64,000 nt of DNA from Zygnema cylindricum. Its lineage: Eukaryota; Streptophyta; Zygnematophyceae; Zygnematales; Zygnemataceae. Shown in pieces: positions 1 through 64,000 of this stretch (positions are counted from its first letter, which is position 1; every line of letters starts with the position of its first letter). The stretch lies in assembly GCA_037447655.1 (NCBI GenBank), contig JBBHKE010002019.1, forward strand, positions 90,428 through 154,427, read 5' to 3'. The position numbers and the translations under genes were made by a program. The notes under the pieces are model-generated. The model did not search any database. It was given only the letters and a program-made list of their open reading frames with translations, and was not told the origin of the DNA.

Positions 1-204
1 ATCCTTTCCCCCTCCTTCCCCCCCCCTCTTGGTCTAAACAAAAAAAAAAAAAAAAAAAAAAAAAAAATGACAGCAATATTGATTTTTTACGGCTGTTTTA
101 TGCGTCTCAAAATTGTTTTGAGATCATCTCCCAAATTTAGACAAATCAAATTTCATTTTTGAGACGACAAAAAACACAACTGCAATCACTTTCACATCAC
201 TGTT

Positions 205-385
205 GTATTATAGGATAATTTTACGAAGGCAAATACTGGCGTTTTTGGCTAGTAATCGTCGTTTTTGTATAGATAGTGTACGTTTTCATAAACTTTTCTG
301 TACAAATAGTGTGGAGTCGTACACTTCCTTCATAAAAAAAACTGCGATTACTGGCCCGTGTTTCCCTTTGTGTAATCACCCTAAT
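205..385. repeat. Putative TIR element with GTAATTAC-type ends
   Basis: The left end (TTATAGGATAATTTTACG) and right end (GTGTAATCACCCTAATTA) are imperfect inverted repeats. The internal text (TAATCG, CTGTAC, GCGATTACTGG) resembles the clearer element at 7028-7171. Both ends are diverged, so the boundaries are approximate. Confidence 0.35.
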
Positions 386-889
386 TAGTGTTTACGCTGT
401 TGAGGCTTTGAAATATCTTCTTCTGTGAAGAGATCTTTCTTCTCAAAATTTTCACGGGCAATTTTCCTGATTCTCAATTTTTCCTCTCCTTAAATTTACA
501 CGCTTAGCGAAAGAACAGGCCCACCGCTTTCCTACGGCTGTCACAGTCATTGACCTTTTGCAGGTCTATTCTTTCGAGTCGTCGATAGCAAAAAACAGCC
601 TTTACTTTCGCTGAAAACTTGATGGGGTCGAGGCGTAAACTGTACAGTACTTACAATGCGAACCTATAACAAACAAAAAACATATGTCGTCAATTTTGAC
701 CAAACACTTGATTTTCCGGACATTCTAGGCACAAAATCTGAACTATAAATCAGGTTACAAAGTCAAACATTTGGTACACTCATATCGTGATTTTCAAAGT
801 ACGGTACACTGTAGTGTACCGTACTGAGTAGTTTTTCAGCCTCGGCGAGTTAGAAAGCAGAATGTTAGTACGGAAACAAAAGTATTCAT

Positions 890-1030
890 ATCATACTGAT
901 AATATTGCGATATCGATATATCCCGTTTATCGGCGATATCAATTATCTGCTTGATGTATCGATTATCAAGACCTTTCAAAAAAGTACACATCGATTACCG
1001 GAAAATCCTGCTCGATGTACTACACTACTA
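890..1030. repeat. Degenerate CGATAT-rich MITE relative
   Basis: The stretch is dense in GATATCGATATATC, TATCGGCGATATC and GTATCGATTATC palindromic words, as in the hAT-like MITEs at 18013, 20089 and 31165. It ends near CTCGATGTACTACACTA, a decayed form of that family's terminus. No left terminus or target-site duplication could be defined. Confidence 0.35.
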
Positions 1031-2761
1031 AATTAAGTAGCTCAAACTATCCACATTCTGTGGGAGAAACTATATTTTACCACACTAATGGTGTTAATAT
1101 TACCCAGCAAAGTTTCCAAACAAGAAAGTCCAAATAACCGGCATTAATATTTATCAGAATATGGGGAAATGTCTACCTAACTATCATAATTCATCTTAGT
1201 GTGAGACAATTGGACTAATGTCATTTTGGAATATTGTCCACAACCTTATTATTGAATTGGAACATTTTTCGGATTCATACTAAAATGTTAAAGATAGGGT
1301 AGGTTTTCCAAACAGTTACTTTCCATTGTACTGAAAAAGATCCTCAGCTACGTCTTCAGACAATTATATAAAAAAAATAACGTAACAAATCATTATGTCA
1401 ACTGAACCAAATTCCAATGTAATTAAGAATCTAAATGACCGAATGACGCTTAAGACAACGAAAATAGATTGCAGTATTGAAGAGGACGTCCCAAAACTTG
1501 ACATTTGGTAAATTTAAAACTCTCGAAAATCAATGAATGAAAGAGAAACATCAGTATCCCGAATTACCACTAACTGTATTTCCGAGTGATATCCGAATAA
1601 TTCGTTGTGAGGATATCCACAAAAAGTGTGAAGAAACTCCACAGACAAGGTAGGCACATCAAGTTCAGAAGCCAAAACAGAAAAAAAAAAGGGAGGGAGA
1701 TAGGACACACCGTAAGACCTTCTAATTTAAACCAGACTCTCCAGTTCAAAATTGTTTATTTTAACTTTTCGAATTTGAACATTAACATGATGTGATTCGA
1801 CCTCGGTGTTTGTAATTTGAAATGGATACTTTATAATATACACACAATGGCATATAGGAAATAGCTTTCTGTGGACTAATACAAACTCTGTAAAACATAA
1901 ACCTTGGAGATTCAAGGAGCGACCCCATGGGAACAATTCTAGTTATGTGGAATAAATGTATGTAGCCCTATTAGTACAGACAGGCAAATCTGGTTCTTTA
2001 GAAAAACTCAAATATTAAATCTTCCCACATCATACGGAGGTTTTACCGAACCAAACACATCTAGAATTCTATTGCCATTTTTTTTTTTTCTATTGCCAAA
2101 AAGGAATTCTTTACAGTTCATAGAGCACGTTGGCATTTAAGCCAATAGTAGTTATTTTTGGTTCAAATAAGAACTCTTAAAGAACTGTAAATGCTACAAT
2201 TATATGCACAGTTTTTTTCTTACTAATATGTAGTTAACCACACATGTTTAGTCATATAACTATGAGAGATAACACATTTTTTGCAAAGCAACTTCTCCAT
2301 ACCAATCGAACAGTAATTTGAAATTATGTAAAATCGGGATACTCACAGCTTCTCAATAGTAAGTGTACAATGGGTCCAATTGGAAAAATTATTGGACAGT
2401 ATTGAACATAGCGGCATATTAAGCCAATAGTAGTTATCTTTGGTTCAAATTAAGAAGTCTTATAGTACTGTAAATGCTTTATCATATGCACAAGTCTGCA
2501 ACATTAGAGTTTTGAACAGCTTTTGGAGATAGGATGTCGGAAATTAAAACACGTTTCAACTCGAGTACACACGGTACTTTCTGTAGATTTGTGTGAGAGC
2601 ATACATCAAGTAATATCAAAAGCTCACAAAAACCAACATAAATGTTCCTTATATAGATTGAAAACAATAATTAACCTTTTTGTATATAAACTACAGATAT
2701 AAAACAGTCGGGCCTTGTTTCTTTTTACTTACATGCAATAGGAAAGAAAACAAAATCTTAC

Positions 2762-4801
2762 ATCTGGATGATGAATGTCGATTTCCTCATATGCGACATT
2801 TAAATCTCCGGTCAGTATAACGGGTTTCTTTTTCTCAAGTTCCTGCAAAAACTAGAGAAGTTGTAAAAAATGTTTTTGCAAATAAATGGCACTATCCATT
2901 GCCTCACCTCTTATGCTCCATTAGAGAATATTTAGATTACTTGATATAACATACAGTTTACAGAAAAGGAGAATGTGAAATAAACAGTCTCCTTTGAAGG
3001 GAAAAAACAAAAGAGGGGATAAAACAAAAGAGGGGAAAAAACAAAAGAGGGGAAAAAACAAAAGAGGGGAAAAAACAAAGGAGGAGAAAGAACGGACCTT
3101 CAAGTGATTTCCAAGAGCAGGATCCCATTCTTTTTCCCTGTAAACCTGAAAAATAAAAGTCCACAAAAAATGTCAAATTCCCTCAATCTTGCAACAAGTT
3201 GGGACCAGACAAAGGGAACGAGAAAAAAAAGGGAAAATCAACTTATAAGCAATGAAGTTGAATAAAGAAAAAGCGACAAATTGAGGCATAGAGAGAAAGC
3301 CAGAGTGAGGAAGAAAACTCCGGAGACTGGGAGAGAGAACGTTATAGTCGAGAGAGAAAGTAATAGAGAAGAAACCCAGAGAGAGAGAGAGTGAGAGAGA
3401 GACGGAGAGAGAGATAGGAGAGAGCCAGAACGGGAGAGAGCCGTGGAGGGAGAGATCCAGAGAGTGAGAGAGGGAGAGAATTAGAAAGAATTCCTTATCT
3501 AGAAGTGGTTAGGAACCAACCAGCCTATCCAATTTCTCGCCAGCATTTGGGACATATGCAGTAATAAGAAAAAAATTATCGTATTCCGCAGTTATGATCC
3601 GACCCTCAGAATCATGAAGCGGCAAACCAAGACCGTATGTCACGTTTTTCGGCTCTGTCTGCAAAGGGAGGAGGGAGAGAGAGAGGAGGAGAGATAAAAA
3701 AACAAACAGGGAAGAGAAACAGAGGAATAGAGATCAAAATCAAAGGTGGGAAGGTGAGAGATAAGTAAACCAAGACAGTATGTCACCTTTTTTGGCTCTG
3801 TCTGCAAAGGGAGGTGGGAGGGAGAAAGGAAGAGAGATACAAAACAAAGAGGGAGAGAACGAGAGAAAGTGAGGAATAGAGATAAAAAACGAAGGTGGGG
3901 GGTTGAGAGAGAAGCAAACCAAGAGCTTACGTCACATCCTTGGGCTGTCTGAGAGAGAGAGAGGAAGAGAGATGAAAAACAAAGAGGGAGAGAGAAAGAG
4001 AGGAATAGAGAACAATATCAAAGGTGGGGGTGAAGAGAGAAGAGGAAGAGAGTTCAAAATCAAACAGGGAAACAGAGAGTAGAAATAGAAATAAAAATCC
4101 AAGGAGAGGGTGGAGAGTGAGAGGAAGAGAGTTCAAAAACAAACAGGGAGGGAGACAGAGAGGGTAAAGATCAAAATTGAAAGAGGGGCAGGGAGAGAGG
4201 CGAGGAGAGATCAAAATCAAACAGGGAGAGAGAATTAAAATCAAAATGAAAGGAGGAAACAGAAAGAGAGCCTTTTTCATTTTTTCCCGTTTTTTTTCCT
4301 TTCCTACAATTCCTTCCTTCATAGGTGGAAATTGAACTAAAGTGGGAAAAAATTAACAAGAAAAAAAACAATAACTAAGGGCTAAATTATTGCTCTCTCC
4401 ACTTTATTTGTTCACAAACTTGCTGACCACATACATTTTAAAAAACTCTATAAAACTCTTAAAACAAAGATCTAATTTTATCCTAGAAAAATTAAAAAAA
4501 AAAAAAAATTATACTAAAAGTGGTATTATACCCACCTTTGAAAAAATAGCACATCCTGAATACCCAAGTTTGGCCGTACTGCAACTCCAATAGGAATATT
4601 TATATGAAGGGAGAAGCTCTTTTTTTATCTCCTCAACGTCTTTTTCCTGACCCACCATGAAGGTCAAACCTAGTATTCTTTGTAAGTCATAAGGTCGAAA
4701 AAACCCAATTTTTCCTTTTTTAATAGAGAAACAACAAAGGAAATTGTCATTCTTTTTTCCAACCCATACAGAAATATATGTAAGTCATAAGATCAGAAAA
4801 A

Positions 4802-4847
<46 letters not shown>

Positions 4848-6628
4848 TTATTTTATTTTTTAACAAAGAAACAACAAAGGAAATTGAGTCTGGATGGTGG
4901 TAGGAAAAGCTGCAAAACAACTAGCTCAGCAAAAGCTACCTAAAAAGATCTTAAAAATGGACCATAAAAAATGGTACAAGTTTTTTGAAAAAAAGGTTTT
5001 GACTTTTATGGTTGATAATAATGCAATGGTGAAGGAAAAAACATCAAATTTGGACACACTATTGGCACTTCTTTTCTTATCACATGACACCTTTTTAATG
5101 TCTTTTCTCTGCACAAAATAATGTTTTGCCTTTATTTACTTTTTTTTTACGGACATTCAGAAGAATCTTCAGTTTCTACTAATTGTGAAAACAATCATAG
5201 ATAGAAAATCGGTTGAACTTGCCCAAGTCCTTTGACGTCACCGAAAACTTCCAAACCATATTTTAAACCTTTCCCCTTCTTCTCTCCATCTATTTCTTTC
5301 CCCCTCCCTCTCTCTCCCCCCCTTTTTATTCTCTCTCTCTGTTCTTTCACTATTTTCCTGTCTGTCCTTTTGTCTCTTTTCCCTCTTTCGGCTGTCCCTC
5401 TGTCCCTCCCTCTCTCTCCCTCTTCTCCTTCTCTCTTAAGTCCCTCTCCCTCCCTCTCTCTCTTTCACTCTCTCCCAAAGTTTAACAAAATGTCAATTTT
5501 TCTTTCAAACTCTTTCTCTACCAACAGCCCCAATACCTGACGTTTTGTTTCTTGGAGAGAGATAATTTCTTTTTGACATCTCTCAAATTTCCCAAAACAT
5601 ATTTTTTCCTACCGTATCCCTCAAAATCTAGGAAAATGCCATCTTTTCTTTGAGATTTATACCTGAAGTTTTGTTTCTTGGAGACAGATAACATCTGGCC
5701 TCTCACGTTCCGACAGCTGGCACAAAGCTGAGATTTCAGTTTCCACTGCCTCCCCTCGCAAAATATCTTCTCCCTTCCCTTTCCCTCCTTTTTTGCTTCC
5801 TCCCTTACTTTTCCACTTCAGCAAACCCCGGAGACCATTAACGTTCCATGAAATAATTTTGAATAGTTCTTGGTTTCCTACAGGTACAGGTGTCTGTCTC
5901 ATAGTGGTAGGGTTATAGGCCACCCAATCAGATTGAGCCTTTCTGTGTACCAAAACAGTCCAAGGTTCCGTATTTTGACTCGCATTTAATGAAGCAGTTA
6001 TAGCATTTGCTGTCAGAGCTGCTTTACTTCCGCCCTTCTTAGTACTTTTACTGTTCTCTATTTTGTTTTTTTCGTTATGTACAATTGTCTCTTCTTTAAC
6101 TTTTCCAGCTTTAGTGTTCGCTGTTTTTTCCTCAGAACCAATTTCCTCCTTCTCCTCTTGCATCTGCTCACCCTCCTTCCGTTTGTTTAAGTTTTTAGTA
6201 TCTTCATCCTTGTTTGTTTTCCTTGCCCTGGCTGTTTTCTTCTTACCACCACCCTCCTCAACTGATTTTGTTTCAACATTTTCTATTTTTTTTTCACTAT
6301 TATCTACATTACATCCATTGCCTTGTGCGGAGATTCCTTCTACTTCTACCTCTATTGACTCTTGCTTGGTTCTTTTTTTCCCCACTGCCACTATTTTACT
6401 TTGCTTCATTCGAGTAGATTTTTCTTTCTCTACATGTGTTGCTTCATTATCAATAACAGTGTCAAGCACCTTTTTAGTCTCAACTTTCATCTCCTTCACT
6501 CTTAGACTTCGCCTCTTTGTGGAACCCTTTTCCTTGTCATCCTCAATATCCATTGGCTCAGATATCTCATCCTTTGCTGATACTCCTGGTGTTATACCTT
6601 GTACTTTTTGCTTTTTATTCCTACCCAT
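2762..6628 (-). CDS. ARP: ARP-type apurinic/apyrimidinic endonuclease (exo III/APE1 family), partial
   Basis: Base-excision-repair AP endonuclease, nuclear and/or plastid by family. Visible coding exons in sense order are 6628-5663, 4646-4536, 3658-3521, 3145-3098 and 2842-2762; all junctions are GT-AG and phase 0, giving 448 codons. Exon 1 holds a lysine/glutamate-rich low-complexity region, then the plant ARP linker ([15 protein letters not shown]), then the EEP-fold start ([13 protein letters not shown]) and CLQETKLQ. Later exons give [43 protein letters not shown] and [13 protein letters not shown], so the metal-binding Glu and the catalytic Asp-x-Asn are present. The ATG at 6628 is my choice. 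The frame stays open upstream to a good acceptor near 6708, so an N-terminal exon (transit peptide or SAP domain) may precede it. The last ~100 residues (RLDYF, SDHCP) are not found in the window. Confidence 0.92.
2998..3085. repeat. 18-bp minisatellite beside an ARP donor
   Basis: About five tandem units of the type GGGGAAAAAACAAAAGAG lie in the ARP intron. They stop about 13 bases from the donor of exon 3145-3098. Confidence 0.85.
3290..3480. repeat. GA-rich (AGAGAG) simple-sequence tract
   Basis: An intronic tract of AGAGAGAGA and GAGAGAGGGAGA words on the plus strand, which is pyrimidine-rich in the sense of ARP. Several ORFs in such tracts are composition artefacts. Confidence 0.85.
3659..4260 (-). 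repeat. Tandem array carrying copies of an ARP exon 5' edge
   Basis: The true acceptor and first ~30 coding bases of exon 3658-3521 are repeated upstream in the intron at about 3766-3822 and again at about 3913-3952 (spacings ~139 and ~147 bases). The first copy keeps the whole acceptor (CCCTTTGCAG then ACAGAGCC). The second keeps TCTCAG then ACAGCCC. Beyond 3960 the GA-rich part of the unit continues in shorter, more degenerate repeats to about 4260. Confidence 0.8.
4806..4845. repeat. (TA)n microsatellite
   Basis: About 19 uninterrupted TA dinucleotides followed by ATTTT-type repeats, within an ARP intron. Confidence 0.95.
5275..5480. repeat. CT-rich simple-sequence tract
   Basis: CCCTCTCTCT and TCCCTCCCTC words on the plus strand inside ARP intron 1 (purine-rich in the gene's sense). 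The open frame across it encodes only Ser/Leu/Pro-rich sequence and is not credible as a gene. Confidence 0.85.
5534..5662 (-). repeat. Tandem copy of the ARP exon 1 3' edge with decoy donor
   Basis: The last ~30 coding bases of ARP exon 1 and its donor (sense CAAGAAACAAAACTTCAG then GTAT) recur 126 bases downstream in the intron as CAAGAAACAAAACGTCAG then GTAT, at plus-strand 5534-5570. The GT donor is intact in the copy. Confidence 0.85.
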
Positions 6629-7027
6629 TGGCTCTGAAATTTGCCAACTGCTTGAGGAAAATGTTTGTCGGTTTGGCCCCAAACGATAATGACAAGGTTT
6701 CTTGATTCTGCAAGAAAACTAGTTGAAAAAATTACCTTTTTGCTAGGATTGCAAACAGTAGAGCATTTTCAGCTATAACCTTGAGATGGAATGGAAAGAA
6801 AAGAAATGAAAAGATTCTGAACCATCAAATCCTCTTCGTTATGCGTTGAGGTGTAACTTTTTTTATCATCCCAGCCAATGTCAGGAAAAGTTGCTAATCT
6901 GCAGATATTAAAGGCCATTTGTGAAGGAAATTAACACCTTTCGAGACAAATGCTCAAGCTTAGAAATAAGCTGTTAGTATGCACTGTACAATAAATGCAA
7001 GTTGTTACCATCGATAATTGATTAATG

Positions 7028-7171
7028 GGGTAATTACATATAAGTGATTACTGTCGTTACTCACCAGTAATCACAGTTATCGTACAAAAAAGTGTAAAGA
7101 ATGTACATTTTTCTGTATGATTACTGAATTTCTGGCTCGTAACGCCAGTAATCGCATATCTGTAATTACCC
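7028..7171. repeat. Small TIR element (MITE), GGGTAATTACA ends
   Basis: The left end GGGTAATTACATATAAGTG is the inverted match of the right end CGCATATCTGTAATTACCC, followed inward on both sides by the GATTACTG/CAGTAATC pair. The element is about 144 bp. Target duplication is unclear (flanks TAAT and TATAA). Confidence 0.7.
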
Positions 7172-10100
7172 TATAAGATGTATAAATTCCATTTAAGGAA
7201 ACAAACAATTGTGACAAGTTTTTACTGTGGATTCACACTGTCATATTATCAAATGCCCACATGTCAGGCCTGTAAAATCATTTTTTACAAAACATTTCAA
7301 ATTCCAAAATGTGCGAGAATCAACAATTAACCATTTGAATTTGCATGCTTCAACCAACAACTTTTAGAGCCAACCAGAGAGCTTGAGATTCTTTTCACTT
7401 TAAACACATGAAATACTTCAATTCTTGTTGTAGCAGGCAAAGAATCACAGCAAATTTTGAGCATTTCAAGTTTTGTGAGTTAACAGTTCCTTTGAAATAT
7501 GTATTTCCGAGGCCCTTCAAGTGCCATATGCGGTCATTGAAAAATAACCAATTGGCCTTTTAAGAGAAGTAGTTGCCCATCATATCCTAAATAGCAAGCA
7601 GATGACTAATCGATTCATTCCTTCATCCTCTGATGAAGAGCTAAAGACTTTGATTCTGTAGAAACATGTAGAAGTTGTCTAATTACCTAAGGATTTTGGC
7701 AGCTATTGTGAGTTCATCTAGCTTTCTCCTACCTTGTGATGAGAAGATTAACTAGCTTTTATTTGTGGTTTGCTACCATTGCACATAACATTCTTATAAA
7801 TGGCCCTTCATGCCAAATGAACTTATGTTTTAATGTCTTTTAGCCTGTGTTTTCATGATTGCTATAGCAGTGTTCAAAACATTGACTAATATCTGACATG
7901 TCACCTTAAGTTTGCTATGCCTGTTTCGTAATGTAAGTGTTCTCCGATATGCTTTCCCTTCTTATAGATAGACAATGCCAGAGTTAGGCTGAAGATTGAG
8001 TATATAGAGCGCATGGAAGATAAACTAAAGGCATTTAAGAATTTCTCCATATAGATGAACCAGTCTGTATGTTTGTATGACTTCTTCTTGACATATCTCA
8101 ATCATCGACATGAGTATTTCTTCCACTTTGATTGGATTCAAACCGTATAACTGAACGAATGTGGAGATTAAATGGCCCTTAACGTGATGGATGATGAGCT
8201 GTGAGCAAAGAAAAATTGCAAGGACATGCCATTTTGTCTAAACATTGTAAAAATCGATTCAACACTCGTTATGTTTAGCTCTTTCACAGAAAAGGTACAA
8301 GTTATATGAAATGATAAAACGTGTTTGATTGTGCAACTTGACTTGCAACTGTAAACATGACCATGGATGACCCTTTTGCTTAATTCATAAAGCATTGGCA
8401 AACGTAACAACTGTAATATTTAAAAACGAAGGATTGAATAAGTAGGATCAGATATTTATTTGAAGGCAGTTTTCAAAACACATCAAGGAGTGGAAAAAAT
8501 ATATTGCATGACTTATGATTAGTGGCTAAATGCACACATTAACGACACAGGAGACACAATTGTTTGCCTAGGCAATTTGTGCCATTGCTACCAAAAAAGC
8601 TTATCGAAGTAAGGATAAGTAATTGGATGTATTTTTTTGATTCTAAATGTATACCTGGTAGCATTCACGCCTATAATTTCATCATTACAGTCACTTAGTC
8701 ATACTTTGTAAAGCCCAGTTTACATTTGTTGAACTTCAAAAAAAAAAGAGCAACCTTACCAACTTTCCAGAAAATATGCAAATCCTGAAGGAAACTTCTC
8801 ATGTGCAAACAAAATTTAAACACCCATGATGAATAAAAAACAAGCATCTTGTCTATTCTGGACTTCACTTCACTTATTAAGAAATGAGAGCTTCTGAAAT
8901 GACATTAATCAGAAGTCTTCCACGTGGTAAAACCTAGGTTCTTTCTCTTAAGCAAAACCACGAGCTCATAACAGGGTTTAACGCGTGTGACACATACCTT
9001 GAAAACTGCTGCTGATGCCACGTGGCACTGTTGTTCATTCTCCAACAATAACTGCCACAGGCATGGTTAAATTTTCTCAAATCGCGGATAGGTGGGTGAC
9101 CTTGAAACGCTCTGTTCCATAGTTTAGGGAAAGAATACGTAAACGACATGAGGATAGGCCATTTACAAATGGAATTAGACGGTTTCCAAGGCAGTGAGAG
9201 CCTGCTGATAGGAGAAATGAGAAGAGACGGAAAATTACAAATGCTTATCTTTGTCAAGCAGGATGACTTGAAGCTGAGAGACAATTTAAGCGCCATTTTT
9301 CTGTAAGCCGAGGAATCGAATCATTTACAGTTCTACACTTAATCAAGTTGCACAATATATTCTATTGCAACCAGGTCATTAATAACGACTGACTGGACAA
9401 TATTGCGGTGTGGCCATCACTCCTATTGCACTTGCCGATTCTACAAGATTGATTGCCCAGTCTGTTTTTTTTGTTCATTTTTTTTTATTACTGCTCGTAT
9501 TAGAGATTTGCTTTCTTCCTGGTGGAGTGGAGACGAGGACTTTCAGAAGATCTACATCCAAATTGTGTGACTGCTGCTTGTCGTCATTCACCTTTTCTTT
9601 TTGAGATTTTTTGAATGTCTCGTATCTTTTTATCTTATTAATGCCGGTGTTTAGAAAACATAGAATGGGCAAAATGTATATGAATAGGCTGAATAGCAAT
9701 ATAAGTTTCATAGGCAAAAAACCTTGCATAATCATGAGCATTTGTTCTTAAAGTTTAAGGATGGTCTTTAATTTCAGAAAAAAAGGCTCAGATTCTTTTT
9801 GTAACCTGTGAAGGTCGGAAATGTGCATAGGTTGACAGCCATAATTCAGCTCCATTGACGTATAGCAACTTTCTAGTGTGAGCTTGTCTTTTGTGCACCT
9901 TGTTGGTGATATATTGTCATCTTTTCTTGCTCGAGTTCACAATTATGGTAAGAAATCTTTACCATAATCAATAGTTTATGAAAACTATCAATTATGGAAG
10001 TTGATGGTTTTATAAACTGTCTCATTAATTTTGTGATAGTTTATGAAAATTCTTGTAAGGATGTAGCACTAGGCTTAAGGTGTGCCAACAAATCTTTGGT

Positions 10101-10432
10101 TTTATGATGAGGAGCAATTTTAAGAAGATACATTATTGACCAATGCCAAGGTTTTGATTTTATGTTGATGGCCTTCAAGCGAACTATTTTTTACAACTCA
10201 TATCCTTTGTAGAAAAAGTTTTCATCAAGTCGTCCTTACTCACTTGTAACTTAGTTTTTCTTCTTTTCAACTATCCACTTAAGGTTTCTTCCGAAGTCCA
10301 CAACCAACAAATACTACCTCTTAGTTTAAAACTAAGAGGCATCTTAACAAAAGTTTGGGCTTGGATGGTATGGTGTCTTTGTATTCGATGTCATTTTTAT
10401 GTTATTTGCAACAATGCACATCAAATTAAAAG

Positions 10433-10617
10433 GCGAAAAAAAAAATCGGGAATCCACATTCAATCATAGAGATTCAGACTGGGGAAAGATGCTCTATTGC
10501 AGTTTGTGCGCATGAAACTTTATGTCTAGGGCAATTACTGATTCCAGATGCTTATGTGACTCCAAATGGACTCCTTGATAGAGAAGCGCCTGATGTCCTT
10601 TTCCATCCTCAATATTG
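10433..10617 (+). pseudogene. Unidentified protein-like ORF fragment
   Basis: An open stretch of about 60 codons between stops, without a usable ATG. It reads through GERCSIAVCAHETLCLG and LIPDAYVTPNGLLDREAP, which looks more protein-like than its surroundings. I do not recognise a family. It may be a remnant of a transposon or gene, or chance. Confidence 0.2.
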
Positions 10618-10928
10618 ATATTTGATGGTTGTAGAGCCATCCATATGTCAGCATTTTTATAATTAAGTCAGTATTAGGTCCAATAGGACAGGGACTGAAA
10701 ATAGTCAAAGGTATCGAGTCAAAATCAATGTTCTGGAAACCACTTTACATTATTATTACTTTTTCTTGTTGCATTTTCTGGCTCTTTGAAAAATTCCTAA
10801 ATTTAGAATATTTATCGTGTCTTAAATGGTGGTGAAACCTGCTTTCGGTTACTTATTCAGCTGCTTTTTTACTTTTATTGTATATTCTTTCATCAAACAT
10901 TCAACATCTATACTATCCATGCAGAGCA

Positions 10929-12899
10929 ATGGTTCTTCTCCTCATTCGGATCAAGTGTGAGCTTGAGAATCTCACCAATCTTCAGCCAGAAGAAAAAGAC
11001 TTCACTTACTACTTTAAGGTGAATGATTTACCACAATTGGATATTACCAATTTGAGAAGTAAAAGAATGAGGTCTTCTTTTGGTTTTGTTCGACAATATG
11101 ATCCGCCACTTGGTTTTTAGTTTTTTTTCTTGAAAGGGTTGGTTCTGGTTATGATTACATTATGTTATGTCAAAACGGTCGTTAGACCAGGTCAGTTTTT
11201 TGGTCCACAAAATCCTGGTGGTGTCCCTTTGAGTTTGTCGATTTATTTTTAGAAACTCCTCAGTCTTGTGACATGATGGAAAGATAACGCCAATAATTAT
11301 ACATTACTTGAACTAACTAAACTCAACCTGATATGTTTTTTGTTTTTTTAACTTCAACTTTTTTTTCTCTATTTTTTCTAAAAATCTTGTCTTAAGGTAA
11401 GTTAAAGAAATGAATCCGTTTTTCACGTTTAACTTTGTCATGCTTGTTTTTCGGTTACTGCCATTGCAATTAAGTCAATTTATTCATGAAACTCACCACT
11501 AACAATATCTCTCTTTAGTCGAGACATGAAGTGGTCCTCACTGGAATATTATGCTCAAATGTTCTAATTTATCAAGCTAATAACCCTAATTCACCTAGAA
11601 AAGTATACCCATTGCGTGATCTATTGATTATTGATTGTTATTGATTTCAGTTGATGTTATTAATGCACTTTTTTTTCTGCCAGTTAGAATGCTCCAGCTG
11701 TCGAGAAGTGAGTAGCCGAGAGTCGTCCGTTACCGGCGGCGAAACTGTTTCATCAGGCGGAGGCCGTCAAAAAAGTGGCGGGAAAGATAAACTTTCCGAC
11801 GTGAACCTTATGCAAAAGGTATCTGACACGTACCTCCGTTAAAGATTTCAGCAAAGAGAATTTTGTTTTTTTTTTATTTTTAGAGTTCAGGAAATGATAA
11901 ACTTCCAGGCGTGAACTTTGTGCAAAAGATATGGGACATCGAGACTTCGTTAAAGTTTTTAACAACGAACATTGTTTTTTTTTTTTTCTTCGTAAAATCC
12001 CGGAAAAGATAAACTTCCAGACGAGAACTTTATGCAAAAGATATTTGACATCAAAACTTCGTTAAAGATGTATTTTTAAGTTGTGCTGTTTTCATGTTTA
12101 GTATAAGGTAAATTGCTCGACCAAGGACAGGCCTGCACTACGCCATTTGTTTCCTGTCAAGTGTGACTCATCTTTTGCTCGATCCCGTCATTTTTTTGTT
12201 TGTTTTTTGGAGTATTCTACATTCGTTTAGCAGAAGATTTTTTTTGAGAAACATTGTTCTTTGTATAGAGATATGATGCTTACACTGTGTATCATTATTA
12301 AAGTTAATGTTCTTTTCACCGTTTGAATCAACTTACTCCTTGCACGCCTGAAACTTGTCTCTTCATCGCAACTCTTGGATTAATAACCCGACAGGTGTGC
12401 ACGGAGAAAATTTAATCTAAGTGTCAAAAAAAAACATTTAACGCTAATAACAATGCACTTTGTACCATTTTACATTCGTAATCTGTAATGGCTTGATTTT
12501 GACCAAATTTTTTAACTAATAGAGCAATTCACTGACATGCAAATATGCTCTCGTTTGTGTTTCACATGAATGGAAACATTATTACGGAAACGTTGTTTTC
12601 AGTGTGACTTTTGTGGAAGGACTGGGACTATTTCCATTGTCGAAGGACATGGAAAACCTTATACAGCCGAAGATAGTGAGAAGAACGCTTTCGTCCCATT
12701 GGTCCTCCTCGATTGTCGTGGAATGGAGCCGAAAGAGTACCTTCCAAAAGATGGATGGTGTGCACAAGGAGTGGAGTCAGGAACCAAATTTACAAATATT
12801 GATTTGTCCGAGGGAGACTATTCTGAATATGACGAAAAAGCCGGAGCCTCGGTCGGTATTTACGGTATTTCGAGCGAAGTTGTGAAAACCAAATTATGA
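10929..12899 (+). CDS. CZIB: CXXC-motif zinc-binding protein (CZIB / UPF0587, DUF866 family)
   Basis: Small eukaryotic zinc-binding protein of the human C1orf123/CZIB family; its molecular role is poorly defined. Coding exons are 10929-11018, 11684-11818 and 12603-12899, all phase 0 with GT-AG introns, giving 173 residues against about 160 for the human protein. Family landmarks run in order: ELENLTNLQPEEKDFTYYFK, first CXXC (CSSC), second CXXC (CDFC), GKPYTAEDSEKN, DCRGMEP, GVESGTKFTNIDL, YDEKAGASVGIY. The segment before the second CXXC is about nine residues longer than usual and ends SGGKDKLSDVNLMQK. The ATG at 10929 puts the start at the family's usual place. A possible 5'-UTR acceptor (CCATGCAG) lies just upstream. 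The stop is TGA. Both introns are over 650 bases and contain repeats. Confidence 0.93.
11774..12066 (+). repeat. Tandem triplication of the CZIB exon 2 3' edge
   Basis: The end of exon 2 plus the first ~30 intron bases (GATAAACTTTCC ... TTATGCAAAAG then GTATCTGACA ... TCCGTTAAAG) recurs at about 11887-11965 and 11998-12066, with units of about 110 bases. In both copies the donor GT has become AT (CAAAAGATATGG and CAAAAGATATTT). They are therefore dead decoys, unlike those in the other genes. Confidence 0.9.
12281..12464. repeat. TA-flanked TIR element (MITE)
   Basis: The left end TACACTGTGTATCATTATTA pairs with the right end AACAATGCACTTTGTA, with internal AAGTTAATG/CATTTAACGCTAATAA. It belongs to the family seen at 17228, 25970, 36375 and 37182. 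It lies in CZIB intron 2. Confidence 0.6.
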
Positions 12900-12961
12900 T
12901 GGTATTTTGTTGTCTTTTTTTTTTCTTTTTTTTTTGTAAGATTCTTCTCTCCTTTTTTTTT

Positions 12962-13066
12962 TTGTCCGAGGGAGAGGAGACTCATCTGAATATGACGAAA
13001 AAGCCGGAGTCTCGGTCAGTATTTAGGGTTTTCCGGGCGATATTGTGAAAACCAAATTATGATGAT
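12962..13066 (+). pseudogene. Partial duplicate of the CZIB last exon, in the 3' flank
   Basis: About 100 bases repeat the end of the CZIB coding exon (TTTGTCCGAGGGAG ... GAATATGACGAAAAAGCCGGAG ... GAAAACCAAATTATGATG), starting 63 bases past the real stop. The copy has a premature TAG after CAGTATT and several substitutions, so it is non-coding. It shows the same exon-edge duplication tendency as the introns. Confidence 0.9.
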
Positions 13067-13556
13067 GGTATTATGTGTGTTTTTTTTTGTAAAGTTTTTT
13101 TTTTTTTTTTTTTTCCTTTGGTTTTTTTAGATTTTTTTGGCTCCGGCTTCTTTATCGGAATTAAAAAACCCAACTAATAGTCGAAAACCCAATTAGAAAC
13201 CCCAACTAACGCGAATACTAAAAAAACCCTACTAATATTAAAACAATGCTGATATTAAAAAACCTAACTAATTTGTACTGAATAAGTCCTTCAATTGACA
13301 TAATCGGCCTTCTTTCTTCTTTTTTTTTTGTCCTTTGTGGTTAAGTGTTGATGGTCTATAGTTTAGGATGTACCATAAAGTACATTGTACTTCAGCCCCT
13401 TTTTTTGTCTTATATATTTCTCGTGGTTTGTGACAGTTCTATGTCCATTCATTCCCGAAAACAAATTTATGATCTAGTCGGAAAAAGTTTGACCGGTTCA
13501 GGCTTGTTTGTTTAGTCGTGTTTCTTTCAGCATGTTTTTTTAGCGTGTTTTTTTTT

Positions 13557-13650
13557 TAGAATGTATTTTTGTGTTTTTTTTTTAGCATGTATTTTTGTGT
13601 TTTTTTTTTAGCATGTATTTTTGTGTTTTTTTTTTAGTGTGTTTTTTTAG
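13557..13650. repeat. 26-bp T-rich minisatellite
   Basis: About three to four units of TTTTAGCATGTATTTTTGTG with T-run spacers. Confidence 0.85.
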
Positions 13651-15691
13651 GGTTTTTTTCTAAGTATGTAACATGGGTGACTCTTTTACATAGATATTGG
13701 CCCTGGGTTTTTAAATCCCATTAGTACCCAGGCCATATATCCTTCCGATTGGTCGGTTACAGAAAAATAGGCGGTTTTTTTTGGAGGAAGGAGGTACGGA
13801 ATTGCGTGGATTAAAAACTTTTGCATCGGCAAAAAACGTATCGAAAAGTTTATAAAGTAAGCTAAATGTATATATTAGAAAAAAACGAAATATGAAAAAG
13901 ATGACAAACATTGTGGTACAACTGTGATTGGCCTCTTTTCACGCACGGTATAGATTAGATGTGAAGTTTTGTTAAAGACGACGAAACAACAATCATTTTT
14001 TTTGCAAATGTTTGGACTATACACTGCCCTATCTATTTTATTGTTAGACATTTTGCAGTTAAAAGGCGTTTTAACTTTACTTTACTTTTTTCTGTTTAGT
14101 GGAAAGAAATGGAAAAATATTGAAAGATAATGGTCTTACCTTTCGATTGTGATGTCACGGATAAATTGGAAACCTGCGGATAGTGAAGAAGTACACTCCT
14201 CATCGCTTTTAGAGTAACTTTTTTTTTTACCGAGAATCGTGATACAAAGACGGGCTAAAAATCAGTACCTACCGGTCGACAAGTATACAGATGTCAAACT
14301 GCATAAAATCGGCTGGGTATCAATTATATACGCTAAAAATTATACTACAAAACATACAACATTGATTACACATGAGCTAAAACATTTTGTTGTGACATTT
14401 GTCACAATCGTTGCAAGCAATTCCAACAAAATTATGGAAAGGATAAAAGAAACTACTCTTATGGATGCACACGCCATCGACAACTATTAGAGCTGATAGT
14501 TTTTTTGCCTTTGAATCAGCTTTTTCTCTGTGCACACATGAGTTCAAATCTTTCCAAGCAAGTGCTTCCCGATGCCTGTTTAGAGACCACCAGCTAGAAC
14601 GTACGAATCTTACCTTTCTTTAGTCAGATTTATAATCCGACGATGTGCAAGGAGAATATATAGATTTAAGTTGCGAGAAAATTTAGCATGAATATGGAAG
14701 GGCTTTGGGTGTAAGTTCTCCGAATTTCAGTTTACACTTCTAGGGAGCATTTCTAAGGGAATTATTCCATGCTATTTTTTTTCTTGGTCTGAAGAAACGA
14801 TGAAAGATTTGTTGCAACGTGCACTCCCATACTCCATTTTTCTTGTCGAAAAAACTTGAAAATGAACACGGATGTCTTCTCTAAGAGATAAAATGTTTTC
14901 GTATTACGCCAGTGAGCCCCATCTTGGCCAATCAAACTCATTCTAATCTCCAAACGTCGGTGAAAAGCCACTTTTGCGCGAAAAGATTTAGAGTGACAAA
15001 AAATATTCACATTAAATTTGGTGCCTTTCCAAAATTTCACATTACCATAAACAAATATTTCGAAACTTGTACTTTGATCAAAGAAAACATCACATTTCCG
15101 TCATCGAATAACCCCTTTTAAGTTTGAATTATTTGCGATTTCGACCAGAAAACAGGAAAAACACAACAAAAAAGAAAGGAAGCAAAAAAAAAACCGAATA
15201 CAATCCACAATAATAAATAGAAGTCGAAGTAATGTAGGGCCAGCTTCGAGGCATAACTCGCCAAAGTTTTTTAAGTTAAAAGTTAGGTGCAGCAAAAATA
15301 AAAGACACTCTACCAGAAAAACCTTTCACCGAATTAAAAATTTGCCTTTTTAAATATAAAACTGAATATGAATCATCGGTTTTTATCATCACACACTGAA
15401 AAATACCTCATTTCAAACCTAACTTTGTCGAGAAGACTATTACTTTCTGTGACTAGTTCAAACTGATTTCAATCTACGCCGTAAAAAATCACAAAAGAAT
15501 AGGCTATCTAAACAGAAGATAAGATCTGTCCAATAAAATAAAAACAAAACAAAACAAAATGCTTTCGACAAAGGATGAATCAACTCCAATTTAAGTACTA
15601 CCCACAAGGGAGATATAAACTACCTCTGAAAAAGAGATATTTTAAAAAACTGCCAATCGGCACAGCCTCTACCAGTTCTGACAAGAATTGT

Positions 15692-15800
15692 ACCGTCCGG
15701 TACTGTACTGTACCACATTGTATCGTACCACACCGCATCTGAATTGTAGTCGATTGGACCGTACTGAACCGTACCGAACCGTACCGAACCGTACCATACT
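15692..15800. repeat. CCGTAC-rich short tandem repeat
   Basis: Ten-base units CCGTACCGAA and variants (GGTACTGTAC, CCGTACTGAA) recur several times close together. Confidence 0.75.
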
Positions 15801-15971
15801 AAATTAACAGCAATTATTGACAAAAATTCAGGAAAATGAGCCCAATTATGGCGTTTGACCATAGAGTTTGACCAATCCTCTACCACTTAAAAGCTTATCT
15901 CGAGGAAAAGGGTCTCTTAGACAAACTAAAAACTATTTACTCACTAGTCAAAAGCAAACACAATTTAGTAT

Positions 15972-18900
15972 TTACTCACTACTCAAAGCGAGTTGTGCTT
16001 GAGGAAGCAAGTCCTTTCTTCGAGCTAATTGGTCGAGATCTCTCACTATCTTAAAAACGGCGTCGGGCCTTGCGAGTTTTAGGGCATTTTCCGACATTTG
16101 ATGGAGTTCCTTAATATTGGGTCCAAACCAGTCCGATACAATCTTGGCTATCTCTCTCGGGCTTTCACAAAACTTTCCAGCTCCGTTTTCGACAACGTAC
16201 GGAACATTCCCGACTTCCTGTAAACATCCAAAAGAGCGAAAAAAAGCACAAAAGGGTGTAAGAACATACAAATGAGTGTAAAACCCAACAATGTAAAAAA
16301 CCCAAAAGAGTGTAAAACCCAACAGTATAAAGAACCCACAAGAGTGGTCCAGTCTGTTAGTCTGTTATTCTGTGCAGCGTGCAAATATTAAAACAAATCA
16401 CAATAATAGGACGACTAAATTCATTGGAGTATTCCCAACAGTGAACGGGAAATCAGTACTATAACAACATAGAAAGCGCAGTTGTATCATTCGTTCAGTC
16501 TTCACTGCCCATCGCTATTAGAGTTAATCACTCTAATTCAAGTGTCTTTTTGACCCTCATAAATTAGTTTTGAAAACACTATACAATTAAGTGGCACATA
16601 ACGAGCCACGTTTCAAAACATAATAACGTTTATAATTCACTAACTCTAACAGCGATGGGCGGTGTACGAAAGCAAAACGGAAGAGAGTTGTATCATTCCT
16701 ACGGTATATACTGTACAAGTCCATGATATCTGACAGGAGTTTTTACTATCTGTTATCTCACGACCACCGTAGTATACAACGGAAGTAAAATCACAACTGT
16801 TGTGGAAAGACCATGGACATACTTCGAGGGCATCCTAAAAAAGAGAGAAAGGTCACGAGAGAAAGGGAGGCAAACAAAAGGTACAAACTCATTTAGGTTC
16901 TGCTTATTTATGTAAACATACCTGGCCCGCAATATAGTCATTGATGATCATGGGCAATCCTCGAATCATGGACTCAGCTATGGTGCCTGGCCCAGCCTGT
17001 ATTCAAACAGAAGCTCCTTTTATTTTACACACAATTTGTTTATTTCCTACATACATTGTTTGATATTTGAGACAATTACCATCCAAATTTCCTGTTCTTT
17101 TTTACGGTCTGCATAGAACCTTACATTCAAACTTATAAAGCTAAACCCTCTTTCATGAAAAGAGACTCAAAAATGAGGGGCGGTAAGCCTGAAGGTAACA
17201 TGTGCCAGATAACTCAATTGTCAAAAGTACACAACGTGAATCGCTATTAGCCTTAATAACACTCATCAGCGCCGGGTTTTCTGGCCCCTGAACATAATAT
17301 TGCTAATATGACTAATTGTTTAGCTCAAATTTGGTAAGCAATTGAAGATCGTCCAAGTTGCTTGTACAAAAATTAGATTTAATAACACTAAAATAAACCC
17401 CATGCTAGGTTTTCCTAACGTTAATAGTGATTCACGTTGTACATCAGATGCATTACATGAAACAGCTAAGAACAGTCACGACTTACGAGCTCGTACCGAT
17501 AGGGGATACATGGTTATTAAATAAAGCTCTGAAGATTTGCCACACTTGATCCCCACAAATCACTCGGCCAGTCCAGATCTCCCACATAAGCAATACAAAA
17601 TGGAATCTTAAATTGAACAAAGTTTTATTTTGCCTGTGTTCCCGTCATAATTCAAATGTACAAAAACAATTGGAAACGGACGATATGTGTGGGTTACCCC
17701 ATACAAAACACATATCTGCGCGTATTGGTATGGAAGTAACCATATGTAGCGTTTCCATTTGAACTATAGTTTCTATACCATGCTGCCCTTACCTTGGATA
17801 TGACACAGTCACATGCGGCCATCCACTCCGGCATGTTGGTAATGAAGCCCTTGATCTGCAAAACTCCAGAATCACAAGTTCTTGTCAACACTAAAAATGA
17901 ACAACATCCTCCAGCCTTCAGGACAACGAATTGGGTCTCGGATGGATTAGGACTGGGAGCATAACCGTGCATCACCTATTAGATTTATAAGTATTAAGGT
18001 TATACTAAATTCTAGTGTTGTGTATCGAAGGCCCCTAGCCGACATTCGATATGTACCTAATTTTGTGTACCCGATAATCGATATATCGACAAGGCCAATA
18101 TCGCGATATTTTTGAGATATATCGGCCGATAATTCGATATATTTTGTACCACCATATATCGAAGTTGACGTTATGTCAAAAAAAAATCAAAAGCCCCCCC
18201 CCCCCCCCCCCCCCCCCCCCCGCCGCCCCCCCGCGGGGGGGGGGGGGGGGGCGCCGTTTTTTTTTTTTTTTTTTTTTTTGTATGGCTTTCCGTACCATAT
18301 CGAGGCCTCTGACCGATCGATAATCGATATATCGAATATCGAATTTATCGCGATATATTTTTACCCGATACACAACATTACTAAATTCATTACTAGCAAT
18401 TAAAGTGCCGCGTGAAGTAGCAGCTTGCTGTCCATTCCTTATGATCTAATTTCCATTACCTTTGTCCGAAAAAGAGGAGACTAAATTAGTATTATTGACT
18501 CTAACGCCGATGAAAAGAGTAGGCTAAGCTGATAATGGACCTACTTGAGTGGGCATGAGCCAGTCAATGGCTTGAAGCTTAGCTTTGAGCTTCATGTTTC
18601 AACCACAAGCCAAAAAATTTAGACTAAATTAGTGCTATTAACTCCAGCAGCAATGAAAAGTGCACCAGGCTAAGATGATAATGAACCTACTAGAGTGGGC
18701 ATGGGCCAGTCAATGGCTCGAAGCTTAGCCTCAAGCTTCTTGTTTCGACCACATATGATAACAAGTTGACCTAAAGGAGCATCGCTGTTTCTTCCCAGCG
18801 ATTTCGCCAAAGCACGGGCCGTGGCCTCCACAGGGCCCATTCCCTCTCCTCCTCCCATTAAAATTACTGCTGGTAAATCTGCATCCATGCCGAGGTCCCT

Positions 18901-21900
18901 CCTCAACTCATCCTGTAGGATAAACACAAGCGGGTGCAAAATGTAAGCATTCAACACAGACATAAGAGGAAAGTGGGGAGAGACACACAAGAGGGAAAAC
19001 AGGGAGCGTTAGAGAGGAGAGAGAGGGGAGGAAGAAGGGGAGGGGCAGAGGAGAAAGAGAGGAGGGAAATGGACTTTGGAAAAAGTTACTAGAGAAGTTT
19101 CAGAGTGAAAAATAAAGTCGGGATGAAGAGCGATGAAGGAGATATCTTCTTCTATATAATCTTGATTCCAGACAGACCAACAAAACAGGTAGCCGCATTT
19201 TGCGGCTCTGGGAGATGTAGAGAGAGGGCGAGAGGGAGAGAGGGAGAGGAAGAGGGAGAGGGAGTGGGAGAGAGAGGGAGAGGGAGAGATAGAGGGAGAG
19301 AGGGAGAGAGGGAGAGGGAGGGAGAGAGGGGGAGAGAGGGAGGGGGAGAGTGAGAGCGAGAGAGGAAGAGAGGGAGAGGGGGGGAGAGAGAAGGAGAGAG
19401 GGAGAGAGGGAGAGGGGGTGAGGGGGAGGGAGGGAGAGGGAGAAAGGGGGAAAGAGAGGGGAAGAGAGGAGAGGGAAGGGAAGGGAGAGAAAGGAGGGGA
19501 AGGGAGTGGAAGGGAGGGAAGGGAAGGGGAAGGGAAGGAAAGGGAGGGGAAGGGAGAGGGAGTGAGGGGAAGTGAGGGGAAGAGGAAATGTGAGGAGAAA
19601 AGAGAGGAAAAGAGAGGTGATAAGACAGGAGAAGAGAGGGATAGGAGAAGAAAGGAAAGGAGAGGAAAGGAGGGAAAAGGAAGGAAAGGAGAGGAAAAGA
19701 AAGGAAAAGAGATTGTTTTTCCAGTACTAAAGTTAAAAGGGATATTTGAGAAAATTTTGCGAAAGATTTTATATATTTTTATATTATGAAATTAATTTTA
19801 TTTTTCTTGATTTGGTCTTTTGTGATTGTGGATTTTTGGGAATACAGATATATCGATCTCGACACTCCTCTCCTATTGGCCGAAGATCCTGTCGAGGGAG
19901 GTTATAAAGGTACTATTATTTATTTATTTATCGTTCTATCTTTTTATTTCTTTGATGTATTTGCTTATTTTCTTTTTCTGCTTTATTCTGTTTTGGTTTG
20001 GTTTGGTTCGGTTTATTTTTGTGGTTTTTTCATTTCTCCTTGTTTGAGTTTTTTTTTTTTTTTTTTCTTCAAGTCTATGCCTCATTTTTAGTGTTGTGTA
20101 TCAAAGGCCCCTAGCCGATATTCGATATGTACCTGATTTTGGGTACCCGATAATCGATATATCGAGGATGCCAATATCGCGATATTTTTCCAATATATTG
20201 GCCGATAATTCGATATATTTTGTACCGCGATATATCGAAGTTGACGCTAGGTCAAAAAGAAAATTAAAAAGGGGGGGGCGTACGATTTGTTTGTACCTTT
20301 TTCGTACGGCTTTCTGTACAATTTTCTGTACCATATCGAGGCCTCTGACCGATCGATAATCGATATATCGAATATCGAATTTATCGCGATATATTTTTAC
20401 CCGATACACAACATTACTAAATTCATTACTAGCAATTAAAGTGCCGCGTGAAGTAGCAGCTTGCTGTCCATTCCTTATGATCTAATTTCCATTACCTTTG
20501 TCCGAAAAAGAGGAGACTAAATTAGTATTATTGACTCTAACGCCGATGAAAAGAGTAGGCTAAGCTGATAATGGACCTACTTGAGTGGGCATGAGCCAGT
20601 CAATGGCTTGAAGCTTAGCTTTGAGCTTCATGTTTCAACCACAAGCCAAAAAATTTAGACTAAATTAGTGCTATTAACTCCAGCAGCAATGAAAAGTGCA
20701 CCAGGCTAAGATGATAATGAACCTACTAGAGTGGGCATGGGCCAGTCAATGGCTCGAAGCTTAGCCTCAAGCTTCTTGTTTCGACCACATATGATAACAA
20801 GTTGACCTAAAGGAGCATCGCTGTTTCTTCCCAGCGATTTCGCCAAAGCACGGGCCGTGGCCTCCACAGGGCCCATTCCCTCTCCTCCTCCCATTAAAAT
20901 TACTGCTGGTAAATCTGCATCCATGCCGAGGTCCCTCCTCAACTCATCCTGTAGGATAAACACAAGCGGGTGCAAAATGTAAGCATTCAACACAGACATA
21001 AGAGGAAAGTGGGGAGAGACACACAAGAGGGAAAACAGGGAGCGTTAGAGAGGAGAGAGAGGGGAGGAAGAAGGGGAGGGGCAGAGGAGAAAGAGAGGAG
21101 GGAAATGGACTTTGGAAAAAGTTACTAGAGAAGTTTCAGAGTGAAAAATAAAGTCGGGATGAAGAGCGATGAAGGAGATATCTTCTTCTATATAATCTTG
21201 ATTCCAGACAGACCAACCACGAGCCGCTTTTCGGCTCCAAGAAACCCATGAGATAAACAGACAGAGATCAGAACTTTTGGATGAGACGGACGATGAAGGA
21301 GAGAGGAAAGGATGAGAGGGAGAGAGGAAGAGGGAGAAGACTGAGAGAGAGAGAGAGGGAGAGAGAGAGAGGGAGAGACACGCAAAGAAGGCAAGAAGCC
21401 ATAACACTAACCTTAGGAGCCGTGGGCTTGCAAAAAGAGGGTCGAATTGGAAGCCCGTGAATTCGAATTTGGTGCGACTTCAAACCGGCCTTTGCGGCTC
21501 GCAATGCCACATCCTTGGTGGGGCAGAAACACATGGTAGCCAGTTTGTGAAACCTGCGGTTAATGGGAAAAATTGCAGTTAAAAACAAATATCTCCATTA
21601 AGCAAATTATATTCAATGGCATATGACCTGAGTGTATGTTACCTGACCTGTTCCCTCTTATTTTTGCCATTTCACAACCTCTGACAAGGAGATAGCGCAT
21701 TGGATTGGCAAAGAAAAGAAGAGTGAAGGCCTCCCGAGCAAAACAAAAATAAGAAAAAAAAACCAATTCTGAAAGCCTTTCATCCAGTCACAGACCACTT
21801 ACTTTCCTCCATTTGCTGACCTATTTCAAGCCATCTCTACAAGAAAAAGGCATCACCAGAACTGGATAACTTGAGATTGTGCATCGCTACCAGTCTTAAT

Positions 21901-24900
21901 GTTCTTTTTGCCACTTAAATCATCTTTTTCTCCATGCGCAAATGGACAATTTTCAATTGGAGACCGCCAATCAGAAGGTGAGAATCTTGCCATTCCATCA
22001 CAGCCGTCGAATTTATAATCCGGCAAGTGTGCTAAAAGAAACGATGATTTAAGTGGCTTAAAGAAACCTTACATGGTGTACTTCCAGGCAAAGCACTCAA
22101 GGAAATCGTATAAAGTGAACAGCTTGCAATAAAAAAATTCAGCAGAACAAACAATGGTCCAAAAACTAGCATTTCGAAGCAAAAACCCCACAACTATACC
22201 AGGTGGGATGGCATGTTGTGAGGTCTGTGATGACAGTTGTGAAGGGAATTCGCTGGAGGAGGCCCTTGGATCGCAAAACGCGCAAAGGAATATGCTGCAT
22301 TAGTGGATGGACGCTCACTATTACATCCGGTTGGTACTTGTACAATCCCTTTGCAACCTCCCTGTTACCCCCAAAAAACAACTATTTGATTCAGTACTCA
22401 TTGTTCGAATAAAGCATCATCCACCACATCGGTGATAGAGCTTACTGAATGTGATCTATAGGTTCATTCTCTTTTTACATAATTTAATTTGGGTTTTATA
22501 GTGCCTATGAATAACTTTATGGTAAGCTTGATGAGGGAGAAGGAAAGAGAAGGAAGAGATGGAAGGAGAGAGAAGAAGAGGGAAGCAAAAGGCACAGGCG
22601 AAAGAGGGAAAAATGGAGGGAAATATTGTGGGCGATTAGGAAAGAACAAAAGAGACAGATATGGAGAGACGGAAAAAGACAACCAGACGACAGAATAAAT
22701 CATCTTCCGCCCAGCCTGTTGTTAAAAACTGCCTCTTGAATTTTATTTCAATTAAAAGTCAAACAGCTGGGAATAATTTTTCAAAAAAAAGTCTCACTAA
22801 CCTGGCCACAAAAGCTGAGGTGGCAGCCATTTGAGACTGGTGAACAAAACGGGGCTTGGTAACATGGAACGCCACTTTCCATAATGTTTCATGCTTTACA
22901 AGGAAACTATAACTCTTGGGCATCTGGTTAAATGGCCACGGTGTGTGTTCCTTCCATAAATCAATTACTGTAACCTTCAATCACAAGACAAAAAGAAGAA
23001 ACGCAACAAGAGTCAGGAAGAGACCGCAAAGTAAAACACAACCTCCACTCAGTTGTAATTTAATCACCGTTACAATGATCAGCCCATACTTTACTTCTGT
23101 ACCTCCCATAATAATAAAGTTTTAAGTTATTCCTTGAGGTGTTCATCATTTTGGTTACTACATTATTCTGATGAAAATGGAGAAAGGTATGCACTCTCCA
23201 CTAACTGAAACAGACCGAGGGAACTGTGGAAGGCAAGGAAATAAATGCAAATACCTTATAAGCATCACCATATTCTTGTTCAAATGTTTGTTTGATTGCC
23301 TCAGCGCTCGCCCTGTGGCCACCACCTGTATCACTCATGAGAATCAAAACTCGTCTTTGGCCCGCCTCTGCCACCAAGTCGTTTCCAAAATCATCAGTTT
23401 CAAGAAGGCGTGACGAATCATCTCCTCGAGATGCATTTTTCTTCCCTCTTGAGTATCCTGTAGGAGAAAAAATAAAGATAGGAGCTCAGGGAACATACCC
23501 TATGAAATTAAAGATAATACATACAGCAGAAAAGGGTTTGTAGGGCTTTGAGACACCCAAAGAATTGTGTTTTGTTTTGTTTTCCTCATCGGGTGGACTT
23601 TATGGTAGAAGATGTTCTCATGAGAAATTTCCATGATATTGCTGTACATGAAAATTCAAAGTCGGCACTTGGAAAATTGGTAGACATTTGTCAGAAACAT
23701 TGCCAAAGGCATTTGTCAAGAACAATAAGCGCATTAATGGTGCATTGTTGTGAAACTGGACCATAACAATTGTAGGGAATACACAGGATCGCAAACAGCA
23801 ATTTCTCCAGTGCTTACTAATATGCTATATTAACTGCATTGGTTTGTAAGCAAGTTTCCCAAGCTTTGAGCGAATACAAAAAATAGAAATGACAACATTT
23901 TAGGATACTTTCTGGCTGCCCTTTAGCCAGAAAAGGTTTAGAACCCAAGCTCATAGCTCTGGAAAAGCATGCATAGCTTTTCCAAGGACACACCTTTTCA
24001 CCTGATAGAATCAAGTCCCTGTTGACCTTGAATGAATGTAAACCACATTGTGAAGTAAAAACCACTTCTCATGAACAGCAAAGGCAAACATAACCCATAA
24101 TACAAAATCCACATTGTGAAGTAAACCTCATAAACAGCCACGATAAATATATAACCTTAAATTATTCAAAAAATGTACACAAATTCCAAGCAAAGTTTGT
24201 ACAATGGAGTTCGTATAGTAAAGATAAACAAGCTAAGTAAATCCACATTGTTAAATAAACAACCAACACCTCATGAACAGCCAAAATAAACATGACTTTT
24301 AGCATAACCCTTTAACTATTCAACATTGTTTACAGATTTCCGAGTAAAGTTTATGCAGTTAACTTTGCAAAGTAAAGTTTGTCCAGTAAATTTTGTATAG
24401 TAATAATCTACCTACAACAAAATTTGTACAGTAGAGTTCATACAGTAAAGTTTGTTCAATAAAGTTTGTACATCACAGCTTGTTCTGCAAAGTTTATACA
24501 GTAAAAATTGTACATTATAGTCTTGTACAGTAAGTTAAACAAGCTTACCTAATGGAACTACTCTGGTGTGTCTTTTAACCATGTCATTGAACAAAGATCT
24601 CATGGACCTCCTGCTTGCTTCTCCTCCAGCATGGGCAGTCATGACAGTTGGCGAACTCCGCGAATGACGCGGCATCAGTCCTGACGAGAAACTTTCAAGA
24701 AGATCTTCAGAAACTTCCCTTGGAAACTTCCCTTGCGATATTTCCTGAAACTTGCCTCCTTCCCTACTACATTGAGCATGGCCATCTCGTCTGTCGTCTA
24801 AAAAGGAGGAAGGACTGGGACCTCCTGAAGCTTGAGGATCATTTTTTTTGTGGTTTTTTTTGTCTTTCCGTGTCCTTGGAAAGGCGTATAAGTTTTTTTC

Positions 24901-25140
24901 ATCTATATTTGATCCATAGGTGGAATTTGAACCATAGGTAATATCTGAATCGTAAGCGAGATTTTTTGAATCTGACGGTCCAGAAACAGCGGTAGTAAGA
25001 GGAGGGAAGAGAGGGCTGGAAAGTGCGACAGAGAGGGAGGCGAGAGGAAGGGACAAAGAGAAAGTTGGATCATCGATATTATTATTGATATTGATGTTAT
25101 TGTCGGAAATTGTAACCTTTTTTCTACCAAAGCGACTCAT
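15972..25140 (-). CDS. MGD: Monogalactosyldiacylglycerol (MGDG) synthase, plastid GT28 family
   Basis: Transfers galactose from UDP-galactose to diacylglycerol at the plastid envelope. Coding exons in sense order: 25140-24549, 23457-23255, 22974-22802, 22361-22200, 21553-21412, 20948-20727 or its identical copy 18912-18691, 17855-17793, 16996-16922 and 16217-15972. All are GT-AG with matching phases; one copy of the duplicated exon gives 625 residues. Landmarks: [18 protein letters not shown] (acceptor-side loop), [81 protein letters not shown] and [14 protein letters not shown]. The start at 25140 is supported by an in-frame TGA six bases upstream. The 197-residue first exon is Ser/Asn-rich and variable, plausibly a transit peptide plus linker, and makes the protein longer than Arabidopsis MGD1. 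The stop is TAA. Confidence 0.95.
16231..16335. repeat. Short minisatellite next to the last MGD acceptor
   Basis: About five units of AAAACCCAACAGTGTAAA-like sequence lie directly upstream (in sense) of the acceptor of exon 16217-15972. Confidence 0.75.
16501..16676. repeat. TA-family TIR element (MITE)
   Basis: The left end CTGCCCATCGCTATTAGAGT is inverted against the right end ACTCTAACAGCGATGGGCGG, ending in GGTGTA. It lies in an MGD intron. Confidence 0.75.
17228..17441. repeat. TA-flanked TIR element (MITE), 214 bp
   Basis: The ends TACACAACGTGAATCGCTAT and ATAGTGATTCACGTTGTA are near-perfect inverted repeats beginning and ending with TA, consistent with a TA target duplication. It lies in an MGD intron. 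Confidence 0.8.
18013..18380. mobile_element. hAT-like MITE, copy A, with intact 8-bp TSD
   Basis: The 368-bp element starts TAGTGTTGTGTATCG and ends CGATACACAACATTA (15-bp TIR, one mismatch). It is flanked on both sides by CTAAATTC (18005-18012 and 18381-18388). An 8-bp duplication and TAGTG ends are hAT hallmarks. The interior is full of TATCGATATATCG words and a hairpin-forming C-run/G-run block. No transposase is encoded. Confidence 0.88.
18194..18281. repeat. Poly-C / poly-G / poly-T block inside MITE A
   Basis: A run of about 30 C, then CCGCC and more C, CGC, about 18 G, CGCCG and about 23 T. It is absent from the sister element at 20089, which has a short G-run and CGTACG text here. 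This could be a sequencing or assembly artefact or a hairpin-driven expansion. Confidence 0.8.
18476..18760 (-). repeat. 143-bp tandem duplication of an MGD exon 3' edge, with decoy donor
   Basis: The 3' end of exon 18912-18691 with its donor (sense GCCCACTCTA then GTAGG) is repeated 143-147 bases downstream as GCCCACTCAA then GTAGG, within a unit that also includes a GACTAAATTAGTRYTATT segment. The decoy donor is intact. The same pair exists in copy B at 20512-20796. Confidence 0.85.
18691..18912 (-). CDS. MGD: MGD duplicated exon, copy A (74 codons)
   Basis: A phase-0/phase-0 exon of 222 nt encoding [14 protein letters not shown] through IDWPMPTL, including the [16 protein letters not shown] motif. 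Acceptor TTTATCCTACAG, donor GTAGGT. It is the copy nearest the next exon (17855). It can be spliced as an alternative to copy B; inclusion of both would keep the frame but repeat 74 residues. Confidence 0.85.
19200..19716. repeat. Long GA-rich (GGGAGA) tract
   Basis: About 515 bases of nearly pure purine (GGGAGAGAGGG, GGGAAGGGAAGG, AAAGGAAAGGAG) between the two MGD duplication copies. Open frames across it are artefacts of composition. Confidence 0.95.
19848..19909 (+). other. Possible orphan exon on the opposite strand
   Basis: Sixty-two bases lie between a good acceptor (GGGAATACAG) and donor (TATAAAG then GTACTA) and read [19 protein letters not shown]. The text is markedly less AT-rich than its surroundings and looks protein-like. 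I do not recognise it. It lies between the two copies of the MGD duplication, so it may have been carried in from elsewhere. Confidence 0.25.
20089..20416. mobile_element. hAT-like MITE, copy B (chimeric flanks)
   Basis: It has the same TAGTGTTGTGTATC and GATACACAACATTA ends as copy A, but the left flank is CTCATTTT while the right flank is CTAAATTC, so there is no target-site duplication. The left half differs from copy A at many positions; the right half is identical. This is consistent with recombination between two elements. Confidence 0.85.
20331..21216 (-). repeat. Duplicated MGD segment, copy B
   Basis: Sister of 18295-19180 (see there). It lies nearer the preceding MGD exon (21553-21412). 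Confidence 0.9.
20727..20948 (-). CDS. MGD: MGD duplicated exon, copy B (74 codons)
   Basis: Nucleotide-identical to the exon at 18691-18912, with the same splice signals and its own decoy-donor repeat. It joins in phase to exon 21553-21412 (ends CKPTAPK) and to 17855-17793 (starts IKGFITNM). Confidence 0.85.
21876..22080. repeat. Degenerate MITE of the TTGCCGGATT / GAAGGTGAGAATCT subfamily
   Basis: Contains GTGCATCGCTACCAGTCTTAATG, GCCACTTAAATC, GAAGGTGAGAATCTTGCC, CCGGCAAGTGTGC and GATTTAAGTGGC in a partly inverted arrangement. The same words recur at 32162-32356 and, more decayed, near 14480-14720 and 45990-46140. Confidence 0.55.
22520..22660. repeat. GA-rich tract
   Basis: Purine-rich stretch (GAGGGAGAAGGAAAGAG and similar) in an MGD intron. 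Confidence 0.85.
24170..24540. repeat. AGTAAAGTTTGTACAGT minisatellite
   Basis: Many degenerate 16-18-bp units of the type GTACAGTAAAGTTTGT run almost to the donor of MGD exon 1 (24549). Confidence 0.85.
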
Positions 25141-25969
25141 TTTTCAGCTCAAATAAAAAAGCTTTTATAGCTGGTCAATGTTATACTTAAGCAACATTAG
25201 CATGTCCTACTTAGACGAGTACAGCTTAAAAAAAAAAATGATGAGTTTATTGCTGCCTGTAAAATAAAGTGTTGTCAAAAACGCGGATATAAAAGAAAAA
25301 AACGGGAAAAAAAAAAGGAAATTGTAAGTTGCAGTAACAGAAAGTCAACAACAGATTCTTCCTGTTTCTCAAAATGAACTTTAAAACTTCCAAACTTCTT
25401 ACGTTTCACACCGTTACTGACTTGTTACGGCAAAAACAAGTGTATCCTTGTTCTAGAAAGTATTTCAAGTTATAAACGAGCCCTAAAAACGTCCACTTGC
25501 ACAGATTCCTTCCAGTCCTTAACCTTGCAAAGCCAAAAAAACAATTCAATAATGAAGGCAGCTTTAGGTCTACTGTATTACACACAAACTGACCCTCATC
25601 TTGAGAGCAGCTCGTACAGTCCGTACAATCTTCAAGCAGTCGTACGTACGATTACTCATAAAACTGTACGGTTTACCCTCAACATGAGTTACCCTATCGA
25701 AAATAGGCGCCTGGATCTTAAAAGCGTCCCTTTGCCAGATGCCTAGCGAGTAGTGACAAACGCAGCCTCATCCAGAAGCAAAATCGGGTGTTCACACATG
25801 TGAAAGTGGATCGTGATCTAATTGTCAGGAATACTGGGCCTTAAAGAGGACCCCGCAGGATCGAATCACGTGGCGGTGAAGAAATTTTTGTACGGCGGAT
25901 CAGAGGCTGCGGCGTACAGGAAGTACGCGCGATGACGACGAGATCTTCCTGGCTGCCATTCGTGGCTGC

Positions 25970-26474
25970 TACACCGCGCATCGTAATTAGAGTAATGAAA
26001 AAATTAGAGTATAAAAACTGAAAAAAACAATTAGAGTAATTTACGCTAATTTATGTGATAGAGCCTTTTCAACGATGAAGTTTACTCTAATTTATTTAAG
26101 TACTCTAATTTGGCACACTAATATCATCTACTGTAAATAGGGTATTCGTACAGAATTTGGCAAAACGTACAGTTTATCGTCACTATGACGTTTGCACTAC
26201 GCGGTTTGTTATAACGCAGATACATGATAACGGCCTGAATTTCATCATTATTTGTACTTTTTTACTTAATAAAGTACAATTTTGCACGGTCTGACACCGT
26301 CCGTACTCCACACTATTTAAATCGAACCTATAATAGAATGAAAAACGCTAATTAAACTTTACCTTAAATAGAATAATGAAAAAATTAGAATCATTTACTC
26401 TATTTCATGTGAAAGAGTCGAAATTTCGAGCGACCGAATTAGAGTAATTTACTCTAATTACGATTCGCGGTGTA
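25970..26474. mobile_element. TA-flanked TIR element, 505 bp
   Basis: The ends TACACCGCGCATCGTAATTA and TAATTACGATTCGCGGTGTA are inverted over more than 20 bases with one mismatch, starting and ending in TA. It is the best-preserved member of the family and contains repeated AATTAGAGTAA words. No coding capacity. Confidence 0.85.
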
Positions 26475-26719
26475 CTCTCGCACGCGCGTGCACTGAATTC
26501 CATGTGGAATAACGGTGTTCGTGTGACGAGGGTGCCAGCGAGTTCTTTGTTAGGAGGTTTTCACGGGATTTCTTCAATCCAAGTGCTGATCTTTGGATTT
26601 TAAATTTTTAAGGCTCGCATGTTTTGGAAAATGTACTTCAATCCAAATGTGAATTCATCAAATGATGTGCGACTTCACTGTACGGACAATATTGTGCGAA
26701 CAGTTGCAAACTTGCAAAT

Positions 26720-26945
26720 TTCCATAGTTGTTCAAATCGCCCGATTTTTTCACCTTTTCCAATTTTTACGTATTATTCGTGACTTTTGAAAAAATTGCAA
26801 AAAAACGCGATGTACTTTCTGTCCGGTAAACTGAACGGACAATTTACGATAACTGAACGAAATTGTACCGAAAATGTACGGATTATTACGAAAAGAGACG
26901 GAAATTGTACGGAAGTGTACTAACTGCGGTACATGTAAAATTCAA
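26720..26945. repeat. Dispersed repeat, inverted relative at 60440-60690
   Basis: Text such as GTTCAAATCGCCCGATTTTTTC, GTATTATTCGTGAC, AATTGCAAAAAAACG and GAAATTGTACGGAAGTGTAC recurs in reverse orientation at 60440-60690. No ends could be assigned. Confidence 0.6.
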
Positions 26946-27057
26946 CCATATCGTACCGTAAACCCTAAGAACCTAAATTAATAAGTCGGGTTCTGGCGTT
27001 TTGCCTAATTGAACTTTAGCTTAACTTTTTAATCCATTGTTTCTGTGACCAAAGTCA

Positions 27058-27868
27058 GGGTATTTTCGCATGTGCTAAAGTTACAGCTATTTTCTGTCGT
27101 TTTCCTCCATAACTTAGAAAAAAACGAAAAAATCCGCAGCCGTACCAAAAAATAGAAATTACCACCGTACAATTTGCGTTACCCTGAAACTTTATACGTA
27201 CAGTAGTTTGTCGTCTAGCGCGATATAATTTGTCGTTTAGCGCATTTCGACCCACTTTCGCGTCCTTTCAACACATGTTCAAAATTTACATCAAATCACC
27301 TCGCGAGGTGATTTGAAATAAAGTCCAATAAGGTGAGCGAATAGGCAAACACTATCGCATGTGTCTGAAGTTTTTTACAATTTTTGTGCGCGGATTACCA
27401 AAAAAAAAACACACTGCACGTTTACAGCCTGTGCGTAATGTTTTTCGTGCGCTGATTTCCGTACAGGGGCCGTCTCTCTCAAAAACACGTCTTCACACAT
27501 ACGGCGTAGGAAAAACATTGGGCACCTGTCGGCTAGTGGGAAGACGAAAAACGAAACCGCATTTTTGTGCGACAGCGAAAGGTATTTTAAGGTTTCGACA
27601 CGTCGACAATGTGGCGTACGGACATTACGAAGTCACAAAAATTGTACAGCGTGCGGAAAGACGCCTCAAATTGAAGCCGAGTGGAAGTTTCGCCTCATTT
27701 TGTTGTACCACTTCATCTGTCACATTGTTTCGTACACGTCTACGTAAGTCACTTTTTTAAGAAACAAGTTATTTGCGTTTACATCCGAATGCTCTGAAAG
27801 TTGTACGGAAAATCTTCGCTAAAAAACAAAGTAGCAAGACTAAGTTTCGGTTACATGCGAAAGTACCC
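27058..27868. mobile_element. PIF/Harbinger-like non-autonomous element, copy 1
   Basis: The 811-bp element has ends GGGTATTTTCGCATGTGC and CATGCGAAAGTACCC and is flanked by TCA on both sides (27055-27057, 27869-27871). The 3-bp duplication and GGG termini fit PIF/Harbinger. A perfect 26-bp palindrome centred on TCGCGA lies at 27291-27316. The 133-codon frame at 27359-27760 shows no transposase motif. Confidence 0.75.
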
Positions 27869-27984
27869 TCAGTAGTTCAAAAATTACAAGTCAGCTTACC
27901 GTTTAAATTCAATATGTGCTAAGCCAGTAAAAAGCTTCTAAATTTGGACTATTTGTAAACAAAATGACGTGAAGTTCAAATCAA

Positions 27985-29750
27985 ATCTGCCACCTCCTTG
28001 TCCTCTTCCACCAAAGTTTCGATAGGGATCTTTCCCTCTCTCCTCATCACGCTTCGGCCAATTAGCTCCTGCAGACAATGCTTGAACACTTGACCTCCCT
28101 CTCCTATGCTCTATGGTGCTTTCTTTCACAAAAATCATTCCCAATGTGTCATCCCAATTCCAATCGCTATCTCCTATGTCCTGCAATCAGTTAATGATAT
28201 TCTCATACTCTTCAGGTAATTTTATCATTAATGTGTTCACTCTTTGTCTCTCAAACCATGAGTTACCTGCATTGTCTAACTCTCCAAATAATGCTCCTAA
28301 ATCATTGCAATAATTATTCATACTTCCTCCTTTATAAGTATAAGCTGCAATCTTATTTTCCGCCAACTGTTGTTGCTGGAATGATCCACTCTTATATTTG
28401 TTAACTAGTGATATCGAAATCTGAGATGAAAATTTGACATGCATAAGGGGAATGGCAATGCCCTTTGCTACACTTTTAAGAATTAAGAGCTTAGCAACCT
28501 TGTCTATGAAGTTCCACTTTTCATACTCTGATCTTTTAATCTGAACCCTTGTCGCCGTTGTTGGTGGTTATGCTACCGGTATCCCCTTCGGCAATGGTGT
28601 CACTTGAGTTACAACTCCTCCATTTTCTCCTTCCATGACGATCTCCTCTCCTTCCTCAACTTCATCCTCGGTGATGGTGGCAGCTGTTCTACCAACTGTA
28701 GAGGCGGAGGTGCCAGAAAAACAAGTCCCTCCAAACCCAGGTGGAGGTGGGCATCGAATTTGTCTAGACACTATGCCCAATAGATGCTTCTCAAATAGTT
28801 CTCCCTCCATCATCATTTCCCAATACAAAAATTCTGATCCATCAAATATGGGCACCCTAGAGGGTGGGCCTATAACCTGAAATTTTGTGGTCTCCATTGA
28901 CCCATAGAATGAGCAGCCTATAGGATAATATTTGCCCCTTCCACTTTCCCACTGAATAAGTGCCGCCCAAGCACACAAATATTCTGACCACCCTCACCCG
29001 TGTGAGGAGAAGACTCCCTTGAGTCAAACGCAAAAAGAATCACTGAATTTGCTCATTTGAGCAGTAAGTTATGGCTGGTCAAAGATGACCTTTATAGTTA
29101 CAAGCTCTCTTAGAGAGTTTTACCTAAATAAAACTAAGTCTTGGTCTGCCTACTCACGACTACCTACTACTAAACCCTAGTCCAATAGGAACACGATATA
29201 GTACAAGAAGGTACAATAGGAGATGCACCCACCGTACGGCCATTGTACGACATGGTCTACAAGGTGACATCGTCAAATCGGGAGCCATGGTTCCTCCTCC
29301 CATCTTCTCCTATATCAAATAATGTGGCGCCACGTGGCACCGCGTGACGTTATCTCCAAATGACACCAAAAGCTCACTTCGCGTGGCGGCTACAATGCCG
29401 GCCGTCCGATCAAAACATATTTTACACGGTTCAGATTCGCGTACATGCATGAATTGCTCCTTTTGGTTAGTCTGCTGTTAATTAGCTGTTGCGTTAATGT
29501 TTATATATCTTTGAAACCTGTCACGTGTATCGTTTCGATAACGCCTGAGTGGTTAAGGCGTACGACTCTAAAGAGGTCCACAGACCCAGGTTCAAAATTG
29601 GTTTTGCAACATTTTAGTAAAATATCCTCTACTTCAAAATCTGCCACTTTCTAAATATGGCGGCAGCCATGGCGTGCCTTTGATCCTCACTCTTTTTCTT
29701 TAAAGTAAAAATAAAATAGAGAAGTGAACTATTAATTACCTCTTTTCAAC
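27985..29750 (-). mobile_element. Truncated gag-type LTR retrotransposon (5' LTR plus gag)
   Basis: Same family as 48718-52850, inverted. The LTR-related part runs from about 28879 to about 29750. gag begins with ATG at 28897 (METTKFQVIGPPSRVPIFDG) and continues in one frame to about 27985, reading FLYWEMMMEG, CPPPPGFGG, YKGGSMNNYCND, INTL-like (VNTLMIKLPEEYENIIN) and PYRNFGGRG. In-frame stops lie at 28568 (TAA) and 28187 (TGA). The zinc knuckle and 3' LTR are gone; the truncation joins sequence that also follows Harbinger-like copy 2. Confidence 0.8.
29535..29595 (+). repeat. tRNA-like A-box/B-box module inside an LTR
   Basis: ACGCCTGAGTGGTTAAGGCG resembles a tRNA D-arm/A box; it is followed after about 30 bases by CAGACCCAGGTTCAAAAT, resembling the T-arm/B box. 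It looks like a Leu/Ser-type tRNA but has a degenerate anticodon arm. It is present in inverted orientation in the related LTRs at about 48908-48970 and 51972-52035. Confidence 0.55.
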
Positions 29751-29854
29751 ACGTTCACACAACCCGAGGCAACTCTACTCAACTCTATGCCACCCTACAA
29801 AACCCCCTATCTAACCTTACGCACTCTATGCAACCTTACGCTAACTCCGAGTAA

Positions 29855-30666
29855 GGGTATTTTTGCATGTGCTAAAGGTATAGTTATTTTTTTGTCGTTT
29901 TCCTCCATAACTTAGAAAAAATCGAGAAAATATGCATATGTACCAAAAAATAGAAATTACCACGTTACAAGTTGCGTTACCCTGAAACTTTATATGTATA
30001 GTAGTTTGTCGTCTAGCGCGATATAATTTGTCGTTTAGCGCATTTCGACCCACTTTCGCGTCCTTTCAACACATGTTCAAAATTTACATCAAATCACCTC
30101 GCGAGGTGATTTGAAATAAAGTCCAATAAGGTGATCGAATTGGCAGACACTATCGCATGTGTCTGAAGTTTTTTACAATTTTTGTGCGCGGATTACCAAA
30201 AAAAAAACACACTGCACGTTTACAGCCTGTGCGTAATGTTTTTCGTGCGCTGATTTCCGTACAGGGGCCGTCTCTCTCAAAAACACGTCTTCACACATAC
30301 GGCGTAGGAAAAACATTGGGCACCTGTCGGCTAGTGGGAAGACGAAAAACGAAACCGCATTTTTGTGCGACAGCGAAAGGTATTTTAAGGTTTCGACACG
30401 TCGACAATGTGGCGTACGGACATTACGAAGTCACAAAAATTGTACAGCGTGCGGAAAGACGCCTCAAATTGAAGCCGAGTGGAAGTTTCGCCTCATTTTG
30501 TTGTACCACTTCATCTGTCACATTGTTTCGTACACGTCTACGTAAGTCACTTTTTTAAGAAACAAGTTATTTGCGTTTACATCCGAATGCTCTGAAAGTT
30601 GTACGGAAAATCTTCGCTAAAAAACAAAGTAGCAAGACTAAGTTTCGGTTACATGCGAAAGTACCC
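29855..30666. mobile_element. PIF/Harbinger-like element, copy 2 (mismatched flanks)
   Basis: Same family as copy 1 and almost identical from about 27359 onward (offset 2798), but the left ~200 bp are diverged. The left flank is TAA and the right flank TCA. The ~110 bp to its right (to about 30779) also match the right flank of copy 1, so its right half arose by duplication or conversion. Confidence 0.75.
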
Positions 30667-30873
30667 TCAGTAGTTCAAAAATTACAAGTCAGCTTACCGT
30701 TTAAATTCAATATGTGCTAAGCCAGTAAAAAGCTTCTAAATTTGGACTATTTGTAAACAAAATGACGTGAAGTTCAAATCTCTTGATTACACGTCAGTTC
30801 AATGTTCAGAACGTAAAATAATCGTTATTGAATCGGCTTCAAGTTCAACAAGGTGGATGTTACAAACTTACAA

Positions 30874-31118
30874 TACACTGCCTATTATCAGCGTGAAAGG
30901 TTTATTAGTGCTAATACGAAATTAGAATGTATAATACTAATCTAGTGCAATGTATAATACTAATCTAGTGCAATGTATAATACTAATCTAGTGCAGGGAG
31001 ACGTGGCATATTTTAGTCCAGTTCTTCAAACAGTGTATTTAACACTGTTTTATGAATTCCTCCAGGAAAAGTTGCAACTGAAATAGTGTTATTAACCCTA
31101 ATAACGATGGCCAGTGTA
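30874..31118. repeat. TA-flanked TIR element (MITE)
   Basis: Ends TACACTGCCTATTATCAGCG and CTAATAACGATGGCCAGTGTA. It contains a 26-bp tandem repeat (GTGCAATGTATAATACTAAT, three units) near 30925-30995. Confidence 0.6.
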
Positions 31119-31164
31119 TTTCATAGCCGATTCCCACCCAAGACACCGCTACAGAGTCAAAAAG

Positions 31165-31638
31165 TAGCGTTGTGTATCGGCAAGAAATTTATCGCGATAA
31201 CACCGATACCGATAGTTATCGGTTATCGAACAGTTAGAGATCCCGATATATCGCTCCGACACCAACAAATTCCTTATCGGCGATAAGTGGAAAAATTAAA
31301 GTACGCTATATAATAGTACTTTATAATATACTGTATTATACGGTTTTTTGCTTTATATAGCGTTGTATGCCACGTGTAACAAGTTGTTCCGTACTCTGTG
31401 TAACGGTATAACGGCGGTTCAGTACGACGGAATAAGCTGTACAATTGTACGGTACGAACCGTACAATTATCGCCAATAGTTATCGGCACCGGTGTTATCG
31501 CGATAAAAAACCGATATTATCAGTTTTTTATCGGCGATAACATCAGTTTTGATATATCATACCAATATATCGATTATCGGCAAGCCAAAAAAAGGTACAT
31601 ATCGATTATCGACAAAACCTTGCCGATACACAACACTA
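31165..31638. mobile_element. hAT-like MITE with 8-bp TSD
   Basis: Ends TAGCGTTGTGTATCGGCAAG and CTTGCCGATACACAACACTA; flanks TCAAAAAG (31157-31164) and TCAAAAAA (31639-31646), an 8-bp duplication with one mismatch. The interior is rich in TATCGGCGATAA and TATCGATTATCG palindromes. Third clear member of the family at 18013 and 20089. Confidence 0.85.
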
Positions 31639-32161
31639 TCAAAAAATATATAGATTTTCAATACTCCATTTTGTTTGATAGACCCTGTTTGTTTTTCGGT
31701 CCCATAAAATGTTACACGACAAGTTTCCACACACGGACGTTTCAACTCCAATGACATTCAGCCTCATAGTGTATATAAGATTTTTAAAGAAGTGACAATT
31801 ATAAACTCGTAGAAACAATAGGATGAAACAAACAATCCTAACAGAAGATACAGATAGGGTCCAAACAGAAGGTGCGTTTAACACTAATGTTTAAATCTTC
31901 CCACTTGCACCTGCGTCCCTTTCAAATATTTTCAGCATACACCAAATTTAGAGTGGATATCCACGTAACATGGTTTTCTGCAAGTACTGTGAATTACTAT
32001 TGGCGTTAGGAAGCTATTAGTACAAGACTGTTTTTGTGTTCATATTTTATTTCCAGACGTGGATGATTGTGAACCCCAAAACAAATTAGCGATTAAGTCA
32101 AAACAGCTCTTTCTATGAAGGCTGTACTGTGTTTAGATAGCAAAATATAATCGGGATGTAT

Positions 32162-32356
32162 TACCTTGTATCACTATTAGTGTTAATGTTTTTTTCGCCG
32201 CTTAAAACATATTTTCTCTGTACACACTTGCCGGATTGAAAGCCGAGATTCTCACCTTCCAATTGGCGGTCTTCATGTGAAAATCAGATGTGCGTGTACG
32301 ATGAAATGATGTTTAAAGTGGCGAAAAAAATATTACCACTAATAGGATACAGTGTA
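32162..32356. repeat. TA-family MITE with CACACTTGCCGGATT core
   Basis: Ends TACCTTGTATCACTATTAGTG and CACTAATAGGATACAGTGTA. The inner part carries CGCCGCTTAAAACAT, CACACTTGCCGGATTGAAAG, GAGATTCTCACC and TTTAAAGTGGCG, shared with the element at 21876. Confidence 0.65.
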
Positions 32357-33501
32357 GTTGGTGTTGTCAATACTCGTAGATATTCATGGCGCGACTGTTG
32401 CCACTAACAAAAAAAAGTTATGAAATGGAAGTTGAAATAGAAATAAGGAAGCTTTTATTGTCAAAAACGCAACTATCAAAGTACAAATCATGATTGAAAC
32501 GGAAAATTGTTGACAACCATTAAAGTAATCCTCAAGACTAAAATCACAAGCATAAAAGAAGAAACACCGCTTCAAAAAAGAAAAAAAGAAGAAAACACTT
32601 AAATAAAAGTAACAACACTTAAATTTTTAAGAGTGCTTACACAACATCCCTAACAAATATTAACAGTTTTTAATTAGGGCTTTATAATAGTAAAGTTGTA
32701 AACATAACAGACGTGGTTACAAATGTCAAATTAACAAATTGCAGAAATCAGCTCTAAAGAAAAAAGTTTTCCACATAGACTTTTGGCCAAAATATGAACC
32801 ATAACCAAAATATTCAAACAAACTCTTTAACCGTTTCAGTCAGATAGACATCAGTTGCAATCCATACGTTCTATTACAGAAAATTGATACTTTTTAACAA
32901 TTGATGCTTTTTAATTGAACTCTGCCTTTTGGTCTTCCCTCTAGACGAGCAGAAAATGATAGTTTTAAGTTTTTACGATAGTTTTGAGGGTAGAAACTAA
33001 AGGTATATAAGCATTTGCTACAAACTTATGGCGGTTTATATACCTTCCTATCCGGTTATTACCCTCGATCACTAATTTTATAGCTTCCGGGCAATAAATT
33101 ACCTTAGAGACACATACGGGAATAAAAAGAAAGAAAGAAAGAAAAGAAGGAAGAAAGAAAGAAAGGAAGAAAAGCATGGTTTACACCATAAATTGACTAA
33201 AAAAAAACCATAAACTATAAAGAAACCATTGACTAGATAAAAAAAACCACAGTAGCTACGTTTGTTTGTCCCGACTATCAACAATTGCCCTAAAAAAGAA
33301 TCATGTCCTAAAGTCGAGCCTGATTCGCTAACGTTTATCAATTTTTTGTCTTTTCATCCGTGAATTTCTTCTCCGTTACACAAATTCTTTTCCGTTAAAC
33401 AATTTTTTCTCCGTTACACAATTTCATTTCTGTTACACAATTTCTTTTTTTTTCTCGTTTTCGTTTTCCGTACTTCAGTGGTCATAATAATAATCTCTCT
33501 A

Positions 33502-36500
33502 TTATGCCGAAACCGGTACTTTTACTCCCACTTTCTCTAAAATCATATCATCGGTGGCAAAATCAGCCGCTTTTCGGAAAGTTCCCCTCCCAAAATCGAG
33601 ATTATAAGAATCGGTTAAACCCTCGACCAATCCGTATTCCGGTTTCCAACCAAGCTCCCTCTCTGCCTTCTCATTGGATGCAAAAAAGTGCTGCGCAAAA
33701 TAAAATAAAATAAAATAAAGCAATAATTTTAATAGCTATAAAGAGAAAAGTTCAATTGAAGAATTTAAACCAGTTTGACTTCCTTCAACAATTTGATAAG
33801 CTCAGCTCAACCACCTTCCCTCCCTCCATTCCTCTCTCCCTCCCTCCGACCCAGCAACCCTGCACAGTAATTTTAGTGAGAAAATTTCAATTCAGCAATT
33901 CAAATAAGTATAAATAACCTTAAACCAATTTGACGAGCTCAACCTAACTCCTTCCCTCCCTCCTTTCCCTCTCTTCCTCCTTTTCCTCCCTTCCTTACCT
34001 GATCTCGTAGTGGGAACGCCTTCTTCTTTCCGAAATCAAACTCTTTTGGATTGAAGTGGACAAGCTCCGGAGGAGGCTTTCCCATGGCTTTGGCGCAAGC
34101 TTTTGCAATTCCGTCGAAAGTTGCGTATTTTGGACCGGAAATGTTAAAGACTTGTCCTATGGCTTTCTCGTTTCCGAGGCAAAGAACAAAAGCTCTTGCG
34201 AGATCCTGAAAAAAACAGCAAAAGAAAGGGAAATACTTGGCGTGAGAAAATGGTTTATATATGGTTAAACCAACACCGCCAGAGAACAAAAGCGCTTGCA
34301 AAATTCTAAAAAAATGCGCCCCCTCCCCCTCCCCCTCCTCTCCCTCTCCATCCCCCTCACACACCTTCACGTTTCCTCTTCCTCTCCCTCTCCCTCTCCC
34401 TCTCTTCACACCTTGATGTGTCCGAACTCTTTATCCCTCTCCCCCCTACTCCTCCCTCTCCCTCTGCCCCTCCCTCACCTTGATGTGTTCCCTCCCCCTC
34501 CTCCTCCCCCCCTCCCTCTCCCTCCCTCACCTTGACGTGTCCCAGCTGCGTGATCTGCAGTCCTGAGCTTGGCACGGGAATGGGCCGTCCGGCCGCAAGC
34601 CTCTGGAAGAACCACTCCTCCACCGGGTTGTAGTTCAATGGTCCGTAAATGTACACGGGACGGATCGAGGTCCATTTCGCCCCTCGAGAAGCCAAAAGAG
34701 CCTCGGTGTCAAGCTTTCCCTTGTGTCGACTTTTCGGGTCTCCGGCATCTTCCTGGTAAGCATCAAGAAAAAAAAATAGACATATAAGAGTAGACATATA
34801 AGCATAGAGATATAGACGTAACAAGCCCAAGTATATAAGGGTAAATATATAAACGTAAAGATGTAAACATGTGCAAGTAAACATATAAGCGTAAACATAT
34901 AAACGAAGGCATAAACATAAACATATAAATGTAAACATATAAGCCCAACCATATCACCATAAACAAGTATCCATAAGCGTAAACGTATCATTATCAAGTC
35001 AAGGAATCTGCAGGTAGGTTTGGACCGTTTCAGGTCTTTAGCAACGACTTGATGAGTCGAAACATAACGAGCTTACGAAAATTTTGCCGAAATATTTTGG
35101 TGCTTTTTCGTATCTTTGGCAACTTCTTGATGAGTAAAACATATCAAGTTATGAAGGAGATATAGATAGACAAGATAGATAGTAGATAGTTATTTGCAAA
35201 GAAGGTTTTGATAACTGGGATTTTTCCCACAAGTAATGACAGTTTCCTCCCAAAAAAACAATCCTACCTCTCTGTGAGGTAGTTGGTCCGATTTGAGGTA
35301 CACTCCCGCTGAGGAGCAGTAGATATACCTGCACCACAATGTGACAAAATAGCTGATGTCAGCAACCTCCTTGCCCGCCACCACACCGCTCTAAATGTAC
35401 CGAAAAAACAAAAGGCACGCTTGAAACCCCAGAGAAGCCTTCATAAAAAAAATAAAAAAAGGAAAAAAAAAAAGAAAGAAAAAAAAAAAAAAAAAGCGTG
35501 TGGATGAACAATAGCCCTGCTTTGTTTCAAAAAAAAAATATGATATAATATAAGATATAATATTAAAAAAATTGACTCACTGTTGCAAATTGGGGATGGC
35601 ATCAAGGATGGGCGATACTTCCTCTGCCTCCCTTCCTGAAATACCCCCTCAACCAAAAAAAAATAAAATAAGAGAAAGGTATTTTATAAAATTTAATTAA
35701 GCAAATGAATGAACGTTGGTTATTGAAAAGAAATAATGAACAAATGCAACGATAGAAAATGAGCAGTTTTGACAAATAACTGATGTATTTCATTATACAT
35801 GTACTCAATAGCGTGGATTGAGAAGTTTCAAAGCATTCCCTTGTACAAAAACTTACACCATAATTTAAATCGTATTCTATTATTGTTCACATGAAATTTT
35901 CTGTACCAACAATCAATCATTTGCTTATTGAAATCAAAATTCGTTTTTTTTGTTTTTTCTTTTCTAGTTAACAATGTTCTTATGGCAATTTTTTAACCTT
36001 CTGGAAGTTAAAACTCTTAAAACCATTGAAGGCAATTGTCGATTTCTTCTTCATTTTTTACTGATGATTTTCCTTTCTGGCGAGTATCCAGTTCCCCCAA
36101 GTACTTTCACTAACTAACTTAAGATATCAATTTCTTGGGCATTTGCACAAAAAATTAGAATGGACGAGTTTACTTTACAACCCTAAATGTGTGAACAAAA
36201 AACATCCTTGTCGGCCCATCTTTTCCTCTCCGACTCCCTCTCCCTCTCCAATCTCCTCTCCGTCTTCCTCCCATAATTTAGCATGGACATGCTATTTTTC
36301 CATCTGTACTGTTAGTACGTCTACACTAAGTATGATTTGAATTTGCAGGTTTTGGGGAGAAAAAGACATCTAAATACACCACAAAAATCTCTATTAGCGT
36401 TAAGAAATAATTTGTAAGAGTTTGTTTACTGTTAATAATTCTTTTCCGGTGCAGATGACGTAGATGTTTGAACCGCAAAAAGAATTAACGTTAAGAAAAA

Positions 36501-39500
36501 ACAATTGGTACTGATAACGCTATTTTGTGTTAAGAAGGCAAAAATTACCAGGACGGGATTAGTGTTATTAACGCTAATAGCGATTCACGGTGTACCTTTG
36601 TCTATGAGATTTCATCACAGGCGAGTCATAAAATAGAACAAGCAATGTATGTCACAACTAACAGCATTTTTGGGTACATATCAAGAAACCGAGTGTAAAA
36701 TTGAATTCACAAGGTCTTAAGTGAATCTTAACGGCTACTTTAGCCTGTAACAGTCAAAAGGCTGTACGGGTCTTCAGCTAATACTGTTTTGACACCTTAT
36801 GATGTATAAGCACTAAATTGTGCATTAACAAACGTTTTTTACGTTTTTTGCCTTACTAGTTTTTCTATGATAGTTATGATCCACAGTGTAGTCTTATTGC
36901 ATTGGCTACTCTGAGGCATCCAAAAACAATAAAGCAACTATTTTCGATTTCTGAATAGAGATTTTTAACTTTTGCCCGCATTTAACATTGGTTGTTTTCC
37001 GAACCAATGTAGGATTGATTCATAAAGACTCATTATTTTTGGAAAATGTTTGAATAACATCATTTATGGCTTTTCTTAGAACGAATCAATCGACACCTTT
37101 ATGACAATGATGCTTTGACTGGACTTCAAACAAAAGTTTAAAAAGTGGTATTCTATTCACACTCTTAGGAAACGCAAATACTACTCCGCTCATCGTTATT
37201 CGTGTTAATAACACTAATTTGGTCGCGACTTTTTTTGGCCAAAAATCGCAAAATAGAGTTAAAAACATTATTTAAGGACATGGGCTACAATCTGCCACAT
37301 CTCCTTGCACTAAATTAGTATTATTAATTCTAATTTCACATTAACACTAATGAATCTTTAACGCTAATAACGATGAGCGGTGTAGTTTACTGCATAAACG
37401 TCGTTTTTTATCATAGCTATATGTCATCTCTGATTATAGAACTCAATAACAAAATAAAGAAAAAGTTTTAATTGAATAATGGAAAAGTTATAATTGAGTA
37501 ATGAAAAAGTTGTAACCGAGTAATGAAAAAGTTACAAGGATTTACCGTTAATATCGTAAACCACGTCAAATCCCTGATTGGCGATGGCACTTTTGAGAGA
37601 CGCATAATCCTTACGGTCACATTTCACGTGTTTAATCTGGAAAAATAAATAAATGATTTACCGTGTTAAGGAAAAGAAATAAAATGAAGGAAATTCAAAG
37701 AATACCTGACCTCCGTCATTCTCTTTCATAAATCTCAAAAGTTTTAGAAACTGTCGAGCACTTTTTGAAGAAGAATGTGTCAAGACTTTCCACTAAAAAG
37801 ACAGAAAAACAAAAAATAAATGACAAATGACGCAGAGAAAATAACTACAACCATCTCTACTGTAGAAGTATTACCTCATCACCAACGTTAATAATTAAAA
37901 GAAAAGAAAAAAATACTAATCCAGTTGTAATCATCCTAGGTTTCGCTTCCATATCAGGTAATCAATTATTTTATGTACTACAATAATTTGACCTATAACT
38001 CACCTGAAAATAAAAAGAATTTGTTAATAGATGCAAATGGGCCTTTTTGTTCATCTAATGCGGGCCACACTAAATCTGGTGAAGACTAGAGCCATGTATT
38101 GGACTAGAGTTTGGATTTGCATCAAAAGCATTTCGTCCTTCAAAAACAAAAACAATCACAAAAAGCAACAACAAAATCTAAAAACATAAGGCTGTCTATA
38201 ATTTACATCCATCGTTCAACAAACATGCCAGATTTTGACATTTTCCATGTATACTCCCTTTTTGCTTTGTCATTTACGACAACGCAAGGTAGTTGTAGAC
38301 ATGGTTCTGCTGTAACAATTCATTTCCTGGTAAAAAGTGTACAAAGGGTTCATAGATAGAATACCCATTTCTTTTCATTTACTTTTTTGAAATCAGGTTC
38401 AGGAGTTGAATTACCTTTGAGGCAAAATTCCGGTAGTAAGCATCGCTTTCTCCGGGAATCTTTTGAGTGATGGGAGCTTTTCCACGAGTACAGAGAGTCA
38501 CCTGTACAGAGGGGTATAAAGGAGAGGAGAAAGGAGGGGAGTATGGGAAGATGTTTAGACAGAAAAAGTGGTTTTCCTAGTAGTAGTATTTCAATGAAAG
38601 ATGGAAGTCATGACTGAGTAAAACCACTAAAAAAAAAAAAGAGGTTTGAGCTCGAGAAGAAAGTAGCATTGGGATAAAAAACAGATATGCTCCTCAACGC
38701 AATTAATCCAAATGTAATCAGGTTTAAATACAAAATTTTGAAGCTTACAGAAAATTAAGTGTAGATTGTAATGAATACAGATGGACAGAAATATGGATTT
38801 CAACCTAAACCTACTTTTTCAGTGTAAGAAGTGGTGTGGCCCATACTAGTTTTCTATCCAAACTAATGTCTGTCCACACTAACTACAACGAAAAGGACAA
38901 ATCAAATAAGAGTAATAGTAGCATTGATTTGACGCAAAAGACATTTTCTTTAAGGTGAAGTTAGAAGGAACAATTTTGTATCATGAAAAAATGAGAGAGA
39001 GCGAAAGAGAGAGCGAAAGAAAGAGAGAGGGGACGGGAGGCGGGTGATGTAGACGAAAAAATCAATTGTGTTGAGCAATAATGATGTCAACTTTGAATGA
39101 AGAAAAGAATTTGCTTTGAAGTGAAGAAGAGGAAAAAAAAATTGTATCAATGTAAATGCCAAAGTTTCAAGTTGAAGCAAAGAAAGCAGCTCACTGTTTT
39201 AGAAAAAAAAAAAAAAAACTCAGAAAACTCTTGATGAGAAATAAAATAAAATTTGAGGGACACGGTTACGAGTTCAAAAAATGATATTTCAAATATAAAC
39301 CAGGAGTAACGGCATTGGATTGAAACAAACAAAAATAGATTTAGAAAAGCAGAGATGATGTAAACATTTTTTAAGATGGAAGGAGAAAGGAGTCAGGGTT
39401 GACATAAGATACATATTTTGAAGAGTCAACCAGATGAATAGGCAAAAAGACATTAATATAGGAGAAAGGAGACATAAGAGACAAAACGACATGGGGCAAC

Positions 39501-40560
39501 AGAGATATAATGACAAGCCTATTGTAAACTAACAAACATGCCTGACAAAACTGACAATATACAAAAAATGAGTAAAATTCCAGACCAGTGTTGTCACAAC
39601 AGTGTAATGCCATTTTAGTACTCTCATAAAGGTGCAACATTGTATATCAGCAAGATACAGTTTTATCACATTCCAATCTATTTATTAACACTTGCCAGAA
39701 ATAATAATATTAAAATCCGTTCTTGTCAGTTGAAAGAACATACATCTTTAAATTCAATCGGTTCATATGTATGCATTATCAGTATCGGGAGAAATATTGT
39801 AGTTTGCAAGCAACGACTAATGATAAGCACAGGAACACGATAGAGTTTACACTCTTAACTATATCAAACATGGATGAACTGATAAAAAAAAATACTCTGA
39901 TAAGAGGGAGGAGATAGGAATCCTTAACTAGAGTTTACACTCTTAAATATATCAAACATGGATGAACTATTTAAAGGAGATATTTTGATAAGAGAGGAGA
40001 TAGGAATCCTTAACAAGAGTTTACACACGAAAGTACATCATGGATGAATTGTTCAAAAGAAATATTTTGATAAGAGGGAGGAGATAAGAATCCTCAACTC
40101 AAGACCTCTCCAAAGCCTTGCCTGTTTAAACTCCAGGCCACTTCTTACGAGTTCGAAGTCATAGAACTCACAGAGCTCTAACACAAAAAAAACATTCAGT
40201 TCTGATTTACTAATAAAATTTCAGATGTCGAAAAGACAAAAAAACAAAAACAAAGACAGAAAAAAAAAAACTGACCATCTCCCAAGCTTCCCACATACCA
40301 CGATCTCATCCCATGAGCAAATTCCACTAAAAGATCAGAAAGAGTTGCCTTCACCTCATGGCCAGTCTAAAGATCTCCACTAAAAGACAAAAAAGGTGTG
40401 GCCTTACCTCATGACCAGCCTCGACTAAAAGACGAGCGAGATACACTCCAATAAATCGTGTACCGCCCATCATGAGAATCTTCTTGGGAGCAGCGTATGA
40501 ACTTCGAGAAGCTGACATCACAGTTTGTCTCGACTTGCGACATGTTGTGACACGACGCAC
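33502..40560 (-). CDS. CSP41B: CSP41b-like plastid RNA-binding protein (atypical SDR fold)
   Basis: Chloroplast stem-loop binding protein 41b, an NAD(P)-fold protein that binds plastid transcripts. Coding exons in sense order: 40560-40408, 38501-38415, 37636-37546, 35635-35581, 35328-35268, 34752-34531, 34205-33999 and 33690-33502, all GT-AG with matching phases (354 residues visible). Landmarks: LMMGGTRFIGVYLARLL (glycine-rich nucleotide motif), TRGKAPITQKIPGESD, FDVVYDINGREAEEV, YIYCSSAGVY, DPKSRHKGKLDTE, RPVYIYGPLNYNPVEEWFF, QITQLGHVKDLARAF, FNISGPKYATFDGIAKACAKA, HFNPKEFDFGKKKAFPLRDQ and HFFASNEKAERELGWKP. The stop is TAA. The first exon, with most of the transit peptide, is not identified. 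It may lie beyond the Copia and kinase insertions above 40.6 kb; an internal Met near 40515 is less likely. Introns are full of minisatellites. Confidence 0.94.
34279..34316 (-). repeat. Copy of the CSP41b exon 5' edge with decoy acceptor
   Basis: In sense, TTTTTTTAG then AATTTTGCAAGCGCTTTTGTTC lies 100 bases upstream of the real TTTTTTCAG then GATCTCGCAAGAGCTTTTGTTC (exon 34205). AG and the polypyrimidine tract are kept. Confidence 0.85.
34355..34530 (-). repeat. Array of three decoy donors copied from a CSP41b exon end
   Basis: The real exon end in sense is GGACACGTCAAG then GTGAGG (donor at 34530). Downstream in the intron come GGAACACATCAAG then GTGAGG (about 34478), GGACACATCAAG then GTGTGAAG (about 34410) and GAAACGTGAAG then GTGTGTG (about 34363), separated by GA-rich (sense) spacers. 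All three keep GT. Confidence 0.88.
34785..34995. repeat. ACATATAAGCGTAA minisatellite
   Basis: About 15 degenerate 12-14-bp units (ACATATAAGCGTAA and variants) begin about 30 bases from the acceptor of exon 34752. Open frames over it are repeat artefacts. Confidence 0.9.
36375..36594. repeat. TA-flanked TIR element (MITE)
   Basis: Ends TACACCACAAAAATCTCTATTAG and CTAATAGCGATTCACGGTGTA, with inner TTAGCGTTAA/TTAACGCTAA. In a CSP41b intron. Confidence 0.75.
37182..37384. repeat. TA-flanked TIR element (MITE)
   Basis: Ends TACTCCGCTCATCGTTATT and AATAACGATGAGCGGTGTA, about 203 bp, with AATAACACTAATTTGG near one end and its inverse near the other. In a CSP41b intron. Confidence 0.78.
37706..37792 (-). 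other. Candidate in-frame cassette exon of CSP41b (29 codons)
   Basis: Eighty-seven bases lie between acceptor TCTTTTTAG and donor CAG then GTATTC, phase 0 on both sides, between the phase-0 CSP41b exons 38501-38415 and 37636-37546. It reads WKVLTHSSSKSARQFLKLL then RFMKENDGGQ. Inclusion would keep the frame. Known CSP41b proteins have no insertion here, so this could be a lineage-specific or alternative exon, or chance. Confidence 0.35.
39841..40105. repeat. 87-bp tandem repeat, three units
   Basis: Units begin GAGTTTACACTCTTAA or GAGTTTACACACGAAAG and contain ATGGATGAACT, ATATTTTGATAAGAG and GGAGATAGGAATCCTTAAC. Starts near 39842, 39929 and 40016. In CSP41b intron 1. Confidence 0.92.
40300..40407 (-). 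repeat. Tandem copies of the CSP41b exon 3' edge with decoy donor
   Basis: The real exon end in sense is GGCTGGTCATGAG then GTAAGG (40408). About 55 bases downstream is GACTGGCCATGAG then GTGAAGG (decoy donor near 40353). A third, weaker copy (GCTCATGGGATGAG then ATCG) lies near 40308. Units share CTTTTAGTGG. Confidence 0.82.
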
Positions 40561-40626
40561 CTGCAGGAAAGTACAGTAGCTCAGTAAAACATACAAAATT
40601 GTGATTGTCTGTGTGAGAGTGAGAAT

Positions 40627-41079
40627 GTGGGGGGCGGTGAGAAGCTGTGTGAGGAGCCATGGAAAGTCTACAGGGGGAATCTAGAGGACGAATATGTGGT
40701 TGTCCATGTTTTAGGACCGGACCACAATGTGGGTGACATGGCGCGAAAGATGCTGAGTGTCGGCCATCGCCACGTGGCGAAGGTCATAGGCTGGTGTCGC
40801 GACAGTAGAAGCATTGTGGTGGAGGGGGGAAAAGACATAAAGAGCCTACTGACATATAAACAACTGCCATGGCACAAATGTTGTCGAATAGTGTGGGCGG
40901 TGACATCTGCTGCTGCGTATTTGGCCACCGAAAGAATAGACTCTAGCCTTGTATTTTTTTATGACGAAAAAATCTTCAAGCTTGTCTACATCCCTGGTGG
41001 ATCCGCAAATCACACCGACAGTACAGTTCGTAGTTTTGGAAGCTTTCTGAAAGAAGTGGTGAAGGGACCTTTACACTAG
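40627..41079 (+). pseudogene. Intronless receptor-like-kinase domain fragment, probable pseudokinase
   Basis: A 150-codon frame aligns with the N-lobe and early C-lobe of plant receptor-like kinases: WKVYRGNLEDEYVVVHVL (strands 2-3), SVGHRHVAKVIGWCRD (the HxN-LxG-C region), IVVEGG, LPWHKCCRIVWAVTSAAAYL (W-R-I-A-L-YL). The glycine-rich loop start is missing and the strand-3 Lys is replaced (VVVHVL). The catalytic HRD loop and everything after it are lost. It ends at the breakpoint of the truncated Copia element. The first codon used is not a strong start. Probably a captured or retrocopied fragment, not a gene. Confidence 0.55.
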
Positions 41080-44000
41080 TTTTTCTTTTCCTTTTTCCAC
41101 ATACATCTCTGGTTGCTGCATATAAATGGTTTCTTCTAGCTCTCCATGAAGGAAAGTTGTTTTTACATCCATCTGATGTACTTCCATACTTTCAATTGTT
41201 GCTAAACATAAAAGAATCCTGACAGTAGGAAATCTTACAACTGGAGAGAAAGTCTCCTCAAAGTCGATTCTTTCTTTTTGATTGTAACCTTTGGCCGCCA
41301 ATTTGGCCTTGTATCTTTCAATGGTGCCATCCGGGTTCAACTTTAGTTGAAATACCCATTTGCTGCCGATGGCTTTACGATCCGGAGGGAGATCAACCAG
41401 CTCCCATGTTTGAGCTTTAATGATAGACTTTATTTCGTCGTTTGCCGCCTCTATCCTGTGATTTCTTTCAGGTGAAGAGAAGGCTTCCCAGATAGTCTGA
41501 GGTTCTCGCGGGTTAGCAGAATAAGCAAAGTGGGAACTTCATTGATGGCAATTGCTAGATCTCCTTCCCCCCGGAAATTTTGAGGTGGGGACCGTTGGAA
41601 GTCTCGCATTCTTAGTTGTTCTGGTCACTCGGTCTGTTTCATCCTGGATTTGTTCAGTTTGCTCCATCTGAGTTGTAAGACGAACTTGAGGATCAGAAGA
41701 AAGTTGTTCCGCAATCTGGTGCTGAACAACTCGAAAATATAGAGTCTTCTGCGTGTCAAATATAACATATTCTTTTGATTTTTCTGCTCCCTGATTTTCT
41801 ATCATTCTAAAAAGATATGCAGATTCATTTTTATCTTTCAGAATTATATTTCTAGAAACTACTATCTTTTTCTTATCTAAAACATATACTCTATACCCCT
41901 TGGAATTTTCATCATACCCTACTAGAATAACTGGCAAACCTTTCGGTTCTAATTTCCAAGTATTCGGTGAAGTGTCCAAAATAAAACATTTACTTCCGAA
42001 AACTCTAAGATGACTAACATCTGGTTTTCTACTTGTCCATATCTCAAAAGGTGTAGTGCTAACTGATCGAGAACCTATTCTGTTGTTAATGTATACTGCA
42101 CAATTGAGGGCCTCAGCCCAGAATTTCATATCAACATTTTTGTCAGCTAACATAGATCTAGCACTCTCTCCAATAGTCCTATTCAATCTTTCTGAGACAC
42201 CATTTTGTTGTGGTGTGTAAGGAACCGTGAGCTGGCGACTGATACCCTCATTTAGAAGAAATTGGTCAAACTCTTTTGATATGTACTCTCCTCCATTGTC
42301 CGATCTGAGCTTCAAAATCGGAGCATTATGCAATTTTTCCGCCCAAGTCTTGTAGTGTTTGAAGTGGCCGAACACTTCACTCTTTTCTTTCATGAAATAC
42401 ACCTTCGTAAACTTGGAGAAATCATTTGTAAATGTCACCATAAACTTGACCCCCCTAGCAGAGGGCACCTAAGTCGGTCCCAAAACATCAAAATGTATGA
42501 GCTGCAAAACCTTTGTAGACCGATGTTCTGATACTTGTGGGAAAGGTAACTTGTGAATCTTTCCTAGTGAGCAACCATCACATGTTTTAACTGGCTGATT
42601 AGTAAGAGAAACACCTTCTATTTTACCAGAATTAACCATCTTCTTCAAGCTATCATAGTGAACATGACCTAGTCTTTTATGCCACAATTCATTTTCAGAA
42701 ATAACACTTGAATACAGAACATCATTTTCCATTGTATTAGCCATATCTATACGATACATTTTGCTCTCATCTCTAGTTCCTGTGACTGCCACCTTTCCCA
42801 GCTTGCTCACAACCTGCCTACCGCCCTTAAGGGTGACCTCAAATCCTTTGCTTTCAACTAGAGAAGTAGAAAATAGATACTTTTTGAAATCCGGTACATA
42901 TAAGACATTGTGAAGAGCTCTTTCAATTGACTTCCCACCTATGTCTACTTGCAAAGACACATCACCCTGAGTAGAAGTCTGAAGACTCATGCCACACGCA
43001 TAGTAGATGTTCCTTGCAGGTGTGGACTTGAGATTAGAAAAGAGTCCTTTGTTCCAACACATGTGAGCCGATGCCCCAGTATCCATGATCCAACCGGCGT
43101 CCTTTGAGCCCTCCATTGCTGCCGCCATTGCGAATAGCTTTGAATCATCCTTGTTATTGAAAGTGATAGACTCATCCTCTTGAATTACAGATGAAGAAAA
43201 CAAAGAGTTGTTTTGCAACTGATTACCGCAAAAGCTCTGATTAAACTGACTTTGTTGCCATCCTGGCCTATATGAACCTGTTTCATTAGCTGTTTTGAGC
43301 TTAGGAAAGTACCTATTCCCATGACCCTTCTCTGAACATCAAAAACAAGTAGTGAAAGATCTATTATTCTGCCCTTGATTAAACTATTTAAACTGACCCT
43401 GGTTCTGGTGAAATTGATTTCTTTGCTGACTAAACTGATTTCTCTATGGATTAAACTGTCCTTTTCTGTCATAGTTCGTGTTAAAAGCCTCTACTTGCTT
43501 TCACCATTAAGCATCTTAGATGTAGACTCTTCCTCTAAGATAATATTGATAGCTAGTTGAAGTGTCCAGCTAGACTTATCATGCTTTTTCAATTCAACAG
43601 ATGCATCTTTCATACTGCTTAGAACACCTCTGATAATCAGAGCTGCTTGCTGAAACTCAGGAAAACTCCCACCAGCACAAGCATGAGAGTCGATGAGAGC
43701 TCGAAAGTTATCTGTATACTCGGCCATTGTTCCCCCCAAGTATTTGAAGTCCTAAAATTTTCCTGCCAACAAAAGTTATTCTTGCACATTTGCTTTTTCA
43801 TAAGATGACTTCAGCGATTTCCAGATGTTAATCGCTTTCTTCATTTTCATTCTCGACATAACCATACTCTCCGAGAGACACAATTTAAGAGCGTTTTGAG
43901 CCTGCGAATTCTTTTTCGCCCAGGTTGGATCAGCTTCATCAAGTGATCCATCCAAAATGTCCAATAAGCTTGCAGTTTCAAAATAAGACTCAACCATATC

Positions 44001-44120
44001 CGCCAAGTAAGCATACCTCTAGCCATTAAAGACATGAATTCTTGGAGACACGCCTATAACTTGTTGTTTTATGAGAACTGGTGCAGGTGGTGCTGCAACA
44101 GTAGTTATAGAAGTAGACAT
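41080..44120 (-). pseudogene. Copia gag-pol reading frame with nonsense codons
   Basis: One long frame interrupted by stops at 44019 (TAG), 43776 (TAA), 43752 (TAG), 43444 (TAG), 43384 (TAG), 43339 (TGA), 42469 (TAG) and 41539 (TGA), plus a one-base shift near 43495. Landmarks: WAKKNSQAQNALKLCLS, GGTMAEYTDNFRALID, CSEKGHGNRY (last Cys of the knuckle replaced by Tyr), GWIMDTGASAHMC, ELWHKRLGHVHYDSLKKM, CDGCSLGKIHKLPF, LRSDNGGEYISKEFD, TPQQNGVSERLNRTIGE, HLRVFGSKCF, KWVFQLKLNPDGTIERYKA, DFEETFSPVVR and HQMDVKTTFLHGELEE. In the gag stretch, replacing stops by Gln restores plausible text (for example around LLLAGKF and in the Gln/Asn-rich linker). Confidence 0.88.
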
Positions 44121-45004
44121 ACTTAAGCAGAAGCTAACAAGAAATCCTATCAAACACTGATATTTGTCACACTATAAAAGCTGACTCACAAGTCAAATTT
44201 ACTCAGAATTCAGCATACAAGATAATCACCATACACACTGTAAACTCCCAAAACTCCCAAAGTTACAGACAAAATGACTCAGTTAACCATAAGATATAAG
44301 ACCTGCAAGTTTCCCAAATATTGCCTTTTAATTTTCCAATATCCCAAAACTGAGTGCAAAATAACTTACTAAGTCCTAAACTTACTCTTAGAATATGTCT
44401 ACTGCTAGCAAACAAATCAGCAAATAACATCTGGCACTGTAGTACTGTACTATAATGTGACAAGGTACCTAAACTGTACGTCACTGTAGCAAGAGTACTG
44501 TATAAGGGTTACAGAATTGGGTACTTAGTGGCTAGGGCTAGGCTGCTATAGTTGCGATTTCAGAGCAGCGCAGTTGCGATTCCAGAGCAGCGCAGCTGCG
44601 ATTCCAGACCAGCGCAGCATAGCAGCATAGCAACTTAGCGGCGTAGCAACTTAGTAGCGCAGCAGCGTAGCAGCGCAGCATAGCAACGCCGCAGAATGTA
44701 GATTGAGCTGTATAGTTCTAGAAGGAAGTTTTGGATAGATCTCGGTTGACCGTGAAGGTCCACGTGTACAGCTGTATAGTACTAGGTTGACCAGCAGTTA
44801 GTTAGTTTAAATAGTCGAGTAAGACCTAGTGAATGACACCTCGAGTAGACGTACACAGCTAACGCAACCTTGTATTCTCTTTCAAGTAATAAAGCGCAAC
44901 CTTGTCTGTGAGTTCTGTATGCTCCTGCTGTTGCTACGGGAAGATCCTTGGTGTGTTCCGCTGTGCACTGTGACGTGTTGTGGTGTATTGTTGCCTCTTT
45001 TACA
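41080..45004 (-). mobile_element. Ty1/Copia retrotransposon, 3'-truncated
   Basis: In sense order: 5' LTR 45004-44165 (TGTAAAAG ... GTGACA), a TATCAG-containing primer-binding-like site, then gag from ATG 44120 (UBN2 type), a degenerate zinc knuckle, protease with DTGAS (43085 region), the integrase zinc and core regions and N-terminal reverse transcriptase ending at EKGKEKLV. The order PR-IN-RT defines Copia. The rest of RT, RNase H and the 3' LTR are missing; the breakpoint abuts the kinase fragment at 41079. The LTR contains 21-bp GCGATTCCAGAGCAGCGCA repeats (44555-44690). It interrupts an inverted Harbinger-like element at about 45004. Confidence 0.9.
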
Positions 45005-45949
45005 ACGCTAGTCGACAAACTTACGTACGTCTAAAGTTTCACGGTAATGTAACTTGTACGGTGCTGATTTCAATTTTTTGGTACGGCTGCGGATTTTATC
45101 GTTTTTTTCTAAGGGTATGTCCCCATGTGCATAAGTAAGGGTTTTTATTTGTCGTTTTGCTGTAAAACTTAGCGCCGTACTGCCTAAGTTCCGACCGTAC
45201 GAAAAAATAGCAAATTTGTAGAGTACAATTTGCGTCATCTTCGATCTTATGATGTACGGAAATGTGTCATCTTGGGTTTTTCGACCCACTTCGACGACAA
45301 AAAACGTCATCTTCAACCTTATGTTTAAAACACATGCGCGATGTGTTTTAAAATTAGAGATTTTACAAAAACAAATAGGAATATATATTCGCACGTGCCG
45401 TAATTTTCGAAAATTTTCAAACAATTTCAAGCGACGTGGAAATGTACATGATTCGTTATGTTTTGTCCGTTTTTGTTTAATACGACAAAGAGAAGTACAC
45501 AATTTGTTGTGTTTTGTCCGTTTCCTTCCGGTACAGATTTTTTTTTTGCAGGGGTCTCAAGCTTCCGATGCCATTTCACGTCGACCCGACAATAGACGCA
45601 AAAGCAAAGGCGCATCTCCTTCAACCGTGAAACGGCACAGGTTGGAGGACGGTAGGTGTACAATGTTACGCAAAGTCACGCGACGTCACAAACGGTTACG
45701 GAAAATAACGTGCGTCATCACAGATTGTAGACGTTGACAGCTGTCACGGGCATTGTCAACGTATACAATCTTCACACCCTTAAGTAACAATTTCGGTGAC
45801 ACACATAGGGACACTTGAAATCCGGGTCCGCCGGATCTCCGCTAAAAAACAAAGTAAGTTCGCTAAGTTTCAAGTACATGGGGACATACCCTAAGTTATG
45901 AAGGAAAACGACACGAAATAACAATAACTTTACCACATGAGAAAATACC
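45005..45949 (-). mobile_element. Inverted Harbinger-like host element, interrupted by Copia and copy 3
   Basis: The sequences 45005-45112 and 45892-45949 together match the left part of the 27058 element in reverse: GCTAGTCGACAAAC, AAAGTTTCACGG, GGTACGGCTGCGGATTTTATC, then after the insertion AAGTTATGAAGGAAAACGAC and CACATGAGAAAATACCC. The Copia LTR cuts it at about 45004, and copy 3 sits inside it. Confidence 0.75.
45113..45891. mobile_element. Harbinger-like element, copy 3, with TAA TSD
   Basis: A 779-bp element with ends GGGTATGTCCCCATGTGC and GTACATGGGGACATACCC, flanked by TAA on both sides (45110-45112, 45892-45894). A short CACATGCGCGATGTGT palindrome lies near 45332. It is diverged from copies 1 and 2 but has the same design. 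The 162-codon frame inside shows no transposase motif. Confidence 0.8.
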
Positions 45950-47929
45950 CTTCGAGCTGACATTATTTTCGCCACTTACCACATATTCTTTCTGCTGACA
46001 CTTGTCAGGTTGCTAATCCGAAGGTTACGATTGATTGATAAGAATCTCACCTTCTGACCTGTCGACAAATAGACAAGCGTGCACAGGAAAAAAATGTTTT
46101 TAAAGTGACAAAAAAATAATTTTAACAGTAAGCAATCCACGCGTATTATACTGATTCTTGGGGACACAAAGCTTGACTTGATGGCATAGTTGTTCACGAC
46201 GATTAGTGCAAACGTACCAATCGCAACGAATTAAACGTAACGAACACATTGAACCTTTTGAACAAATCGTAAAAAATCGTTAATGAAATTTCATCCGTAC
46301 AATTCCGTTCAATTAACACAAAAAAAATATTACATATAGCGCATTTTGTAAGATTTCCATTAAATGAGCGCTAAAATATTACAAATATTTGAATAAAATT
46401 GACAATCCATGCAAGTACTAAAACACCTTCGTCAACGGCTAGCGAAGTATGTGGAAGTAGACTACGTAGTGGTATTAGACATTGGGGGGAGGTCCTATTT
46501 GGCGGGCGGCGGAGACCTTCAAGGAGGATTTTGCCCGGGCAATGTAAATCCTTCCTAGTTATTGATAAGGACAGAAAATTATCGCGCGAAGCGCGGAGAA
46601 TTCTTTTTTAACAGTCTCCTCGCGGATTAGGTCAGATAGACATGAAAAAAAAAAGTGTTCATTTTCAAAGAGTTCTCATATAGAGCATTCGCCACAAATA
46701 ACGTCATGCGCGTCGTATGAGAACATGTAAATCGCGTACGCGACTCAAAATATCTCCATATTATAATTTGCGTTCACACTTTAAGCACTACCATTTAATC
46801 CGTCGAACAATTGAGTCGCGCGTCACGTGAGAACAGTTAATCCTTTACCATTAAAAACTAAAACAAAAATTTTGCCGCGCGTTACGTGAGAACACTTCAC
46901 GTGTGACATTAAAAATAACAAAAAAAAAATACAGTCATATTGTCGACGTTTGGCGCCGCGGGCGAAATTTTTTTTAGTACGCTACAGGAAATGCGGATCA
47001 TACGCCGAGGGTATAAAAATATCTTACGGTCATTATTGGAGTAGTATTTTGAAAAGAGGAGAAGGTATTTTGAGAGCGGAGAAGTATATTTAAATTTCTA
47101 AAGTACAAAACAAATCCGCGTGTACGATATACATACTCCAAAATGTGACGTTGTTTATCGATTTTCGTACGGTCGAAAGTGAAATTACGTACTTTTCAAT
47201 GTAGATTAACTCTCCTCGCGGATGTCCGTACGTGGTAATGTTGAATTCCGTACTCTTCAATGTAGATTACCTCTCCGCGCGAATTACGTACGTTCCGTAC
47301 TCTGATGTACATTAACCCTCCGTACGAATTTCGTACGCTCAAATGTGAACTAACTTTTTTTCAGTATGTATCCCAAATGATTACGTTTCAAATTGTATTG
47401 AAAATGCACGATTCACACTAGAAACGGATGGTGAATGAGATGACAAAATGAATGCTCTCGTACCATTCATTTCGAAAAAAAACAAAAAACAGAGGCGCCA
47501 AACAGCTCGACCGCTCGGCTGTCAACCTTTTTGGAGCGTAGCGACGGGCAAAATTTACTTTTTGGAGCGTAGCTACGGACAAAACATACGGTCAAGTGCG
47601 TCAAAATTGGACAACTGTGGTAAGTCATATTCTTTTCCACAAACCCTTTTCGGAATGCAGAATTCCGAGTTAGAAGAAAAATGAAGTCCTATCCCGAATG
47701 AATGATCCGTACTGTAACAATTTTTTTTGGAATGATGACCCTTTATCAAAGAACCAATCAAAATCATCTAAAACTACCTTTTATCAAAGAACCAATCAAA
47801 ATCATCTAAAACTATACGTAAAAAAATTTCAACAATTTTTTTTTTAAACGTTGACGAAACAACCTCCCCCTTTCTTACCTCTTGCAGGTGAAACAAACTT
47901 TGCGCGCTCATCTCCCATCCCACACATCT

Positions 47930-47930
<1 letters not shown>
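45950..47930. other. Gene-free repeat region
   Basis: No gene recognised. Contents: a decayed MITE near 45990-46140; repeated CGCGCGTYACGTGAGAAC words at 46690-46930; a three-unit minisatellite of about 60-70 bp around 47180-47340 (CGTACTCTTCAATGTAGATT, CTCTCCGCGCGAATTACGTACG); and a ~35-bp segment at 47409-47443 repeated in inverse at 54166-54205. A 45-bp direct repeat (CCTTTATCAAAGAACCAATC) is near 47740-47812. Confidence 0.6.

Positions 47931-47991
<61 letters not shown>
47931..47991. repeat. Poly-C run of about 60 bases
   Basis: Uninterrupted C except at the edges, directly before the telomere-like start of the Crypton A fragment. The run yields a spurious polyproline frame. Likely an expansion or assembly artefact. 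Confidence 0.9.
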
Positions 47992-47994
<3 letters not shown>

Positions 47995-48717
47995 CCCTAA
48001 ATCCTGCAGCTTAACCTTAAATCCTACAGTTTTGTATTTCTATTTTTGTATTTATTTTCTTGTTTTTATTTCATCTTTTTTCATTCCTTTACTTGTTTCC
48101 TTTCAACTCTTTTGTTTTAAATTAAACTTTTTAAAGGTTTTTCTTATTGTTTTCGTTTTATTATGTTTATTTCTTTTTCTTCTTCATAAAATTTTTCTTT
48201 TCAATGGTTTCTTGGCGTAAAGGAATTTTCCAAATTTTACCTAGTATTGTATCAGGGCTTACATTTGGAAACTGTCAAAAAATTGTTCATTTAGAAGATG
48301 ACGATAACAATGTAGGAATAAAATACCCCCACAATATACTAAATCAAATAGAGCACGAATCATCAAAGATACATTAAAAAAGCGTAATCCAAACATAGAA
48401 TCAGCTTATCGAGTTGGTTTAAATCGTTATGCAAATTTTTGGGAGGCACAAGGGCACCCAAATGTAACCATTACACCTGATGGGGTTATTGGACTATTAG
48501 AGAACAACAAAGATAAAAGTTATGCAACACTAATACAATGGGTGAAAAGACTCCAAGACTCATATAAAACGCAATTAGCCATAAAATGAGGGGGTGGTGA
48601 AAGCATTAGATACAACAATATTATCCAAAAACTTTTACAATAATCTCAACAAAATACATCATTTAAAAAAAAAAAATAACCATGAAGACCGCTAGGAAGG
48701 CATACGAGAAGCGTATT
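47992..48717 (+). mobile_element. Crypton fragment A, 5' part (interrupted by LTR element)
   Basis: Closely matches 54400-55110: short CTAACCCTAAATCCTGCAG repeats, a T-rich leader, an ATG frame (start SWRKGIFQILP), an intron-like segment, then RNPNIESAYRVGLNRYANF, WEAQGHPNVTITPDGVIG and LIQWVKRLQDSYKTQLAIK. It stops where the TGTTAAATTT LTR begins and resumes at 52851. A TAG here (48690) corresponds to CAG in copy B. Confidence 0.85.
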
Positions 48718-49786
48718 TGTTAAATTTGTGTATTTTCTAGGTCTGAATTTATTCTATGTGTTTGTCAGATGGTCTTGTCTAAGTCATCCATACTTGTCGT
48801 AGTCACTGGAAGACAGAGATAGCCATGGCTGCCCCCATAGTCAAAAAGAAGAAACAGGCAAAAACAGGCAGAAAAACTGATAGGTGGCTAATGTGCTGCT
48901 CTAAACTGGATTTGAACCTGGGTCTGTGGTTTCCTATGTAGACGTAATCCTTATCCAATAAGGCGTTACTGAAACAAAACACGTGACGGGTTTCAAAGAT
49001 ATATAAACATTAACGCAACAGCTACTTAACAGCAGACTAACCAAAAAGAGCAATTCATGCATGTACGCGAATCTGAACCATGTAAAATATGTTTTGATCG
49101 GACGGCCGGCATTATAGCCGCAACGCGAAGTGAGATTTTGGCGGCATACGGAGATAGCGTCACGCGGTGCCACGTGGCGCCACATTATTTGATACCGGAG
49201 AAGATGGGAGGAGGAACCATGGCTTCCGATTTGACAGGTGTCACCTTGTAGACCTTGTCGTACAATGGACGTACAATAAGTACATCGCCCATTGTACCTT
49301 CTTGTACTTTATATTGTTCCTATTAGACTAGGGTTTAGTAGTAGGTAGTCGTGAGTAGGCAGACCAAGACTTAGTGATATTTAGGTACCTCTCTCTAAGA
49401 GAGCTTGTAACTATAAAGGTCATCTTTCACCAGCCATAACTTAATGCTCGGGTGAGCAAATTCAGTGATTCTTTTTGCTGCAGACTCAGGGGAGTCTAAG
49501 CTACACAGGGGTGTTGTCGGTCAGAGTATTTGCTTGCCAAGGTGGCACTTATTTAGTGGGAAAGTCAAAGTGGGGAGTATTGTCCAAAACACATATTCAA
49601 GCTTTGCATTATGTGGTGGAACTGAGCACACAAAAGGTCTTCTCTTCACGGGGGTGAAGGTGTATTGGGGTTTTTATTGTCAAGGGATCATTCATTTGGG
49701 TTTATATCAACTTGGAGTCGGCACTATCTAGATTAGCTTCTTTTGGATCTGCGAATTCTGTGGGCAATGGAGCCCATAGAATTTCA
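48718..49786 (+). repeat. 5' LTR of the TR-GAG element
   Basis: 1069 bp, starting TGTTAAATTTGTGTATTTTC and ending CCCATAGAATTTCA. It includes the inverted tRNA-like module (about 48908-48970; on the minus strand CAGACCCAGGTTCAAATCC) and, at its end, the gag ATG (49769). Confidence 0.9.
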
Positions 49787-51166
49787 AGTTATGGGCCCAC
49801 CATCTAGGGTGTCTATGTTCGATGGAATAGACTTCACTTATTGGGAGTTTATTATGGAGGGATTGCTTTTTGAGAAGCACTTATGGGGAATTATTTTTGG
49901 ACAAGTGAGATGTCCGCCACCTGGCTTTGGAGGAGGTTACTATGGAGAATCATCTGAGGCTGCTCAGAATATCAACCGGAGTTCAGATGAATCAAAAGGT
50001 GAAGGGAAAAACCTTTCCGTGGATAGGGAAATAGTGGAGAAGGATAAAGGGACACTTATGGTGAGGGGAGCTATGCTCTCCGCCACATCTTCACTTAGAG
50101 GGGTTATAAGTAAAACTGAAGTAAATGATAGTAAAATTTGGGAGTATAAAAACACTATAGCAAAACATCTTATACTTAGATATGTGTCTAAGTCCATAGC
50201 TATCACTCTTTTAAGTCTTACCAAGTCTTCGGAAATATGGGAAACACTAAGGCAGATTTATAAGAGTGAGACTATTCAGAGGCAGCATTAGTAAAACAAG
50301 AAATAGAGGCCTATGTTTATAAAGGCGGTAACATGATAGAGTTTTGCAATGATATTGCTGCGTTATATGTTGAGCTTGCTAGTGCGGGGTATGTAGAATC
50401 TGAGGAGAGAAAGATCAATACACTACTCATGAAACTCCCAGATGAGTACGAAAACATCATTAATCGTATGCAGGCAATGGATGGCTCCTAATGGACTTGG
50501 AGCTTTACCATGGGGATAATTCTTGTGAGGGAAAGCACTTTGGAGCTTCTTAGGGGAAGTGAGAGGGTAACTACCTTTACAGCTGGTGGTGATTGGCGGA
50601 AGCGTGATAAGAGGAACGGCGGTGACGAGCGGAAGCGTGATGAGAGGAAGAAAGACAAAGGTAAACCTTATCGGAACTTTGGTGGAAAGAGAGGGAGAGC
50701 AAAAGAAAGGGGAGCTTTGAAAAAGGGTGTTTGCTTCTTTTGTAGAGAACCGGGTCACTATATAGAGGAGTGTCCTTGCTTGGAAGAACTTAGAAGTTGG
50801 AATGTAAAAGAGGAGGAAGAAGGGGAAGAGGAGAAAGAGGATGAAGAAATATTGGAGCTTCTTCACATCGGTAGAATGGAGAAGAGAGAGAAGTACACAA
50901 AAATTACACGAAAGCAACGATGTGCTTTTGGAGGTATAAGGGAAGTAAAGGGAAGGGAGGTACTTGAGGGAGTTAGAAATGATGAAGATGTCAAGGAGTG
51001 TAAAAAGTATAACTTAGAAATGAGAAAGTCAAATCTAGAATCTATAATTGAAAAAGGGAAAAGTAAAAATAATGAGGATAATTTTATAGATATTTTGGAA
51101 ACACAAAACTGGTTGCAACGGGAGACTTCAACGGATTCCGAGGAAAGGGGAGAAGTAAATCCATAG
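49769..51166 (+). pseudogene. Gag polyprotein of the TR-GAG element, with disruptions
   Basis: The likely start is the Met of MEPIEFQVMGPPSRVSMFDG, inside the 5' LTR, by comparison with the related gag at 28897. Reads FTYWEFIMEGLLFEKHLWG, CPPPGFGGGYYG, EYKNTIAKHLILRYVSKSI, EIWETLRQIYKSE, then after a one-base shift near 50283 LVKQEIEAYVYKGGNMIEF and KINTLLMKLPDEYENIINRM. After a TAA near 50489 comes a basic region and a CCHC zinc knuckle (CFFCREPGHYIEEC, about 50731-50772). A very Glu-rich tail follows to a TAG at 51164. Copia-like (UBN2) gag. Confidence 0.85.
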
Positions 51167-51202
51167 GGGGTTTTAAAAGATAGGGGAGAAGAGGAATATT
51201 TA

Positions 51203-51742
51203 ATGAAAGGTTTAGGGGAGGAGAAATATTTATTGGGAATAAAAATAGAAAGTGATAGCGGAAAGAATTCCTTGGGAGAGAGTGAGGAAAGTTCAAAAAA
51301 TGGGATGAGTATCAAGGATAAAAATATGAGTACGGAAGACGTAGATCTTATGAGGAACTTAGCGGGGATACTTGTTTTTTCGAAAAATTTGGGGGGTAAT
51401 GGACTTGACATCACTAATGGGAGTGATGCCATCTATGAAGGTGCGCCTGTAAAAGGGTTAGCATCGGGGTGTGTGTTGCAGATTGAGGATGTGGCTGGCT
51501 GTTTGAATTGCAAGAGGGAAATGGGATTTTGTGTGGATGGAAAAGTGATGAGGTGGATAAAATCTTTGCTCGGATTTATAAAAAGTGAGATGCCAAATAA
51601 AATGTGTGATCAGCAAGATGGAATGTTAATTTCAGCTCATCTATTAGACCTTTTAAAATATGAGGGTATATTCTTAAAGTTTAATTATAGGAAAAGAAAG
51701 AATTTAAAAAAAGGGGATTTTGTTGTTGTTATTTTTATTTAG
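51203..51742 (+). CDS. Uncharacterised ORF downstream of gag in the TR-GAG element
   Basis: A 179-codon open frame between gag and the 3' LTR. The text is protein-like: LMRNLAGILVFSKNL, DAIYEGAPVKGLASGCVLQI, CLNCKREMGFCVDGKVMRW, LISAHLLDLLKYEGIFLKFN. I recognise no domain; a CLNC plus FC pair of cysteines is visible. It may be an accessory protein, a degraded pol remnant, or captured host sequence. Confidence 0.5.
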   Translation: MKGLGEEKYLLGIKIESDSGKNSLGESEESSKNGMSIKDKNMSTEDVDLMRNLAGILVFSKNLGGNGLDITNGSDAIYEGAPVKGLASGCVLQIEDVAGCLNCKREMGFCVDGKVMRWIKSLLGFIKSEMPNKMCDQQDGMLISAHLLDLLKYEGIFLKFNYRKRKNLKKGDFVVVIFI

Positions 51743-51781
51743 TGGGAGTTGGCGCAATAGAAGACTAAAAATTAAGGGGAG

Positions 51782-52850
51782 TGTTAAATTTGTGTATTTT
51801 CTAGGTCTGAATTTATTCTATATGTTTGTCAGATGGTCTTGTCTATGTCATCCATACTTGTCGTAGTCACTGGAAGACAGAGATAGCCATGGCTGCCCCC
51901 ATAGTCAAAAAGAAGAAACAGGCAAAAACAGGCAGGAAAACTGATAGGTGGCTAATATGCTGCTCTAAACCGGATTTGAACCTGGGTCTGTGGTTTGCTA
52001 TGTAGACGTAAGCCTTATCCAATAAGGCGTTACTGAAACAAAACACGTGACGGGTTTCAAAGATATATAAACATTAACGCAACAGCTACTTAACAGCAGA
52101 CTAACCAAAAGGAGCAATTCATGCATGTACGCGAATCTGAACCATGTAAAATATGTTTTGATCGGACGGCCGGCATTATAGCCGCCACGCGAAGTGAGAT
52201 TTTGGCGGCATACGGAGATAGCGTCACGCGGTGCCACGTGGCGCCACATTATTTGATACCGGAGAAGATGGGAGGAGGAACCATGGCTTCCGATTTGACA
52301 GGTGTCACCTTGTAGACCTTGTCGTACAATGGACGTACAATAAGTACATCGCCCATTGTACCTTCTTGTACTTTATAGTGTTCCTATTGGACTAGGGTTT
52401 AGTAGTAGGTAGTCGTGAGTAGGCAGACCAAGACTTAGTGATATTTAGGTACCTCTCTCTAAAAGAGCTTGTAACTATAAAGGTAATATTTGACCAGCCA
52501 TAACTTAATGCTCGGGTGAGCAAATTCAGTGATTCTTTTTGCTGCGCACTCAGGGGAGTCTAAGCTACACAGGGGTGTAGTCAGTCAGAGTATTTGCTTG
52601 CCAAGGTGGCACTTATTTAGTGGGAAAGTCAAAGTGGGGAGTATTGTCCAAAACACATATTCAAGCTTTGCATTATGTGGTGGAACTGAGCACACAAAAG
52701 GTCTTCTCTTCACTGGGGTGAAGGTGTATTGGGGTTTTGATTGTCAAGGGATCATTCATTTGGGTTTATATCAACTTGGAGTCGGCACTATCTAGATTAG
52801 CTTCTTTTGGATCTGCGAATTCTGTGGGCAATGGAGCCCATAGAATTTCA
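51782..52850 (+). repeat. 3' LTR of the TR-GAG element
   Basis: 1069 bp, same ends as the 5' LTR, with about 20 differences by eye, and the tRNA-like module at about 51972-52035. Confidence 0.9.
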
Positions 52851-53068
52851 ATATTCTCTCAAAGATTACAAAGGTTTTTCAACATTTTGGTTGGAGTTGG
52901 CCGAAAGAAAGCACAAAGAAAAAAAATTGGGGATGGAACCGTACACCAACATTCAAGTGAGGTATGTATCGATAAAAATACGAAATCTTGTATTCCATGT
53001 TTTTGATTTATGTTGTTTTTTACTTTACAATTTATTTTATTGGGTGTGTTTCTTTTAAAATGGGGAAA
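52851..53068 (+). mobile_element. Crypton fragment A, continuation and 3' truncation
   Basis: Resumes the Crypton at the TR-GAG insertion point (SLKDYKGFSTFWLELAERK, MEPYTNIQVR, donor GAG then GTATGT). It follows copy B to about 53068, then diverges at GTGTTAGGTTATTGGG, which could be another LTR start. Confidence 0.8.
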
Positions 53069-54300
53069 AAAGTGTTAGGTTATTGGGTGAATCGGCGGAT
53101 CGGCTGGATTCACGATTTTGTTTAATTTGTGTTCAGTTTGCGTCGGCAGTTTTTTGTCACGTTTATGTTTCGTTTGAGTGTTACGTACGGATAGAATTAC
53201 GTTGTGTTGTTTCGTACGTCGGTTCATTTAGTACGCAGGACCTTCGTACATTATGTTTGGTCCAGCGCACGGTTGAAGTTCCGCGTCATTTCTATTTTGG
53301 CGCTCAAGGTTCTAGTGAGTGTGTGAGTGAGTGTCCGTGAAGTTAGTAAGTTAGTGACGTGAGGAGAAAGTAGAGAAGTCGTGTAGAGTAAGTCTCCCCG
53401 TATATTCTTATTTAAGGAGAAGTCTGAGTTAGGAATTATTATGCGTCTTGTAGTGGTAGATGCATCATGCGTCTGAAATAGTGATGCATAAAAGGAGGGA
53501 ATGAGAAGGGAGTTAGGGAGGGAGGGATAGTGGGAGGGAGGGAGGGATAAAAGGAGGGAGGGTGGGCAGATTGTGAGAGAGGGAGGGAGGGAAGGAGGGA
53601 GAGGGAGGGTGAGAGAGGAGGGATGTTGAGAGAGGAAAGGAGAGAGAGAGAGGGAAGGAGTAAGGGATGGAGGGAGGGCAGATTGCCAAGGTGGGAGGGC
53701 AGATTGAGAAGGTGGGAGGGCAGTTTAGGAAGGTGGGAGGGCAGTTTAGGAGGGAGAGAAAGTGAATGAATGGGGGAAAAAATGTTGAAGAATTGATAGT
53801 TTAATGTTTAGTGTTAAAAGAGGGCGAAAAATCAAAAAGAGGAGAAAGAAAAAAGAAAGAAAAAAGTTTGGTTCAAGCAGGATTTTACAGGTTGTTTTTG
53901 TTTGTTTTTTCGCCACCTTTTTTTTTCGGGTGATGTTTGTTTGTTGGTTGTTTTTTTGAACCATCCCTTTTTGTTTGGATGTCTCGGCCGGTCACCGTGT
54001 AAAAAATATATGTTACTGTGCGTATGAAAAACGATGGTTTGGTACGAATGTATTTGAGTCATTCGACGCTTAATCGTACGGCATCATTAATCACATCGCG
54101 ACGTTTTTGTTGACGTCAGATGACGTCAAAGGCAATTCACGTCCAAAAAAAAAAAAGACATTCGTTTCTTCATCTCATTCACCATCCGTTTCTAGTGTGA
54201 ATCGTGCATTTGAAACGTAAGTAAATATGGACTTACGTTAATTCATTTGTCACGTACGTTTTAACTAAAGGTTTTGAATTATGTTTTAACGTATCTAGTG
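53069..54300. other. Gene-free stretch between the two Cryptons
   Basis: Begins TGTTAGGTTATTGGGTG, possibly a solo-LTR fragment, unproven. A GGGAGGGAGG tract lies at about 53480-53760, T-rich text and TGACGTCAGATGACGTCA near 54112. No gene recognised. Confidence 0.5.
53480..53760. repeat. GGGAGGGA-rich tract
   Basis: Purine-rich repeat with a GGTGGGAGGGCAGATTGAGAA subrepeat (about four units) near 53685-53750. Confidence 0.9.
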
Positions 54301-54309
54301 TTAAAACCT

Positions 54310-54425
54310 ACAGCTAAATTTTACGGCTTATTCTTAAATCCTACAGCCTAACCCTAAATCCTACAGCCTAACCCTAAATCATGCAGTCTAACCCTAAATC
54401 CTGCAGCCTAACCTTAAATCCTACA
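54310..54425 (+). repeat. Telomere-like minisatellite, about 20-bp unit
   Basis: Five to six units of CCTAACCCTAAATCCTACAG and variants, containing the plant-type CCCTAAA telomere word, directly precede the Crypton B leader. A shorter array begins Crypton A at 47992. Confidence 0.88.
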
Positions 54426-54600
54426 GTTTTGTATTTCTATTTTTGTATTTATTTTTTTGTTTTTATTTCATCTTTTTTTATTCCTTTACTTGTTTTCTTT
54501 CAACTCTTTTATTTTAAATTAAACTTTTTAAAGGTTTTTCTTATTGTTTTCGTTTTATTATGTTTATTTCTTTTTCTACTTCATAAATTTTTTCTTTTCA

Positions 54601-57600
54601 ATGTTTTCTTGGCGTAAAGGAATTTTCCAAATTTTACCTGGTATTGTATCAAGGCTTACATTTGGAAACTGTCAAAAAATTGTTTATTTAGAAGATGACG
54701 ATAACAATGTAGCAATAAAATACCCCCACAATATACTGAATCAGATAGAGCACAGATCATCAAAGATACATTAAAAAGCGTAATCCAGACACAGAATCAG
54801 CTTATCGAGTTGGTTTAAATCGGTATGCAAATTTTTGGGAGGCACAAGGGCACCCCAATGTAGCTATTACGCCTGATGTGGTTATTGGACTATTAGAGAA
54901 CAACAAAGATAAAAGTTATACCACACTAATACAATGGGTGAAAGGACTCCAAGACTCATATAAAACACAATTAGCCATAAAAGGAGGGGGTGGTGAAAGC
55001 CTTAGAGACAACAATATTATCCAAAAACTTTTACAATAATCTCAACAAAATACATCAATTTTTTAAAAAAATAACCATGAAGACCACCAGGAAGGCATAC
55101 GAGAAGCCTATTCTTTCAAAGATTACAAAGGTTTTTCAACATTTTGGTTGGAGTAAGCCGAAAGAAAGCACAAAGAAAAAAAATTGGGGATGGAACCGTA
55201 CACCAGCATTCAAGTGAGGTATGTATCGATAAAAATACGAAATCTTGTATTCCATGTTTTTGATTTATGTTGTTTTTTACTTTACAATTTATTTTATTGG
55301 GTGTGTTTATTTTAAAATGGGGACAAAAGTTATGTGCAATTTTTATTTTTTTGAGAAGAGTAATACATTATTTTAAAAGGTTCCATTATATTTGTAACAT
55401 TGTCATTTTTTCTGTTTGTGTTATTTTGTTTATTTTTTTGTGATGCAATTTTTGGTTTTTGGGAATAAATATGCATTTTTGTCGAAGGAAGCTTTCACTA
55501 TTTTTGTAACATTATCGTTTTTTGTCTCTTTGATGTTTTGTTTTTGTTTTTTGTAGGGTGTCTCAGTCGTGGCGATGATTCCAAAAATGCTGAGTTAGCG
55601 GATGTTTTTTCGTATGATCTTCCTTATTATGGGCCGAACTAGGGTTATGTTTTGGCGATGGTTACAAGAAATGGGTAAACTAATATAGTAAGTAATCTTT
55701 AAAAACCGGAGCTTTAACGAAATTGTGTATTTTTCTAATATTTCGTACATAACCCTTAACAAATTTTACTAATTTTTTAGGGTTTTTTTTATGGTATTTT
55801 TTATCCGCAGAATGGTCGTGCATAATTTATCGGATGCATGCGCCACTTGGACTTTCTATTTGTCCGATAGGTGTTATGGCCCAACAGTTTTTTTTGGAGG
55901 TGGGAATCAGCTACAAATAAAAACGGAGTTCCCAAATTTACGACGAAACAAACTTGGTATGGGGAACCCTTCACGAAAGGGAGAGTTTTAGCGAAAGATG
56001 AAGAAAGAAAATAAACACCGTTCATGCAGCCTCTCTGTTATAATACACAGTTTCAATACATAAAAAAAACATTCAAAACCAAAAATATTTCCTTATCACA
56101 TAAAACCCATGCTGGACGTGGTCAAGGAGCGACAATGTTGGCAACAAGAGGGTGCGTTTTTGTAAACTTATCATTTGATTTTTATCATGCATTTATTTTA
56201 AATAACCAAGTTTTGTTATGTATGTTCTAATTTTCCAAATTTGATTTTTCTTTATGGTAAATATTTCAGTGCTGATCGAGAAGCCATCAAAGTGATGGGA
56301 CGTTGGACGTCTGACCATTTTTCGTATTCGTATGTCACGGATTTGCCGACGAACATTCTACTTGAAGCTTCTGGCCACGAAAAAAACACCAGAAAATATT
56401 TTCTACCTCGTTCCAAAGTGAAACCCCCTACTACTCTTTGTGCCATGTTTTGGCCGTGGGTCGAAACGGCATATGCTAAGCTGCCAACGGTATGTTTAAA
56501 ACAACTCTCAGACTTTTTTTTGTTTTTTTTTCCATAACTTCATTTTTTTTGTCTTTTCAATTGTTTTTTTCTATATTTTCAATTGGTTTTTCTATGGTTT
56601 CAATTGTTTTTCTTGTTTTTAAGTTATTTTTCATATATATTTTTGGATAATTTGTTTTTCCCTACTTGTTTTTTTTTTTTCCTTTTTTTTTTCCTCTCTC
56701 TGTCGTATTCTTTTTTTGTTTTATATCTAATGAATTATTCTTCTATTAAAAACATACAAACGTTTTTTTGTGCAGAAAAATGCTCGAGCTCCAAAATCTG
56801 AACGGGATTTTAGCGCCCATAATTTTCTTCAAACTATGTTATGGCTAAAAACTGTGTTTTTACAAGATCATGTTTTTTTCCAAGATTTCTTTCTTGATCT
56901 TCCCATCTTCAAACACAAATTGTTCCAATCTCATTTATGGTCGTCGTTTAAAGACGAAGTCAAAAAAACCTGTTTTGAAGCATCACACATGTGGGCTTCA
57001 ATTGCAGATGTCGAAGCGAATGTGCCGATCACTATCTCACAGGTGGGAAAATCTGTTGATTCGTTATTTATGTGGAGTCAAACTTGTGGAAGAAAAATTG
57101 ATTTTATTGCCAAAGAAATCTGTTATGTAAAAGAGACAGTTTCGAGTTTGGAAGACAAAATGTGTTTTATAGATGAGAACTTCAGTGAGAAAATGTGTAA
57201 TATAGAAGAAAAATCAACCCATATTATGTAGATGATGAACGGTCACGGAGAGACGCTCTATGAAAGAGAACCCTTTCAAAATCACAGTAGACCAAATCAA
57301 AACAGACCATCAATCAAAACAGACCATCAAAAGGTGAATCGTCCATGGGAATCGGGACTCCTGAACATAATCGTCTTCAAACTGAAGGCAACCGAAATGA
57401 AACCCATGTAAACACGACAAGAACAATTGAAGAATTTGCACCTCCTCTTCCATCAAAAGAAAACTCAAATCAAGTTTTTTTGATGACACAAATTGGGGCT
57501 CGACTACATATGGTAAAAGATGTGTGGGAAACATATCATGATGGTATAGGTGGACTCCCTTCCATCGCGAAATTGGAAAAAAGTGGATCTAGTTGGAGGA

Positions 57601-57780
57601 AAAGAGAATCTCATAAGTTTTATAATTGGAACGTCATCTTGGTAGAAGTTAAAAGAATAACATAAGTGAATAAAGTATCATTGGGTACGGCATTAGACAC
57701 ATTGCACGATCGTCAATTCGCGAACAAATGGAGTCTGCGCGACATATCGAGAAGATTAGCGACCGAAAACAAAAAATAGT
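54601..57780 (+). pseudogene. Crypton tyrosine-recombinase transposon (YR + Ndc10-like + GCR1_C), decayed
   Basis: Tyrosine-recombinase DNA transposon of the Crypton class. Exon model: 54601-54640, 54756-55218, 55557-55687, 55811-56151, 56270-56489, 56776-57231, then a region to 57780 in a shifted frame. N-terminal helical part: AYRVGLNRYANFWEAQG, LIQWVKGLQDSYK. Catalytic part: LSRGDDSKNAELADVFSYDL (box I Arg), GxTN (Lys lost to a stop), FIGCMRHLD, SHKTHAGRGQGATML (H-x-x-R), KVMGRWTSDHFSYSYVTDLP (Trp and nucleophile Tyr candidates). Then an Ndc10-like part (YFLPRSKVKPPTTLCAMFW, LWLKTVFLQDHVFF). Last, VKDVWETYHDGIGGLPSIA with SWRKRESHKFYNWN matches GCR1_C. In-frame stops: TAA 55037, 55064, 55154, 55676, 55823, 56012, 57663; TAG 55640, 55868, 57229. 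The exon 2/3 junction phase does not fit, so a small exon or frameshift is missing. Confidence 0.88.
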
Positions 57781-58169
57781 TAAATTGAAGTTTGCGGGAC
57801 TTTTTGGGCATCTATTATAAATGTGTTTTTTTTAGCTTTTGAAACTTTGTAGAAACATATAATTTTATTTAAGCTGATTTTTTTAGAAATTCAAACTCGC
57901 GTAATGCGTTTGATTGTAGTTTTATTATTTTAGGCCCTTTGTATGTTTATATTTTATTTGTTTTTTTTATTTAATTTAGTACGAACCCTAAAATTGCATA
58001 ACTTTTTTTTTATTTGATAAAAAAATACATGTAACCTTTAATGTTGTCGAAGCTAATGTTTTTTGTATTCTATTTCACAAAATTTACATTTTAATTAGTA
58101 TTCACAATATTTGCTGTCCAATGTGTTTTTATTATCAAGTAGGATATCGCGTACAAACACTACTTCTAT

Positions 58170-59165
58170 ATGTATATGATTTTATTTTCATTATTTTTAT
58201 CGACAATTACGTTAGGTTAAAAAGTTTTGGTTAATGTTTTTTTGTTTATATAACAAACTATAACTTAAAACAAAACAAATATAGTTTATCTATCACGGTC
58301 GATGAAAAATGTAGTCGTTGTGTTTATCAAACTTAATACGCTTGAAACATTGTAAGATAGAAAAACAATAAACATCGATCGCGGGGGTAAAATTTGTTAT
58401 ATTGTTCGTTTTGTGATACTACAAAACAAAATAGAAGCAACGACTAACCATTTGCATCCTTTATTTGGTTTTTTTTTGTTATACATGCGTTTTGTCAAAT
58501 ATTTAATCGGATATTTCATTATTTTTATCAACGATTATGTTAGATCAAAAAAATTTAGTTAATGTATTTGGTATATACAACAAACAATAACGTAACAAAA
58601 ACGAAATACAGTTTCTCTATTATGGTCGATAAAAAATGAAGTCTTTTTATTTTGTTTATGGTCGATAAAAAACGAAGTCGTTATATTTTGTCAAACTTAA
58701 TAGGTTTGAAACATTGTAAGATACAAAAATCATAATATCGATAGTGGGAGTAAAATTTCTACAGTTTTTCTTTTTGTGGTACTATGAGAGAAAATAAAAG
58801 CAACGGCTAAATATTATCATCGTTTATTTGGTTTTTGTTTTATAAATGCCTTTTGTCGAATACTTAATCCTGTATTTCATTATTTTATCAACAATTACGT
58901 TAGTTCAAAAAGGTTTAGTTAATGTTTTTGATTTATCTATAACAAACTATAACTTAACACAAACCAAATAGAATTTCTCTATGATGGTCGATTAAACATG
59001 TAGCCGTTGTGTTTATCAACCTCAATAGGCTTGAAACATTGTAAGATAGCAAAAACGATAGCATCGACCGTGGGAGTAAAATTTGTTCTATTTTTCGTTT
59101 AGTGATACTGTAAAACAAAATAGAAGCTCGACTAACTATTCTCATCGTTTATTTGGTTTTCTTTT
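58170..59165. repeat. Satellite of about 330-360 bp, three units
   Basis: Anchor GCTTGAAACATTGTAAGATAG occurs near 58333, 58700 and 59025. Units share TTTTTATCAACGATTATGTTAG, GTAAAATTTGTT and CTATGATGGTCGAT. The second unit has an extra ~40-bp internal duplication. Confidence 0.9.
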
Positions 59166-59170
59166 TGTTA

Positions 59171-59895
59171 TAAATGCCTTTTGTCCAAGATTCCAATGTA
59201 TTTTTTTTAGCATTTGTGTTATATTATATATAAATGTTGTATTATATTACGATTAATGCATAACAATATATTTAATTGAGCAACATTAAAAATATATTGG
59301 CGAAGGGGACCAAAACAATAATTAATTAAAACAGCCTTATGGCCGCTAACGACCAACCGACTAGCCGCCAGCTAATTGAGTGATTAACTACTCTATTTTA
59401 AGTAGCAACGTATCGAAGAGATCGACGACATAGGCGTAATGGTAACGTAGCGACAATGGGGAGCACGTTATTTTTTTATTTTTTATTTATTTTTTGGGAC
59501 GCCTTCGTGCGCTGGGTTTTTAGGGTTTTTTAGGGTTAAATGCCTTTTGTCCAAGATTCCAATGTATATTTTTTAGTATTTGTGTTATATTATATATAAA
59601 TGTTGTATTATATTACGATTAATGCATAATAATATATTTAATTGAGCAACATTAAAAGTATATTGGCGAAGGGGACCAAAACAATAATTAATTAAAACAG
59701 CCTTATGGCCGCTAAGGACCAACCGACCAGCCGACAGCTAATTGAGTGATTAACTACTCTATTTTAAGTAGCAGCGTATCGAAGAGATCGACGATATAGG
59801 CGTAATGGTAACGTAGCGGCAATTGGGAGCACATTTTTTTTTTTGGGACACCTTCGTGCGTTGGTTTTTATTGTTTTTTGTTTTAATCGCGCTTT
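59171..59895. repeat. Satellite of 366 bp, two units
   Basis: TAAATGCCTTTTGTCCAAGA begins units at 59171 and 59537. Both run through GGCGAAGGGGACCAAAACAA, GCCTTATGGCCGCTAA and GACGCCTTCGTGCG-like text with a few percent difference. Confidence 0.92.
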
Positions 59896-60235
59896 GACAT
59901 CGCCCGCCGCGAAAGCACCTATTAATCCGTTTGCGTCCTCCCGCGAGTCGTCGTACGCCGCCAGCTAAGACAGGTATACCTGGCCCGGTGACGTCTTCGC
60001 GGGCCAATTCGAAATATGTCGAACCGGCATCCGCGGGAGTCTCCGCGAGGTTATCCGACAGCCGACGTTATTCTCCTCGACCCTCCGCGAGTCTCCTCGT
60101 TTCGGCCTGTACCGGCCGTCTGCCGCCGTTTGCTCTCCGCGCGAAGCAGTCTACCGCTAGGTGGTTAACACGCCCGAGTTCAAACATCCGGAAGGGCACA
60201 TTTTTGTCAAATTCTGTGTGTCTGAGCCTATCTGA
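59895..60235. other. GC-rich island
   Basis: About 340 bases clearly richer in GC and CpG than the surroundings (CATCGCCCGCCGCG, CTTCGCGGGCC, CTCTCCGCGCGAAG). A 118-codon frame spans it but resembles no family. CTAGGTGGTTAACACGCCCG followed by GAGTTCAAAC is faintly tRNA-like. Confidence 0.45.
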
Positions 60236-60439
60236 CAGGCAGCCATGGCCGCCTTCTCTCCGCCTTCTCTCACTATCTATCAGATAGCACACGATTGCAA
60301 GAAAATTAAGTACAGACCATGTACAAATGACATTTTTTAAGCATTGCACGACATAAAAAAACGCGCGCGAAATAGTGTGACGTTTCAACGTCTCTTTTCG
60401 AAAATGTCCGTAGATTTTTGATGAAGAGACGTACAAGTT

Positions 60440-60690
60440 CAGTGATATTTCAGTTCAGTTTACTAAACAGAAAGTACCAATAACTACGACATATCTTTTC
60501 CTCCATTTCCGTACATTTCTGTAAAAAAACCGTACATATTACGGAAATATTGTACTTTTCTTGTAAATTGTCAGTTTCAGTTTACAGTAGACGTTTTTTT
60601 GCGATTTTCAAAATCGTCACGAATAACACGTTTCTATCGTAAAATTTGAAAAAATCGCACGATTTGAACAACACTGCTTGATGCTGCAGA
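60440..60690. repeat. Dispersed repeat, inverse of 26720-26945
   Basis: CGTACATATTACGGAAATATTG, CGTCACGAATAACACG and AAATCGCACGATTTGAACAAC match the 26.7-kb repeat in reverse orientation. Confidence 0.6.
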
Positions 60691-60707
60691 CGATTTACAT
60701 TTTATAT

Positions 60708-61209
60708 CATAGTTCAAAAGTAGGCGTTTTTATGGTAGGCCTTTGGTAGGCGCACAAACCTTGGCACAAAACTTGCGTAGAGTAGGAATACTGTATGTGT
60801 GTGCGTTTGTGCACACTCTTGTACGAACTTACGAATATGACGTATGATCGTAGTACAGCGCACGCCGCCGGACGATTTTTTTTTGCGAACTGACACGGCG
60901 TAGGATGAGTTGTGTTATGGGCTTTTCATGTGATCGTCTTAGATCGCTAATTTGATCAGCGACCTTCCGATCTTCCAAATCTGACGGTTTAAATTAGAAA
61001 AACCTCAAAACTCACATTTTTTTTTGTCCGAATGTTTTTCAAAATTTAGACATGACGTCTAATTCTCTATCGATCGATGTGCAACTCAACCCTGTTACTA
61101 TTTTTTTTCATTCTGCGACCAATACAATATGGGTCTTAAGGTCATATTGTATGTTTTACATACAATAGGCATATTGTATGGGCCTACTTTCACCTACTTT
61201 TGAACTATG
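60708..61209. mobile_element. TIR element of the CATAGTTCAAAAGTAGG family, unit 1
   Basis: Starts CATAGTTCAAAAGTAGGCG and ends CACCTACTTTTGAACTATG; 502 bp. The inner right half has the dyad TCATATTGTATGTTTTACATACAATAGGCATATTGTATG. Confidence 0.85.
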
Positions 61210-61227
61210 TTTTATATTGGTCCACAA

Positions 61228-61499
61228 CATAGTTCAAAAGTAGGCGTTTTTATGGTAGGCCTTTGGTCGACGCCTTTATCGTAAGTTCTGTTATGGACTT
61301 TTCATGTGATTTCTAGATCGTTAATTTGATCAGCGACCGTCCGATCGTCAGAATCTGACGGTGTAAACAATTTTTTTTGGTCCGAATGCTTTAATTGGTC
61401 CGAATAGGTGAATACAATATGGGTCTTAAGGTCATATTGTATGTTTTGCATACAATAGGCATATTGTATGGGCCTACTTTCACCTACTTTTGAACTATG
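61228..61499. mobile_element. TIR element of the CATAGTTCAAAAGTAGG family, unit 2
   Basis: Same ends as unit 1; 272 bp. Eighteen bases after unit 1. Confidence 0.88.
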
Positions 61500-61507
61500 G
61501 TCCACAG

Positions 61508-61813
61508 CATAGTTCAAAAGTAGGTGTTTTTATGGTAGGCCTTTGGTCGGCGCCTTTATCGTAAGTTGTGTTATGGGCTTTTCATGTGATTTTCTTGGAT
61601 CACTACTTTGATCATCGACCGTCCGATCGTCCGAATCTGACGGTGTTAATAAAAGTTTTTGGTCCAAATGTTTTAATTGGTCCAATTTTTGGTCCGAACG
61701 TTTTAATTGGTCCGAATAGGTCCGAATACAATATGGGTCTTAAAGTCATATTGTATGTTTTGCATACAATAGGCATATTGTATGGGCCTACTTTCACCTA
61801 CTTTTGAACTATG
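61508..61813. mobile_element. TIR element of the CATAGTTCAAAAGTAGG family, unit 3
   Basis: Same ends; 306 bp. Eight bases (GTCCACAG) after unit 2. The same GTCCACAG follows unit 3, so the repeat unit includes flanking DNA. Confidence 0.88.
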
Positions 61814-62954
61814 GTCCACAGTGATTGGGACACGTCACCTACAATTATTAGTTGCTGAACCTTAGATTATTATTTTTTGAAGAAACAGACTTGAGAAAAT
61901 CAGCAATGTTTCTTTCCAAAATGTTTCTTCGTGTTTGGACGTCATATCACTTGATCAGAAGTAAGATCTCGGGTCTCATTTCGATATATAAACTGTAGAG
62001 TTCCTATATTTTGACTTGTAATTAAAAAAAAAATCAAAAAATAAAGACCGTCGTACAATTTATTCACCTTTAAGAATGCCCTTTCCTCAGTTCTTTATAG
62101 ACAGTATCATTTTCCTCATACAAAGTCCACATAATAATTTCCATCATCACCAGTGACATCATCTTTGCTTAAACGAAAAGCCGTTTCTCCTTTAATATTG
62201 AACATTATGACAAAAAAAAACTCTTAAAAACACTAGAAAACCCTAAAAACACTAAAGACCCTAAAAAACACTAGAAAACCCTAAAATATCAGCATCATCA
62301 CATATGTTCTAAATACATGGATGATGTGATCCTCATAATTAACGTGAAACGGAACGCTAACATAAAAAGATTAACATGTATAAACTGTGGTTTCCGGTTT
62401 CTAGAGCTTCTAAGCTGCAAATTTAACTAACAAAACCTATATTGTAAAAACATTTACAAAACTGTTCATTCAACCTCGGCCCCAATTTTGGCTTTTATTT
62501 GGAAAAACGATTGAAATCGAGTCCCATTGTGCCCTCTGTGAAACAACATCCGAAGTTGAACCATCTCCTCCTCTCGTTGTTGTCCTTCTGTATCCGTAAA
62601 ATAGAACGGAAAAAACAACAAAACAAAACAACAACAACAACAGCAAAAAACAACAACAACAAATTAAAAAACAGCGTAAGTTGAAACGGAACGGCAAGGA
62701 ACAGGATGGAACAAAACGGAAGGTTACAGAACAGAACAGTTAACGGAGGCAAATTGAATGAAAAATAAACGAAGCAAAGAAACAGAAAGAATGGAGTAAT
62801 ATAAAACAGAAGAAGTTAAACATAGCAAAAAAATACTAAAAGAAGGGATCAATAAAAATCACAACAAATATTTGAATCGCTTAATATCGTTCCCCGCACA
62901 CCCACAAACATTTCACGAGAACTCGGTCACTGACCCGCTGGTAAATGAACAAGT

Positions 62955-63170
62955 CGACAACTGAAAAACAACACTCAAAAACAGAAAAAACGACACTCAA
63001 AAACTGAAAAAAGGACACTTGAAAACTAAAAAAAGGAAACTTGAAAACTGAAAAAACAACACTTGAAAACTGAAAAAACGACACTTGAAAACTGAAAAAA
63101 CGACACTCGAAAACTGAAAAAAAGACACTCCAAAAACTGAAAAACGACACTAGAAAAACTGAAAAAGGTG
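62955..63170. repeat. GAAAACTGAAAAAACGACACTT minisatellite
   Basis: About nine units of 20-22 bp. The minus-strand frame through it is a repetitive Phe/Ser/Val artefact. Confidence 0.93.
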
Positions 63171-64000
63171 TGACCACCCACCGTGTAACAAAAATTTGTA
63201 ATTTAAACCTCCCTCGAAATGGCTTCGCCATGTCGCACTCATAATCGCCGAAACTTCATGTTGTTTACCGGCTTTAAGAATCGGCTGAAACTCCAATCCC
63301 CAAAATCAATAAAAATAAATAATTAATAGTAACTACATGATTTACTACATCATGAACCGTTATTTGAGTAAATAAATTATAAGCATGTGGTTTATATTAA
63401 GGTTACTAATTAATTCTAATTCAGTTCCAAATGACAAGGCTGTTTTTAAACCGTTTAAAGAATCACCGTTAGGGAAAAGAAAACAGTTAGTATTATGAAA
63501 ATGTTTTGTGGTCAGAGGGCAAAAAAGGACGAATTCGAATTTGTATTATTACAGCCAAAAACGATTCACAGTGTAAAGGTACATGTTAACAGCTTTCAAC
63601 AACAGAACCAATAAAAACTAACTTCAATTCCGTACGGAAAATATTAACTTTTCAGTGTTGGGGACAAGTCTCATCAATATACTTTCAACATTATCTTTTC
63701 TAATTCTTCCCGTTCTTTGCTCTTCTGTTTGAGGTCTCCTTTTATCTCTCATGTCTCTCCCTGTTCTCTCTATTTTTGTTCCCTGCCCTACACTTAGGGC
63801 AGAAGGAAAATTTATTTTGCCGGTTGTCATCATAGTTAAGGAGGAAATGGAAAAAAAGCTAATTGGAAATGGATATCCATTTTCAAAATTTCTGTGCTCC
63901 ACTTGTTTTTGCATTTTTCTACTTTTCGGTTTCCATTAACATTGTTGAACGTGTTACGAATAATGTGAACCCGACAGGGAACAGGGAAGGAAATGGAAAC

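Follow-up and report, generated by a model that had tools for sequence, protein, structure and literature searches.

A probable CryptonF-type transposon family with NDC10_II and GCR1_C domains in the genome of a chloroplast-bearing host

Results

The window carries a decayed Crypton beside host exons

The window, as we call the whole stretch of 64 kb that was analyzed, comprises bases 90428-154427 of contig C1521, up to the contig end, in the searched assembly of 352,776,454 bases and 2689 contigs. It holds exons of presumed host genes and an element that is very probably a CryptonF-type transposon (Table 1). The sequence-only reading had placed this element at 54601-57780. Its coding part does lie there (54601-57779), but this is only the 3′ part of a longer, full-length Crypton spanning 46466-60155. 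The 5′ terminus was located by an exact 27-base match at 46466, and the 3′ terminus reads ...CAGTCTACC, with its last base at 60155. Exon edges were set by eye from alignments and are approximate. The copy is pseudogenised, with 10 stop codons among the 771 codons compared with an intact copy on contig C312; it is a dead relic that other transposons have entered. It retains the YR (tyrosine recombinase) motifs despite its stops, and every motif that had been picked out from the sequence was present at its assigned position. Rfam (gathering cut-off) and tRNA scans of the 64-kb window were empty.

Table 1. Features of the Crypton and of the transposons nested in it (window coordinates)
Feature	Coordinates	Strand	Basis and remarks
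Full-length Crypton (very probably CryptonF-type)	46466..60155	+	Insertion at 47401-54208; blastn to L050 684-8659 and L052 1090-7978, both sides
Crypton 5′ part, before exon 1	46466..47400	+	92.4% to L050 684-1629
Nested insertion with 38-base terminal inverted repeats (TGCACGATTCACACTAGAAACGGATGGTGAATGAGATG)	47401..54208	.	Edges may be a few bases off
Carried Crypton fragment part 1, exon 1 region	47990..48717	+	93.3% to L050 1850-2577; 94.4% to window 54388-55112
Copia-like LTR element, 1070-bp direct repeats 98% alike	48718..52851	+	Splits the carried Crypton fragment
Carried Crypton fragment part 2	52852..53073	+	97.3% to window 55109-55330
Crypton remainder: leader, five exons, 3′ tail	54209..60155	+	Main blocks 88-96% to L050 1632-8659
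Exon 1, N-terminal region, with stops	54601..55218	+	tblastn match to residues 1-207 of the spliced C312 product; Phage_int_SAM_1 under its cut-off (E 0.025)
Exon 2, YR box I (LSRGDD; catalytic Arg)	55556..55687	+	Start approximate; tblastn to C312
Exon 3, YR core including KTHAGR (H-x-x-R)	55811..56151	+	Pfam search and tblastn
Exon 4, GRW...SYSYVTDLP, W-x8-Y, candidate nucleophile Tyr	56270..56489	+	tblastn; intact copies carry the same motif
Exon 5: NDC10_II region end, linker, GCR1_C (57504-57707)	56776..57779	+	Stops; frame break near 57.3 kb
3′ terminal repeat	60150..60155	+	TCTACC in window copy; ACTAC lies directly before the 5′ terminus

The interruption of about 6.8 kb is read as an inverted-repeat insertion, since TGCACGATTCACACTAGAAACGGATGGTGAATGAGATG occurs at both of its edges (within a few bases) in inverted orientation. 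It carries a Crypton fragment in two parts, whose ends at the split share 4 bp of the reference; between them lies a copia-like LTR element of about 4.1 kb, in which Retrotran_gag_2 matched right at its cut-off (E 3.5e-6) and zinc knuckles stayed below theirs. The nesting therefore places the Crypton first and the inverted-repeat element second, and the LTR element may have entered the carried fragment either before or after the inverted-repeat element arrived. The carried fragment had been taken for an independent second copy of the Crypton ("copy A"). By blastn, this candidate was rejected: it is a piece of the exon 1 region carried by an insertion within the same element.

Three flanking host genes had also been named from the sequence. 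One is presumed to encode an ARP; the piece in question matched Exo_endo_phos at 5.6e-4, under its cut-off. The exons tentatively assigned to CSP41b matched Epimerase at 0.0062 and 0.019, again under the cut-off, and the oxidoreductase TerB at 0.001 in the PDB search. These two assignments thus stayed weak. The third held up, with two exons matching chloroplast MGD synthase 1 (PDB 4wyi) at 1.8e-26 and 2e-12 in the PDB search, although MGDG_synth reached only 0.11 by Pfam on a host exon. Pfam searches with single host exons returned no family for 7 of the 10 pieces, namely the MGD- and CSP41b-like ones. The host bears a chloroplast and most likely belongs to the green lineage.

Domain architecture and genome-wide copies

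The sequence-only reading had proposed a YR followed by an Ndc10-like region and a GCR1_C domain. When the coding pieces of the window copy (54749-57776) were joined with X at stops and searched against Pfam, NDC10_II (PF16787) matched at E 5.6e-27 and GCR1_C (PF12550) at E 1.5e-8, both over their cut-offs, and Phage_integrase at E 0.0047, below its cut-off. A six-frame search of the genome independently recovered GCR1_C at contig 147931-148134 (window 57504-57707; E 1.9e-6), with one internal stop. Because both searches agree, the motifs are real and beyond chance. The same architecture was found in the spliced translation of the intact copy on C312, a protein of 773 aa in which NDC10_II (residues 194-497; E 3.2e-41) and GCR1_C (residues 682-750; E 1.1e-9) were both over cut-off. 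In a PDB profile search, whose query profile included one mixed row, Ndc10 (CBF3 subunit A) appeared at 0.017 and 0.14, and an archaeal hypothetical protein matched the GCR1_C stretch at 1.5e-4; we took the latter for chance or for a shared helix-turn-helix-like shape.

Across the assembly, GCR1_C gave 50 matches, all over cut-off, on 49 contigs, and NDC10_II gave 60, of which 56 were over cut-off; both counts are lower bounds, and a single Crypton may yield several NDC10_II matches because its exons match separately. Neither domain gave a match in any of the 14 control genomes. The claim that the element had multiplied in this genome is therefore well founded, even with copy A removed. At least three Crypton lineages coexist in the genome (family 1, family 2 and C623), with a mutual identity of about 25-31%.

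Intact copies retain the catalytic residues and a single main gene

Two copies are open throughout. The C312 copy (locus L050) has five exons and no stops, and in the C647 copy (L052) the same five segments are open and join into a protein of 758 aa. In C312 numbering, the active site comprises R219, K255, H358-A-G-R361, W384 and Y393, where K255 is presumed to be catalytic from what is generally known of YRs. The catalytic R-H-R-Y residues (R219, H358, R361 and Y393) are present in both copies, R219 and K255 are invariant across the alignments made, and H-x-x-R and W-x8-Y occur in seven of the eight rows compared, the exception being C623.

Substitution ratios were obtained as Nei-Gojobori counts on codon pairs from tblastn, with stop codons skipped, and several of the copies compared contain stops. 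Between C312 and C647, Ka/Ks was 0.191 (Ks 0.34; 756 codons), with silent changes exceeding amino-acid ones; C647 and C864 were nearly identical (Ks 0, Ka 0.0027; 312 codons). The window copy gave Ka/Ks values of 0.91 against C1386, 0.49 against C312 and 0.30 against C647; for a dead copy, these are not uniformly near 1, which counts against the explanation that we prefer. Taken with the state of the copies, the ratios nonetheless fit a lineage that moves via intact copies and leaves dead ones behind, and on this sequence evidence the family was probably active recently.

Both full elements, of 6.9 kb (C647) and 8.0 kb (C312), contain a single main gene when frames of at least 90 aa are read by eye, followed by a non-coding 3′ tail with internal repeats (about 2.1 kb in C647 and about 3.3 kb in C312, where it includes a simple-repeat stretch). 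DIRS, PAT and Ngaro elements share the tyrosine recombinase and carry a reverse transcriptase in addition. A YR retrotransposon of this kind, with a Crypton-like recombinase, is an alternative reading. DIRS-like and Toc/Kangaroo elements occur in Viridiplantae and algae according to a passage in PMC4157794, and the long tail of our elements, in which no gene was recognized, would suit this reading. However, no reverse transcriptase was noticed among the frames of at least 90 aa read by eye in the two full elements, and NDC10_II and GCR1_C are present. We therefore regard a retrotransposon origin as hardly credible.

Shared termini and an insertion caught against its empty site

The ends of the C647 element were placed at L052 1097 and 8005 by blastn among copies and by reading their edges. 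The termini read GTAGTGGTATTAGACATTGGGGGGAGG (5′) and ...GCAGTATACC (3′). Among 10 loci scanned, the former was found in seven and the latter in nine, so that copies in different flanks have common termini. The 5′ terminus is absent from L046 and L053, whose similarity to L052 starts only within the element, and from L051 (C729), which has diverged there; the 3′ terminus is absent from L048. In C1393, the first bases of the 5′ end are missing. TACC precedes the 5′ terminus in four of the seven copies (C312, C647, C39 and C369), and TATC, AATT and CTAC do so in C725, C1386 and the window, respectively. The last six bases at the 3′ end are TATACC in eight of the nine ends found, the window copy having TCTACC. 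Within the terminal 60 bases of the C647 copy, reading by eye revealed no terminal inverted repeats beyond the ATACC/GGTAT core pair. In the 5′ junction, ATACC-GTAGT-GGTAT, the two 5-bp arms of an inverted repeat flank a spacer of the same length.

One copy, on C369, is inserted in a coding-looking repeated sequence. Its joined flanks gave 65 matches in the assembly, some of them overlapping and many spanning the insertion point, and the point is uninterrupted in all three paralogues fetched (C2148, C1361 and C913). The empty site in C2148 reads AACGTACCGCAAAG, and the filled site in C369 reads AACATACC[element...TAT]ACCGCGAAG; in C1361 and C913 the corresponding bases are GTACA and ACACC, each one base off (A/G)TACC. 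From this comparison, about one (A/G)TACC in the uninterrupted sequence gives rise to an ATACC on either side of the insertion. A repeat produced by recombination is favored over random target duplication, since the letters at the 3′ end stay constant in unrelated flanks. The simple model does not account for the ATACCGTTTT found after the 3′ end in C39 and C864, where ATACC is repeated; this observation stands against it.

The same insertion bears on two other explanations. An assembly contaminated by, or misjoined with, fungal or oomycete DNA could hold such elements as well, and by eye we recognized no host gene between the right end of the window element (60155) and the contig end (64000). 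However, the MGD synthase exons share the contig with the Crypton, which has itself been invaded by other transposons, and the GCR1_C matches are spread over many contigs, the longest of those checked having 793,584 bases. A misjoin, a danger raised in the sequence-only reading, is very unlikely given the 49 contigs and an insertion into repeated host sequence with uninterrupted paralogues, and we give foreign DNA in general next to no weight. The second explanation is that the family 1 proteins are domesticated host genes kept for a host function. The Ka/Ks of 0.19 between the two intact copies would suit such genes, and the relative C623 looks domesticated. In contrast, family 1 has many dispersed copies with common termini, its insertion is absent from paralogues, dead copies lie beside intact ones, and the intact copies have kept the catalytic Tyr; domestication of family 1 as a whole is very improbable.

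Relatives in Klebsormidium nitens and metagenomes

A single-sequence protein search returned 6159 candidates, none of them at E 0.001. An alignment-based search of 5.8 billion proteins yielded four relatives, and a wider alignment returned the same four. The nearest named one, from the streptophyte Klebsormidium nitens (KFL_004740120; here P0001), is 33% identical over 63% of the query. It has the NDC10_II core and the YR residues seen here, in a partial record without GCR1_C; its AlphaFold model, built with the three other relatives, was poor (pLDDT 38.5). Those three are metagenome proteins, presumably fungal by their look, of which P0002 and P0003 carry both NDC10_II and GCR1_C and P0004 carries NDC10_II alone. 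A peptide pattern matched 10 stretches in viral contigs and 30 in GTDB genomes, none of them from a relative; because a single short pattern was used, these absences weigh little.

An unrooted IQ-TREE analysis of eight rows, some of them hand-joined, separated family 1, C623 and Klebsormidium from family 2 and P0002-P0004 with support of 95/94 (99/97 without C623), under a long-branch warning. Because of the long branches, the hand-joined rows and the lack of a root, a single streptophyte clade that includes family 2 is also compatible with the data.

These results bear on an alternative in which a CryptonF of fungal or oomycete origin entered this lineage recently by horizontal transfer and then multiplied in a burst. 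Such a transfer would fit the metagenome proteins and their domains, and a passage of PMC3212892 describes CryptonF from fungi and oomycetes and argues for transfer between these two. However, family 1 is 33% identical to the K. nitens protein and 25-32% to P0002-P0004, the split that unites it with Klebsormidium is supported, and the genome holds at least three lineages. We consider a recent transfer unlikely. Since the closest relative with a named source comes from Klebsormidium nitens, the evidence leans toward long residence in streptophytes over both contamination and recent fungal transfer.

Discussion

Overall, our data are best explained by a genuine CryptonF-type DNA transposon family that, in all likelihood, is a native part of the nuclear genome of its host, an organism with a chloroplast and probably of the green lineage. 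The comparison set contained no named fungal or oomycete CryptonF, so membership in this group is assigned from domains and ends. As described in parts of PMC3212892, CryptonF elements combine a YR bearing R-H-R-Y with a C-terminal GCR1_C and have short terminal direct repeats, of 6 bp in most fungal ones, which are a likely substrate for integration; here the candidate repeats are TATACC or (A)TACC, and no terminal inverted repeats were seen. Our elements differ in their host, their five exons and their long non-coding 3′ tail, and the C48 peptidase of some oomycete elements was not noticed. CryptonS, CryptonA and CryptonI have a YR without GCR1_C, whereas GCR1_C is present here. Yeast Ndc10/Cbf2 (CBF3 subunit A; PDB 6gsa and 4aco) shares NDC10_II by Pfam and matched weakly in the PDB search (0.017); according to PMC3212892 it serves the host at the centromere and lacks YR catalysis, whereas the intact copies described here keep the catalytic residues.

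We propose a putative mechanism for transposition. The spliced protein, which has an Ndc10-like core and ends in the DNA-binding domain GCR1_C, would act as a tyrosine recombinase and probably releases the element in circular form. The joined ends would then read TATACC-GTAGT-GGTATT, in which 5 bp separate the arms of a short inverted repeat; YRs cut cores of this kind. The recombinase would next recombine the circle with an (A)TACC-like target site, leaving the new insertion with (A)TACC at both ends and without terminal inverted repeats. We infer both the position of the crossover or cut and the roles given to the DNA-binding domains. The open copies and the filled and empty sites make this long-inferred circle-and-recombine mechanism testable.

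With this finding, the range of GCR1_C-bearing Cryptons, described from fungi and oomycetes, very probably comes to include the green lineage. Cryptons are described as relatively rare in a passage of PMC11630846. The Crypton table of PMC3212892 covers fungi, animals and stramenopiles, with Chlamydomonas as the plant row in its tree legend, and Cryptons have not been described in A. thaliana according to PMC7385966. One plant transposon database has 535 entries labelled Crypton, as summarized in PMC8729191. We found no report of a GCR1_C-bearing Crypton in green plants in the literature covered, outside which lay most subscription journals and Repbase.

It can now be tested whether these elements match streptophytes in age or have passed between kingdoms. 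Tentatively, and with the balance still somewhat against so complete a history, CryptonF may have resided in streptophytes since before the Klebsormidium split and may have diversified into several families since, with at least one copy, C623, now serving as a host DNA-binding gene. If this is true, the domestication of C623 would mirror, on the plant side, that of Ndc10 and Gcr1 in yeast, and it may have repeated independently the event from which the yeast centromere protein arose. In C623, F replaces the catalytic H and R the catalytic Y, and the NDC10_II and GCR1_C regions are kept; judged from these residues, it may be a separate, domesticated gene.

Further Crypton-like sequences in the genome

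A Crypton-like gene on another contig of the assembly, C623, retains open exons with regions resembling NDC10_II and GCR1_C, and its protein is 28-30% identical to that of the main CryptonF-type family (family 1). The position of the catalytic Tyr is occupied by R, and the H of the H-x-x-R motif is replaced by F. From its sequence, we consider this gene a candidate for domestication. The same genome harbors another Crypton family, about 27% identical to family 1, which is represented by the stretches L042 (C1544), L043 (C2036) and L044 (C1369), as well as by L033 and L034; the copies on C1369 and C1544 are 98% alike across 4 kb. In L040 (C531) and L041 (C673), likeness to this second family is limited to the GCR1_C end.

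Coordinates of the features (window positions unless a contig is named)
Feature	Position	Strand	Remarks
Crypton-like gene	L039 about 613-8014 (G000:C623:60500-70400)	minus	NDC10_II- and GCR1_C-like regions
Stretches of the Crypton 3′ tail	58180-59840 and 59893-60155		tail with diverged internal repeats of about 320-350 bp
Direct repeats	27053-27982 and 29850-30780		97.6% alike; start-to-start spacing 2.8 kb
Copia-like polyprotein frames	41074-43751	minus	identified by eye only
895-bp duplication inside MGD synthase gene	18287-19181 and 20323-21217		99.9% alike

Insertions and repeats in the window

The inverted-repeat element nested in the window Crypton (47401-54208) is flanked by ATTGAAAA and TTTGAAAC, a possible 8-bp target duplication whose copies show two differences. 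The Crypton exon-1 fragment that this element carries lies beside a run of about 50 C. Two of three comparisons show higher conservation in the final 250 bp of the Crypton 3′ tail than in the part preceding them.

The direct repeats look like the LTRs of a further element. Inside the pair (27053-30780) lies a reversed piece resembling the LTR of the 48718-52851 element, and the Copia-like frames adjoin the CSP41b-like exon. Each copy of the 895-bp duplication contains the same MGD synthase exon.
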